Source: Hydrogenophilales bacterium
GTDB lineage: Bacteria > Pseudomonadota > Gammaproteobacteria > Burkholderiales > Thiobacillaceae
Assembly (NCBI GenBank): GCA_023258975.1
Contig: JAHFRD010000020.1
Location: 1-55,428 of the forward strand
DNA: 55,428 nt
Reading direction: 5' to 3'
This document shows, one piece after another, positions 1 through 55,428 of this stretch. The position numbers and the translations under genes were made by a program. A model generated the notes under the pieces. That model was not told where the DNA came from, did no database searches, and saw only the letters and a list, made by a program, of their open reading frames with translations. How positions within the stretch are numbered: the first letter of the stretch is position 1; the number at the start of each line of letters is the position of its first letter.

Positions 1-2
1 AC

Positions 3-113
3 GCCAAATATCATTGGCGTGCCTTCAAATCCTGGTCCAAGGACGTCTTGGTCGATGAGGTTAGCTCCCTCCTGGCCGGCTTTGGTAATAAATTCCATAT
101 CCGTTATGCGTGA
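3..113 (+). CDS. C-terminal fragment of an unknown protein
   Basis: An open frame enters from the left edge and stops at TGA 111-113, giving 36 residues that read like a genuine protein end (…KFHIRYA). It is basic and aromatic, with no recognisable motif. The rest lies outside the window, so no function is proposed. A decayed insertion sequence follows directly. Confidence 0.4.
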   Translation, partial: AKYHWRAFKSWSKDVLVDEVSSLLAGFGNKFHIRYA

Positions 114-146
114 TTACTTAATATCCGAGCGAATCGGAGGGGTGTC

Positions 147-929
147 ATGGAACAAGCCGAATACAAACGGTTGGTTGCGAGTCTCGAAGGTCTCACGGAC
201 GATCAGTTCTAGGCGTTGCTGGAGACGCTGCGGCAACGCAAGGATGCGGACAGGGTGCGGCGCCTGGTGCAGGCGTGCATGGCGGACGGGCTGTCCATCC
301 GCAAGCCTGCGGCCCGCCTGGGCATCACGGTAGACAAGGCGTTCCGCTGGCGTCACAAGTTCCTGGGATTCCTGAACGGACAGAAGCCTTCGGCCTTGTC
401 CGGGGTGGTGGAAGCTGACGAAACCTTCTTCCCTGTCTCGTACAAGGACCAGAAGAAGGGTCTGCCGCGCACCGCGAAGAAGCGGGCGGGCAAAACCAAG
501 GACGGTGCGGGTGCCGAAAAGACTGCGGTGGTCGTGGCGGTGCAGCGTGGCACGCAAGTCAAGTTCGACCATGTGCTGCCGAATGCGACTGCCGTTGCCC
601 TGACCGATGCGCCGCAGCCGGTGATGGGGTCTGACGCCATCCTGAGTACGGACGGCAACGCAGCCTACCGGACCGTCGCCAAGGAACTGGGGGTGAAGGC
701 CGGATATTTTATCTCGGCCTACCACGGCAAGGGCGGATACGGCACTTGGCATGTCCAGAGCGTCAACCGCTACGACGCCCACCTCAAGGGTTGGATGGCT
801 CGCTTCAAGGGCGTCGCCACCAAATACCTGGCCAATTACCTGGGCTGGCGTCGGCTCCTCGACCGCTTCAAGGACAACCTCACGCCTCAGCAATTTCTGT
901 TTCACGCGCTCCGGCCCTCGTACCAATGA
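147..929 (+). pseudogene. IS1595-family (ISXO2-like) transposase, in-frame stop
   Basis: The natural start is probably ATG 147, behind the ribosome binding site CGGAGGGG. Twenty-one codons later a TAG (210-212) interrupts the frame, after which it stays open to 929 (237 more residues). The downstream part shows the family DDE domain: EADETFF supplies the first acidic residue, STDGNAAY the second, and SVNRYDAHLKGWMARFKG plus KYLANYLGWRR the conserved end. One base change (probably CAG to TAG) explains the break. Restart at TTG 216 is conceivable, but it would lack the N-terminal segment. It is most likely inactive, consistent with the missing left end of the element. Confidence 0.75.
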
Positions 930-939
930 TGGCATCTTT

Positions 940-958
940 AGTTAAATTGAACACAGCC
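940..958 (+). repeat. Putative right terminal repeat of the IS1595 relic
   Basis: AGTTAAATTGAACACAGCC resembles the ends of IS1595-family elements, which typically read GG(G/C)TGTGTTCAAT… inward. It lies just after the transposase stop and just before the prsT stop codon. No partner copy was found upstream of the transposase. Confidence 0.45.
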
Positions 959-968
959 GCAGTTCAGG

Positions 969-3818
969 TCAATTACCTGACGATTTCAACTGCTCTAACA
1001 AAGCGCGTGCTTGAGCTGCCTGAGGAAATGCTATGCGACTGGTCAACAAGCGATCCAGTTCGATGATTGACTCCTGCTTGTTGCCGCTCTTCTCCAGAGC
1101 TACCGCGAGGTGCCAGCGAATCTCGGGATTTTCAGGGAATACTTTGAGTGCCTCGTGCAAGAGTGGCGCCCCCTTCTTGCCCTGTCCCGCCAGAGTGAGT
1201 TGCCAGCCGTAGGTGTCCATGACGGCTGCATTCTTGGGTGCAAGTTTGTACGTCTGCTCTGAAATGGATAATGCTTCAGGGTTCTTCAACTCGCCAAGCA
1301 ACCAAGCGAGATTGTTGAGGGCTACAAGATCACGTGGGTTAGCGCGAGCCAGAATACGGTAGTTGTCGGCAGATTCCTTCAGACGCTTTCCGTTGAGCTG
1401 GGTTTGCGCCAAATGATGGCGCACGGCGGCATCTTCCGCATGGGCCCTTAGCCATTGTTCAAGCAGCCTCTCGCCTTCCATTCCTTGGCCGGCGGCAGCG
1501 TAGGCCTGATAGGCTCGTACCAGGGGCTGGCCCTGCCCCGAGATCTGCGCCGATTTGGCGAAGAGTTTGCCCGCGTCGAGATATTTCTTGGTACCAAACA
1601 GAATCTCCGCCTCGACCATATAGCCACCCGCCGACTTGGGGGATCGTGCCTGTAGGGCACGCGCTATCTTGATACCTTCCTCATGTTTTCCCTCCTGTCC
1701 CAACAAAAGGGCTTTCTGAATACTGGCGTCGGCATAATCCGGGCGTAGGGCCAATGCCTTGTCCAGTGATTTGAGCGTGGCGGCGTGATCCTTGGCAAGG
1801 TATTGCACAAGCGCAAGCCGATAAAAAGCGAGTGGGTTATTCGGGCTGGCTATTGCCCATTTTTGATAGGTTGCCAGTGCGTTGACCGTATCCTTTTGCA
1901 GCAATTGGGCGGTGCCGATCAAGTTGAGAAATTCTGATTCTTTGGTGGCATCAAGCGCGGTGCGGGCCTCTAACAGCGCTTTTTCGGCATCACGTTTATT
2001 CAGCCAGTAACGAGCAAGCAATTGTCGCGAGGCCGCGTCGGCGGGGGCGGCTTTCTTGGCCTGTTCGAGCAGGCTGAGAAACTCCGGTTCGTTTTTTTCG
2101 AGTGCCGCCAGTTGCGCCAAGGCAACCAGGGCGCGGGCATTTTTTGGATCCTGCTTGAGTACATTCTGGAAGCGGGTGCGGGCTGACTTGATATCCTTGT
2201 TTGCCAGGTCCAGACGCGCCAGATTGCTGGCCGCCGGTAGATAGCCGGGGTCGATTTCCAAGGCTTTGCTGAAATGCTGCCGCGCCTGGGTGGGGTCATT
2301 GTGAAGCATGTATATGGCGCCGCGCAGGTTTTCGGCCAGCGGGAGGCGGGGGTGCCTGCGGTCGAGTTCGGCCACGACTTTGAGTGCTTCGTCATAGCGT
2401 TTGGCCTTGGCGTGCGTCATCACCAGCAGTACATCGGCCTGGTGGGTTGTCGTGTCTTTTTCCGCCAACAGGGTGAGCGTATCAATTGCGCCGCGCTCGT
2501 CACCGCTTGCCATGCGGCTGGCCGCCAGTTCGCGCATCAGCGCGGTGTTGTCCGGCGCCAGCGCGGAGGCCTTTTCGAGTTTTTTCCGGGCTTCCTGATA
2601 GGCGCCCTGACGCAACGCGATGTTGCCTTGCAAGGACAGCAGTTGGGCATCGTCATCATCGTCCTTGATGTTGGCGATCAACTCGCGCGCGCGTTCCGCC
2701 TGGCCCGATTCGAGCATGGCGGTGGCCAGCAATTTGCGCGCAAGCGTATGGTCGGGCGCGACTTCGAGAACACGATTCAGGTTGGTGATGGCGTTCTCAC
2801 GCTTGCCTTGGCTGAGGCTGATGGCGCCTACCAGTAGATTGGCGGGAGCAAAATCAGGCGCGCTACGCAGGACTTCCTGCAATTTGTTGTATGCGGCGTC
2901 GAAGTTCTTCTTCCTGAACTCGATCAAGCCGTCGAGATAACGCCCCATCAGGTTATTCGGCGCATAGACATTCAATGTTCTTAGCTCGGCCTGCGCCTGG
3001 TCCAGGTTGGAGGCCGCCAGGTGATGTTGAGCGATGGCAAGTCTGGCCGGCAGATTGCTGGGGTCGAGCGCAAGCACCTTGGTGTAGGCGTTGAATGCCT
3101 CCTTGTCACGTTTCAAGGCGCGCAGCAGATCCGCCCTCATCACTTGCAGGTCAACCCGCTTGCCCGCCTTGGTGATGGCCTTGTCTATCAGAGTCAAAGC
3201 TTGTTCTGCCTGGCCACTGGCAAAGGCCAGGCTGGCGCGCACCGCCAAGGTGTCTGGGTGGTCGGCGACCAGTTTATCTGCTTGGCGCAAGCCGCTTTCC
3301 ACATTGCCCTGGTCGCCCGTCTGTGCGTAAGCCTGGGCGCGCAACGCCAGAATGGTCGCATTGGCGTCAGCGGCGGCCCTGGGCATTATTTTGATTTCTT
3401 CGAGTACCTTCTTGGGTTGGCGCAGCAGCAACAGGGTGCGCGCCAGCAGAATCTCGGCATCCGATGCTTGATAGCCTTTGTCTATTGCTTGCCGCAGTTC
3501 CTTTTCCGCATTGGCGAAATCATTATTGGCGAAATAGATGCGGCCAAGCAGGAATCTGGCTTCGCCATTGTTTGGTTGTTGCTGCAGGGCGTTCTTGACT
3601 TCGATGGCGGCCCCTTTGCGGTCACCGGCCAGTTCCAGTTTTTTTGCGTTCGCGATGCGCACTTCCGGGCTGGCGTGGCCTCGGGTCAGGTAGTAGGCAC
3701 CCGACCCGAGGCCGGTGAGGAGGATCAGCGCGGCCGGTACGAGCAAATTCTTTTTCCCCGCCAAACGCTGTATGAAGGATCGCTTGGAACGGGATGAATG
3801 GCTGTAAGGCTTGCTCAT
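969..3818 (-). CDS. prsT: PEP-CTERM system TPR protein PrsT
   Basis: This 949-residue protein has a short cytoplasmic N-terminus, one hydrophobic anchor at about residues 25-45 (LLVPAALILLTGLGSGAYYL), and then an almost continuous array of tetratricopeptide repeats to the end. Typical repeat signatures are AEKELRQAIDKGYQ, AYTKVLALDPSNLPA and ARQHFSKALEIDPGYLPA. Length and architecture match PrsT, the TPR protein that accompanies the XrtA exosortase and exopolysaccharide genes. It probably acts as an envelope scaffold for export or assembly. It lies downstream of prsR with a 64-base gap and ends the operon. The ATG at 3818-3816 begins the MSKPYSHSS tail that precedes the membrane segment. Confidence 0.85.
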   Translation of the reverse strand: MSKPYSHSSRSKRSFIQRLAGKKNLLVPAALILLTGLGSGAYYLTRGHASPEVRIANAKKLELAGDRKGAAIEVKNALQQQPNNGEARFLLGRIYFANNDFANAEKELRQAIDKGYQASDAEILLARTLLLLRQPKKVLEEIKIMPRAAADANATILALRAQAYAQTGDQGNVESGLRQADKLVADHPDTLAVRASLAFASGQAEQALTLIDKAITKAGKRVDLQVMRADLLRALKRDKEAFNAYTKVLALDPSNLPARLAIAQHHLAASNLDQAQAELRTLNVYAPNNLMGRYLDGLIEFRKKNFDAAYNKLQEVLRSAPDFAPANLLVGAISLSQGKRENAITNLNRVLEVAPDHTLARKLLATAMLESGQAERARELIANIKDDDDDAQLLSLQGNIALRQGAYQEARKKLEKASALAPDNTALMRELAASRMASGDERGAIDTLTLLAEKDTTTHQADVLLVMTHAKAKRYDEALKVVAELDRRHPRLPLAENLRGAIYMLHNDPTQARQHFSKALEIDPGYLPAASNLARLDLANKDIKSARTRFQNVLKQDPKNARALVALAQLAALEKNEPEFLSLLEQAKKAAPADAASRQLLARYWLNKRDAEKALLEARTALDATKESEFLNLIGTAQLLQKDTVNALATYQKWAIASPNNPLAFYRLALVQYLAKDHAATLKSLDKALALRPDYADASIQKALLLGQEGKHEEGIKIARALQARSPKSAGGYMVEAEILFGTKKYLDAGKLFAKSAQISGQGQPLVRAYQAYAAAGQGMEGERLLEQWLRAHAEDAAVRHHLAQTQLNGKRLKESADNYRILARANPRDLVALNNLAWLLGELKNPEALSISEQTYKLAPKNAAVMDTYGWQLTLAGQGKKGAPLLHEALKVFPENPEIRWHLAVALEKSGNKQESIIELDRLLTSRIAFPQAAQARALLEQLKSSGN

Positions 3819-3882
3819 GGTATCGGGCTTTCCTGGTTCAACTAGGTGGGTAGGCTGGGTGGAGGATCGGGGTGCCGCCGAT

Positions 3883-5238
3883 TTACTTCAGGCCAAAACG
3901 ATTCATCAGGTCATACAAGGTGGGGCGGCTGATTCCCAACATTTCAGCGGCGTGCGCGACGTTGCCGTTGCTGCGGCCCATTGCCTTCAGCACGGCCCCG
4001 CGCTCCGCTTCTTCGCGCACCTGGCGCAGGTTGAGCGGCTCGCTTTCCTGGCTTGGGGGGGTGGCAAGGCCCAGGTCTTCCTGTGAGATGTGCGGGCCGT
4101 CGGACATGATTACCGCGCGTTTGATGGTGTTCTCCATTTCACGCACGTTGCCGGGCCAGGCATGGGCTTCGATGGCATGGATGGCTTCCGGCGAGAAACC
4201 ACGCAAGGCGCGGCCCTGGGTCTGTGCGTAGCGCTCCAGGAACGCATGCGCGAGGAGGGAAAGGTCGCCCTGGCGCTCATGTAGCGGCGGAATGCGCACG
4301 GAAATTTCAGATAGGCGGTAAAACAAATCTTCGCGGAAGCGGCCTTCCTTGATCAGTTCTTCAAGATTCTGGTGGGTGGCGGCGACCACGCGGACATCCA
4401 CCGGAATCTCGCCGCGCCCGCCCAGGCGTTCGATCACGCGCTCCTGCAGGAATCGCAGCAGTTTGGCCTGGAGCGACATGGGCAGATCGCCGATTTCATC
4501 GAGGAATAGTGTGCCGTGGCTGGCATATTCGATCTTGCCTATGGTTTGTTTGGCCGCGCCGGTAAAGGCGCCCTTTTCGTAGCCGAACAACTCCGACTCC
4601 AGCAGATTCTCCGGAATGGCGGCGCAGTTGATGGCGACAAAACGTTCTTTTACTCGTGGTGATAATTCGTGCAGCCCGCGCGCAAGGACTTCCTTGCCGG
4701 TGCCGGACTCGCCGAGCAGCAATACGGAGGCGTCGCTTGGCGCCACTTTTTCGATGGTGCGGCAGACCTTGAGCATGGCCGGATCCGCAGTCAGCAATCC
4801 TTGCAGCGGCTCGGCGCGGGCGCGCGAGGAAAGCTGGCGGTTTTCCTGCTCCAGCGTGAAGACGCGGAAGGCGCGGGCGATGACGATCTTGAGGATCTGT
4901 TCGTCGAATGGTTTGTTGTAAAAATCGAATGCGCCCAGGCTGATCGCCTTTACGGCGTTGGCGCGATCCTGGTTGCCGGTGACGACGATGATTTTGGTGG
5001 TGGGGCAGAGTTGCAGGATTTGCTGCAGCGCGGCGAGGCCTTCGGTCGCGCCGTCCGGATCGGGTGGCAGTCCCAGATCCAGGAGCACTACGGCGGGTTC
5101 GAAACGACGAATCTGCGCCAGCGCCGCTTCCCGGTCAGCGGCGACCAGAACTTCATAATCGTCCAGACTCCATTTGATCTGCTTTTGCAGGCCGACATCG
5201 TCTTCGACCAGCAATATCTTCGCGGGCTTGTCGCTCAT
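3883..5238 (-). CDS. prsR: Sigma-54-dependent response regulator PrsR
   Basis: This 451-residue transcriptional activator has three parts. A receiver domain (residues about 8-125) carries the phospho-acceptor Asp in VVLLDLGLPPD. An AAA+ domain (about 145-375) has Walker A GESGTGKE, the sigma-54 contact loop GAFTGA and Walker B TLFLDEIGD. A Fis-type helix-turn-helix at the C-terminus contains NVAHAAEMLGISRPTLYDL. It matches PrsR of the PEP-CTERM/XrtA system, which activates RpoN-dependent promoters. It starts three bases after the prsK stop, so kinase and regulator are co-translated. Two sequences in this window, at 33835 and 34867, look like targets of such an activator. Confidence 0.9.
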   Translation of the reverse strand: MSDKPAKILLVEDDVGLQKQIKWSLDDYEVLVAADREAALAQIRRFEPAVVLLDLGLPPDPDGATEGLAALQQILQLCPTTKIIVVTGNQDRANAVKAISLGAFDFYNKPFDEQILKIVIARAFRVFTLEQENRQLSSRARAEPLQGLLTADPAMLKVCRTIEKVAPSDASVLLLGESGTGKEVLARGLHELSPRVKERFVAINCAAIPENLLESELFGYEKGAFTGAAKQTIGKIEYASHGTLFLDEIGDLPMSLQAKLLRFLQERVIERLGGRGEIPVDVRVVAATHQNLEELIKEGRFREDLFYRLSEISVRIPPLHERQGDLSLLAHAFLERYAQTQGRALRGFSPEAIHAIEAHAWPGNVREMENTIKRAVIMSDGPHISQEDLGLATPPSQESEPLNLRQVREEAERGAVLKAMGRSNGNVAHAAEMLGISRPTLYDLMNRFGLK

Positions 5239-5241
5239 GGC

Positions 5242-7281
5242 TCAATGTTCGTCAGTTGATAGCAGTGGGAAGTGCAAGGTGAAGCGGCTGCCCAGTCCGG
5301 GACGGCTTTCGACCAGGATGTCGCCGCCCAGTTCTTGAACATACGACTTGCATTCGTAGGCGCCGATACCCATGCCGGTTCCCTTGGTGGAATCGAATGG
5401 CCGGAACAGTCGCTCTCGGATGAAGGTGTCGTCCATGCCGACACCGGTATCCGTCACCACGATTTCCGCCCAGTTGTCATCGCGATTCAGTGTAACACCC
5501 ACTTTTCCCGTGTAAGGCGTGGCCTCGATGGCGTTCTGCACGATGTGGCCCACCACACGGGTCAGTTTTTCCCGCTCGGCGCGCACACGCAATTCCGGAG
5601 TGAGGATTTCCAGCGTGGGCTTGAGGCTGAATGCGCTCTTGGAGCGAATGACTTCATCCAGCAACTCGACCAGGAGCACTTCACTACTGCTGGCGGCGTC
5701 GGGTTTGTCGCGGAGTTTGATGAGCATCCGGTTCATGCGGGCCACCGAACTTTCGATGGTCGCCAGCATGTCTTCCTGGAACTCGGGTTTGTGCTTGTGG
5801 CGTTCCGCATTGGCCAGCAACAGGGAGAGTTGCGCCACCAGATTCTTGATGTCATGCACCACGTAGGCGGCGGCCCGGTTGAAGGATTCGAACTGGCGCG
5901 CAACGGTCAACGCATCAGCGGCGCGCGCCTGGGCGAGATGGGCGGTCGCCTGGCGCGCGGCGGTTTTCAGCAGGTCGCTTACTTCCCAATCGAACGCCAC
6001 TTTGCCGAGCGAATCGGCCAGAACCATGACCCCGAGCAGGTTTTCATGCCAGAACAAGGGAATCACCAACCAGACCCGCAGATCACCGGCCAGCCAGGCG
6101 GGTGGGGCGGCGTCTCCCAGTAATTCCGGTTGATCCTCGCATTCATGCAAATCCAGTACCCAATGGCTGGTTTCCAGGAATCGGGCGAAGGGATGGCCGG
6201 CGGCGAACTGGCCATTCAGCTCGGACCAGTTCCAGTGGGCGGTGCGCCGGAAGTGGCCGTCTTCCTGTTTCATCCAGAGCGCGGCGGCCGGGCTTTCGAC
6301 CAACCCCGCCATCGCTTCGAGGCTGCGTTCATGCACCCGCATGCCAGGGTCGCCTGCGGTAAGCAAGGCGGTGAAACGCAGCCATTCTTCCCGGTAATCG
6401 TAGCGATAGTGGAAGAAATGCTTGGACAGGAACACGCGCAAACGCGCGCGCGCGACTCCGGAAAATACCGTAATCAGCAGCAGGGCAATGGCGCCGAACA
6501 GGAAAACGGTTTGCAGCACCGAGCCCCAGTTGCCGCCGACAATGCGCAGGTAGTAGCCGGCGCCCGCCATGAGCATGAGGTAGATGCCCGCGCCGACCAG
6601 GGCCACGGAATGGAACGCCATGCGATGGGAGATCGCCAGCGGCTGGTCGTCCGGGCGGCGACGTAACGAGATCCAGAGCAACGGCACCAACAGGGCATTG
6701 ACCGCGCCGCGCGCGGCCCAGGTATCCGGCGACACGCCGGCGAACAGCATGGCCTCGGAATAGAGGTAGAAGTCGTAGGCGAACATGCCGCCCAGCGCAA
6801 GACAGAGAAATTTGATGCCCCAGCGTTCCTGTGGGCGAGTGTTGCGATAGTACTGTTCCACCAGAACCATGCCGAAAATGGCCATCAGATTCGGAATCAG
6901 TACATAAGCCAGAAGGCCGGTAAGGCGCGCCGGCCAGAGCATCGCGGCGCCCTGCGCGAGCAGCGCGGCGGCCCCGAGCAGCAACAGTGCCTGGCCCAGC
7001 CCGGAAAATCCCGGCGACTCGATGGTCTGGGTGCCGCGCAGTCGCCTCACGCCTTGCCAGAGAAACCAGAGCCAGGCCAGATTGCGGCCCATCTCCAGCA
7101 GTGCCACCAATTCGCGGCCGACATTCAGCCAGGCCTGAGCGGCGGCAAACAGAGCCCAGATGCTGGTAATCGTGGCGGGATGCCATACGCGCTGATCCGT
7201 GAAGCCGGAGCGCCGGCAGGCCAGGGCCAGAACCGCGAAAGCCACGGCACCCAGGCCGTAGCTCGCGCTGGCGACCAGCAT
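5242..7281 (-). CDS. prsK: PEP-CTERM system histidine kinase PrsK
   Basis: This 679-residue membrane histidine kinase has an N-terminal half (about residues 1-300) with a series of hydrophobic helices. A GAF-like region follows, then the phospho-acceptor box AAYVVHDIKNLVAQ with the conserved His. The ATPase domain has the N box HIVQNAIEATPY, the G1 box DTGVGMDD and a G2 region with KGTGMGIGAYECK. This is the PrsK architecture of the XrtA system; its partner is the adjacent PrsR. An open frame extends 53 codons upstream, but ATG 7281-7279 overlaps the stop codon of the preceding transferase (TGATG). That start gives the expected MLVASASYGLGAVAF beginning, so it was chosen. Confidence 0.88.
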   Translation of the reverse strand: MLVASASYGLGAVAFAVLALACRRSGFTDQRVWHPATITSIWALFAAAQAWLNVGRELVALLEMGRNLAWLWFLWQGVRRLRGTQTIESPGFSGLGQALLLLGAAALLAQGAAMLWPARLTGLLAYVLIPNLMAIFGMVLVEQYYRNTRPQERWGIKFLCLALGGMFAYDFYLYSEAMLFAGVSPDTWAARGAVNALLVPLLWISLRRRPDDQPLAISHRMAFHSVALVGAGIYLMLMAGAGYYLRIVGGNWGSVLQTVFLFGAIALLLITVFSGVARARLRVFLSKHFFHYRYDYREEWLRFTALLTAGDPGMRVHERSLEAMAGLVESPAAALWMKQEDGHFRRTAHWNWSELNGQFAAGHPFARFLETSHWVLDLHECEDQPELLGDAAPPAWLAGDLRVWLVIPLFWHENLLGVMVLADSLGKVAFDWEVSDLLKTAARQATAHLAQARAADALTVARQFESFNRAAAYVVHDIKNLVAQLSLLLANAERHKHKPEFQEDMLATIESSVARMNRMLIKLRDKPDAASSSEVLLVELLDEVIRSKSAFSLKPTLEILTPELRVRAEREKLTRVVGHIVQNAIEATPYTGKVGVTLNRDDNWAEIVVTDTGVGMDDTFIRERLFRPFDSTKGTGMGIGAYECKSYVQELGGDILVESRPGLGSRFTLHFPLLSTDEH

Positions 7282-8666
7282 CAGCGCACCCCTTTGCCCA
7301 GAACCACGACCTGGGCTGTCTGGAGCAGGATCATGAGGTCGAGAAACAGGCTGTGGTTCTTGACGTAGTACAGATCGTACTGGAGCTTGGACATGGCATC
7401 TTCCACACTCGCCCCATAGGGAAACTTCACTTGCGCCCAACCGGTAATGCCGGGTTTCACGCTGTGGCGAGCATGAAAGAAGGGAATCTGGGCGGCCAGT
7501 TCCTCGACGAAATAGGGGCGCTCCGGGCGTGGCCCCACGAAGCTCATATGGCCCAGGAATACGTTGATGGTTTGCGGTAATTCGTCGATGCGCAGACGGC
7601 GGATCAGGCGCCCGATCCGGGTGGTGCGGTCGTCGTTATGGGCCGCCCAGACCGGCCGCCCATCCTTCTCGGCATCGGTAAACATGCTGCGGAATTTGTA
7701 GATGGTGAAGTGCTTTCCGTACTGTCCCACCCTCTCCTGCGTATAGAACATCGGCCCCCTGCTCTCCATGCGGATCAGGATGCCGGTCAACAACATCAGC
7801 GGCAGGCTGGCCAGGAGAAAGACACCACTCACCAGCATGTCGAATAAACGCTTGATCACATCGCGGGTGAGGCCCTGGCTGAAGCCGTCGGAAAAGATCA
7901 TCCAGCTGGCATTGATCGCCTCCAGGGGCAGGATGCCGGTCTGGCGTTCGAAAAAAGCGGGCAGATCAAGCACGCTCACACCACGTAGCTTGCATTCCAG
8001 CAATTCGGATACCGGCAGGCCGCCACCGCGCCGTTCACGAATGGCCACCACGATTTCGTTGATGCCTCGGCGTTCAACCAGTTCGCTGATGCCGCCGGAA
8101 TCGGTCAACACCCGATCACGCGGCACGTAGTTATGCACCGATCCCATCGGCAGGTAGCCGATGATGTTGAGGCCCTGGGCTTCACCCTGGCTGGCCAGTT
8201 CCTCGATCTTGGCCGCGCGGCTACCCGTTCCCAGGACCAGAACCCGTTTCTTGAAGAGATCGACCTTGTCCCACTCCATGAACAACAGCCGGATCAGGAT
8301 GATGGACAGACAGGAGATGGTCATCGCCGAGATGAGTTCTCCATTGCTGGCGAACACCTCGGGCAAGACCAGGGAACCTGAGTAGAGCAGCAGGCCGCTG
8401 ATGGAAAAACAACCACCCACACGGAAAAACAGGCTGCGCAACCCCGTGGTCCAGGCCCAGCCATAGAGATCGAACATGGAACTGAGCAGGGCGAGTACGG
8501 CCGCGAACAACCAGGGTTTGTAGACCGCTGTCGGCGCGAGCAATGCCTGGAATACGGGGCCATGCCGTTCGGCGGAGAAATCGCTGGCGAAATAGAACAC
8601 CAGAAACTCCAGCACCATGAGGAACAGCATGCTTACGGAGATGTAGTGGCGAAAGAAACGAATCAT
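7281..8666 (-). CDS. EPS initiating sugar transferase (PEP-CTERM type, EpsB-like)
   Basis: This 461-residue polyprenyl glycosylphosphotransferase has hydrophobic helices at the N-terminus (first 120 residues), a central nucleotide-binding-like segment (VLVLGTGSRAAKIEELA), and a C-terminal bacterial sugar transferase domain from about residue 265. Signatures of that domain are KRLFDMLVSG, YTQERVGQYGKHFTIYKFRS, RIDELPQ and MSFVGPRPERPYF. Such enzymes transfer a sugar 1-phosphate to undecaprenyl phosphate at the inner membrane, starting repeat-unit synthesis. The subfamily with prsK, prsR and prsT directly downstream is typical of XrtA/PEP-CTERM loci. It is the first gene of the four-gene operon. 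The exosortase itself is not in this window. Confidence 0.85.
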   Translation of the reverse strand: MIRFFRHYISVSMLFLMVLEFLVFYFASDFSAERHGPVFQALLAPTAVYKPWLFAAVLALLSSMFDLYGWAWTTGLRSLFFRVGGCFSISGLLLYSGSLVLPEVFASNGELISAMTISCLSIILIRLLFMEWDKVDLFKKRVLVLGTGSRAAKIEELASQGEAQGLNIIGYLPMGSVHNYVPRDRVLTDSGGISELVERRGINEIVVAIRERRGGGLPVSELLECKLRGVSVLDLPAFFERQTGILPLEAINASWMIFSDGFSQGLTRDVIKRLFDMLVSGVFLLASLPLMLLTGILIRMESRGPMFYTQERVGQYGKHFTIYKFRSMFTDAEKDGRPVWAAHNDDRTTRIGRLIRRLRIDELPQTINVFLGHMSFVGPRPERPYFVEELAAQIPFFHARHSVKPGITGWAQVKFPYGASVEDAMSKLQYDLYYVKNHSLFLDLMILLQTAQVVVLGKGVR

Positions 8667-8773
8667 GGACTAGTCGGGCAAGCGTCCTCTAGCGGGTGGC
8701 CAGACGGTGCGCGATGTCCAGTGCAATGGCGCGACGTCTGTAACGGGGCGCATTGTAGCCGCTGCCAGAACGC

Positions 8774-9337
8774 TCACGGGCCAGTTTCAGCGAGCAGCTT
8801 TTCCAGTCGTGCCAGAGAAAGGCGTGGCGCGTGGGCATGCCGTGCGTCCAGTGTCACCATGCGCACCAAGACATCCGCCGGCTCGGAGTAGATCAGATAG
8901 GCCATGCGAGCCGCGCGGTCATGAATCTTGTAGGTGATTTCACGGTTGACCAGGAACTGTTCGAAATCCTTGCTGGCTTCCTCGGCGATTTCCAACTCGA
9001 TCAGGCTGTGTTCGGATACGGCACCGGTAACCGCAGCGCCGGTCAAGGCGGGCTCGAAGCGGGCGAACACGCGCATGACCTCCCTGGCCTGTTCCCGCAG
9101 ATCAGCCAGCAGATTGGCCCGTTCCTCAGGTTGGAACAAGGCCTGGCGCTCGGACAGAGCGGCGTCGATCTCTTCGTTGCTGGGCATGACATGCCCTTCC
9201 GGCAAGCCCAATTGCCGCGCCGCCTTGCGTTTGGCTACCGCATGGTCACGCAGCCCATGTTCCGCCATGAGGCGTGCCGCCAGTTCGGCGACCTGGGCGC
9301 GTGCCTGTAGCGCGCGTACATCACGGGAGAAGGCCAT
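8774..9337 (-). CDS. Conserved hypothetical protein
   Basis: This 187-residue, probably cytoplasmic protein is largely alpha-helical and charged, with no signal peptide or membrane segment. The N-terminal part (about residues 1-75) includes KRKAARQLGL and MPSNEEIDAAL. The second half contains SLIELEIAEEASKDFEQFLV and RAARMAYLIYSEPADVLVRMV. I recognise the general look of a small conserved proteobacterial protein found beside housekeeping genes, but not a specific function. It lies between the prs operon and ponA on the same strand, with about 100-160 bases on each side, so it may be transcribed on its own or read through from ponA. Confidence 0.7.
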   Translation of the reverse strand: MAFSRDVRALQARAQVAELAARLMAEHGLRDHAVAKRKAARQLGLPEGHVMPSNEEIDAALSERQALFQPEERANLLADLREQAREVMRVFARFEPALTGAAVTGAVSEHSLIELEIAEEASKDFEQFLVNREITYKIHDRAARMAYLIYSEPADVLVRMVTLDARHAHAPRLSLARLEKLLAETGP

Positions 9338-9444
9338 TGAGGACTCGTTGATGAATGAATGAGTCGAGTGCGGGACATGTGCCGAAGAGTGGGGTATTCA
9401 CGAGCAGCGCATCCACGGCGGGTTTCAAGTTATCGCGCGGCGTG

Positions 9445-9468
9445 GTGAACGGCACATGATCCGTTCAC
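9445..9468. repeat. Short perfect inverted repeat between two genes
   Basis: GTGAACGG and CCGTTCAC are separated by 8 bases in the gap downstream of ponA. The stem is 8 bp and no T-run follows on either strand, so it is at most a weak or Rho-aided terminator. Confidence 0.35.
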
Positions 9469-9495
9469 GATTCGGGGTGGCGTAACGCCGGCCCG

Positions 9496-11805
9496 TCAGT
9501 TGCCCGATCCCGTCGGCGCGGACAGGATGCCGAGCGGATTCAACGGCGATCCGGGCAAAGTGGCGCCGGGAGCGAATTCCTGAAAGAAATATTCCTGCAC
9601 GCCCTGGCCCTCCGCGACAGGTATGCCGGTCTGTGGGTTGATCGCATGGGTGACAATGCCGGCGGGTGGCGTAAACGGCATTTCCTCCACGTTTTTCAAG
9701 ACCTCCCCCATGTAGCGGACCCAGATCGGCAATGCCGTGCCGCCGCCGGTTTCCCCCGACCCCAGGGAGCGCGGCTGATCGTAGCCCATCCAGGCCACCG
9801 CCACGCGAGTCTGCTGGAATCCGGCGAACCAGGCGTCACGACTGTCGTTGGTGGTGCCGGTCTTGCCAGCCAAATCGCCCCGACCAAGCTTGAGCGCCCC
9901 CGTGGCCGTGCCGCGTCGCACCACATCCTGCAATAGATTGGTTGTGAGGAAGGCGTTGCGAGGGTCAATTGCCGGCGTGGGCGCGATCGGCGCGAAGGTT
10001 TCGAGAACATGGCCATCCTTATCCGTCACCTTGAGCAGGTGCCAGGGCGTTACCCGGCCACCGCCATTGGCGAAAACGGCATAACCCGTCGCCAGGGATA
10101 GCGGTGTGACTTCACCCGCGCCAAGCGCCATGGTCAGATAGGGCGGTATGCGGCTCATGTCGAAACCGAATTTGGCCGCATGCTCATGTACGAATTGAAC
10201 CCCCGTCGCCTGCAACACACGGATGGAAATCAGGTTCTTGGATTTCGCCAGCGCCATGCGCAAGGTCATTGGACCTTCCGTTGTGCCATCGTAATTTTTC
10301 GGTTCCCAGGCAACGCCTCCTGTTTCCGCCGGATCCACCGTGATCGGCGCGTCGTCGAACACACTGGCCGGCGTGATGCCGTGTTCCAGCGCGGCGGAAT
10401 AGATGAAGGGCTTGAAGCTGGAGCCGGGTTGCCGCCATGCCTGGGTCACATGGTTGAACTGGCTGTGGAAAAAATCGAAACCTCCGACCATGGCGCGGAT
10501 CGCCCCGGTATCGGGAGACAGGGAGACGAAGGCGGCCTCCACTTGCGGCAGGTACGTCAATTGCCAGGGAGCTTCGGGGGACAGGCGCGCCACTCGAACC
10601 ACACTGCCGCGCGACAGTCGTTTTCCAATGGCCAGTTTGTCGGACAGGAAGCGCTGCGCATATTTGATTTCGCCGGGTTCCAGATCGACGGTCTCGCCAC
10701 TGCGCATGCGTACCCGGATGCGGGATTTTTCCACGGCGAGCACCACGCCTGGCAGGAAGCCATTGGATTCCTCGCGCTCCAGCAAGTCCCCCTCGATGAC
10801 CTTTTCCGCCTCGGCGCTGTCGGCCGGCAGTTTCAAATAGGCCTCGGGCCCCGCATAGCCACGTCGGCGATGGAATTCCAAAATGCCCTGACGCACACCC
10901 GCCACCGCCGCGCGCTGGTCGGCCAGCTTCAAGGTGGTGTAGACCCTCATGCCGCTGACGTAAATCGCGTCCCCGTACTTCTGATGCATGCGCTGTCGTA
11001 CCAGTTCAGCCAGGTGGGGTGCGGCCGCCTCGAAGTTCTGGGGAGAGTATTTGACCGGCAGACGCTGTTCCTTGGCGTGCTGATATTCATCCTCGCTGAT
11101 ATAACCCAGGGTCTTCATGCGTCCCAGGACATAGATCTGGCGGGTTTTCGCGCGCGGTGGGTTGACCACCGGGTTGTAGGCCGATGGCGCTTTGGGCAAG
11201 CCGGCCAGCATGGCCGCCTCCGCCAGGTTGATCTTGGCCAGCGGCTTGCCGAAGTAGATCTGTGCGGCGGCGGCAAAGCCATAGGCGCGCTGGCCCAGGT
11301 AGATATGGTTGAGGTAGAGCTCGAGAATTTCGTCTTTGCTCAGGGCATGCTCGATCTTGATCGCCAGCAGGGCTTCGTTGAGCTTGCGTCGCAGCGTTTT
11401 TTCCGAAGACAGGAAGAAATTGCGCGCCACCTGCATGGTGATGGTGGACGCTCCTTCCTTGGCGCCGCCGGACACCATGTTGGAAAGCGCCGCGCGCAAT
11501 ACGCCGATGGTATCCACCCCGCCATGCTGATAGAAACGCTCGTCTTCCGCCGCCAGAATGGCTTGGCGCATGAACTTCGGCGTGTCCTGGAGCCGTACCA
11601 CGGCACGCCGTTCCTCGCCGAACTCGCCGATCAGGGCGCCGTCTTCGGTATAAATGCGTAACGGCTGCTTGGGCCGGTAATCGGTCAGGCTGTCCAGACT
11701 GGGTAAATTGGGGTAAACCAGCGCGGCGGAGAGTCCGGCTACAGCGGTTGCCACGACGATCAGACCGGCGGCCCCCGCCAGGAGAAAATGCCACCAACGG
11801 GTCAT
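9496..11805 (-). CDS. mrcA: Penicillin-binding protein 1a
   Basis: This 769-residue bifunctional peptidoglycan synthase is anchored by one N-terminal transmembrane segment (about residues 5-30). The glycosyltransferase family 51 domain shows AAEDERFYQHGGVD, STITMQVARNFF and IYLGQRAYGF. An OB-like insert follows at about residues 290-400. The transpeptidase domain has the active-site motif PGSSFKPF (SxxK serine), AKSKN (SxN) and GKTGTT (KTG). It polymerises glycan strands and cross-links peptides in the periplasm. It is divergent from pilM, the usual arrangement of ponA and pilMNOPQ in many beta- and gammaproteobacteria; promoters for both must lie within the 130 bases at 11806-11938. Confidence 0.93.
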   Translation of the reverse strand: MTRWWHFLLAGAAGLIVVATAVAGLSAALVYPNLPSLDSLTDYRPKQPLRIYTEDGALIGEFGEERRAVVRLQDTPKFMRQAILAAEDERFYQHGGVDTIGVLRAALSNMVSGGAKEGASTITMQVARNFFLSSEKTLRRKLNEALLAIKIEHALSKDEILELYLNHIYLGQRAYGFAAAAQIYFGKPLAKINLAEAAMLAGLPKAPSAYNPVVNPPRAKTRQIYVLGRMKTLGYISEDEYQHAKEQRLPVKYSPQNFEAAAPHLAELVRQRMHQKYGDAIYVSGMRVYTTLKLADQRAAVAGVRQGILEFHRRRGYAGPEAYLKLPADSAEAEKVIEGDLLEREESNGFLPGVVLAVEKSRIRVRMRSGETVDLEPGEIKYAQRFLSDKLAIGKRLSRGSVVRVARLSPEAPWQLTYLPQVEAAFVSLSPDTGAIRAMVGGFDFFHSQFNHVTQAWRQPGSSFKPFIYSAALEHGITPASVFDDAPITVDPAETGGVAWEPKNYDGTTEGPMTLRMALAKSKNLISIRVLQATGVQFVHEHAAKFGFDMSRIPPYLTMALGAGEVTPLSLATGYAVFANGGGRVTPWHLLKVTDKDGHVLETFAPIAPTPAIDPRNAFLTTNLLQDVVRRGTATGALKLGRGDLAGKTGTTNDSRDAWFAGFQQTRVAVAWMGYDQPRSLGSGETGGGTALPIWVRYMGEVLKNVEEMPFTPPAGIVTHAINPQTGIPVAEGQGVQEYFFQEFAPGATLPGSPLNPLGILSAPTGSGN

Positions 11806-11852
11806 GTCGAACTCGAAGAGAGAGAGGGGGTTACAGAGCGCGGAGAAATAAC

Positions 11853-11883
11853 TTGTGCGAAATGATGCAGTTATTGCTAGGAT
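11853..11883 (+). promoter_or_regulatory. Possible pilM promoter
   Basis: TTGTGC (11853-11858) and TAGGAT (11878-11883) resemble -35 and -10 elements, but the 19-base spacer is longer than optimal. It is the best candidate in the short ponA/pilM divergent gap. Confidence 0.3.
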
Positions 11884-11938
11884 TTAGCGCGGCTTATTAA
11901 AGAAGCGCTCGAACCGAGTGTATGAAAAGGGGAATTTG

Positions 11939-13015
11939 TTGAGATTCGCGTTTCCAGGCCAAAGGTACCGACCGCTGATCGGCGTCGATATTAGCTCATC
12001 GGCGGTGAAAATGCTCGAACTCGGCCGTAGCGGCAAGGACATGCGCCGGGTCGAACGTTACGCCATCGTGCCTTTGCCGAAGGAGGCTGTGGCGGATGGC
12101 GCCATTGCCAAGCCCGATCTGGTCGAGGCCGCGTTGCGAGAGTGCTGGAAGATACTCGACACCAATACTCGTGATGTGGCTTTGGCGCTGCCGGCTTCCT
12201 CCGTCATTACCAAGAAAATCCTGTTGCCCACCACCGCCAGCGAGGCGGAAATCGATACCCAGGTAACTGCGGAAGCCAATCAGATGGCCGCATTCTCGCT
12301 TGATGAGGTCAGCCTGGACTACCAGGTGCTCGGGCCGAGCACGCGTAACCCCGGTGAGAACGATGCCCTGGTTGTGGTGTCACGGCGTGATCGTGTGGAA
12401 GAACGCGTGGCGCTTGCCGAGGCCGTTGGGTTGAAGACGGTCATCATGGATGTGGACGCTTTCGCCACTTTGACCGCCTATGAGCAGATGGCTTTCCATC
12501 TGCCTGATAACGGCAGGGGGCAGACGGTCGCCATCATCGACATCGGCGCCAACACCACCCACGTCAATGTATTGCACGACAATCATCCCGTGTACCAGCG
12601 CGAGCACGCTCTGGGCGGCAATGTGCTCACCAATGAAATAGCGCGCCGCTTCGACCTGCCCACGGAAGAGGCCGAAGATGCCAAGCGCAAAAGCTTGTTG
12701 CCGGACAGTTATGAATCCGAAGTGCTGCAGCCCTTCCTGGATACCGTCGCGCTGGAAATCGGCCGCGCCCTGCAACTGTTCTTTTCCGCGACGTCACACC
12801 AGAGCGTGGACCATATTCTGCTGGCCGGTGGATGTGCCGCCATTCCCGGGTTGGATGATGTGGTGCATAGCAAGATGCAAACCAGCACACTGATCGCCAA
12901 CCCCTTCGCCAAAATGGCGGTCTCCAGCCAGGTCAAAGCCCGCCAACTCGCCACGGAAGCCCCGGCGCTGTTTGTCGCCTGCGGTTTGGCGTTACGCAAG
13001 TTCGACCCGACATGA
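11939..13015 (+). CDS. pilM: Type IV pilus inner-membrane platform protein PilM
   Basis: This actin-like cytoplasmic ATPase-fold protein of about 358 residues carries the phosphate-loop segment LIGVDISSSAVKMLEL near its start, VAIIDIGANTTHVNVL in the middle and ILLAGGCAAIPGLDDVV near the end. PilM binds the N-terminal tail of PilN and organises the alignment complex between pilus motor and secretin. The frame is open from GTG 11918, but TTG 11939 has AAGGGG about six bases upstream and gives a more typical N-terminus, so it was preferred; GTG 11918 remains possible. It is the first gene of pilMNOPQ, and its stop overlaps the pilN start (ATGA). Confidence 0.9.
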   Translation: MRFAFPGQRYRPLIGVDISSSAVKMLELGRSGKDMRRVERYAIVPLPKEAVADGAIAKPDLVEAALRECWKILDTNTRDVALALPASSVITKKILLPTTASEAEIDTQVTAEANQMAAFSLDEVSLDYQVLGPSTRNPGENDALVVVSRRDRVEERVALAEAVGLKTVIMDVDAFATLTAYEQMAFHLPDNGRGQTVAIIDIGANTTHVNVLHDNHPVYQREHALGGNVLTNEIARRFDLPTEEAEDAKRKSLLPDSYESEVLQPFLDTVALEIGRALQLFFSATSHQSVDHILLAGGCAAIPGLDDVVHSKMQTSTLIANPFAKMAVSSQVKARQLATEAPALFVACGLALRKFDPT

Positions 13016-13584
13016 CGACGGGCATCCGCATCAACCTCCTGCCTCACCGCCAGTTGCGCCGCGCGCGACGGCAGCGCTTGTTCGCGGTGCTGGCGGTGAT
13101 CGTAGCTGGCCTTGGCCTGGCGGCCGTCGCCATCGGCCAGGTTCAACTCATCAATGCCAAGAATGCCCAGGATCGGCGCAACACCTTTTTACGGACCGAA
13201 ATCGTAAAGCTCGACAAGCAAATCAGCGAAATCAAGCAACTCCGGGACAAGACCCAGGATCTGCTTGCGCGCAAGAATGTGGTGGAAGCCCTGCAAGGCA
13301 ACCGAACCGAGACGGTGCGCCTGTTCGATGAACTGGCGCGGCGTCTGCCCGAAGGGCTCTATCTGAAAAGTGTCAAACAAAGTGGTGACAGCCTCGCCCT
13401 GACGGGCTATGCCCAATCCAGCGCGCGCGTCTCCACCTTCATGAGAGCATTGGACGAGACCTCCTTGTTCCAGGATCCGGCCTTGATCGAGGTGAAAGCC
13501 GCGCAGGTCGGCAACCTGCGCGTCAATGAATTCTCCATGAATGTAAAAATCACCCACCTCGCGCCGCCGAGGGGCAAGCCATGA
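13012..13584 (+). CDS. pilN: Type IV pilus assembly protein PilN
   Basis: This 190-residue bitopic inner-membrane protein begins with the conserved tail INLLPHRQ, which docks into PilM. A basic patch, one transmembrane helix (about residues 22-42) and a periplasmic coiled-coil plus ferredoxin-like domain follow. It pairs with PilO in the periplasm. It overlaps pilM by four bases and pilO by four bases, consistent with translational coupling. Confidence 0.9.
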   Translation: MTTGIRINLLPHRQLRRARRQRLFAVLAVIVAGLGLAAVAIGQVQLINAKNAQDRRNTFLRTEIVKLDKQISEIKQLRDKTQDLLARKNVVEALQGNRTETVRLFDELARRLPEGLYLKSVKQSGDSLALTGYAQSSARVSTFMRALDETSLFQDPALIEVKAAQVGNLRVNEFSMNVKITHLAPPRGKP

Positions 13585-14198
13585 ACTGGTCCGATCTCAA
13601 TAATCTCGACCTCAAGAACATAGCCAATGCCCCCTTGGCGGTGCGCGCGCTAGTGCTTGCCATCCTTTTCGCGGCCATCCTCGCGGGGGGGTGGTATCTG
13701 TTTTGGGCGGATAGCATCAAGCAACTCAATACATCGCGCCAGGAGGAGCAGACTTTGCGCGAGGGCTATGCCGCCAAGAAGACCCAGGCCTACCATTACG
13801 CCGCCTACAAACAGCGCCTCGCGGATGTGGAGCAGTCGCTTGCCTCGCTCCTGCGGCAACTGCCGAACCGTTCTGAAATGGATGCCCTGCTGACCGACAT
13901 CAACCAGGCTGGCGTCGGACATGGACTCGATTTCGAGTTGTTCCGCCCCGGCAGTGAAAGCATGGCCGAGTTTTATGCCACCCTGCCGGTTTCGATCAAG
14001 GTGATCGGCCGCTATCACGATATCGCCAGTTTTGTCAGCGATCTGGCCAAGTTGCCGCGTATCGTCACCCTGCACGATCTCTCCCTGACTCCGGCCAAGG
14101 ATGGCACGCTGAACATGGATGCCCGCATCCAGACGTATCGTTATCTTGATGAGAATGAACTTGCCGCCGCGAAGAAACAGCAGGGAGGCAAGAAGTAA
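13581..14198 (+). CDS. pilO: Type IV pilus assembly protein PilO
   Basis: This 205-residue bitopic membrane protein has a single helix at about residues 22-42 (VRALVLAILFAAILAGGWYL), then a coiled coil and a globular periplasmic domain (…FYATLPVSIKVIGRYHDI). It forms heterodimers with PilN that link PilM to the PilP/PilQ secretin complex. The start ATG overlaps the end of pilN (ATGA), and its TAA stop shares its last base with the pilP start. Confidence 0.9.
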   Translation: MNWSDLNNLDLKNIANAPLAVRALVLAILFAAILAGGWYLFWADSIKQLNTSRQEEQTLREGYAAKKTQAYHYAAYKQRLADVEQSLASLLRQLPNRSEMDALLTDINQAGVGHGLDFELFRPGSESMAEFYATLPVSIKVIGRYHDIASFVSDLAKLPRIVTLHDLSLTPAKDGTLNMDARIQTYRYLDENELAAAKKQQGGKK

Positions 14199-14695
14199 TG
14201 AAGCGCATCTGTCTGCTTGCACTTTTCCTGTTGTCGGGCTGTGCCCAAGATGAATTTGCCGACTTGCGCGCTTTTCTGGCACAGGCGGGCCAAGGCGCCC
14301 AGCAGAAGCTGGAGCCCTTGCCCCCAGTCAAGGCGCGGGAAGATTTCATTTACGATCCGGGCGAATTGCCCGACCCCTTCCGCCAGCGCAGCATGAAGCC
14401 CGCAAAGAGCGGCGGCGGTATCCAGCCCGACCTCACTCGGCCGAAAGGGCCATTGGAGCAGGATCCGCTCGATGGCCTGCGCATGGTGGGCACGATCATC
14501 AAGGGTGGGCAATTGTTCGCCTTGGTGCGGCGTCCGGACAATACTCTGTACCGGGTCGCCAAAGGGGATCACATCGGCCAGAACTTCGGCGTCATTCTCT
14601 CGATCGGTGAAGCCGGTATCGAAATCAAGGAAATTGTCCAGGACGGCACGGGTGACTGGACAGAATCGAAGGCCAGCATGGCCCTTCAGGAGTAA
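14198..14695 (+). CDS. pilP: Type IV pilus assembly lipoprotein PilP
   Basis: This 165-residue lipoprotein has the lipobox LFLLSGC, which places the lipidated Cys at about residue 15. A proline-rich linker leads to the beta-sandwich domain (LDGLRMVGTIIKGGQLFALV … YRVAKGDHIGQNFG) that binds PilN/PilO and the N0 domain of PilQ. The start overlaps pilO (TAATG), and pilQ follows after five bases. Confidence 0.9.
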   Translation: MKRICLLALFLLSGCAQDEFADLRAFLAQAGQGAQQKLEPLPPVKAREDFIYDPGELPDPFRQRSMKPAKSGGGIQPDLTRPKGPLEQDPLDGLRMVGTIIKGGQLFALVRRPDNTLYRVAKGDHIGQNFGVILSIGEAGIEIKEIVQDGTGDWTESKASMALQE

Positions 14696-14700
14696 TCGGT

Positions 14701-16980
14701 ATGAAAGCGAAGTTTTCCTCCATGCGCCTGGCTGGCCTGCGTCGGCTCACCACAGTCGGTGTCCTGCTGCTGGCCTTGCCTGCTTATTCGCAAAGTCCCG
14801 TTCAGCAGCCCGCGCAACAGGAAACCCCTCAGGAAAATTCACTTCAAAATACTCTGAGTGCCGTCTCGCTGACGCGCGGCAACAACGATAGCCAGGTCGT
14901 CAAACTGGTATTCAAGAATACCGTGGGTGAACTCCCTATCGCCTTTACGACCAGCAACCCGCATCGCCTGGTTCTTGATTTTCCCGCCACCAGCAGCGCC
15001 CTGCCGCGTACCGCAGAAACCGCCGAGGGGGGGGGCGGCATCAAGAACTGGCAGGTCGTCCAGGCCGGCCAGCGTACCCGTGTGGTGCTCAATCTGAGTG
15101 GCCCCGCCAGCTACGAACTGCGCAAGGATCGTAATCTGGTGCTCGCGGTTCTGCGCGGTATTCCGGTTCCGCCCGATACGCCCACTCCCACCCGCTTCGC
15201 CGAGGCGGGCCCGGCGCGCGCGCACGGTATCCGAGACATCGACTTCCGGCGCGGCAAGGACGGGGAATCGCGCGTCATGGTTACCTTGTCGGATCCGGGG
15301 GTCGGCGTCGACATCAAGAAACAGGGGGGCGCCATTCAGGTCGAATTCCTCAATACCTCTCTCCCCACGCCGTTGCAGCGGCGCCTGGACGTCGCCGATT
15401 TCGCCACTCCCGCGCAACTCGTGGAGACCTTCGAGCAGGGCAAGAACACGCGCATGATGATTACCCCCAAGGGCAAGTGGGATTATTCCGCCTACCAGAC
15501 CGGCAATCTTTTCACCCTGGAAGTGCGATCACTGGAGGGCGCGCAGCCGGATGGCCGCGACAAGCCGCAATACAGCGGCGAGAAACTTTCCCTGAATTTC
15601 CAGAATGTTGAAGTTCGCTCCGTCCTCCAGGTCATCGCCGATTTCACCGGCCTCAACATCATCACCAGCGATACCGTATCCGGTAACGTCACCTTGCGAC
15701 TCAAGGACGTGCCTTGGGATCAGGCGATGGACATCATCCTCAGAGCCAAGGGGCTGGATAAGCGCGCTACCGGAAACGTGATCTGGGTGGCGCCACGCGA
15801 TGAGCTGGCGGCCAAGGAAAAGCTGGAGTTGGAAGCGCGTCAGCAGATTGCCGACCTGGAAGACATCACCACCGAATTCATCCGCCTCAACTACCTGCGC
15901 GCCAGCGAGGCGCAGGCGATCATCAAAGGCCAGTCCTTGAGCGCCGCCGCATCCAGCGCAAAAGCATCCTGTGCAACCAAGGCGGAAGGCGTTGGTGGAA
16001 CCTCGGCTCAGACCGCGACCGGAACGGGCGCGGCTGCGGGCCAAAGCATCCTGTCCAAGCGCGGCACCACTTCCTACGATCTCAAGACCAATACCCTGTT
16101 CATCCAGGACACTCCCAGCAAAATTCAGCAGGTCAAGGACATGATCGCCAGCGTGGATGTGCCGACGAAGCAGGTGATGATCGAGGCGCGCATCGTGGTG
16201 GCGGATGATGCTTTTGGCCGTACCTTGGGCGCCCGTCTAGGATTCCAGGGGCGTGATTCCACGCATTCCGGGCAAACCGGCCTGCGCGCGGGGGTATCGA
16301 GCAACGCCACAGGCTCCAGTACCGCCGCGAACAGTAGCGCGGCTTTGACCACGGCCCCCGCAAACCTTGATCTGACGGCGTTGACATCGGTCGGTGGACT
16401 GGCCTTCAACCAGACTCCCGCCAGCCTCGGTTTCACCGTCATCAATGCCGCCAGCACGGCGATCCTGGGTCTGGAACTGCGGGCGCTGGAGGCGGATAAA
16501 CGCGGCAAGATCGTCTCCAATCCGCGAGTCATCACGCAAAACCAGAAACCCGCCGTGATCCTCCAAGGTCAGCAGATCCCGTACACCAGCGCGGCCAGCG
16601 GTACCGCCGCTACCACAACCAATTTCGTGGATGCCTTGCTTTGCTTGCTCGTTGACCCACAAGTGCTGAATAACGACACCATTATTCTGGATGTCGAAGT
16701 CCAGAAGGATGCGATTGGCGCCGTGCCTCCGGGGGGGAGCGCGCCAGCAATCAACGTCAAACGGGTCAAGACTCAGGTCAGGGTGAAAAATGGCGAGACA
16801 GCCGTTCTGGGTGGCATCTTCGAGCAGGAACTGCGCAACGACACGGAAAAGGTACCCTTCCTCGGCGATCTCCCCCTGCTCGGGCACCTGTTCAAGAGCA
16901 ATATCAAGGGCGACATCAAAACCGAACTACTGATCTTCCTGACTCCGCGCATCCTGGATGACGGGGTGGTCATCCAGTAA
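14701..16980 (+). CDS. pilQ: Type IV pilus secretin PilQ
   Basis: This 759-residue outer-membrane secretin has a signal peptide (first about 32 residues), two AMIN-type domains (about 50-290), and an STN/N0 region (LSLNFQNVEVRSVLQVIADF). Next come the N1 domain and the C-terminal secretin pore, with IEARIVVADDAFG, VSNPRVITQNQKPAVI and VPFLGDLPLLGHLF. It forms the gated channel through which the pilus crosses the outer membrane. An Ala/Ser/Thr-rich stretch at about 415-445 interrupts the N1 region, and a second low-complexity loop lies at about 525-560. The operon ends with a strong hairpin. The aroK/aroB pair that often follows pilQ in proteobacteria is absent here. Confidence 0.93.
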   Translation: MKAKFSSMRLAGLRRLTTVGVLLLALPAYSQSPVQQPAQQETPQENSLQNTLSAVSLTRGNNDSQVVKLVFKNTVGELPIAFTTSNPHRLVLDFPATSSALPRTAETAEGGGGIKNWQVVQAGQRTRVVLNLSGPASYELRKDRNLVLAVLRGIPVPPDTPTPTRFAEAGPARAHGIRDIDFRRGKDGESRVMVTLSDPGVGVDIKKQGGAIQVEFLNTSLPTPLQRRLDVADFATPAQLVETFEQGKNTRMMITPKGKWDYSAYQTGNLFTLEVRSLEGAQPDGRDKPQYSGEKLSLNFQNVEVRSVLQVIADFTGLNIITSDTVSGNVTLRLKDVPWDQAMDIILRAKGLDKRATGNVIWVAPRDELAAKEKLELEARQQIADLEDITTEFIRLNYLRASEAQAIIKGQSLSAAASSAKASCATKAEGVGGTSAQTATGTGAAAGQSILSKRGTTSYDLKTNTLFIQDTPSKIQQVKDMIASVDVPTKQVMIEARIVVADDAFGRTLGARLGFQGRDSTHSGQTGLRAGVSSNATGSSTAANSSAALTTAPANLDLTALTSVGGLAFNQTPASLGFTVINAASTAILGLELRALEADKRGKIVSNPRVITQNQKPAVILQGQQIPYTSAASGTAATTTNFVDALLCLLVDPQVLNNDTIILDVEVQKDAIGAVPPGGSAPAINVKRVKTQVRVKNGETAVLGGIFEQELRNDTEKVPFLGDLPLLGHLFKSNIKGDIKTELLIFLTPRILDDGVVIQ

Positions 16981-16998
16981 TCGTCGCATTACGTCATG

Positions 16999-17024
16999 AC
17001 GGCGGCCACCAGGCTGCCGTTTTG
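16999..17024 (+). terminator. Terminator of the pilMNOPQ operon
   Basis: ACGGCGGCC pairs with GGCTGCCGT (one G-T pair) around an ACCA loop, followed at once by TTTT. It starts 19 bases after the pilQ stop. Confidence 0.8.
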
Positions 17025-17046
17025 ATTTCAGCCGGTTCGAGCCGCC

Positions 17047-17346
17047 TCAGCAAACGAGCCCGCGCAGCCCGCACAAATAGCGCTTCCCCAGCGCCAGCAG
17101 TATCCACATCCAGAACAACAGGAAGAACGCCAGCATGGGGATATGGGGGTCGAGAATGCGGCGCGGCGCGAGGTTGCGAACCAGCCTCACCGCCGGCCTG
17201 GAGATGCTTTCCAGCACCCTGTAGACCAGGTTGTCATGGCGCCGCGCTCCAGTCATCAGAGTGAGCGCGCCCTGGCCGAGCAACGCGAAGCCGGCGACTT
17301 CCACCACGGCGCGCAGCGCGCCGATCAGGAAAATATCGAGATGCAT
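17047..17346 (-). CDS. Small membrane protein, possibly YggT-like
   Basis: This 99-residue protein has two hydrophobic stretches (about residues 5-30 and 68-88) separated by a basic segment, SRPAVRLVRNLAPRR. The two-helix arrangement with a Pro/Arg-containing link recalls half of a YggT-family protein, but the match is by eye only. It is convergent with pilQ and divergent from leuA. The ATG at 17346-17344 was taken as start because no other ATG would keep the first helix. Confidence 0.6.
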   Translation of the reverse strand: MHLDIFLIGALRAVVEVAGFALLGQGALTLMTGARRHDNLVYRVLESISRPAVRLVRNLAPRRILDPHIPMLAFFLLFWMWILLALGKRYLCGLRGLVC

Positions 17347-17456
17347 GATGGTTATCAGGTAAAGCTTGTGGAGGCACGCTGTGGGGCAAGTTGCCGAAGG
17401 CTACCTGACTCAGGCCACTCACGTGGCGCTATGAGAGGCCGTCAGGCAGTGACAAA

Positions 17457-17497
17457 GGCGTAGCCCGCCTTCGTCGGAACTTCAATCAGGCTACGCC
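17457..17497. repeat. Perfect 9-bp inverted repeat upstream of leuA
   Basis: GGCGTAGCC (17457-17465) and GGCTACGCC (17489-17497) are exact inverse copies 23 bases apart in the region leading to leuA. It could be a regulator-binding palindrome or an RNA stem; nothing decides between them. Confidence 0.45.
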
Positions 17498-17579
17498 CAT
17501 GACCTTGTCGTCAGCCATCTTGTCGTTTACATTCGGCCGCATGCGCGACTCATTTCATTCCGTCTCGTTTTGCTTTCTC

Positions 17580-17624
17580 ATGCGGCATGCCACTCGGCTG
17601 CTGCTGCCCCCGCGCGGGCACTGA
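17580..17624 (+). CDS. Putative leucine-rich leader peptide of leuA
   Basis: A 14-codon open frame 81 bases before leuA reads MRHATRLLLPPRGH and contains three consecutive CTG leucine codons. An in-frame ATG further upstream (17541) would lengthen it, and neither start has a clear ribosome binding site. Between its stop and leuA lies a CGCCC/GGGCG stem (17668-17672 with 17680-17684) just before the leuA ribosome binding site. Runs of leucine codons before leuA are characteristic of translation-controlled attenuation. I infer that stalling at the CTG run changes RNA folding so that leuA is expressed under leucine shortage. The stem lacks a T-run, so control of translation initiation is as likely as termination. 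Confidence 0.5.
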   Translation: MRHATRLLLPPRGH

Positions 17625-17705
17625 TCTCACCCCTCCCCTCGCTGTACCCGAATTCGTTATCCGTCTACGCCCGAAGTCTGGGCGGGTGAATCATTGGAGT
17701 ACGTC

Positions 17706-19241
<1,536 letters not shown>

Positions 19242-19260
19242 ATTCGCGCCGGCCGGAAAA

Positions 19261-19292
19261 CAAAACGGGCGACCATCTGGCCGCCCGTTTTG
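19261..19292. terminator. Bidirectional terminator between leuA and a cytochrome gene
   Basis: CAAAACGGGCG and CGCCCGTTTTG form an 11-bp perfect inverted repeat with a 10-base loop, giving T-runs on both strands. It suits the convergent leuA and 19308-20075 genes. Confidence 0.85.
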
Positions 19293-19307
19293 CATCGGGA
19301 ACGGTGT

Positions 19308-20075
19308 TTACCGAATGCAGGGAATCTTGCCGTCCTCACCGACATCTTGCGGCACTTTGCCGATCCACATTTGGTACATGGAGGTGAACCACATGATGGT
19401 GAAGGCCGTGCCCATCAAGGCGCCGGAAATGATGACCGCCCAGGCAAAGCCTTCCCACACCTTGGTCAGATACCAGGAGGCGATGTCGGTGATCAGGGTC
19501 AGGAAGGGGGTGGCGATGACCACGCATTTCAGCCAGGTGGGGCGAATCAGCGCGTGCGTGAAGATGAAGCCGACGATGAAAAAGATGAAGGTGATCGAGA
19601 ACAGATGGATGTGAGAGACGCGCACCAGAGTGGGAATGGTCATGCCCTCATCCTTGGCGGTTACGGTCTTGAGGCCATCCGCCTTGGAAAAATTGGGCAG
19701 GTGCGGGTTGGCTTCGGGGTTGTGGCAAGCCACGCAGTGTTCCTGCAGAACCGGGTTGATCTTGGCCTCGATTTCTTCGGGTTTGGCGCCGTTGTGCAGC
19801 CAATCGAAGATCATCTGGCGCTTCTCGGCGGGCAGCATGTCCGCCATGGGGCCGCGCAGCGCGGTTTCCAGCTTGGTGCCGTTGGGATTGCCGCCATAGG
19901 CGATCATCAAGTCCTTGCCGGACAGCATCGGGTCGCCATCCTTGCCGGCGTGTGACTCCCACACCTGAATCATGGCCATGCAGTAGGCCAGACCAAAGAC
20001 CAGCAGCACCATGGAAAACAGTACTCGCATGGACATCGGCAGGAATTTGAAGTGCACGTTATTCAAGCTGGACAT
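19308..20075 (-). CDS. Membrane-bound monohaem c-type cytochrome, function unknown
   Basis: This 255-residue protein has an N-terminal membrane helix (about residues 15-38) and a periplasmic segment with one haem c motif, CVACH (about residue 115). Three further hydrophobic helices (about 155-235) follow, including SHIHLFSITFIFFIVGFIF, whose His residues could be haem b ligands. I recall proteins of this layout in betaproteobacterial respiratory bacteria, some misannotated as elongation factor 1-alpha, but no proven role. An electron-transfer function at the inner membrane is inferred from the haem site. It is a single gene convergent with leuA. Confidence 0.7.
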   Translation of the reverse strand: MSSLNNVHFKFLPMSMRVLFSMVLLVFGLAYCMAMIQVWESHAGKDGDPMLSGKDLMIAYGGNPNGTKLETALRGPMADMLPAEKRQMIFDWLHNGAKPEEIEAKINPVLQEHCVACHNPEANPHLPNFSKADGLKTVTAKDEGMTIPTLVRVSHIHLFSITFIFFIVGFIFTHALIRPTWLKCVVIATPFLTLITDIASWYLTKVWEGFAWAVIISGALMGTAFTIMWFTSMYQMWIGKVPQDVGEDGKIPCIR

Positions 20076-20170
20076 GGTTGGTTCCTCTTTAGCGATGGCG
20101 GGAGAGTTTATAAGCGGACACTAATGTCGTCAATTTGGCGCGGCGCCGCAACCGGGAGCGTTGATTATGG

Positions 20171-20508
20171 TCAAACACGAGGATTCATGCGGGCGTACCA
20201 GGCGGCGGAGACAAAAAACAGTAAAGAAAGTGCGATCTCGAGCAAAGCAAGTGTTGCGGAACTGCCACGATCCGACCAGGCGCGTACCGTGCCTTCAGTG
20301 AAGTAGAGCCAGATCAGTAGGGTGGACCAGCGATAGGTGTAGACGCGGCCGCGCAGGATGCCGAATAGCGGGAGCAGGAGTGGCAGCACCTTCAACACCA
20401 GCCAGGAACCACCCGGGCGCTGCGGCGCCAGCCAGAGTTCCCAGGCCACACTGAGCGCGATCAGCGCGATCAGGCTGGTGGAGGCCAGGTTGCGCAATAG
20501 AGCGGGAT

Positions 20509-20512
<4 letters not shown>
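20171..20512 (-). CDS. DUF2069 family membrane protein
   Basis: This 113-residue protein has four predicted hydrophobic segments and the family pattern of a Trp/Pro-rich second helix (VLKVLPLLLPLFGILRGR) followed by YTYRWSTLLIWLYFTEGTVRAW. The function of DUF2069 is not known; in many proteobacteria it neighbours wrbA, as here. The start overlaps the stop of the upstream HugZ-like gene by four bases (ATGA), so the three genes form one operon. Confidence 0.8.
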
Positions 20513-23242
<2,730 letters not shown>

Positions 23243-23280
23243 ACGAGACTTGGGGACGGGTTCCCCGGTTCATCGGGGGA

Positions 23281-23329
23281 GGCGCCGACGGCGCCAATGA
23301 CCAAGGCGAGCCGACGGCTCGCCTTTTTT
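23281..23329 (+). terminator. Tandem hairpin terminator of metY
   Basis: GGCGCC-GAC-GGCGCC (23281-23295) is followed by GGCGAGCC-GAC-GGCTCGCC (23305-23323) and a run of six T. Both stems carry the same GAC loop; the second is a classical intrinsic terminator. Confidence 0.8.
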
Positions 23330-23367
23330 GAGGACGCGAAGGGCGCCAACCGACTTCGCCAACCCGC

Positions 23368-23703
23368 TTATTTCTTCGTGTCGCCGACCACCATGCGGTT
23401 GACGAAGATGACGCTGGGGAACGTGCGTTTCAGGGTCTTGCTGTAGAAATTTTCCATGACCATGTCTTTATCGAACTGGATGACATCCCCCTTTTTTACA
23501 GCCGTGCTCGCCGCGGCCAGCCACACGGTTTTCTTGCCTTGCGCCGCTTCGATATAGAGATACGGGGGGGCGCTGATCGTGCTCAAGACGGTGGCTTGCT
23601 CGGTCAACGGGATGTCCCGCGCGTCCCTGGCCTGGGAATGCGGCGCAATGGCAAGCAAGGAGGCGGAGAGCGCGAGTACGGACAGAAAGGAAGGTGTTTT
23701 CAT
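23368..23703 (-). CDS. Small periplasmic OB-fold protein, NrfJ-like
   Basis: This 111-residue secreted protein has a signal peptide of about 26 residues (cleavage near HSQARDA) and an OB-fold-like domain: TVLSTISAPPYLYIEAAQG, TVWLAAASTAVKKGDVIQF and FPSVIFVNRMVV. The pattern resembles NrfJ-type proteins, which have been linked to c-type cytochrome or metal handling; the role here is not established. The ATG at 23703-23701 directly precedes the signal peptide, whereas the frame upstream of it is not signal-like. It lies just downstream of the broken nrd operon on the same strand. Confidence 0.65.
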   Translation of the reverse strand: MKTPSFLSVLALSASLLAIAPHSQARDARDIPLTEQATVLSTISAPPYLYIEAAQGKKTVWLAAASTAVKKGDVIQFDKDMVMENFYSKTLKRTFPSVIFVNRMVVGDTKK

Positions 23704-23797
23704 CGGTGGAGTCCTGGTTGGGTGGTTGCGTGGATAAAGCCACGGCATTGTTGACGATTTCGCGCGGCGGGTCGAAAAGTTGCGCCACGCGAGCGGC

Positions 23798-24030
23798 TCA
23801 ATCCCAGGCCAGCGTGCCGCCGGTCTGGTATTCCGTCACACGGGCCTCGAAGAAGTTCTCTTCCTTCTTCAAGTCGATCATTTACGCCATCCACGGGAAG
23901 GGGTTGCTGGCACCCGGGTATCACTCATCCAGGCCGATCTGTGTGGCGCGGTGGCTGGCGCCACGGCCGGCGGCGCGGGGCGATAGGTGGGTTGCGCGGG
24001 CGGGGTGTAGTCGTCTTCGAAGTTCAGCAT
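23798..24030 (-). pseudogene. nrdB: Remnant of nrdB, ribonucleotide reductase beta subunit
   Basis: Only both ends of a class Ia NrdB remain. The 5' part starts at ATG 24030-24028 and gives about 30 residues (MLNFEDDYTPPAQPTYRPAP…), typical of the Pro/Ala-rich NrdB N-terminus. In another frame the 3' part then reads TQIGLDE, a TGA stop (23921-23923), YPGASNPFPWMA, a TAA stop (23882-23884), and the conserved end from MIDLKKEENFF to VTEYQTGGTLAWD. About 300 central residues, including every iron ligand and the radical tyrosine, are gone. The gene cannot encode a working subunit. It sits downstream of the SH3-like and HDOD genes in the same direction as nrdA. Confidence 0.85.
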
Positions 24031-24055
24031 GTCGGCCTCCAACGTGTATTGGGGG

Positions 24056-24382
24056 TCACCGGGCTTGCTTCAGGGCAAGCGCGGATTGCGTAGCGGCGGT
24101 CGGTGCGGTTTCCACGTCCACCACCCGGCGCAGCAGATGCGGCGATACGGTCCAGTGCTCGCCGCCTTCGGTAATCACGGTCACCGTTTTTTTGTTGTAA
24201 CGGGTTAGGACGCCGAACAGGGGCGGACGCCCGTCGGGCTGGAAACTCACCCGGTCGCCGACGCTGAAATCCAGCATCCTTTGGTGCGCGCGCATCTGCG
24301 AAAGAAATTTCAAACGTTCGACGATGCGGCGGTTGAGGTCGATCAGTTCGGTTTCGGAGAGGTGGTCGATGTTGGGGGGCAT
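24056..24382 (-). CDS. Small SH3-like-barrel protein, function unknown
   Basis: This 108-residue cytoplasmic protein has an N-terminal helical part (about residues 5-40; LSETELIDLNRRIVERLKFL), followed by a beta-rich segment, FSVGDRVSFQPDGRPPLFGV, and LTRYNKKTVTVITEGGEHW. The latter resembles the small SH3/KOW-like domain of transcription-associated proteins. No specific family function is known to me. The gene sits between the HDOD gene and the nrdB remnant and looks intact, unlike the nrd genes on either side of it. Confidence 0.65.
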   Translation of the reverse strand: MPPNIDHLSETELIDLNRRIVERLKFLSQMRAHQRMLDFSVGDRVSFQPDGRPPLFGVLTRYNKKTVTVITEGGEHWTVSPHLLRRVVDVETAPTAATQSALALKQAR

Positions 24383-24405
24383 GGTGAAAGCGGGGGCACC
24401 CCGTC

Positions 24406-25284
24406 TCAATAGGTGATGCCGGTACATGGATGCAGGATCTCGGCGACTTCCAGGCTCGCGGCCTGGGCTTCGAGGCTGATTTCCTTCAATGCGGCGGGGG
24501 TGAGGCCAAGCATTTCCATGCTGTGGGCGGCGCGGTTGTCGGGGCGGTAGGTTTCCGGTTCGTATTCGGCCTTGAGGCAGGGAGCCAGATTGGCGGCGAG
24601 GTCGCCGGCCAGATGGATCACGGCAACCTGTTTCATGAAGTCCGGGGCGGCGGTGGGGTCGAGTTGGTGGCGTACCGGAAGTGTCAATTTTTCCGGCAGT
24701 CCCCAGCTTTCCAGCAAGGCGGCGCCCAGTTCGGCGTGGCTGAAGCCGAAGGTCTGGCGCTCGGCGTCGTCGAGGGTGGTTTCGTGCATTTGCCCGAGTA
24801 CCTCGCGGTATTGCGCCGGCCGGCGGACGTAGAACACCAGGCGGCCGACGGCATGGAGCAGGCCGGCGAGGAACAGGCTTTCGCCATCGTGCAGGCGCAG
24901 GTGGTCGGCGATCAGCCGGGCAAGCACGGCGCTGGTGGCGCTGTGGTCCCAGAAGGTGTCCATGTCCACAAACTCGGCGGGGATGTCGCGGAAGGTGTTG
25001 ACCGCCGCCGTGGCCAGCACCAGATCGCGCAGGGTGTTGTGGCCGATCAGTGTTACGGCGCGGGTGAGCGTCTCGGTCTTGCCGCGACCGCTGTACAGCG
25101 CGGAATTGGCCAGGCGCAGGACGGTGGCCGCCAGGTTGGCGTCGAACTCGATGACTTCGATGAGATCGCCCGCGCTGGCGGAGGGCGAATCCATCACCGC
25201 GCAGGCCCGCAGCACCAGATCGGGCAGGCTGAACAGGGTGGAGACTTCGCCGGCCAGTGCGTGAGGGGTCATGGTGCCCGCCAT
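24406..25284 (-). CDS. HDOD domain protein
   Basis: This 292-residue protein consists of an HDOD domain, a degenerate relative of the HD phosphohydrolase fold that serves in signalling. Typical stretches are SLPDLVLRACAVMDSPSA, LAATVLRLANSALYSG, LTRAVTLIGHNTLRDLVL and SLFLAGLLHAVGRL. No EAL or GGDEF domain is attached. The ATG at 25284-25282 overlaps the last base of the nrdA stop codon (TAATG), so translation was probably coupled to nrdA; a GTG three codons upstream is an alternative. It keeps an intact frame inside an operon whose two reductase genes are broken. Confidence 0.85.
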   Translation of the reverse strand: MAGTMTPHALAGEVSTLFSLPDLVLRACAVMDSPSASAGDLIEVIEFDANLAATVLRLANSALYSGRGKTETLTRAVTLIGHNTLRDLVLATAAVNTFRDIPAEFVDMDTFWDHSATSAVLARLIADHLRLHDGESLFLAGLLHAVGRLVFYVRRPAQYREVLGQMHETTLDDAERQTFGFSHAELGAALLESWGLPEKLTLPVRHQLDPTAAPDFMKQVAVIHLAGDLAANLAPCLKAEYEPETYRPDNRAAHSMEMLGLTPAALKEISLEAQAASLEVAEILHPCTGITY

Positions 25285-26236
25285 TACTGGCACGCCTCAC
25301 ATTCCTCGAAGCCGGGGTCACCGGGGCGCAGGGTGCAGGCGCGGCCAACGATTTCCGCTTCGGCAAGGTTGGGGGAGGCGACATAACCGCCGGGGTTGCC
25401 GCCCATGCCGCCGGATACGCCACCGCCGGTGCCGCTGGCCATGCCGCCGCCCGCGCTGTTTCCACCACTCCCACCGCCGTGCGCTGAAACCGCATTGAGT
25501 TCACCGCTGCGGCCGGTGGATTTCTCGGCGGCGGTCGCGCCCATCGAGCGCAGGTAATAGGTGGTCTTGAGGCCGCGCAGCCAGGCGAGTTTGTAGGTCT
25601 CATCCAGTTTCTTGCCGGAGGCGCCGTGGAGGTAGAGGTTGAGGCTTTGCGTCTGGTCGATCCATTTCTGGCGGCGCGCGCCGGCCTCAATCAACCAGGT
25701 CGGGTCGACCTCGAAGGCGGTGGCGTAGAGGGCGCGCAGGTTGGCCGGGATGCGGTCGATCCTGGCCAGGCTGCCGTCGAAGTACTTGATGTCGCCCACC
25801 ATCACCTCGTCCCACAGGTTCAGGGCTTTCAGGTCGCGCACCAGATATTGGTTGACCACCGTGAACTCGCCGGAGAGGTTGGATTTGACGAACAAGTTCT
25901 GGTAGGTCGGCTCGATCGAGGCGGAAACGCCGACGATGTTGGCGATGGTCGGGCAATTGGAGTTGCGCATGCCCACGGTCACGATCCGCTGGCCTGCGGG
26001 TGGGTCTCCACCAGTTCGCGAATCCTGGCAATGGCCGCCGCTTGTCCACCATTGACGGCGACGAACGCCTTGGTCAGGGCGATGGTGATCTTGCTGTGTT
26101 CAAACGCGACCACGGCGCCGTTGTGGCGGATGATTTTGTGGTCGAGGTAGGCGTGACCGGCGGGTACCTCCAATGGCACGACGGTTTTGCCCAGGATGGG
26201 GTTTCCGGAGGGCTGGAAATCCGTGGAAAACTGCAT
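25284..26236 (-). pseudogene. nrdA: Remnant of nrdA, ribonucleotide reductase alpha subunit
   Basis: The 5' part (26236-25979) encodes about 85 residues of the ATP-cone region ([34 protein letters not shown]). The 3' part in another frame encodes about 230 residues from GMRNSNC onward, through [18 protein letters not shown] and [20 protein letters not shown]. It ends with a Gly-rich linker and the CEACQ redox tail. Roughly 600 residues between them are missing, including the catalytic cysteines and the Asn-x-Cys-x-Glu region. The motif after NSNC is also shortened (PTIANI, where I would expect a longer APTATIANI-type stretch). It cannot be a functional reductase. The upstream promoter with two NrdR boxes is intact. 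Confidence 0.88.
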
Positions 26237-26297
26237 CGGTGAGTCTCCTTGGGGCTTGATGCCGGTGCGGGTGTGGCATTCATTGGTTTATTAGAAA

Positions 26298-26345
26298 ACA
26301 CTAAATATAGTGTTATGCATGGTTATTTAACGCTAATTCTAGTGT
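26298..26345 (-). promoter_or_regulatory. Pair of NrdR boxes upstream of the nrdA remnant
   Basis: ACACTAAATATAGTGT (26298-26313) is a near-perfect match to the palindromic NrdR box. ACGCTAATTCTAGTGT (26330-26345) is a second, weaker one. They are 32 bases apart, about three helical turns, the usual pairing for this ATP/dATP-sensing repressor. The first lies 62 bases before the nrdA start codon. Confidence 0.85.
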
Positions 26346-26371
26346 GGTGACATTGATCGTCAACCGCTTTT

Positions 26372-26480
26372 TTGTGCACAGGATGTCCACAGGAAAGACA
26401 CAGGCTTGTCTACAGGCGGTGCTTCGGCGCGAGGACTGGATGCTGGTGCGGCCGGGAGTTTCAACAACGACTTATCCACA
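26372..26480. promoter_or_regulatory. Cluster of DnaA-box-like repeats between nrd and purU
   Basis: TTATCCACA at 26472-26480 is a perfect DnaA box. Three related repeats, TGTGCACAGG (26373), TGTCCACAGG (26384) and TGTCTACAGG (26407), are spaced 11 and 23 bases apart, about one and two helical turns. DnaA control of nrdAB is known in E. coli; the same is inferred here. Confidence 0.5.
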
Positions 26481-26663
26481 GCATGGCGGGATATGGCGAG
26501 GAACAAGGTGCATCGCTCCAGGCAGGCTTAGGTGACGTGGTTCCCCGTCGCTCCGATAAAGCTCTTGCCCTCCGGTAATGACCTCCCGCAGCGCTCAATG
26601 TGTAAGCAGGTTGTCGATTTTGACGGGGTATCATGACAGTCGTTTTTTGCACCGCACACCACC

Positions 26664-27518
26664 ATGCGCAACACCGCCGTCCTCCTTGTCGCCTGCCCAG
26701 ATCAGAAAGGCCTGGTCGCCGCGATCGCCAATTTTCTGCTCCGGCACAATGCCAACATCCTGCATGCCGACCAGCATCAGGACGGCGCCGCCGGTCTGTT
26801 TCTGATGCGCGTGGAATGGGAGTTGCAAGGCTTCGAGCTGGGGCTACACAAGTTCGACGAGTCGTTTGCGCCGATTGCGGCGGGGCATCGGATGGACTGG
26901 AAACTGTCTCTGTCCAGCGTGAAGCCGCGCATGGCGGTCTTTGTCTCCAAATTCGATCACTGCCTGGCCGATCTGCTATATCGCCACCATGCCGGTGAAC
27001 TGTATTGCGACATTCCGCTGATCGTCAGCAACCATCCGGACACACATTGGCTGGCCGCCGCCTACAAGATTCCGTTCCAACTCATCCAGGTGAACAAGGA
27101 AAACAAGCCGGACGCGGAGCGCCAGCAACGCGCACTGCTGGAGGCACACCACGTCGATTTCGTGGTGCTGGCGCGTTACATGCAGGTGCTTTCGCCCGAG
27201 TTCATGGCGCATTACCCCAACCGCATCATCAACATCCATCACTCCTTCCTGCCCGCCTTCCACGGCGCCAAGCCGTATCAACGGGCGTTTGAGCGGGGCG
27301 TGAAGTTGATCGGGGCCACCAGCCATTACGTGACGGAAGTGCTGGATGACGGCCCCATCATCGAACAGGACGTCACCCGTATCTCGCACCGTGACGATAT
27401 CGACGACCTGGTGCGCAAGGGGGCGGATCTGGAGAAAGTGGTGCTGTCCCGCGCCGTGCGCTGGCACATCGACAACCGCATCCTGGTCTACGGCAACAAG
27501 ACGGTGGTGTTCGATTGA
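26664..27518 (+). CDS. purU: Formyltetrahydrofolate deformylase
   Basis: This 284-residue enzyme hydrolyses 10-formyl-tetrahydrofolate to formate and tetrahydrofolate, balancing one-carbon pools and supplying formate to PurT. An N-terminal ACT domain (about residues 3-80; LLVACPDQKGLVAAIANFLL) precedes the formyltransferase domain. That domain has the segment LIVSNHPD, HHSFLPAFHGAKPYQRAFERG with the catalytic His, and GATSHYVTEVLDDGPIIEQD. ATG 26664 gives the standard start. It is monocistronic, ending at a strong bidirectional terminator. Confidence 0.95.
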   Translation: MRNTAVLLVACPDQKGLVAAIANFLLRHNANILHADQHQDGAAGLFLMRVEWELQGFELGLHKFDESFAPIAAGHRMDWKLSLSSVKPRMAVFVSKFDHCLADLLYRHHAGELYCDIPLIVSNHPDTHWLAAAYKIPFQLIQVNKENKPDAERQQRALLEAHHVDFVVLARYMQVLSPEFMAHYPNRIINIHHSFLPAFHGAKPYQRAFERGVKLIGATSHYVTEVLDDGPIIEQDVTRISHRDDIDDLVRKGADLEKVVLSRAVRWHIDNRILVYGNKTVVFD

Positions 27519-27540
27519 CGTGGCGCCGGTTCTCCGCCAC

Positions 27541-27575
27541 ATGAAAAAAGCCGGCGCAAGGCCGGCTTTTTTCAT
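27541..27575. terminator. Bidirectional terminator after purU
   Basis: ATGAAAAAAGCCGGC and GCCGGCTTTTTTCAT are 15-base inverse copies with a GCAAG loop, giving U-tracts on both strands. It separates purU from the convergent small gene at 27605-27733. Confidence 0.9.
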
Positions 27576-27604
27576 GTGTACGCCCCGCGTGGCGCCGGGA
27601 GGTC

Positions 27605-27733
27605 TCAGTGTTCGAGAGACTTCTTGGCCAGCTTGGCCCAGATGAACAGGCCCATGGCAACGATGAAGCCGAGGGTGAACAGGCTGAGTAGCCCGATGGG
27701 GGAGTTGAACAGCAGATTCATTACGGCGTCCAT
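27605..27733 (-). CDS. DUF3149 small membrane protein
   Basis: This 42-residue protein starts at ATG 27733-27731 (MDAVMNLLFNSPIGLLSLF) and consists of one transmembrane helix followed by a basic tail, WAKLAKKSLEH. Length and sequence match the DUF3149 family of tiny membrane proteins, of unknown function. It follows the fixH-like gene on the same strand after 25 bases and may be part of the oxidase assembly operon. Confidence 0.7.
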   Translation of the reverse strand: MDAVMNLLFNSPIGLLSLFTLGFIVAMGLFIWAKLAKKSLEH

Positions 27734-27758
27734 GTGCGTGCTCCTAGTGATTGCCCCT

Positions 27759-28289
27759 TTACGGGTGCGTTGGTGATTTGCTTGCTTCGGCTACCAGTTC
27801 CGCCATGCCGGAGAAAGGTGCCGTCCACTGGCCGGTGATCCGCCAGGCCCGGTCTTCCGGTTCGAGTACCAGAATTCGCTTCCCTGATCCCAGCTCCTGG
27901 GCAGGGGCAATATACGACAGCTCCTGTGAATGTGCCAAGAGGATATGGATGTCCTGATTCTCTCGGGTAGGATGCACGATGTTCAGGATGAGCCGCTGCG
28001 GATGGCTTCCCAGGTCGCCGCGCAGAACCAGTTTCATCTGGCCGTTTCCGGCGGTCAGCCGCGCTGACAGGCCGAGCGCCGCCGCTGCTTGATCCGCCGG
28101 AGTGGTTGGCGCCACCATCGCAAAACCTTCCTTGCGGTAATTGGCCTTGACCATGCTGTCCGGATCGTGGGCGGCGATGAAGTAGGAGGTGACACTGGCG
28201 ACCACGGCGATGGCGGGCAATCCGGCAATCAGCCAGATCATCGGTTCTTTCCACCAGGGGCGGTCTTGGGCTGGGTCAAGCGTCATCAT
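27759..28289 (-). CDS. ccoH: FixH/CcoH-family cbb3 oxidase assembly protein
   Basis: This 176-residue protein has one N-terminal membrane helix (about residues 17-40, after the family motif RPWWKEPMIWLI) and a periplasmic beta-rich domain ending in WRITGQWTAPFSG. FixH/CcoH proteins are needed to mature or stabilise the cbb3-type cytochrome oxidase. It starts nine bases after the ccoG stop, so the two are co-transcribed. Met 1 or Met 2 could be the start. Confidence 0.85.
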   Translation of the reverse strand: MMTLDPAQDRPWWKEPMIWLIAGLPAIAVVASVTSYFIAAHDPDSMVKANYRKEGFAMVAPTTPADQAAAALGLSARLTAGNGQMKLVLRGDLGSHPQRLILNIVHPTRENQDIHILLAHSQELSYIAPAQELGSGKRILVLEPEDRAWRITGQWTAPFSGMAELVAEASKSPTHP

Positions 28290-28298
28290 GTCTGGGCC

Positions 28299-29723
28299 TT
28301 ATTTAAGGAAGCTGGATTTGGCCTCGCGCACGATGCCGGCGTCTTCATCCGCCTGGATCGTGAACGTGACCGGCTGGCTGGGGCGTTTCAGTTGCCCAGG
28401 GTCGGCGCGCAACACGACGTTGTGGTTGACCGTGCCCAGGGCCGGGACTTCCACGTTGTCACCCACGGCCACAAGCAGGCCTTCGATGCCCTTGGCCTTG
28501 ATGTGGTAGCGGTGCGCGCGATTTTCCATGTTGATGATGCGCAACTGGTACAGGTTTTCGATTTGCCCATTCGCGACCTCGCGCGACAGCGTCAGGCGGT
28601 CGCGAATCACGTCGGTGCGCATGGGAATGCGCATGGCCAGCGTATAGAAGAAGGCGATGGTGATCAGCGAGACGATGGCGATGTAGAACAGCGTGCGGAA
28701 ACGGAATACGTGCTTGGGGATTTCCTTGTCGGTGTAGACGCCGTCGATGGCGTTCTGCGTCGAGTAGCGGATCAGCCCCTTGGGATAGCCCATCTTGTCC
28801 ATGACCTGATCGCAGGCGTCGATACAGGCCGCGCAGCCGATGCACATGTATTGCAGGCCATTGCGGATGTCGATGCCGGTCGGACAGACCTGCACGCAGA
28901 TGCCGCAGTCCACGCAATCCCCCAGTCCTTGCGTCTTGTAATCGACGCCCTTTCTGCGCGTGCCGCGCGATTCGCCGCGCTGGTAATCGTAGGTGATGAT
29001 CAGGGTGTCGGTGTCGAACATCACGCTCTGGAAGCGAGCGTAGGGACACATGTATTTGCACACCTGCTCGCGCATGAAGCCGGCGAAGCCCCAGGTGGTG
29101 AAGGCATAGAAGAATATCCAGAAGGCTTCCCAGGGGCCGAAGTCGAACACCAGCATTTCCCGCCAGAGCACGGTGGCCGGCGTGAAATAGGCCACGAAGG
29201 AAAAACCGGTCCAGAGAGAGAGCAACACCCAGGCCACATGTTTGCCGCCCCGGCGCAGAATTTTCTCGCCGTTCCAGGGCATGGCATTGAGCTTCTGCTG
29301 CTTTTTGTAGTTACCTTCGATCCAGCCCTCGACCCACATGAACAACTCGGTGTAGACCGTTTGTGGGCAGGCATAGCCGCACCAGAGGCGGCCGGCGATG
29401 GCGGTGAACAGGAACAGTCCCAGCGCGGAGAGGATCAGGATGACGGCGAACCAGATGAAATCCTGTGGCCAGAACACCAGATCGAACAGATAGAACTTGC
29501 GCGCGCCCAGGTCGAAAAGGACAGCCTGGCGATCATTCCAGTGAATCCAGGGGAGGCCGTAGAAAATTGCCTGAGTGACAACCACCAGCGCAATTCGCCA
29601 GTAGTTGAAAACGCCGGACACGGCGCGCGGGTAGATTTTTTCGTGTACGGCGTAGAGCGATTGCTCCGCATCGATTCCGGCATCCTTGATGATGGGGATG
29701 CTTTCAGGTTTTTTCTCGGACAC
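28299..29723 (-). CDS. ccoG: Cytochrome c oxidase accessory protein CcoG
   Basis: This 474-residue polyferredoxin-type membrane protein helps copper delivery to the cbb3 oxidase. It has several helices in the first half, then two [4Fe-4S] motifs, CVDCGICVQVCPTGIDI and CIGCAACIDAC, and a C-terminal periplasmic immunoglobulin-like domain. CPQTVY and CKYMCPYARFQ are additional conserved Cys motifs. The frame is open 39 codons upstream, but GTG 29723-29721 has AGAGGAA at ideal distance and gives VSEKKPESIP, the normal length. It follows ccoP. Confidence 0.92.
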   Translation of the reverse strand: MSEKKPESIPIIKDAGIDAEQSLYAVHEKIYPRAVSGVFNYWRIALVVVTQAIFYGLPWIHWNDRQAVLFDLGARKFYLFDLVFWPQDFIWFAVILILSALGLFLFTAIAGRLWCGYACPQTVYTELFMWVEGWIEGNYKKQQKLNAMPWNGEKILRRGGKHVAWVLLSLWTGFSFVAYFTPATVLWREMLVFDFGPWEAFWIFFYAFTTWGFAGFMREQVCKYMCPYARFQSVMFDTDTLIITYDYQRGESRGTRRKGVDYKTQGLGDCVDCGICVQVCPTGIDIRNGLQYMCIGCAACIDACDQVMDKMGYPKGLIRYSTQNAIDGVYTDKEIPKHVFRFRTLFYIAIVSLITIAFFYTLAMRIPMRTDVIRDRLTLSREVANGQIENLYQLRIINMENRAHRYHIKAKGIEGLLVAVGDNVEVPALGTVNHNVVLRADPGQLKRPSQPVTFTIQADEDAGIVREAKSSFLK

Positions 29724-29864
29724 AGTATTCCTCTTTCTCAAAAAAGGCATCGGCCAAGCGAGCTTGCCCCGATCCCTGTTTCCGGTGGAACCCTCTGATG
29801 GTCTTGCATGGGGTCGTGATCGAACCGGAAGCCAGCTCACTCTCGCGAATGGGCTGGGTTCCGG

Positions 29865-29884
29865 GGCCGGCCCGTGGGCCGGCC
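29865..29884. repeat. GC-rich hairpin between ccoP and ccoG
   Basis: GGCCGGCCC and GGGCCGGCC are separated by two bases in the 179-base gap. There is no T-run, so it looks like an mRNA-stability or partial-termination hairpin separating structural from assembly genes. Confidence 0.5.
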
Positions 29885-29902
29885 TCGCGGATCCGCGCGG
29901 GC

Positions 29903-30883
29903 TTAGTTGCTCGCGGGTGCGGCGACGACTGCGGGGGCGGACGCGGCCGGCTGCTTGCCACCACCCAGACCCCAGACATAGGCGGCCAGGAGGTGGATCT
30001 TGGAGTCATTCAAGACGCCACCCGAGGCATGCGACTGAGCGGGCATGCCACCCTTGCGGCCCTTGATGATGCTTTGCGCGATGGCGGATTCGCTGCCGCC
30101 ATACTGCCAGGCATCATCGGTCAGGTCGGGGAAGCTGGCGGCGGCCATGCCTTTGCCGTTCTCCCCGTGGCAACCCGCGCAAGCGGCAAACTTGGCCTGG
30201 CCAGCGGCGGCCAGAGCCGCGTCATGCGGTTTGCCACCCAGGGACAGGACGTAGTTGGCCACTTCCTTGGCGCCCTGTTCGCCACCCACGGCATCGCCCA
30301 TCGGCGGCATTTCGGCGATACGGCCACCGGAAATGCTGGCCTGGATATCTTCCGGAGTGCCGCCGAACAGCCACTGGGCATCGGTCAGGTTGGGAAAGCC
30401 CTTGCCGCCTTGAGCGCTGGAGCCGTGGCATTGGGAACAGTAGGTCATGAACAGGTTCTGGCCCATTTCCCTGGCTTTGGGGTCGGCGGCCACGGCCATG
30501 ATGCTCTGATTCTTGTAAGGCCCCATCACCTTGTCGAACTCGGCATCGACGGCATCCTTGTCGTCTTTCCATTCCTTGAAGGAGGTCCAGCCCAGGGTGC
30601 CGGCGTACTTGCCCATGCCCGGGTAAAGCACCAGGTAACCGATGCCGAAAAAGATCAGGCCGTAGAACATCCACATCCACCAGCGCGGCAGCGGGTTGTT
30701 GAGTTCCTGCAGATCGCCATCCCAGGTGGGGGCCATCATTTCAGCCTGTTCGCCTTCGGCGAGCTTCTTGGTGGTCTGGCTCGAAAGCAGCCAGAGAGAG
30801 AAAAGAATGCCGAGTACCGTGAATGCGGCAACGTAGTAATGCCAGAACTCACTGAAAAAATCTGATCCCGCGAAATCGATCAT
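29903..30883 (-). CDS. ccoP: cbb3-type cytochrome c oxidase subunit III (CcoP)
   Basis: This 326-residue dihaem cytochrome c has an N-terminal membrane helix (about residues 10-33; YYVAAFTVLGILFSLWLL) and a second one after PRWWMWMFYGLIFFGIGYLV. Two periplasmic cytochrome domains follow, with CSQCH and CAGCH haem motifs and downstream Met ligands in EMPPMGD and GMPAQS. The extra N-terminal helix makes it the longer, CcoQ-fused-like form, even though a separate ccoQ is also present. It passes electrons to CcoO/CcoN. Confidence 0.92.
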   Translation of the reverse strand: MIDFAGSDFFSEFWHYYVAAFTVLGILFSLWLLSSQTTKKLAEGEQAEMMAPTWDGDLQELNNPLPRWWMWMFYGLIFFGIGYLVLYPGMGKYAGTLGWTSFKEWKDDKDAVDAEFDKVMGPYKNQSIMAVAADPKAREMGQNLFMTYCSQCHGSSAQGGKGFPNLTDAQWLFGGTPEDIQASISGGRIAEMPPMGDAVGGEQGAKEVANYVLSLGGKPHDAALAAAGQAKFAACAGCHGENGKGMAAASFPDLTDDAWQYGGSESAIAQSIIKGRKGGMPAQSHASGGVLNDSKIHLLAAYVWGLGGGKQPAASAPAVVAAPASN

Positions 30884-30895
30884 GTTGTGTGTCTC

Positions 30896-31063
30896 CTAGT
30901 CTGTGCGGCGTTTGCCGGCACCCTCGGCGTCTTCCTGGAAGGGAAGGTTGCCGGCGTCCTCGAATTTCTGCTTGTTGTCGCGCTTGAACACCCACCAGAG
31001 GATGGCGATGAACAGCAGGAAGAAGAGGACGGTTACCACCGAGCTGAGGGTGCCGACGTCCAT
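30896..31063 (-). CDS. ccoQ: cbb3-type oxidase subunit CcoQ
   Basis: This 55-residue protein has one membrane helix (about residues 7-30; VVTVLFFLLFIAILWWVF) followed by a charged tail, KRDNKQKFEDAGNLPF. That is the CcoQ/FixQ pattern. It lies between ccoO and ccoP with a one-base gap to the ccoO stop and 12 bases to ccoP. CcoQ stabilises the oxidase complex. Confidence 0.88.
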   Translation of the reverse strand: MDVGTLSSVVTVLFFLLFIAILWWVFKRDNKQKFEDAGNLPFQEDAEGAGKRRTD

Positions 31064-31064
31064 G

Positions 31065-31676
31065 TCACTGTGCCTTCGGTGCGGAAGTGCCGAGCACCTG
31101 CAGGTAGGCGATGAGGGCGTTCATTTCCGTCTTGCCTTGCAGCATGGCGGGTGCCTCGGCGATTTCCTGCTCCGTATAGCCATGACCGACGATGTTCAGC
31201 GTCTTCATCTTGGCCTGGATATTGGCGACATCCGCCGGTGCGTCGGCCAGCCAGAAATAGGCGGGCATGTTGGATTCCGGCACCACATCACGCGGGTTCA
31301 TCATGTGGGTGTAGTGCCAGTCATCCGAGTAACGCCCGCCGACACGGTGCAGATCCGGGCCGGTGCGCTTGGAGCCCCACTGGAACGGACGGTCGTAGAC
31401 AAACTCGCCGGCCACGGAGAAGTGGCCATAGCGTTCGGTCTCGGCACGGAACGGACGCACCATCTGGGAGTGGCAGTTGTAGCAGCCTTCCCGAATGTAG
31501 ATGTCGCGGCCGGTGAGTTGCAGCGCGTTGTAGGGCTTGAGGCCCGGCACGGCTTCCGTGGTCGATTTCTGGAAGAACAGCGGCACGATCTGGACCAGAC
31601 CGCCGATGGACACGACGATGAACGTCAGGACCATCAGCCAGCCGATGTTCTTTTCTAGAGCCTTGTGAGAAAACAT
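31065..31676 (-). CDS. ccoO: cbb3-type cytochrome c oxidase subunit II (CcoO)
   Basis: This 203-residue monohaem cytochrome c has an N-terminal anchor (about residues 12-35), then the haem motif [12 protein letters not shown] and the Met ligand near [15 protein letters not shown]. It takes electrons from CcoP and hands them to the haem b of CcoN. It follows ccoN after 18 bases with GGAGAGA as ribosome binding site. Confidence 0.95.
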
Positions 31677-31694
31677 GCGATCTCTCCTTGTCCG

Positions 31695-33140
31695 TTAAGC
31701 CGCGACGGCTTCGGGGATGCGGGCGTCGTTGACGGCCTTGCCGGCGGCGACGGTCTTCCACACGTTGTAAGCCATCAGCAGCATGCCCGCGAAGAACATG
31801 ACGCCGCCGATCAGGCGAATCGTATAGAAGGGATACATGGCGGCCACGGACTGGGCAAAGCTGTAGGTCAGCGTGCCGTCCGCGTTGGTCGCGCGCCACA
31901 TCAGGCCTTGCGCCACACCGGCGATCCACATCGCGGCGATATAGAGCACCACGCCGATGGTCGACCACCAGAAGTGCACGTTGATCAGCTTCACGCTGTG
32001 CATCTCTTCACGGCCGAAAAGGCGCGGGATGAGGTGGTACAGGGAGCCGATCGAGATCATCGCCACCCAGCCGAGGGAGCCGGAATGGACGTGGGCGATA
32101 TTCCACTCGGTATAGTGGGACAGGGCGTTCACGGTCTTCACGGACATCATCGGGCCTTCGAAGGTCGACATGCCATAGAAGGACAGGGCGGTGATCAGGA
32201 ACTTCAGGATCGGGTCGGTACGCAGCTTATGCCAGGCGCCGGACAGGGTCATGATGCCATTCAGCATGCCGCCCCAGGAGGGTGCGATCAGCATCAACGA
32301 GAACACCATGCCCAGGGACTGCACCCAGTCGGGCAGCGCGGTATACAGCAGATGGTGCGGGCCGGCCCACATGTAAATGAAGTTCAGCGCCCAGAAATGG
32401 ACGATGGACAGGCGGTAGGAGAAGATCGGGCGGCCGGCCTGCTTGGGAACGAAGTAATACATCATGCCCAGGAAGGCGGTGGTCAGGAAGAAGCCCACCG
32501 CGTTATGGCCATACCACCACTGCACCATGGCGTCATGCACGCCTGCATAAGCCGAGTACGACTTCAGCCAGGAACCGCCGGCCAGAGCCCAGGGCAGCTC
32601 GGCGCTGTTGACCAGATGCAGCAGGGCGATGGTGATGATGTAGGCGCCGAAGAACCAGTTGGCCACATAGATGTGCTTGGTCTTGCGGATGATGATGGTG
32701 CCCAGGAAGAGCACGGCATAAGCCACCCAGACCACGGTGATCAGCAGGTCGATGGGCCACTCCAGTTCGGCATACTCCTTGCCGGTGGTGAGTCCCATGG
32801 GCAGCGAGATCGCCGCCAGCAGGATGACCAATTGCCAACCCCAGAACACGAAGGAAGCCAGGCCGTCAGAGAGCAGACGGGTCTGGCAGGTACGCTGCAC
32901 GACATACAGCGAGGTCGCGAAAAGTGCTGAACCACCGAAAGCGAAAATAACCGCATTGGTATGCAGTGGGCGGATTCGCCCGTATGAAAGGTACGGAGCC
33001 AGGGGCCCCAGGGCTTCGGTGAGTGTGGGCCAGATGAGTTGAGCGGCAAGAATGACGCCCACCAACATCCCGACAATTCCCCATACAACAGTCATTATGG
33101 CGAACTGGCGGACGACCTTGTAGTTGTATGTTGCTTCCAT
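31695..33140 (-). CDS. ccoN: cbb3-type cytochrome c oxidase subunit I (CcoN)
   Basis: This 481-residue haem-copper oxidase catalytic subunit has about 12 membrane helices. Visible signatures include [20 protein letters not shown] (haem b ligand His), [20 protein letters not shown] (Cu-B region), [19 protein letters not shown] and [20 protein letters not shown]. It reduces O2 with high affinity under low oxygen. The frame continues 30 codons upstream, but ATG 33140-33138 has GGAGACCC before it and gives the normal [13 protein letters not shown] beginning. An FNR-type box lies 77-90 bases upstream. Confidence 0.95.
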
Positions 33141-33216
33141 ACGGGTCTCCTTCGCAGTTAAGGCTGGGTCTAAAAATGAACGCCGAAAAATCGACGGGCG
33201 AATCCTATTTACCGGC

Positions 33217-33230
33217 TTGATTAAAGTCAA
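33217..33230 (-). promoter_or_regulatory. FNR/Anr-type box upstream of ccoN
   Basis: TTGATTAAAGTCAA matches the FNR consensus TTGAT-N4-ATCAA with one difference. It overlaps the last codons of ccoS and lies about 77 bases before the ccoN start, where an oxygen-sensing activator is expected. FNR/Anr control of ccoNOQP is well established in other bacteria. Confidence 0.7.
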
Positions 33231-33424
33231 TGGACATTGCTGTCCGATTTTTCCCGCGCGGCGGGTTTGTTCAAGAGCGATGCCGGTTCGTCGTCCATGA
33301 GAATGCGGTGCGCCGGGCCTTCCATGTCTTCGAACTGCCCACTCTTGACGGCCCAGAGAAAGACGTAGGCGATGACCGCCACGAAGACCAGGCTGAGCGG
33401 GATGAGGAGATAGAGGATGTCCAT
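33227..33424 (-). CDS. ccoS: cbb3 oxidase maturation protein CcoS
   Basis: This 65-residue protein begins with one helix ([20 protein letters not shown]) and continues with [20 protein letters not shown], the CcoS signature. CcoS is needed for cofactor insertion into the cbb3 oxidase. It normally follows the copper pump gene ccoI; here it precedes ccoN and no ccoI is present in the window. Confidence 0.88.
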
Positions 33425-33834
33425 GGGGTCAGTCGATGATGGATGTGGCCGGATGATGCATTTTGCGTGTCTCCCTTTGGTGGCGCGGCATCTTAGTCAT
33501 AGGAAACATTTCGCGAAAATAAAAAAAGCTTATGGGTGGCGTGGGCCGTGCCTTGTGGGACGAAGAACACGGCACACTGAACTTCATGCGATATCGGGCC
33601 ACTTCGTTGAAGTTGCCTTTCCGGTATCTGGAGAGCCTTCTGGAAGACGGTGCTGGTGGTGCGTAAATGTTGCTGTGCTGGAGCGGGGGGGCAGAGAGTG
33701 GTGTGTGCCGAAAAGTAAAGGTGTCGGAAATTCTTACTTTACTATTTCGCCTGCTTGCGTTGGTTGCTTTTCCTGCTTGTTATTGGTTATTAACTCGTTG
33801 TTCTGTATACGTGTTTGTCGTGATAACTGGATGT
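33425..33834. other. Intergenic region between ccoS and the PEP-CTERM gene
   Basis: About 410 bases between divergent genes. I see no convincing protein. It must hold the ccoS promoter, and its right end runs into the sigma-54-type promoter of the PEP-CTERM gene. The right half is AT-richer. Confidence 0.4.
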
Positions 33835-33850
33835 TGGCATGAGTTGTGCT
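33835..33850 (+). promoter_or_regulatory. Sigma-54-type promoter of the PEP-CTERM gene
   Basis: TGGCATGAGTTGTGCT places GG and GC exactly 10 bases apart, as in the -24/-12 consensus TGGCAC-N5-TTGCW, with one mismatch in each half. Transcription would start near 33861, about 75 bases before the ATG. PEP-CTERM genes are known targets of PrsK/PrsR/RpoN. Confidence 0.65.
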
Positions 33851-33934
33851 TATGGTTGTGCACCGCGCAATGCGATGGATCGTTTACAGAGCTGTGCCGA
33901 CCTTATGACCGAAGTCTCGATAGGAGTGACTGTG

Positions 33935-34708
33935 ATGAAACGCAAGATTTTGAATAGCCTGGTTGGCGTGGCCATGCTGGGTTCCGCAGCTAGTGCCAAT
34001 GCTTTCTTTTTCTCATCCACATCTGATCTCAACGGTACCACCGTGGCCGTGAGCGGACTTGATACCAACCCGAGCAACAATTTCAATATGAGTTTTACGC
34101 TGAAGTCGGGTGACAAGATGGATGTCGACATCTTCTCCGAGGCATACCATTTGTATGCAACCGGGGGCCTTGGTTTTGAGTACGACCCAACACACGCGGG
34201 CCTGGATTTTGTCAGGAATTACACGGACAGGCAGGTTTTCGCTGGCGTGATGAACGTGTCTACGACGGGTACGACGCCGGATATCATTGACTACGCGACC
34301 ACCACCGGCATCTTGGGTGGTACCGTCTCGGTCTCTTACGATGGTACGTTCTCGGATTTCCCGTTGCTCGGCGTTTCCGGTACGGGGGCTGGTACATTCA
34401 ATATGACATGGGGCTACAACGGTACGACCAAGGTTCTTGGATTTACCATGACGGAGTCCGGTCTTAGCGGTTGGAGCGGTTTTGAGGCCGCGCTCCGCGA
34501 GTTTTCCAAGTCCATTACCGGTTCCTACCAGACTGCATTTGCCACGAAGGCGTACATGGGTGCTACCACGCTGACCCTGGGTGGGAGTCCTACCGCTTCG
34601 ACTGATACCACTACTTTCAAGGTACAGGCTGTCCCCGAACCTGCCGCCTTGGCATTGCTGGGTATCGGCTTTGCTGGTCTTGGCTTCATGCGTCGCCGTA
34701 AGGCTTGA
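33935..34708 (+). CDS. PEP-CTERM sorting domain protein
   Basis: This 257-residue exported protein has a signal peptide (MKRKILNSLVGVAMLGSAAS…, cut near ANA), a beta-rich, Thr/Gly/Ser/Asp-rich body, and a C-terminal sorting signal of VPEPAALALLGIGFAGLGF plus MRRRKA. The PEP motif, short hydrophobic helix and basic tail are what exosortase XrtA cleaves. The mature protein is probably released to the surface or exopolysaccharide matrix. ATG 33935 was chosen because AGGAGTGAC lies upstream and the signal peptide follows directly. There is no enzyme motif. In flocculating betaproteobacteria such proteins promote aggregation. It has a sigma-54-type promoter in front and a strong terminator behind. 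Confidence 0.88.
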   Translation: MKRKILNSLVGVAMLGSAASANAFFFSSTSDLNGTTVAVSGLDTNPSNNFNMSFTLKSGDKMDVDIFSEAYHLYATGGLGFEYDPTHAGLDFVRNYTDRQVFAGVMNVSTTGTTPDIIDYATTTGILGGTVSVSYDGTFSDFPLLGVSGTGAGTFNMTWGYNGTTKVLGFTMTESGLSGWSGFEAALREFSKSITGSYQTAFATKAYMGATTLTLGGSPTASTDTTTFKVQAVPEPAALALLGIGFAGLGFMRRRKA

Positions 34709-34732
34709 AGGCTGTCGGTTTTTTTTACAGTC

Positions 34733-34764
34733 AAAACAGCGGTCTCAGACCGCTGTTTTTTTTT
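34733..34764 (+). terminator. Terminator of the PEP-CTERM gene
   Basis: AAAACAGCGGTCT and AGACCGCTGTTTT are inverse copies around a tight loop, followed by a run of T. Confidence 0.88.
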
Positions 34765-34866
34765 GTCTTCTTGTATAAGTGCTGGCCTGTCGGCGCCACT
34801 TACACCTTTGTTCCGGGTGTGTTTGGCGGTAACCGCAAGCCATTGATATGCCGGCACCTGAGATAC

Positions 34867-34882
34867 TGGCAAGAACCTTGCT
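34867..34882 (+). promoter_or_regulatory. Sigma-54-type promoter before the EPS genes
   Basis: TGGCAAGAACCTTGCT fits TGGCA-N6-TTGCW with the correct GG-to-GC spacing of 10 bases. The start site would be near 34893, leaving a leader of about 390 bases before the WecA-like gene at 35284. Confidence 0.65.
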
Positions 34883-35283
34883 AGAGATGGTGTGGGTACG
34901 TTTCTTGATTTGGTCTAAGCGTGCTAGTGATCCGTTTTTCTTCGGTAGTAAGCTGCTCTTGGAAGTGGCTCGTCGAACGGTAAGGCGGCTCGGGTGGGCA
35001 CGGTTCGAACTGGGTTACTGCTTCTCTTGGTCGGATCAATGGCGCATTTGTGGGTTGCATTGTTTGCAACACAGGGTGTGCTGCACCGATAATCACCAGC
35101 CGTTGTGGAGAGTGGTTCTTGATGGAATTTCTCAGAATGATACTTGTCGGTTTTGGGGATGCCGAGTTTGAGGTGGTCGGCGAAATGGCACTCCAGCCAG
35201 TTCTCGTAACCCTGGTATTGCGCGCGCTGGATGCCACGGGTGCTTTCACAAATAACAACGCACTATTGCGGGCAAGGTAAACA
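34883..35283 (+). other. Long untranslated leader of the EPS operon
   Basis: About 400 bases with no convincing gene; a 107-codon frame starting near 34848 is Cys/Trp-rich and unlike a protein. It contains local self-complementary sequence such as GTTGCATTGTTTGCAAC at about 35053. It may be an RNA leader, but no known riboswitch was recognised. Confidence 0.35.
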
Positions 35284-36783
35284 ATGATGTCCTTGGCAGT
35301 TTTGTTCGGGCTTGGTTTGGTTCTCTCCGGGATCGCTATCGGTATCGGGATTCCGCTTTCGCATCGTTTAGGGGTGGTCGATCGTCCTGGAGGGCACAAG
35401 CTACACGATCACAGCACACCTTTTGTGGGTGGTGTTGGGGTCTTTCTGGCACTGATCGGCACATTGCTGGCCTCCGGCTATTTTAGTGTCGCGCCGACAG
35501 TTCAATGGCTGGCGGTCGCAATCGGTGGCTCCGTCATGTTTGTGACGGGGATGATTGATGACATTCTCCACCTGAGTTTCAAGGTACGTTTCCTGATCCA
35601 GGCCTGTGTGGCGCTGGTGATGGCGCTGGTTGGGGGGGTAGTTCTGTCCGATCTCGGGCAACTGGTCTTTGGGCAGACGCTTGAGCTCGGCATTCTGGCG
35701 CTTCCTTTCACGCTGTTCGCCACCATCGGCGTCATCAATGCCCTGAACATGATCGATGGCATAGACGGACTTTCCGGTTCGGTTTCTCTGGTTAGTCTGT
35801 TCTTGTTGTCCATGGTCGCGTTTGCGGGTGGTGCCTGGGACTATTCGATACTTGCGGCTGGGTTGCTGGGGGGCGTGGCGGGATTCCTCTATTTCAACAT
35901 GCGTTACCTGTCGCACCGCCGCGCGCGGGTGTTCATGGGTGACAACGGCAGCATGTTGCTCGGGTACCTTTTTGCCTGGATGCTCATTGCCCTTTCGCAG
36001 AAGCCGGTTCGGGTGATTACGCCGGTCACGGCGTTATGGCTGTTTTCCATTCCGCTCATGGATACCCTGGGTGTCATGTTGCGCAGGCTCTGGCTCGGAA
36101 AATCGCCCTTTCGCCCGGATCGGCACCACTTGCATCATCTGTTCATTCGGGCTGGCTTCCGAGTACAGGACATCGTCTATGCGATTGCCTTGATCCATCT
36201 CGCTTTGGGAGTCATCGGGATCGTCGGTATGCGGATGGGGGTTTCGCAGGGCGTGATGCTCCTGGTCTTTCTGCTGATATTTTCAGCTTATTTCTATCTC
36301 ATCCTGCGTCCCTGGCGTTTCGTACCCTCACTGAGACGCCTGCATACCCTGCTGGGGCTGACTTCTCCCGAGACGCGCGGTGTGTTTCTCGGCAATTGCG
36401 CGTTTGAAAGTGCTTACCTTCTTATTGATGGTCTTGCCGAAGAGATGAAGTCGCGCGATGACTATCGGCTACATGTCTACCAAGCCGAGCGTGAAGGGCG
36501 TCAGGATCGCTATGTCTATGCCGTGCTCGAAATCCTGAATGAGGATACGGAGTCCTCCGTGGAAGAAATCAAGGGTCTGGTGGCGAAGTTGAAGAAAAGT
36601 TTCAAGGGGAAAGCGGGCATACGCGTACGCCAGTTTCTCATCAGGAATGGAGCCAATGATCGCAGGGTGGGATCCAAGCACATCACCCAGAATCTCAGGA
36701 ACACGGATCGGCGTTCGAAGCATCACAAAAAACTGATTCACTCCGCGCATGGCATCAGTCAGCCCCTTGCGGTCATGGCATGA
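35284..36783 (+). CDS. WecA-like undecaprenyl-phosphate sugar-1-phosphate transferase with C-terminal extension
   Basis: This 499-residue polytopic membrane enzyme of the MraY/WecA family couples a UDP-N-acetylhexosamine phosphate to undecaprenyl phosphate, starting polysaccharide repeat units. About ten helices occupy residues 1-345. Family motifs are FVTGMIDDILHLSFKVR (Mg-binding Asp pair), INALNMIDGIDGLSG, VFMGDNGSMLLG and RPDRHHLHHLFIRAGF (His loop). About 150 hydrophilic residues after SLRRLHTLLGL are not part of the usual enzyme; they end in a basic stretch, NTDRRSKHHKK. It heads the second EPS operon, with a sigma-54-type promoter about 400 bases upstream, and wzb follows after 23 bases. 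Confidence 0.88.
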   Translation: MMSLAVLFGLGLVLSGIAIGIGIPLSHRLGVVDRPGGHKLHDHSTPFVGGVGVFLALIGTLLASGYFSVAPTVQWLAVAIGGSVMFVTGMIDDILHLSFKVRFLIQACVALVMALVGGVVLSDLGQLVFGQTLELGILALPFTLFATIGVINALNMIDGIDGLSGSVSLVSLFLLSMVAFAGGAWDYSILAAGLLGGVAGFLYFNMRYLSHRRARVFMGDNGSMLLGYLFAWMLIALSQKPVRVITPVTALWLFSIPLMDTLGVMLRRLWLGKSPFRPDRHHLHHLFIRAGFRVQDIVYAIALIHLALGVIGIVGMRMGVSQGVMLLVFLLIFSAYFYLILRPWRFVPSLRRLHTLLGLTSPETRGVFLGNCAFESAYLLIDGLAEEMKSRDDYRLHVYQAEREGRQDRYVYAVLEILNEDTESSVEEIKGLVAKLKKSFKGKAGIRVRQFLIRNGANDRRVGSKHITQNLRNTDRRSKHHKKLIHSAHGISQPLAVMA

Positions 36784-36806
36784 CTCACCGGTAACGGGGG
36801 CTAGGT

Positions 36807-37244
36807 TTGTTCGAAAGGATTCTTGTTTTATGTACGGGCAACATTTGCCGCAGCCCGATGGCCGAGGCCATGTTGCTGGAAAGAATGCGGATCGCGGGCC
36901 GGACGGTTGAAGTACGTTCCGCTGGCGTCGGCGCCATGCGGAATCACCCCGCCGATGATCCCGCGCGCGCCTTGATGTTGGCCAAGGGGCTGGATATTTC
37001 GCCGCATCGCGCTCAACAGGTAACCCCCGAACTGGCTCGTTGGGCCGACCTTATCCTGGTGATGGAGTCACGGCAGCGTGATGCCATGTTCGATATCGAT
37101 CCGACCGCCCGTGGCAAAACCTATTTGCTTGGGCACTGGATCGGGCGGGAAGTCCCGGATCCCTACAAGCAGCCCGAAAAGGTCTATGCGCAGGCGTTGA
37201 GCCTGATTGAGGAAGGCTTGGAGAGTTGGATGAAGAAGCTGTGA
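36807..37244 (+). CDS. wzb: Low-molecular-weight protein-tyrosine phosphatase (Wzb-like)
   Basis: This 145-residue phosphatase has the catalytic loop VLCTGNICRSPMAEAM near the N-terminus (C-x5-R-S) and the general-acid Asp in EVPDPYKQPE near residue 118. Wzb-type enzymes remove phosphate from the Wzc tyrosine kinase and so regulate polymer export. The start is TTG 36807, since the catalytic loop begins after only eight residues in the family and no ATG is available. It belongs with the Wza- and Wzc-like genes downstream. Confidence 0.9.
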   Translation: MFERILVLCTGNICRSPMAEAMLLERMRIAGRTVEVRSAGVGAMRNHPADDPARALMLAKGLDISPHRAQQVTPELARWADLILVMESRQRDAMFDIDPTARGKTYLLGHWIGREVPDPYKQPEKVYAQALSLIEEGLESWMKKL

Positions 37245-37512
37245 TGCTGTCTGACATATGCAGAGATGTCTGCGGATGACCGGAATCGCGGGGCGCATTG
37301 CGTCTGGTGGTCGGCCCGTTCGGCCCGAGTGGTTCTGTAAATTGCTGGTCAGACTGGTGTGCCACTACAATTCGGCGCCTCTGCGTCCTTTGCATCAGGA
37401 AGAAATGGATTCAAGACACATCTCGCGGCGGCAAGTGTCCATGTGCCAGCCATCGGTAACTCACCGACCAACCACCAGACTGCCGTGATGGCGTATTAGC
37501 AAGGAACACAAG

Positions 37513-38715
37513 ATGCAAGCCCCCACACCGTTTTCAGAAAAATCATGCCGTAGGGCACTACTTGGCGGCACGATTCGCTACCTGCTATTGGCAACCTTGC
37601 TGGCAGTACTGACGGGCTGTGCCCTTATTCCGGGTACGCATACCTACGAGATGCGCGAGCAATCGTCGGTGTCGTTGCCGGTGAAACAGGCCGACGAGGT
37701 AGTTCCCGGCCATGTCAAGGTCAAGGCCATCACCGCCGAGTTGATCATCGATATGGATAAGGCGCAAAAAACCAAGGCACCGGTGAGCAGGGGCGGGCAA
37801 GACAGTGCCACGACCAAGCCCGTGGATACGCCGATGGCCGATTACAAAATCGGCCCTGGCGACATCCTGAACATCACGGTATGGGATCACCCCGAATTGA
37901 CGATCCCCGCTGGTCCGTACCGTACCGCCGACGTATCTGGCAATCTGGTGACCGAGGACGGCACAATTTACTACCCCTATGTCGGTGTCATTCAAGTGGT
38001 GGGCAAGACCGCGCGCCAGGTGCGCGACTTGCTGTCGCAAAAACTTTCCAAGTACATAGAGAAAGTGCAACTTGACGTGCGCATCACCTCCTACCGCAGC
38101 AAGCGTGTCTATGTGGTCGGCGAGGTCAAGGTGCCCGGTCAACAGGAAATCACCGACGTTCCCGCCACCATCCTGGATGCGGTAACCCGCGCCGGCGGAT
38201 TTACGGTGGACTCCGATCACAGCCAGGTACTGCTCACGCGGAGTGGCACCACCTGGCGGGTGGACTTGCAGTCTCTGTATGAAAACGGTGACATTGGACA
38301 GAACGTCAAGTTGGAGCCTGGTGACATCGTCAACGTGCCGGATCGCTCGCTCAACAAGGTATTCGTGCTGGGTGAAGTGCAGAAGCCCGGCTCCTATTTC
38401 ATGAACAAGAAGCGCATTACCCTGGCCGAGGCGCTGGCCGATGCGGGTTATATCAACCAGTTCACCTCCAATCCGAGCTGGATCTTCGTGATGCGAGGCC
38501 AGACTGACAGTCCCGAGTTATTCCACCTGAATTCCAAGTCACCCGATGCCTTGGTGCTGGCGGATCGCTTCCCCCTGCGCCCACGAGACATCGTTTATGT
38601 CGACGCCGCCGAAGTGGCGCGCTGGCAACGTGTGATCAGCAATGTGCTGCCCACCGCCACCATGCTGAATACCATCAGCGGTATCAACTACCCGCTGTTT
38701 GGTGGTCGCCAGTAA
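37513..38715 (+). CDS. wza: Outer-membrane polysaccharide export lipoprotein (Wza-like)
   Basis: This 400-residue lipoprotein has the lipobox LLAVLTGC (Cys near residue 36), after a longer than usual basic N-terminus. The polysaccharide-export domain (YKIGPGDILNITVWDHPEL, VTEDGTIYYPYVGVIQV) is followed by two SLBB domains (VYVVGEVKVPGQ, VFVLGEVQKPGSY). It forms the octameric channel that passes the polymer through the outer membrane, working with the Wzc-like protein at 38788. The start ATG has AAGGAAC upstream. It is 268 bases after wzb, a gap that may contain its own promoter. Confidence 0.92.
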   Translation: MQAPTPFSEKSCRRALLGGTIRYLLLATLLAVLTGCALIPGTHTYEMREQSSVSLPVKQADEVVPGHVKVKAITAELIIDMDKAQKTKAPVSRGGQDSATTKPVDTPMADYKIGPGDILNITVWDHPELTIPAGPYRTADVSGNLVTEDGTIYYPYVGVIQVVGKTARQVRDLLSQKLSKYIEKVQLDVRITSYRSKRVYVVGEVKVPGQQEITDVPATILDAVTRAGGFTVDSDHSQVLLTRSGTTWRVDLQSLYENGDIGQNVKLEPGDIVNVPDRSLNKVFVLGEVQKPGSYFMNKKRITLAEALADAGYINQFTSNPSWIFVMRGQTDSPELFHLNSKSPDALVLADRFPLRPRDIVYVDAAEVARWQRVISNVLPTATMLNTISGINYPLFGGRQ

Positions 38716-38787
38716 TGCATCACTTGACCTAACTGCGTAGCCAGCCAGCCGCAGACAACAGATAACAACTCAGCCACAGCCAACCTT

Positions 38788-41019
38788 ATGTCCGCAGACC
38801 AGATCAGCACCGTGCCCAACGTTCTCACAGAGGAAAGTGAAGACGAAATCAACCTGGGTGAAATCCTGGCCACGTTGCTGGAATACAAGTGGCTGATTGC
38901 CACGGTCACCTTCTTGTCCACCCTGCTTGGCGTTGCCTGGCTGTTTATCGCCACACCAACCTACCAGGCGAATGCTTTGCTCCAATGGGATGACAAGATG
39001 GTTGGAGGTGGCGGGCTCGGCGCGCTCAAGGATATGTCGGCATTATTGGGGGGAGACGCCACCGCGACTGCGGGGCAGATTGAAATCCTCAATGCCCGCA
39101 TGATCCTCGGTCGCGTGGTGGACAAGCTCAAACTGGATATCCAGGCCACACCCAAATATTTTCCGCTCATCGGCAAAGCCTTGGCACGCCGTTATGACGG
39201 AAAGGACATCGCGCAACCTGTGTTGGGGTTCTCCAGCTACGCATGGGGCGGCGAACGGATCAAGGTGGAAACCCTGGAAGTGCCGAAGGCACTCGTAGAT
39301 GCGCAGATATCTCTGGTGGCGGGCAAAGGTGGTCACTATCAGGTTTTTGATGAAGACGACAAGATGCTGCTAGAGGGGCAGGTAGGCCAGCCAGCCGTCA
39401 AGCGTGAAATGAAGCTGTTCGTCTCACAGTTGATTGCCAGGCCGGGAACCCAGTTCACCCTAGTCAAACAACTTCAGCAAGCCGTCATCGACGACATGCA
39501 GGACAAGGGAGGCTACTCGGTCAAGGAGCGAGGCAAACAGTCGGGCATCATCGAAGTAACACTCAAACATTCGGATGCGGCACTGCTGGCTGTGATACTG
39601 GATGAAATCATCAACGGTTATGTGCGCCAGAACGTGGAATACCATACCGTCGAAGCGGAAAGAACCCTCAAATTTCTCGATACCCAACTGCCTGGCCTGA
39701 AAACCCAGATGGAGAACGCCGATTCCGCCTTCAAGCAATATCGGCAGAGCAAGGGATCCGCTGATCTTGCCCTGGAGACCCAGGGTGTACTGACTTCCAT
39801 TGTCGATGTCGACAAGCAAACCGTTCTGTTGCAGCAGCAGCGGGACGAGCTACGGCAGCAATTCACTTCGGAACACCCGCGCATGCAGGCCATGGATTCC
39901 CAGATCGCGCGACTCAAGGCCAAGCGCGCTCAACTGGATGGCAGTGTTGCCCGCCTGCCCGCCGAGCAGCAGGCTGCGCTACGTCTTCAGCGTGATCTGG
40001 AACTTGCCACCAAGCTCTATACGGAGTTGCTCAACAATGCCCAGCAACTGCGCGTTTCCAAAGCGGGCGCTGTGGGTGAGGCTCGCATCATTGACGCTGC
40101 CGCCGTCGCCAGCAGACCCGTCTCTCCCAAGGGTCCGTTGATTCTGGCGGTTTCCCTTTTTCTTGGTCTGCTGCTCAGTGTCTTCGTAATCTGGGTAATC
40201 CGTTCCCTGCGGGTGATGGTGGAAGACCCCGACAAGATCGAAAAACAGATCGGCTTGCCGGTGTATGCGACGATTCCGCACAGCAATACTGAGGTGACGC
40301 TGGCGCGCGACATCAAGACCGGGAAAAAGAAAGGTGAGTTGCTTGCCATCGACTACCCCGAGGACGATGCTGTGGAAAGCCTGCGTAGCCTGCGCACCAC
40401 CATTCACTTCGCTTTGCTGGATGCGGACAAAGGGTCGTTGCTCATCACCGGCCCCAGTCCTGATATCGGAAAAAGTTTCATTTCAAAAAATCTGGGCGCG
40501 GTGTTGGCCCAGTCCGGCAAGCGGGTGGCCATTGTCGATGCGGATTTACGCAAAGGTCACATTCACCGCGAGTTCGGCATGCAGCGCGAAATTGGTGTGT
40601 CGGAATATGTCAGCGGTACGGCCAGCCTGGGTGAGATCGTCAAGCCGACGACGGTACCGGGGTTGTCTGTGGTCACCACCGGCCAGCGCCCACCCAATCC
40701 ATCGGAATTGCTGATGCATGCCCACTTTGGTGAACTGTTGGAACAACTCGGCGATCTGTTCGATATCCTCATCGTCGATGCGCCACCCATCCTGGCGGTT
40801 TCCGATGCCGCCATCATCGGCCGCCATACCGGCGCCACCCTCATGGTTGCCCGCGCCGGCAAGCACCCCGTCCGCGAAATCGAACAGGCGGTCAAACGAC
40901 TCAATCAGGCGGGTGTGCAGGTCAAAGGCTTTGTATTCAACGATATGGATACCACGCGACAGCGTTATCGCTATGGCTACCACGGCTACGTCTACAGCTA
41001 CTCCTACAAGGAAAAATGA
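38788..41019 (+). CDS. wzc: Polysaccharide co-polymerase / bacterial tyrosine kinase (Wzc-like)
   Basis: This 743-residue inner-membrane protein has a Wzz chain-length domain flanked by two helices (about residues 35-55 and 450-470), and a long periplasmic coiled-coil region between them. The cytoplasmic BY-kinase domain has Walker A GPSPDIGKS, Walker A' VAIVDADLRKG and Walker B DILIVDAPPI. The C-terminus is a tyrosine cluster, YRYGYHGYVYSYSY, the autophosphorylation site whose phosphate is removed by Wzb. It sets chain length and couples polymerisation to export through the Wza-like channel. The stop overlaps the next open frame. Confidence 0.93.
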   Translation: MSADQISTVPNVLTEESEDEINLGEILATLLEYKWLIATVTFLSTLLGVAWLFIATPTYQANALLQWDDKMVGGGGLGALKDMSALLGGDATATAGQIEILNARMILGRVVDKLKLDIQATPKYFPLIGKALARRYDGKDIAQPVLGFSSYAWGGERIKVETLEVPKALVDAQISLVAGKGGHYQVFDEDDKMLLEGQVGQPAVKREMKLFVSQLIARPGTQFTLVKQLQQAVIDDMQDKGGYSVKERGKQSGIIEVTLKHSDAALLAVILDEIINGYVRQNVEYHTVEAERTLKFLDTQLPGLKTQMENADSAFKQYRQSKGSADLALETQGVLTSIVDVDKQTVLLQQQRDELRQQFTSEHPRMQAMDSQIARLKAKRAQLDGSVARLPAEQQAALRLQRDLELATKLYTELLNNAQQLRVSKAGAVGEARIIDAAAVASRPVSPKGPLILAVSLFLGLLLSVFVIWVIRSLRVMVEDPDKIEKQIGLPVYATIPHSNTEVTLARDIKTGKKKGELLAIDYPEDDAVESLRSLRTTIHFALLDADKGSLLITGPSPDIGKSFISKNLGAVLAQSGKRVAIVDADLRKGHIHREFGMQREIGVSEYVSGTASLGEIVKPTTVPGLSVVTTGQRPPNPSELLMHAHFGELLEQLGDLFDILIVDAPPILAVSDAAIIGRHTGATLMVARAGKHPVREIEQAVKRLNQAGVQVKGFVFNDMDTTRQRYRYGYHGYVYSYSYKEK

Positions 41020-41037
41020 GAGTACAGGGCGTATTCA

Positions 41038-41066
41038 CCCGGCTTGAGAGAGAGTCTCAAGCCGGG
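41038..41066 (+). promoter_or_regulatory. Perfect 12-bp hairpin between wzc and the antiterminator gene
   Basis: CCCGGCTTGAGA and TCTCAAGCCGGG are separated by GAGAG. There is no T-run after it. It lies upstream of the chosen start (41109) of the RfaH-like gene, and could stabilise the wzc mRNA or dampen read-through. Confidence 0.6.
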
Positions 41067-41108
41067 CATTGCGTAGCGTGCCCTACATCACAGGCTGAAC
41101 GCGCCGCC

Positions 41109-41630
41109 ATGCAAACTCCCCCGCCAGAGGCCGCGCGCCCTTGGTACGTCTGCCAGACCAAGCCTCGGCTGGAAATCAAGGCGGTGACCAAACTGCAAGA
41201 GCAGGGCTATGAGGTGTACCTGCCCATGCTGACCCATTGGGAGCGGAAAAAAGGCGCCTGGCGCAAGACCGAGCAGGTCATGTTTCCCCGCTACGGTTTT
41301 GTGCGCTGTGGTCAGCGAGACCAAAGCCTCGCTCCCATCCGCAGCACGCCAGGCGTCACTGGTTTGGTACGCTTCGGCGGTGATCCCGCCACGCTGAATG
41401 ATGAAACCCTCGCGACAATCCGCGCTTTGGCGGAACAGAGTGAACGTGAACAGGGTGTCGAAGCCGGGCCATTCGCGGCCGGTATGCCTGTCGCGGTCGC
41501 TTATGGCCCCTTGAAAGGTCTTACCGGAATGGTTTCCGATGTGGCGGATGAGCGTGTCGCGGTGCTGCTAACGCTGCTGGGTCGCGAAAAACGCATCGTG
41601 ATGCCTGTGAACCAACTCAGCACTGTCTGA
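41109..41630 (+). CDS. NusG paralogue, RfaH-type transcription antiterminator
   Basis: This 173-residue NusG-family protein has an NGN domain (RPWYVCQTKPRLEIKAVTKL, MFPRYGFVRC, STPGVTGLVRFGG), a linker rich in acidic residues and a KOW-type C-terminal domain (GPLKGLTGMVSDVADERVAV). The NGN segments resemble E. coli RfaH closely (MFPRYGFV against LFPNYLFV, TPGVTGLVRFG against TRGVSHFVRFG). RfaH-type factors join RNA polymerase at ops DNA and suppress termination in long polysaccharide operons. Such a site is present at 43832. The frame is open from ATG 41016, which overlaps wzc, but that would place a hairpin within the coding region; ATG 41109 leads directly into the NGN domain. Confidence 0.85.
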   Translation: MQTPPPEAARPWYVCQTKPRLEIKAVTKLQEQGYEVYLPMLTHWERKKGAWRKTEQVMFPRYGFVRCGQRDQSLAPIRSTPGVTGLVRFGGDPATLNDETLATIRALAEQSEREQGVEAGPFAAGMPVAVAYGPLKGLTGMVSDVADERVAVLLTLLGREKRIVMPVNQLSTV

Positions 41631-41743
41631 GCGTATACCCGTGTTTTCCAGGCAAGCGCATGTAGTGCCGCGACCCATCAAGTCTTCAAGTGTTATTGCA
41701 TTCCTCCGCTTCGACACCATCCGGACAACCAGGAAAAAATGAC

Positions 41744-43195
41744 ATGACGCAGCCCACTCAATCCCGATCCGTCCAGTCGCTGATGGATTCCAGTGGTGTG
41801 CGCTTCGGCACCAGCGGCGCGCGTGGTCTGGTTATCGACATGACTGACGAAGTCTGTTTCGCTTATACCTCGGCATTCCTGCAAGTCACCGACGCTCAAC
41901 CAGGCAGCCGCGTGGCGCTAGGCATGGATCTGCGCCCGAGCAGCCCCGGCATTGCCGCCGCCTGCGCGGCCGCCATTCAGCAAGCCGGCCTGGCGGTCGA
42001 TTACTGTGGATCGCTTCCCACGCCGGCATTGGCCTATTACGCCCAGGAGCAAGGCATCCCCGCCGTCGTGGTGACCGGCAGCCACATCCCCTTCGATCGC
42101 AACGGCATCAAGTTCTATCGCGACACTGGCGAAATCACCAAGTCGGATGAAGCCGGCATCGCCACCGCCGAGGTGGGGCTCCCCGAGCAAGGATTGAGTA
42201 CCCCGTTGCCGGCAATCAACCCCGCCGCCCGCCAACTGTATCTGGATCGCTATCTGGCCTTCTTTCCGCACCGGGCGCTGGCCGGCATGCGCCTCGGCTT
42301 CTATGAACATTCCAGCGTCGCGCGCGATTTACTGACGGAATTGCTGGAAAGACTTGGCGCCGAGGTGATCTCCCTTGGGCGCACCGATGAGTTCACCCCC
42401 ATCGACACCGAGGCCGTCAGCGAAGCCGACGTCCGGCAGGCGCATAACTGGGCCGTCGAGCACGGCTTCGACGCCATCCTGTCCACCGACGGCGACGCGG
42501 ATCGTCCACTGATCGGAGACGAACAGGGCAACTGGTTTCGCGGCGACATCGTCGGCCTCCTGTGCGCCCGCCACTTGGGCGTCGAAGCGCTCGCCACCCC
42601 GGTCAGCTGCAATACCGCAATCGAAAAATCCGGCGTATTCAAGCAGGTCGTGCGTACCCGTATCGGTTCACCTTATGTGATCGAAGCCATGCAACAACTG
42701 GCCGCATCGGGTGCCCGCAGCATCGCCGGCTTTGAAGCCAACGGCGGTTTCCTGTTGGGCAGCAACCTGAATAAAGAAGGTCGCGCTCTGAACGCCCTGC
42801 CTACCCGCGATGCCGTGTTGCCAATGCTGACGCTGTTGGTCAGCGCGCGGGAGTCGGGGGTCAAGCTCTCGCAATTGGCCGCTGGCCTGCCATCACGCCA
42901 TACCGCCAGTGACCGACTGCAATCCTTCGCCAGTGAGCATAGTCATCGCCTGCTGCAACAACTGGCGTCATCACCATCAGCCCGGTCCGGATTGCTGGGT
43001 ACGTTGTGTGGCGTGCCTATGGAAATGAATCAAACCGATGGCCTGCGCATCACTTTCGCGAACGGAGAGGTCATCCATCTACGCCCCTCGGGCAATGCCC
43101 CGGAACTGCGTTGCTATGCCGAGGCTGACAGCCAGGATCGCGCCGCCAAGCTCGCGGTCGAATGCCTGCGCCGCGTCAAGGCCCTGGAGGGCTGA
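41744..43195 (+). CDS. Phosphomannomutase/phosphoglucomutase
   Basis: This 483-residue enzyme of the alpha-D-phosphohexomutase family interconverts hexose 6- and 1-phosphates; in this locus it most likely makes mannose 1-phosphate for GDP-mannose. It shows SGVRFGTSGARGL, the phosphoserine loop VVTGSHIPFDRNGIKFY (catalytic Ser), the Mg loop STDGDADRPL, the sugar-binding GFEANGGF and the phosphate-binding RPSGNAPELRCY. ATG 41744 has AGGA nearby. No mannose-1-phosphate guanylyltransferase (manC) gene is in the window, so GDP-mannose needs a gene elsewhere. Confidence 0.88.
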   Translation: MTQPTQSRSVQSLMDSSGVRFGTSGARGLVIDMTDEVCFAYTSAFLQVTDAQPGSRVALGMDLRPSSPGIAAACAAAIQQAGLAVDYCGSLPTPALAYYAQEQGIPAVVVTGSHIPFDRNGIKFYRDTGEITKSDEAGIATAEVGLPEQGLSTPLPAINPAARQLYLDRYLAFFPHRALAGMRLGFYEHSSVARDLLTELLERLGAEVISLGRTDEFTPIDTEAVSEADVRQAHNWAVEHGFDAILSTDGDADRPLIGDEQGNWFRGDIVGLLCARHLGVEALATPVSCNTAIEKSGVFKQVVRTRIGSPYVIEAMQQLAASGARSIAGFEANGGFLLGSNLNKEGRALNALPTRDAVLPMLTLLVSARESGVKLSQLAAGLPSRHTASDRLQSFASEHSHRLLQQLASSPSARSGLLGTLCGVPMEMNQTDGLRITFANGEVIHLRPSGNAPELRCYAEADSQDRAAKLAVECLRRVKALEG

Positions 43196-43250
43196 TTCCA
43201 GATGACCCATCAAGCAGCCGCGACGGGCGTTCTATTTGAGTTCGCGCAAC

Positions 43251-43300
43251 TTGAACCTTGCTCCAACCTCGCATACCATCCGCGTTCAAATCTTGAACGC
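43251..43300 (+). promoter_or_regulatory. Promoter and palindromic operator of the EPS regulator gene
   Basis: TTGAAC (43251-43256) and TACCAT (43274-43279) have a 17-base spacer. The perfect palindrome GCGTTCAA-ATC-TTGAACGC (43282-43300) then covers the predicted start site, and the ATG is six bases further. A degenerate copy, GTTCGCGCAACTTGAAC, overlaps the -35 element. The layout suggests self-repression by the MarR-type protein. Confidence 0.6.
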
Positions 43301-43305
43301 ACACC

Positions 43306-43644
43306 ATGACCCCGGCAGAGCAAGCCCACCTCCGCATTCTCAAGATCGTTGATGAAGAGCCCGAAATCAGCCAACGGCAACTCGCCGAACGGCTCGGAGT
43401 CAGCCTGGGCAAGGCCAACTATCTGCTCAAAGCCCTACTGGATAAAGGCCACCTCAAGGCGGGCAATTTTCTGCGAGCTGAAAACAAACTCAAATATGCC
43501 TATCTGCTCACTCCTGAAGGTATCAGGGCAAAACTGCAACTCACCCGTAGCTACCTGGCCAGAAAAGAGCAAGAGTACGTCGTCATGAAGGCGGAAATTG
43601 AAGCCATGCGCGTTGAATTGGCGGCGCAGGACGAACGGGTGTGA
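43306..43644 (+). CDS. MarR-family EPS-associated transcriptional regulator
   Basis: This 112-residue winged-helix protein has the recognition region in ISQRQLAERLGVSLGKANYL and the wing in KAGNFLRAENKLKYAYLLTP. A C-terminal coiled coil (EQEYVVMKAEIEAMRVEL) probably dimerises it. It is the short MarR-type regulator that accompanies exopolysaccharide loci in many proteobacteria. A perfect palindrome sits over its own promoter, and the gmd operon with an ops site starts 300 bases downstream. Confidence 0.88.
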   Translation: MTPAEQAHLRILKIVDEEPEISQRQLAERLGVSLGKANYLLKALLDKGHLKAGNFLRAENKLKYAYLLTPEGIRAKLQLTRSYLARKEQEYVVMKAEIEAMRVELAAQDERV

Positions 43645-43831
43645 ATTTTCCGGATAACGACTAAAGTCTGCGCGGCAAATAGTCTCAACTGCCTGTCTAA
43701 CAGGCGGACAAACAATAATCCCTCCGGCAATGAACCAGAGTGAATAAATGGCGGGGAGACCATTCCCGGCCAGCAGATGAAACAACAAGCGGAAAATCGC
43801 ACCATGTGCTGAATGAATAAGCATTCCGGCT

Positions 43832-43844
43832 GGGCGGTAGCGTG
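43832..43844 (+). promoter_or_regulatory. ops-like element in the leader of the gmd operon
   Basis: GGGCGGTAGCGTG is identical to the core of the E. coli ops (JUMPstart) element recruiting RfaH. It lies about 100 bases before gmd on the coding strand, the normal place. A hairpin, ACGCAGA-TT-TCTGCGT (43867-43882), and a TTTTTT tract near 43900 follow. Confidence 0.75.
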
Positions 43845-43944
43845 TCTGATGGACGTAACGCTAAGGACGCAGATTTCTGCGTGAACCTGTTCATGTTCCT
43901 TGAGTTTTTTGCCTGACTAACAGCTAAACAGTGTTCCCCCCCCC

Positions 43945-45039
43945 ATGAGCATACCCAAGAAAACTGCCCTTATTACCGGCGTCACTGGCCAGGACGGCGC
44001 CTATCTCGCTGAATTCCTGCTCAACAAGGGCTATGAAGTCCACGGCATCAAGCGTCGTACCTCGTTGTTCAACACCGACCGCATCGACCATCTTTACCAG
44101 GATCCGCACGAAACCGGTCGCAAGTTCATCCTGCACCACGGCGATCTTACCGACAGTTCCAGTCTGATCCGCATCATCCAGCAGGTGCGGCCCGACGAGA
44201 TCTACAACCTGGCCGCCCAATCCCATGTCGCGGTGAGTTTCGAGGAACCCGAATACACCGCCAACTCGGATGCCCTTGGTGCCCTGCGCATCCTGGAAGC
44301 CATTCGCATCCTTGGCCTGGAGAAGAAAACCCGCTTCTACCAGGCCAGTACCTCGGAACTTTTTGGTCTGGTTCAGGAAATCCCGCAGAAGGAAACCACT
44401 CCCTTCTACCCGCGCAGTCCATACGCGGTGGCCAAGCTCTACGCCTACTGGATCACGGTCAACTACCGTGAGGCGTATGGCATGTATGCCTGCAACGGCA
44501 TCCTGTTCAACCACGAAAGCCCGGTACGTGGTGAAACCTTCGTCACCCGCAAGATCACCCGCGCACTGGCACGCATCAGACTCGGCCTGCAGGACTGTCT
44601 ATTCCTCGGCAATATGGATGCCAAGCGCGACTGGGGCCATGCCAAGGACTACGTCGAAATGCAGTGGCTGATGCTGCAACAGGAAAAAGCGGAAGACTTC
44701 GTCATTGCCACCGGTGTGCAGTACTCGGTGCGAGACTTTATTGACGCCGCCGCCAAGGAACTTGTCATGAGCATCCGCTGGGAAGGCCAGGGGATTGAAG
44801 AGAAAGGCCACGACGCCACCGGCAAGGTCATCGTCGCGGTCGACCCGCGCTATTTCCGCCCCACCGAAGTGGAAACCCTGCTCGGCGACCCCGCCAAGGC
44901 CAAGTCCAAACTGGGCTGGACACCCCGGATCACGTTCGACGAACTTGTCGCGGAAATGGTGCGGGAAGACCTCAAGGCCGCCGAGCGCGACGAACTGGTC
45001 AAGAAGCACGGCTACAAGGCCATGGATTACCATGAATGA
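43945..45039 (+). CDS. gmd: GDP-mannose 4,6-dehydratase
   Basis: This 364-residue short-chain dehydrogenase-type enzyme converts GDP-mannose to GDP-4-keto-6-deoxymannose, the first step to GDP-fucose. Visible features are the NADP loop [31 protein letters not shown], the active-site segment ASTSELFG (catalytic Thr) with [15 protein letters not shown] (Tyr-x3-Lys), and [17 protein letters not shown]. It is the first gene of the sugar-nucleotide block and overlaps fcl by eight bases. Confidence 0.96.
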
Positions 45040-46024
45040 AACCATGGCCATGAATCCTGATATCTATGTAGCCGGTCATCGCGGCATGGTTGGTTCCGCC
45101 ATCATCCGTATCCTCAATGGCAGGGGCCAAAGCAACATCATCACACGTACCCACGCCGAGCTCGACCTCACCAACCAGGCCACCGTGCGTGCCTTCTTTG
45201 AAGAGGAAAAACCCGACCAGGTCTACCTCGCCGCCGCCAAGGTTGGTGGCATCCATGCCAACAACACCTATCCGGCCGAATTCATCTACCAGAACATGAT
45301 GATCGAGGCGAACATCGTCCATGAAGCCTGGCGTGTGGGGGTGCAAAAGCTCCTGTTCCTCGGCAGCAGTTGCATCTACCCCAAACTCGCCCCGCAGCCC
45401 ATGTCCGAGGACGCCCTGCTCACCGGCACCCTGGAATCCACCAACGAGCCTTACGCCATCGCCAAGATCGCCGGCATCAAGCTGTGTGAGTCCTACAACC
45501 GGCAATATGGCCAAAGCCACGGCACCGACTATCGCAGTGTCATGCCGACCAATCTTTACGGCCCGGGCGACAACTATCATCCGGAAAACTCCCACGTCAT
45601 CCCCGCCCTCATCCGCCGCTTTCATGAAGCCAAGATCAACGGCGCGGAAAGTGTCGTGATCTGGGGGACGGGAACGCCCATGCGCGAGTTTCTTTATGTG
45701 GACGACATGGCCGAGGCCAGCATCCACATCATGAATCTGGACAAGGCCACTTACGAAGCGAATACCCAGCCGATGCTCTCCCACATCAACGTCGGCACCG
45801 GCGAGGACATCACCATCCGCGAACTCGCCGAAACCATGGGCCAGGTCATCGGATACAGTGGTCGCATTGAATTCGACCCTAGCAAACCAGATGGCGCTAC
45901 AAGAAAACTCCTGGACATTTCCCGTTTACACGCCCTCGGCTGCCGTGCCAAGGTGGGCTTGGAGGAAGGGCTGACTCGGGCTTATATGGATTATTTGGCA
46001 GTGCGGATTGCCAACCACTCATAA
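45032..46024 (+). CDS. fcl: GDP-L-fucose synthase
   Basis: This 330-residue epimerase/reductase makes GDP-L-fucose from the product of Gmd. It has the NADPH loop [12 protein letters not shown], the segment [18 protein letters not shown] with catalytic Ser and Cys, [15 protein letters not shown] (Tyr-x3-Lys), and the proton-donor His of [15 protein letters not shown] 45032 overlaps gmd; ATG codons at 45044 and 45050 are possible alternatives because the nucleotide-binding strand begins at IYVAGH. The pairing gmd-fcl defines a fucose supply. Confidence 0.95.
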
Positions 46025-46129
46025 CCCAGAACCTGGCAGACGTCGCTGTTAACCAAACGGCCAGCTCTCCCAAGAAATTCACGCGCCGCAAACACACCCA
46101 TCCGATAAACCAAATTGATTGAATGCCCC

Positions 46130-47296
46130 ATGAAAATCGCCATCGCCGGCACCGGCTACGTCGGACTCTCCAATGCCATCCTGCTCGCCCAGCACAACGA
46201 AGTGGTCGCGCTCGACATCGTTCCCGAGAAGATCGAGATGCTCAACCGCAAGGTTTCCCCCATCGTCGACACCGAGATCGAGGACTATCTGAGCCACAAG
46301 CCGCTCAACTTTCGCGCCACGCTGGACAAGCGGGAGGCCTATGAGGGGGCGGCATTCGTCATCATCGCCACCCCCACCGATTACGATCCAGAAACCAATT
46401 ACTTCAACACCCGCACGGTGGAAGCGGTGATCCAGGACGTCAAGGCGATCAACCCGAAAGCGGTGATGATCCTCAAATCCACCGTCCCGGTCGGCTACAC
46501 CGCGAAGTTGAAAGCACAGCTCCACTGCGAAAACCTGATTTTCTCCCCCGAATTCCTGCGTGAAGGCAAAGCGCTCTACGACAACCTGCACCCCTCGCGC
46601 ATCATCCTCGGCGAGCGTTCCGAGCGCGCCGAGGCATTCGCCAACCTGCTCAGGCAAGGCGCCATCAAGCGGGACATCCCGGTGCTGTACACCGACTCCA
46701 CCGAAGCCGAAGCGGTCAAGCTCTTCTCCAATACCTACCTCGCCATGCGGGTGGCCTACTTCAACGAACTCGACACCTACGCCGCCACCCACGGGCTGGA
46801 TACCAAACACATCATCCAGGGCGTCTGTCTCGACCCGCGCATCGGCGAGCATTACAACAACCCCTCGTTCGGCTATGGCGGCTACTGCCTGCCCAAGGAC
46901 ACCAAGCAACTCCTCGCCAACTACCAGGATGTCCCCCAGAACCTGATGCGCGCCATCGTCGACTCCAACACCACGCGCAAGGACTTCGTCGCCGACAGTA
47001 TCCTCAAGCGCAAGCCCAGGATCGTCGGCGTCCACCGCCTGATCATGAAGAGCGGTTCGGACAACTTCCGCGCCTCCAGCATCCAGGGAATCATGAAGCG
47101 CATCAAGGCCAAGGGCATCGAGGTCATCGTCTATGAACCGGTATTGACGGAACCGGAGTTCTTCCACTCACGGGTGGTCAACGATCTGGCAGAGTTCAAG
47201 CGGCAATCCGATGTCATCGTCGCCAACCGCATCACAGACGACATCCGCGACGTGGCGGACAAGGTCTACAGCCGGGATCTGTTCGGTAGCGATTAA
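46130..47296 (+). CDS. ugd: UDP-glucose 6-dehydrogenase
   Basis: This 388-residue enzyme, the same length as E. coli Ugd, oxidises UDP-glucose to UDP-glucuronate with two NAD+. It shows the Rossmann loop [47 protein letters not shown], and the active-site cysteine in [17 protein letters not shown] 46130 leads straight into the Rossmann strand; the frame upstream adds only five residues. UDP-glucuronate feeds the epimerase encoded next. Confidence 0.95.
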
Positions 47297-47391
47297 AGCT
47301 ATACCCACCCCGCATCATTGCTAGGGATGCGAGGTGACAAAGTAAGTTCACCCTGCTCGCGTCCATTGACACAAACAGAAAGGTCAAACCA

Positions 47392-48402
47392 ATGAAAGTC
47401 CTCGTTACCGGCGCCGCCGGCTTCATCGGCATGCACGTCGCCCAACTCCTGCTCAAGCGAGGCGATGAGGTCGTCGGCATCGACAACCTCAACGACTACT
47501 ACGACCCCAAGCTCAAGCTGGCGCGTCTGGAACAGCTCAAGCCCCACCCCAACTTCAAGTTCGTGCGCGGCGACATCGCCGACCGAATGACGGTGGAAGA
47601 CCTGTTCGCCGCCGAGAAATTCAACCGCGTCATCAACCTCGCCGCCCAGCCCGGCGTGCGCTACTCGCTGAAGAACCCCTACGCCTACATCCAGACCAAT
47701 CTGGTCGGATTCGGCAACCTGCTCGAAGGTTGCCGCCACAACCATGTCGAGCACTTCGTCTACGCCAGCAGTTCCAGCGTCTACGGCGCCAACACCCACA
47801 TGCCGTTCTCGGTGCACGACAACGTCGACCACCCAGTCAGCCTCTACGCCGCCAGCAAGAAAGCCAACGAGTTGATGGCCCACACCTACAGCCACCTCTA
47901 CGGCCTACCGACGACGGGTTTGCGTTATTTCACCGTCTATGGCCCCTGGGGCCGCCCCGACATGTCGCCCTGGCTGTTCACCTCCGCCATCCTGGAGGGC
48001 CGCACCATCGACGTATTCAACATGGGCAAGATGCAACGCGACTTCACCTACATCGACGACATCGCCGAAGGCACCGTGCGCGTGCTCGACAAGATCGCCA
48101 CCCCCAACCCCGACTTCACCACCGACGCCCCCGACCCCGGCACCAGCTACGCGCCCTACCGCGTCTACAACATCGGCAACCACCAGCCGGTGGAACTGAT
48201 GAGCTTCATCAAGACCATCGAAGACTCACTGGGCCAGGAAGCGAAGAAGAACTTCCTGCCGATGCAGCCGGGCGACGTGGTGGCGACCTACGCCAACATT
48301 GATGACCTCAAGCGGGATGTGGGGTTCGAGCCGAAGACGGAACTGGCGGTGGGGATTGGGAATTGGGCGAGGTGGTACAAACAGTATCAAGGCAATAGTT
48401 AA
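47392..48402 (+). CDS. UDP-glucuronate 4-epimerase family protein
   Basis: This 336-residue NAD-dependent epimerase has GAAGFIGMHVAQLLL, DNLNDYYDPKLK, YASSSSVYGANTHMPF and the catalytic YAASKKANE (Tyr-x3-Lys). The substrate loops resemble LspL/CapI-type UDP-glucuronate 4-epimerases, which form UDP-galacturonate. Position directly after ugd supports that substrate. It is the last gene before a visible drop in GC content. Confidence 0.9.
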   Translation: MKVLVTGAAGFIGMHVAQLLLKRGDEVVGIDNLNDYYDPKLKLARLEQLKPHPNFKFVRGDIADRMTVEDLFAAEKFNRVINLAAQPGVRYSLKNPYAYIQTNLVGFGNLLEGCRHNHVEHFVYASSSSVYGANTHMPFSVHDNVDHPVSLYAASKKANELMAHTYSHLYGLPTTGLRYFTVYGPWGRPDMSPWLFTSAILEGRTIDVFNMGKMQRDFTYIDDIAEGTVRVLDKIATPNPDFTTDAPDPGTSYAPYRVYNIGNHQPVELMSFIKTIEDSLGQEAKKNFLPMQPGDVVATYANIDDLKRDVGFEPKTELAVGIGNWARWYKQYQGNS

Positions 48403-48589
48403 CAGGGTGTTGTAAAACGACGGTTATTCCCACCTTGGCCAAAAAAAATATCCACTGAGAGTTGAAATTGCGAGAAGTTACGACAAATGTTGCTTGTTTA
48501 TTGCGCAAATCCGGGTATTTCTTTGTGGTAGCCGAACAGATTTCGCCGCTGTCTCGCAACTTTCAATACCCTGCTAATGAGTATGTGAA

Positions 48590-49741
48590 GTGAGATTGCC
48601 TGGTATATCTTCTATTCTATTTGTGCTTGGTGTTGCAACTTTCCCGTTGTACATCATGCCAAGTGGCCTTCCTCAGGCATCGCATTTTGTATTGCTTTTG
48701 TTTGCAATAGTGTATAGCCGGGGTAAATCTGCCTGCCTGTCTGGTAATTTTGGCAACAGCTTTATAATATATTTTGCATTATATGTATTGGTAAGGCAAC
48801 TATTCTTTGTGCTGGAAACGTCCGGGGTAGAGTGGTTGATACCTGTGTTGTTTCTTTTTTTTAATCTTGTCGTGTATTTATCGGTCTATAGCTTCTTTGC
48901 TAATGGGCCAAATGTTGCTTATGGGAATCTTGCTATTGGCCTGACAGTGGCGCTTGTTGTTGCAATTGTGGGTGTATATGTAGCCGGGGTGTCTCTGATT
49001 AAGACGGATGATGCGATGGTACGCGCTATAGGCACATTCAACAACCCAAATCAATTAGCATACTTCTCCATATGTTCCGCCGGATTGGTGACTGTTCTGT
49101 TTGTGAATAGATATATAACATTGTTGGTTTTTATTGCGTTGTATATTTGTAGTGTTCTACTGGTCATGGTCTCTCTATCCAAAGCGGCGTTGATAGCAAT
49201 CTTGTTTTATTTGGTTATATTTTTGCGAAAAACTGGCACAAAGATGGTCGTGATATCGATATCCATAATAACTTTTGCACTATCTATGGTTGCATTTGGC
49301 CCCTCAGTCGATCTGTCAAATTTCCAGTTCTACCAGCGTCTGGAGGGGATTGGGAATGATTCGGACGACTCGGTAGAGGGGCGTGGAATGGGTCTGTTTA
49401 TGCATATTGATGAAAATATCATACTTGGCTGGGGCGAAGGATTTGTCAAGCTTACAGAGTTTGGTAAAGAAGTGCATTCGACACTGGGTAATATCCTGAT
49501 ATCATATGGCATAGTTGGCTTCATTATTTTTATGACAGCCATGTATTTCATTTTCTTGGGTCTACGTAAGCGGCACGGATTGGCTGTTGGGATCGCATTA
49601 TTTCTTCCAATGATGTTGTATGGGATTGCGCATAATGGCATTAGATTTAGTGTATTCTGGATATATCTGGCAATACTGAGTTCCATGGGATTGGTAGTTA
49701 AGGAGTTGCCGGTAAAGTTGACGGCTAACAAACCGCTATAA
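48590..49741 (+). CDS. O-antigen ligase/polymerase-like membrane protein (Wzy-like)
   Basis: This 383-residue protein has about ten hydrophobic helices and a large periplasmic loop (about residues 240-290) containing LSNFQFYQRLEGIGNDSDDS and EVHSTLGNILISYGIVGF. The His of this segment is typical of the Wzy/WaaL superfamily, which polymerises or ligates lipid-linked repeat units. Its place next to a Wzx-like flippase supports polymerase. The start (GTG 48590) is uncertain. Base composition is AT-rich compared with the genes before it. Confidence 0.78.
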   Translation: MRLPGISSILFVLGVATFPLYIMPSGLPQASHFVLLLFAIVYSRGKSACLSGNFGNSFIIYFALYVLVRQLFFVLETSGVEWLIPVLFLFFNLVVYLSVYSFFANGPNVAYGNLAIGLTVALVVAIVGVYVAGVSLIKTDDAMVRAIGTFNNPNQLAYFSICSAGLVTVLFVNRYITLLVFIALYICSVLLVMVSLSKAALIAILFYLVIFLRKTGTKMVVISISIITFALSMVAFGPSVDLSNFQFYQRLEGIGNDSDDSVEGRGMGLFMHIDENIILGWGEGFVKLTEFGKEVHSTLGNILISYGIVGFIIFMTAMYFIFLGLRKRHGLAVGIALFLPMMLYGIAHNGIRFSVFWIYLAILSSMGLVVKELPVKLTANKPL

Positions 49742-49767
49742 TAAGTTACAATATTAATGAGCAAGCC

Positions 49768-51054
49768 ATGATGTATAAGCCTCGGGCTATGAGGAGGTCA
49801 CTGGGGCCGGGGGTCGTAAGGGTGTCTGCCATACTGCTTGAATTGGCGGTGTCGCTTTTATTGGCTCGTATCCTTGGTGTGGTTGATTTTGGAATATTTA
49901 CTTATGCATTGGCCTATACTCAGATCGCTGTGGTGTTTGCTGCGTTTGGTAATCCTCTTGTGTCTACAAGGTATGTTGCTCACTACAAAGCGCTGAATGA
50001 TGGCGTTGGAGTTATGCATTATGTGCGATATATGCAGCGAAAGGTGGTAACAGTATTTGTTCTCGTGCTTACGTTGGTTATTGGAATTGCGTATTTGCTG
50101 GATAGATTGAATAATGATGCTTACTTTAATCCAATCTGCTTGTTTATGGTTGCTTTGCTCCCATGGGCTTTGATAAGGTTTCAGGCGGGATGTGTAGGAG
50201 GGGCGGGTTGGGTAGCGCGAGCCCAATTACCGGAGTACATTGTTCGACCTGTAATATTTCTCAGTGCGGTGCCGCTTGTTTATTGGTGGAATGATGGTGA
50301 AATATCTGTGCAAAGTGTGGTTGTTGTATACATACTGGGCACGGTTGCTGCGTTAATGATAGCAATTGCTTTAAATAAGAATGCAACTAAGTCGTTTGCT
50401 GGTATTGTCCAATTGGGGGGTGACGAAAAACAATGGCTTAAGAGTTCGTGGCTGCTAACCTTATTCGGCGGGGTGCAGATACTGGGTTCGCAAATTGATA
50501 TTATATTTCTGGCGATATACGAGCCACCGGATATGGTGGCGGTGTACAGGGTTGCCTATCAAATAATGTCAGCTGTTGGATTTGCGCTTACGGTTGTAAA
50601 TCTTTCCTATGCACCTCGCTTCGCTACCCATTACGCAAATAAAGATATCCGGTCAATGCAATCATCTGCAACGAAGTGTGCTCGTTTGGCGCTATTGGGT
50701 GTTGCTTTACCAGCTAGCATTGTACTTGTGTTCGGTGGCGATGTTATCCCATTAGCGTTTGGGAAGGCATACGTGAATTCAAACACGATTGCTCTCATAC
50801 TTATTCTGGGTTTAATGGTCAGCGCTGGGACTGGGTCAGTATCTACAATGTTAAATATGTCGGGCCATGAACGTGAAACACTATATTCCGCCGTGGCTGG
50901 TTTGTTGCTAGCTGGTATTCTTTGTATGGTGTTAATACCAGAATACGGCGCAATTGGTGCAGCTACCGCATCGGCAGTGTCTTTGTCTATTAAGAATATA
51001 TATTTGTACTCCCGCGCTCGTAAATTATTGGGCGTGCGTTCATTTGTCTTCTGA
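49768..51054 (+). CDS. Polysaccharide flippase (Wzx-like, MOP superfamily)
   Basis: This 428-residue membrane protein has 12 or so helices and the typical N-terminal pattern of oligosaccharide flippases: AILLELAVSLLLARILGVVD, FGIFTYALAYTQIAVVFAAF. It moves lipid-linked repeat units across the inner membrane. It starts 27 bases after the Wzy-like gene in the AT-rich segment. Assignment rests on topology and family look. Confidence 0.82.
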   Translation: MMYKPRAMRRSLGPGVVRVSAILLELAVSLLLARILGVVDFGIFTYALAYTQIAVVFAAFGNPLVSTRYVAHYKALNDGVGVMHYVRYMQRKVVTVFVLVLTLVIGIAYLLDRLNNDAYFNPICLFMVALLPWALIRFQAGCVGGAGWVARAQLPEYIVRPVIFLSAVPLVYWWNDGEISVQSVVVVYILGTVAALMIAIALNKNATKSFAGIVQLGGDEKQWLKSSWLLTLFGGVQILGSQIDIIFLAIYEPPDMVAVYRVAYQIMSAVGFALTVVNLSYAPRFATHYANKDIRSMQSSATKCARLALLGVALPASIVLVFGGDVIPLAFGKAYVNSNTIALILILGLMVSAGTGSVSTMLNMSGHERETLYSAVAGLLLAGILCMVLIPEYGAIGAATASAVSLSIKNIYLYSRARKLLGVRSFVF

Positions 51055-51064
51055 GGCATTGATT

Positions 51065-51835
51065 ATGTATCGCACTGCATTGTATTGCCAACTTGCTAAA
51101 ATGCTGTTGTTGTCCTGTGTTTTATTTGTTACAACGGATTCGGCGTTCTCTGGAACGCTGGTTGGCGTGTTCGACTGGCCAGTTCGAGATAAGTCCGCTT
51201 TCACGCTGACGCGAGTCACCGATAAAGATGGTATCCTAGAAAGGGCGTATGAGAGAAATGCCAAAGTACTATTAAGTATGAAGGGTTCGAGGTCAGACAT
51301 CTCCGATGCGAGCGGATGTTTTAGCTATGCAATCTGGAAAGATAGATTTGATATGGAGTCATCCGCCCGTATTATGGAATACTTTAATAAAGGTGTTATT
51401 GTTGGATTCTATGGGCCCGATGAGCCGCATGACTGGTCATGTGGGCCGACCTATAACGATTTAGGACGTATTTGCGATTACGTGCATGCAAAAATACCGG
51501 GCCTGCCATGTGGCTACAATGCTCCTCCCTTATGGATCAAAAAAGGTATTCGGGGAACGGGCAATATTGATTTCATAGTTAGGCAGGGTAACTTTCGGAA
51601 GGTTTCTGATTGGTCAAGTTGGGCTAAAGATATAATGAGCAACAAAAAATGGTTTGCTGGGAATATCTATCTGAGTGTTAATGGATATACCGGTAGCCCT
51701 GGCTCTTCCGAGGTAATCAAGGCAGTAAAAAGCCTTTGTGACGCAAAGCCGTCCGGTGTGTTGATATGGAAGTGGGATTATGTGTTGAATTTTGATATGG
51801 CGGAAGCGATTAGTTATTGTGCTAATGCTGATTAG
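51065..51835 (+). CDS. Secreted protein of unknown function, possibly glycosidase-like
   Basis: This 256-residue protein has a signal peptide (about 30 residues, cleavage near DSAFSG) and no membrane anchor afterwards. It reads like a small beta/alpha barrel: strand-like segments GTLVGVFDWP, KVLLSMKGS, VIVGFYGPDEPHDWSCGP, FIVRQGN, and GVLIWKWDYV at the end. The acidic pair in GPDEPHD lies where barrel-type glycoside hydrolases carry catalytic residues. Six or so cysteines could form disulfides. I do not recognise a named family. Its place between Wzx and two sulfotransferases suggests polymer trimming or modification. Confidence 0.7.
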   Translation: MYRTALYCQLAKMLLLSCVLFVTTDSAFSGTLVGVFDWPVRDKSAFTLTRVTDKDGILERAYERNAKVLLSMKGSRSDISDASGCFSYAIWKDRFDMESSARIMEYFNKGVIVGFYGPDEPHDWSCGPTYNDLGRICDYVHAKIPGLPCGYNAPPLWIKKGIRGTGNIDFIVRQGNFRKVSDWSSWAKDIMSNKKWFAGNIYLSVNGYTGSPGSSEVIKAVKSLCDAKPSGVLIWKWDYVLNFDMAEAISYCANAD

Positions 51836-51881
51836 CTTGAGGGTGATATGATTATCGCGGTTATTGTGGTAGAGAGTTGCT

Positions 51882-52712
51882 ATGTTGCCTAATGTACTGG
51901 GGATCGGGGTACAGAGAAGTGGCACGACCTGGTTGCACAATCAATTGGCGATGCACCCTGAGGTGTGCGTTCCAGACAAAAGGAAGGAAGTGCATTATTT
52001 TGATCGCTATTATGAAAATGGTATTAATTGGTATAAAAGCTTCTTCTCATGTGATGGTAAAGGGGGGAATGTAAGTTGTATCGCTGAAATAACGCCGATG
52101 TATATGTACGACCCCAATGTTCCAAAAAGAATACTAGATACTCTAGGGTCTGTACGTTTCATAGTAATACTCCGCGACCCTGTTGATCGTGCTGTTTCGC
52201 AATATCGATTAGCAAAGAGACAGTTTAACTTGCGGGAGGATTTCCGTGAATATCTGGAGGGCAACCCGGATGTACTTAAGCGCGGAATATATACGGAACA
52301 ACTAGATAACTATTTTAAATTATTCGCACCTAAATCGTTTTTGTTCCTTAGGTTTGAGGATGTAACGAGAAATCCAGCATTGATTTTTGATCAACTTTCC
52401 AGATTTCTAGATATATCGCGCATTGGATTTGACGAGGCTGCAGGAAAAGAGGTATCTAATGAAGGTTTTAGCCCACGCCTGGGTGGGCTATATGCCACTG
52501 GAAAAAAACTGGTTGACTATTTGCGTGATCACGATATGGATTATGCTGTCAATTTCCTTAAACGCATGAATGTTGGCGTATTGGCTGGTAGGAATAAAAA
52601 TAGGGTCAAAATAATGCCAAACGATTTGGAATTCCTGCGTAGCTACTATTGTACCGAGGTGGATCGACTGGAGGCAATGCTTGGCATTGATCTGTCTAAT
52701 TGGCGCCAATAG
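51882..52712 (+). CDS. Sulfotransferase family protein
   Basis: This 276-residue protein has a 5'-phosphosulfate-binding loop, GVQRSGTTWLHNQLAMHP, at the N-terminus and the 3'-phosphate-binding segment RFIVILRDPVDRAVSQYRLA at about residues 95-115. Both are hallmarks of PAPS-dependent sulfotransferases. FLFLRFEDVTRNPALIFDQL matches the central conserved block. It probably puts sulfate on a sugar of the polymer made by this locus. Confidence 0.85.
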   Translation: MLPNVLGIGVQRSGTTWLHNQLAMHPEVCVPDKRKEVHYFDRYYENGINWYKSFFSCDGKGGNVSCIAEITPMYMYDPNVPKRILDTLGSVRFIVILRDPVDRAVSQYRLAKRQFNLREDFREYLEGNPDVLKRGIYTEQLDNYFKLFAPKSFLFLRFEDVTRNPALIFDQLSRFLDISRIGFDEAAGKEVSNEGFSPRLGGLYATGKKLVDYLRDHDMDYAVNFLKRMNVGVLAGRNKNRVKIMPNDLEFLRSYYCTEVDRLEAMLGIDLSNWRQ

Positions 52713-52731
52713 CATACTTGTGGAGACTTCT

Positions 52732-53634
52732 TTGAGGCAAATCGTATACATTGCTGGTTATGGTAGAAGTGGGTCAACTATTGTTGAACGCATGCTGTCA
52801 GCAAATGAAAAAATTATTGGGCTTGGTGAGTTGGCATATATAAATGATAGTAATTATGCAGATTTGCTCTGGCCCAAGGCCGCCCAAGATCAATTTTGGC
52901 GAGAGGGGGAATGTATTCTGCGACTGCATGATAATGAACTGCGTCATGCTTCATTGTTGCAGTTACGGAATGAGTCAGTTGTATGGTCTTTCCTTAAAAT
53001 GCTTATCTTTTTTTCCACGGAATATCTCATATTTCAACATGGCTTCTTTACTCGTCTATCTTCCATAGTACCTGATAAGATTGAATATATAATAGATTCT
53101 TCCAAAACTGCCCGTGATAGATTTGGTAGGCCTCACGCATTGGCTGCGTCAACAGGCATGCCCGTCAAAATGATTCACTTGGTTCGTGATCCGAGAGGCT
53201 GTCTGGCCTCAATACGGAAAGGCTCTAATAATGAGATGGAGGGTCTGCCTTTTGGATCTCGCAAGGCCCTGACTATAAGAGTCTATGTTGGCTGGTTTCT
53301 ATCTAATATTTCGGCGCTGATTTATAGCAAGAGGTACGGTGTTGATTACTACCTTGCAGTACAGTTTGAGGCCCTGCTGTCTGATCCAGTCATGGAGCTA
53401 GCGAGGATCGGTAAGTACTTGGGTATTGATTTGTCTGCTGAGGCAAATAAGGTGATTAATAGTGAGCCAATTCCCCAAGCGCCGCAGTTTGCCGGAAATA
53501 GGCTTCGGTCTGCGACCACAATTAAAATTACTGCAACGTCGGTAACCGGTAATGCTGGGGGTTATTTGTCGAATCTTCTGTTTTGCATTCTTGGCGCGCC
53601 AATCATGTATTTAATGCGTAAGATTGCAAAATAG
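52732..53634 (+). CDS. Sulfotransferase family protein, second copy
   Basis: This 300-residue protein has the PAPS-binding loop IAGYGRSGSTIVERMLSA and the 3'-phosphate segment MIHLVRDPRGCLASIRKGS (about residues 145-165), plus YLAVQFEALLSDPVMELARI. It differs clearly from the neighbouring sulfotransferase, so the two probably modify different positions. TTG 52732 was chosen as start because GGAG lies seven bases upstream and the binding loop follows at once; GTG 52720 is an alternative. Confidence 0.82.
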   Translation: MRQIVYIAGYGRSGSTIVERMLSANEKIIGLGELAYINDSNYADLLWPKAAQDQFWREGECILRLHDNELRHASLLQLRNESVVWSFLKMLIFFSTEYLIFQHGFFTRLSSIVPDKIEYIIDSSKTARDRFGRPHALAASTGMPVKMIHLVRDPRGCLASIRKGSNNEMEGLPFGSRKALTIRVYVGWFLSNISALIYSKRYGVDYYLAVQFEALLSDPVMELARIGKYLGIDLSAEANKVINSEPIPQAPQFAGNRLRSATTIKITATSVTGNAGGYLSNLLFCILGAPIMYLMRKIAK

Positions 53635-54060
53635 ATATGTGTGAGATTGTTTTTTGATCTTGTGTATTTGATGATATGTTATCGTGAAAGTCAGCTTTCA
53701 TTGTCGGGGGCGAGCCAATGGATCATGACTGGTTGGGTATGCATCTGATGGCTTGACTGGGTGTGCTTGCTCGTATGTATTAATTGTTGCAAGGAAATAA
53801 ATTATTTGTGGTGTATTTTGTTTGTATTTAAGCGAATCTGTGACTGTGATTGCCCCCATCTTTGTATTGATCGAAATTACTCGACCGTCATGACATAGTG
53901 AATGGAATTGACCGCTAAATCTGAAATGGCCACCTCATTTCTAGAGGAAATGGTTCGCGATCACGCCAGCGAAAGTGCTACGGATGGCGTCTTTACGTCG
54001 TTTGGGCGAGCCCACCCCTGCCTTGCGGCATCGCAGCAATACCTGGATGCGGCGTGGCGC
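53635..54060. other. Gene-free region between EPS locus and IS1380 relic
   Basis: About 425 AT-rich bases without a convincing gene. A small hairpin, TGAAAG-TCAG-CTTTCA (53685-53700), lies 50 bases after the last sulfotransferase, without a T-run. The right part (from about 53900) probably belongs to the 3' end of the IS1380-type element, but I could not define its terminal repeat. Confidence 0.4.
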
Positions 54061-55170
54061 TCAGTCGGAGAACTGGAGCAGCGACTGAAGATGGCGTTCG
54101 AATACCGCGAAGGCCCCGCAGCGCTCCCCCAGTCCCAGTGTGAGTTCTCGGGCATGTTGGATCACGCGCACGGCAATGCTGAGGATTGCCTGCATCACGG
54201 TACGGATGCGCCGCCGCTTGACGGCGTGGCGCACAGGACTGTCCTGGCAGATCAGAGTCGCCTGACCAATCGCGCGCAGGATATTGAAGGCCAGCACCGC
54301 CAGGGACAGCACCAGATCGTTGGTGGCGAACTTCCCGGAAGGCAGCCGTTCCAGATACAGATCGGTTTTGAACCCGGAATGGAACTGCTTGTAGGTGCCG
54401 AGTCCCTGGTAGAGCTTGACGACCCGCGCCGTCGGCAAGTCCAGGCTGGTCAACCGGCTCTCGACTTCGAGGTTGGGCATCAGCAGCACCTGGCCGTGTC
54501 GGTCGATCGTGCGCTCAATCAGATGCACGACCCGGTTCATGGAAACGGACACACTGTCGCGTTCCCGCGTGATGGCTTCCGTCTCGAATATCTTGTGCCT
54601 GCCCTCGCACGCATGGCACCACACGGCGGCCGGATCGGTATCCAGGCGCTGATGCGGGGCGGCGACATCGAAGCCACTCGCATTCCACTTCACCAGCCAG
54701 TCCAACGACCCAGCCTTGCGGGTGCCGCTGTTGTCAAGGGTGAACACGTCGACGTCCAGGGGGAGACGGCCGGTGGGCAAGGGGATGAGGGTGGACTTGT
54801 CACGACACAGCAGACACGCGTTGGCTTCATCCAGGGCGGTCAGTGCGCTATCCCCGGCATCCGCCACCGCATCCATGCGTTGGCGCAAAGTCGGCGACGA
54901 GGGCACCACCGCCAGACCCAGCGCCGATTTGAAGAAGGCATCCCGGCGCAGCGATTCGATGGTGTCGAAGTCGGATTTGCCGGTACACAGCAGGCCCACA
55001 TAGGCCTTGATCAGGCTACTGGTGGCGATGCCGCCTTGGCCGACAATGGGAAAGCGCGGATCGATAATCTGGTCAATCTGGGCAAAGCGTTTGAGATATT
55101 GCCCCACCATGCTCAGACCGGCATGGGCGGTCAGGTTGTAGATCTGGCGTTTGATCTGAAAGCCGGTCAT
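54061..55170 (-). pseudogene. IS1380-family transposase with internal deletion
   Basis: A 369-residue open frame has the N-terminal features of IS1380 transposases (YLKRFAQIDQIIDPRFP, SSLIKAYVGLLCTGKSDFD, LDVDVFTLDNSGTRK). The family-typical end follows: FHSGFKTDLYLERLPSGKFA, TNDLVLSLAVLAFNILRAIG. Full-length members are about 430-450 residues. Here the sequence jumps from LDNSGTRK directly to GSLDWLVKWN, losing roughly 75-80 residues with the second catalytic Asp, in frame. It is probably inactive. GC-rich composition differs from the AT-rich EPS segment on its left. Confidence 0.8.
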
Positions 55171-55380
55171 GGCGGCGGCGGGATTTACGATGCCGCGATT
55201 ATCTCAGGACGCCGCGTTTCCTTCACCCGCAGGGTGCAAGGAAATTCGCCCTCATCCCACATCAGTACTGGGAGTGGGAGGGGGCTCATGGATTCAGGAA
55301 TTGGGCATAAGTAATGCTGTGTAACCTTTTTGGCATGCAAATTGCGAACTACAGAGGAACGAAACCCTGTAGGAAGCGGC

Positions 55381-55428
55381 ATGATCAACGTGCACCTGGA
55401 TGAAGAAGCCCGCCTTACGCTGGAAGAA
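55381..55428 (+). CDS. Start of a truncated gene, possibly a transposase
   Basis: ATG 55381, preceded by AGGAAGCGGC, begins MINVHLDEEARLTLEE and runs off the right edge after 16 codons. The beginning resembles helix-turn-helix transposases of the IS630 type, but too little is visible to be sure. Confidence 0.4.
   Translation, partial: MINVHLDEEARLTLEE

Follow-up and report, generated by a model that had tools for sequence, protein, structure and literature searches.

The locus studied here raises the question of whether an EPS operon of a betaproteobacterium could be governed by an ops signal together with a NusG paralogue encoded in the same gene cluster, and, if so, how such a paralogue would find its operon. 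The specificity of RfaH has been explained by four side chains that read two exposed bases of ops (PMC5995543), and the evolution of RfaH and its cis-encoded paralogues has been discussed in PMC7593976 and PMC13015549. The window, namely the whole stretch of 55,428 nucleotides from a Hydrogenophilales bacterium (contig JAHFRD010000020.1), contains both components (Table 1). Based on the comparisons described below, we propose, with a probability of roughly 0.7, that its leader is a JUMPstart-type signal for the recruitment of the local paralogue and the antitermination of the EPS operon.

Table 1. Positions of the leader elements and genes of the EPS locus in the window.
Feature	Position	Strand	Remark
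ops element GGGCGGTAGCGTG	43832..43844	+	
Hairpin in front of ops	43807..43831	+	TGCTGAATG - AATAAG - CATTC(C)GGC(T)
Leader, MarR_EPS to gmd	43645..43944	+	
NusG paralogue, RfaH-like, beta KOW predicted	41109..41630	+	
MarR_EPS regulator	43306..43644	+	TIGR04176, 139 bits, cut-off 88
Inverted repeat GTTCAA-ATC-TTGAAC before MarR_EPS	43284..43298	.	possible operator
Putative target operon, gmd to two sulfotransferases	43945..53634	+	
wza + wzc, upstream of NusG paralogue	37513..41019	+	

A preliminary description of this DNA, made from its letters, had claimed a 13-mer identical to the ops core, with fitting strand and position, and this is confirmed, as the window contains a single copy of GGGCGGTAGCGTG, on the + strand between MarR_EPS and gmd and 101 nt 5′ of the gmd ATG. 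The downstream block also reads as claimed, running from gmd (TIGR01472, 595 bits) through fcl-like, ugd, epimerase, wzy-like and wzx genes and an ORF to the two sulfotransferases, except that the wzy call falls under its Pfam cut-off (25.4 vs 31.7). No sigma-70-like promoter was found by a scan of the leader, the folding of the whole leader was not significant (z -1.28), and gmd lacks an SD match (0.6 kcal/mol). The hairpin at 43867-43882 (ACGCAG/CTGCGT), which together with a T tract had been regarded as a pause or termination site, does exist, but its role as a terminator was rejected, because the T run lies ~20 nt beyond it and a search of 43100-44100 gave no intrinsic terminator on the + strand.

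The expectation that a match of this length would hardly arise by chance holds within the window, where GGGCGGTAGCGTG was present in 0/100 dinucleotide shuffles, but not genome-wide, where the bare 12-mer is ordinary. The 12-mer GGCGGTAGCGTG has 92 sites in 65 of the 117 family genomes, and within the genus (23 genomes) its 20 occurrences compare with 41 of the reversed control; since it is no commoner there than this control, testing by the bare motif's presence or absence was given up. The window's own genome has four other GGGCGGTAGCNT sites, among which that of L003 lies inside ORFs that are capsid-like by eye, and only C18 (15.1 bits) of the four appears in a model search of this genome. 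That the ops 13-mer is itself a chance match, as its ordinary frequency in the genus might suggest, is nevertheless very improbable, because the hairpin-ops combination is kept in related loci and the window element, itself inside the model, is unique in its genome, scoring 52.2 bits where the next-best site has 17.7. Judged by sequence comparison, therefore, chance is ruled out by conservation, that is, by the hairpin and by the recurrence in related loci, and not by the presence of ops alone.

The recurrence was assessed in relatives of the window's paralogue, of which the best 80 of 473 confirmed were taken with flanks of up to 10 kb (1.06 Mb). These best 80 loci hold 34 exact ops 12-mers in 33 of the 80, with 34 on the strand of the paralogue and 0 on the opposite one, compared with 0/0 on the two strands for the reversed pattern and a mean of 0.27 (largest 4) for 499 permuted 12-mers in the same loci. 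Ops lies downstream of the paralogue for 33 of these 34 sites, and the one exception, that of L155, lies upstream of its own paralogue. No exact ops was found in 47 of the best 80 loci, some of them on short contigs, and of the 43 loci whose 3′ flank reaches 5 kb or more, ops is present in 22, while 21 do not have an exact one. Ops is invariant among these sites, which were collected by exact match; L116 and L148 have one-mismatch forms preceded by sequence of the window type or similar to it. Two sites, those of L160 (no hairpin, and 9.9 kb from the paralogue) and L170 (no clear hairpin adjoining ops), are probably chance occurrences and were retained in every count. The expected conservation of ops, in company with an RfaH-like paralogue, before EPS genes of relatives is accordingly borne out, including three loci (L111, L116 and L145) with ops directly before gmd.

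Directly 5′ of ops lies an inverted repeat, the sequence of which is lineage-specific and the pairing of which is maintained by compensatory changes; the preliminary description was right about ops in this leader but did not contain this conserved partner. The hairpin precedes most ops sites, and its 3′ arm typically stops 1 nt before ops. The arms are TGCTGAATG/CATTCGGGCA in the lineage of the window element, which is common to Accumulibacter, TGCGAAACA/TGTTTTGCA in Gallionella-like loci, and TGCCG/CGGCA in Crenobacter and several family genomes, while E. coli rfb (CTGGT/GCCAG) and waaQ (CAGGT/GCCTG) have the identical layout of hairpin, 1 nt and ops. The window hairpin has 8 pairs, a bulged C at 43827 and a U-U mismatch at its base, so that its gap to ops is 2 nt instead of the typical 1 nt. 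An element is also present in Crenobacter caeni (L161) and in Polynucleobacter (L180). Two EPS loci carry two hairpin-ops elements each, L112 at 13010 and 14482 and L116 at 4706 and 8832, the second of L116 ending in GTA, not GTG.

For 14 window-type elements (those of the window, G030 and L136, and eleven sites from L107-L135), paired cells amount to 96.0% vs 87.4% in shuffles and doubly changed cells to 10 vs 2.8, with 0/500 shuffles reaching either value; pairs changed on both sides are matched by 12/500 shuffles, pairing falls to 25-49% when the partner is shifted by 1-3 columns, and the number of pair types was not significant, being reached by 158/500 shuffles. In a scan of 44 elements, stem length peaks where 1 nt separates the 3′ arm from ops, at 4.68 bp compared with 2.53 in shuffles (3.09 at most), with lesser peaks at 2- and 4-nt gaps, and 22 non-redundant elements give 4.14 vs 2.49 in shuffles at the 1-nt gap. 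The stem is lacking in 33 control ops 12-mers taken as chance occurrences, 32 from family genomes and 1 from the window's genome (2.21 vs 4.67, p = 2e-5). Single-sequence folding was no better than shuffles for the window element (z 0.09) and the G030 element (z -0.89); therefore, the hairpin rests on comparison. Since a U-G wobble is kept in 14/14 window-type elements, we infer that the hairpin acts as RNA rather than as duplex DNA.

The order of stem-loop, short gap, GGCGGUAGCGUG and downstream polysaccharide genes in the window is the layout of the JUMPstart RNA (RF01707), a conserved stem-loop known from a 2010 report that lists it for gammaproteobacteria (PMC2864571). Both have a hairpin, a short gap and GGGCGGUAGCGUG in a polysaccharide leader, whereas the hairpin sequence of the window is unlike that of JUMPstart. 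The RF01707 covariance score of the window is 21.0 bits (E 0.077), below the gathering value of 35, compared with 60 bits for E. coli rfb, and at gathering neither the window nor any of 17 further sources outside E. coli with an element gave a match. The window leader is a JUMPstart-type leader overlooked by Rfam's model at threshold. Among the literature matches listed (titles and abstract beginnings of open-licence literature), no treatment of ops or JUMPstart in betaproteobacteria was found, which is weak evidence of absence; as far as these matches show, the occurrence of hairpin-ops in EPS loci of betaproteobacteria that encode a paralogue themselves is new, as are the 18 sources (the window and 17 others outside E. 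coli) without an Rfam match at gathering and the unchanged ops beside divergent contact residues.

The NusG paralogue claimed for this locus is real, with a PF02357 match of 73.5 bits (cut-off 22.2), and the NusG/RfaH fold, and nothing further, is confirmed by Foldseek; a second in-frame ATG lies at 41016, and the genome has one further NusG match. Its best NCBIfam match is TIGR01955 (RfaH) at 100.8 bits, below the cut-off of 144.5, under which 4/4 tested close relatives (58-68% identity) also fall and above which 6/6 tested homologues of 33-39% identity score. Its scores also lie below the curated cut-offs of LoaP (57.8 vs 125 bits) and UpxY (80.2 vs 100 bits).

The RfaH-like NGN motifs that the protein had been credited with for reading ops fared less well. 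The E. coli RfaH residues contacting ops bases are K10, H20, R23 and R73 (PMC5995543), of which just K10 is kept in the window paralogue (as K18), with K28, E31 and P81 in place of the others; Q24 is kept, and positions 48 and 130 are Q and V. In the alignment of relatives, K10 and Q24 hardly ever change and H20, R23 and R73 are variable, and the lineage to which the window belongs (L105-L122, L125) has Q at position 48, except in L110, and V at position 130. An AF2 model of the window paralogue predicts a beta-barrel KOW and a NusG-like CTD (mean pLDDT 80.7, pTM 0.59), while helices are predicted at low confidence (blocks of pLDDT 36-67) in the CTD of the Gallionella homologue L150, which has E48, F130 and a hairpin-ops; hairpin-ops therefore accompanies both predicted CTD kinds. 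Given the changed H20, R23 and R73, Q48, V130 and the predicted beta KOW, the window paralogue is probably not fold-switching. It is not a standard RfaH. The window shares with the enterobacterial RfaH/ops system an ops of the same sequence within the leader of an operon for surface polysaccharide, a NusG paralogue beside the housekeeping NusG, a first gene without clear SD, and the kept K10 and Q24, but differs from it in these residues and in the predicted KOW, in the encoding of the paralogue inside the EPS locus and in its score below NCBI's RfaH cut-off.

These features bring the protein close to the monomorphic beta-RfaH homologues, the genes of which likewise adjoin the likely target operon and which have a predicted beta CTD and miss some ops-contact residues; these homologues are described as ops-independent, having been active in an E. 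coli reporter without need of ops (PMC13015549), whereas the window has an exact ops and a conserved hairpin. The hairpin-ops pause could serve the operon via the housekeeping NusG or leader folding, with the open, non-autoinhibited paralogue loading in cis without ops, as its predicted beta KOW, Q48 and V130, its changed H20, R23 and R73, the described ops independence of such homologues (PMC13015549) and the several paralogue genomes without a credible element would allow. We regard this as unlikely, because element and paralogue co-occur, every site in the best 80 of 473 loci shares the paralogue's strand, and a single such element, inside the paralogue's own locus, exists in the window's genome. 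The changed H20, R23 and R73 (to K, E and P), the predicted beta KOW in view of the ops-free activity reported for monomorphic homologues (PMC13015549), the 47 of the best 80 of 473 loci with no exact ops, the 7/16 paralogue genomes with no credible element, the single-sequence folding of the window element and the negative promoter scan of the leader are counted against the reading that we prefer, recruitment of the local paralogue by the leader.

The co-occurrence on which this preference draws was examined in the 117 family genomes, 16 of which have a paralogue, assigned by score, beyond the housekeeping NusG. The covariance model R1 was built on the window-type element, and the window and G030 elements, being inside it, match by construction; at E <= 1.9e-4 it hits 10 genomes, all within the 16 (p = 9e-11). 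One of the ten hits (G032), antisense in a coding ORF that is flagellar-ATPase-like by eye, is probably chance, leaving 9 credible genomes. The seven paralogue genomes without a credible element are G012, G018, G021, G031, G032, G040 and G041, among which G031, G040 and G041 are each <90% complete. Model hits in paralogue-free genomes (G106, G107, G097 and others) reach at most 24.0 bits and look like background; G114, at 24.2 bits and with no clean score gap to these, was accepted because its sequence matches the element of its lineage.

A MarR_EPS gene also travels with the system; the tie of ops to the paralogue stood as first described, but this gene was absent from that description. Among the best 80 of 473 loci, MarR_EPS homologues occur in 24 of the 33 with ops vs 5 of the 47 without, a contrast overstated because the loci differ in length. 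L111 has the window's order of paralogue, MarR_EPS, hairpin-ops and gmd, the order paralogue, MarR_EPS and hairpin-ops recurs in L107, L112, L114 and L118, and the element stands directly before MarR_EPS in G014, G027, G030 and G044. For MarR_EPS starts right after ops, the SD is weaker (n=9, median 0.4 kcal/mol) than elsewhere (n=25, median -0.9; p = 0.017), a weak comparison in which the starts were chosen by rule.

The constancy of ops beside varying contact residues could also mean that the paralogue reads the RNA hairpin in the manner of LoaP, with ops serving mainly as the pause and the hairpin type matched to the paralogue lineage. LoaP of Bacillota is a NusG paralogue tied to, and binding, a small leader RNA hairpin (PMC12691694), although that hairpin is of the UNCG type, no ops is described for it, the window protein scores far below the LoaP cut-off, and its binding to a hairpin is putative. 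On a quick protein tree of 30 rows, in which 41/86 inner branches are weak, the 7 hairpin classes need 6 changes, the minimum; the hairpin class follows the paralogue lineage as co-inheritance, which cannot alone show co-adaptation, for plain common descent would give the same matching. RirA RNA, the sequence of which holds a hairpin and ops, reportedly binds to E. coli RfaH together with RNA polymerase, but in dependence on ops and not on the hairpin (PMC6358824). Reading of the hairpin by the paralogue seems rather doubtful to us. Equally tentative is a two-part code, wherein the invariant ops would pause RNA polymerase and show the DNA loop and the lineage-specific RNA hairpin would be read by the matching paralogue. 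If this were true, E. coli RfaH would be a derived variant within a proteobacterial system linking the RNA-reading LoaP to the DNA-reading RfaH, and paralogues without fold switching could remain operon-specific via the hairpin.

For the preferred reading, recruitment of the paralogue and antitermination at a JUMPstart-type leader, we infer pausing, recruitment, antitermination and help to translation. The leader transcript of the gmd-to-sulfotransferase operon would form the hairpin, followed 1-2 nt later by ops, and RNA polymerase would pause in ops with the hairpin just behind. The paralogue, whose gene lies in this EPS locus 2.2 kb further upstream, could then join the paused complex and remain on RNA polymerase instead of NusG, so that transcription would run through the long operon, and the translation of SD-poor genes such as gmd would probably be helped too. 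The stem lies ~12 nt from U11, comparable to the ~11 of hairpin-stabilised pauses. The E. coli ops has been described as a backtracking (class II) pause (PMC5995543), such pauses are described as biochemically distinct from hairpin pauses (PMC11001881), and RfaH has been reported able to counter hairpin pausing (PMC6391919). The hairpin could keep RNA polymerase paused long enough for the factor to join, or the factor could read it.

The betaproteobacterial sugar-polymer cluster has the enteric RfaH signal together with a conserved hairpin and a nearby RfaH-like protein, which suggests that RfaH-type control reaches further and takes more forms than the E. coli model implies. Ops is identical beside NusG paralogues in which most of the four contact side chains differ. 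The hairpin 5′ of ops is maintained by compensatory change in betaproteobacterial loci and is arranged likewise in E. coli rfb and waaQ. Whether it contributes to pausing or recruitment thereby becomes testable, as does the source of specificity in a paralogue that is probably open and does not switch folds.

Several further observations were made in these loci. The perfect inverted repeat directly 5′ of the MarR_EPS start in the window may be the operator of MarR_EPS, and in related loci, too, TTGAAC precedes the MarR_EPS start in several cases. The EPS region of the window also encodes, further upstream, a PEP-CTERM sorting-signal protein at 33839-34708 (TIGR02595). In L136 (Ectothiorhodospira), NusG paralogue matches at 847-1302 and 10001-10486 flank a wza-wzc-wecA block. 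An ORF that by eye resembles an RNase of the metallo-beta-lactamase fold lies directly 3′ of the paralogue in the close relatives L040, L041 and L043, and a TPP riboswitch (68.6 bits) is present at 16836-16930 of L050.
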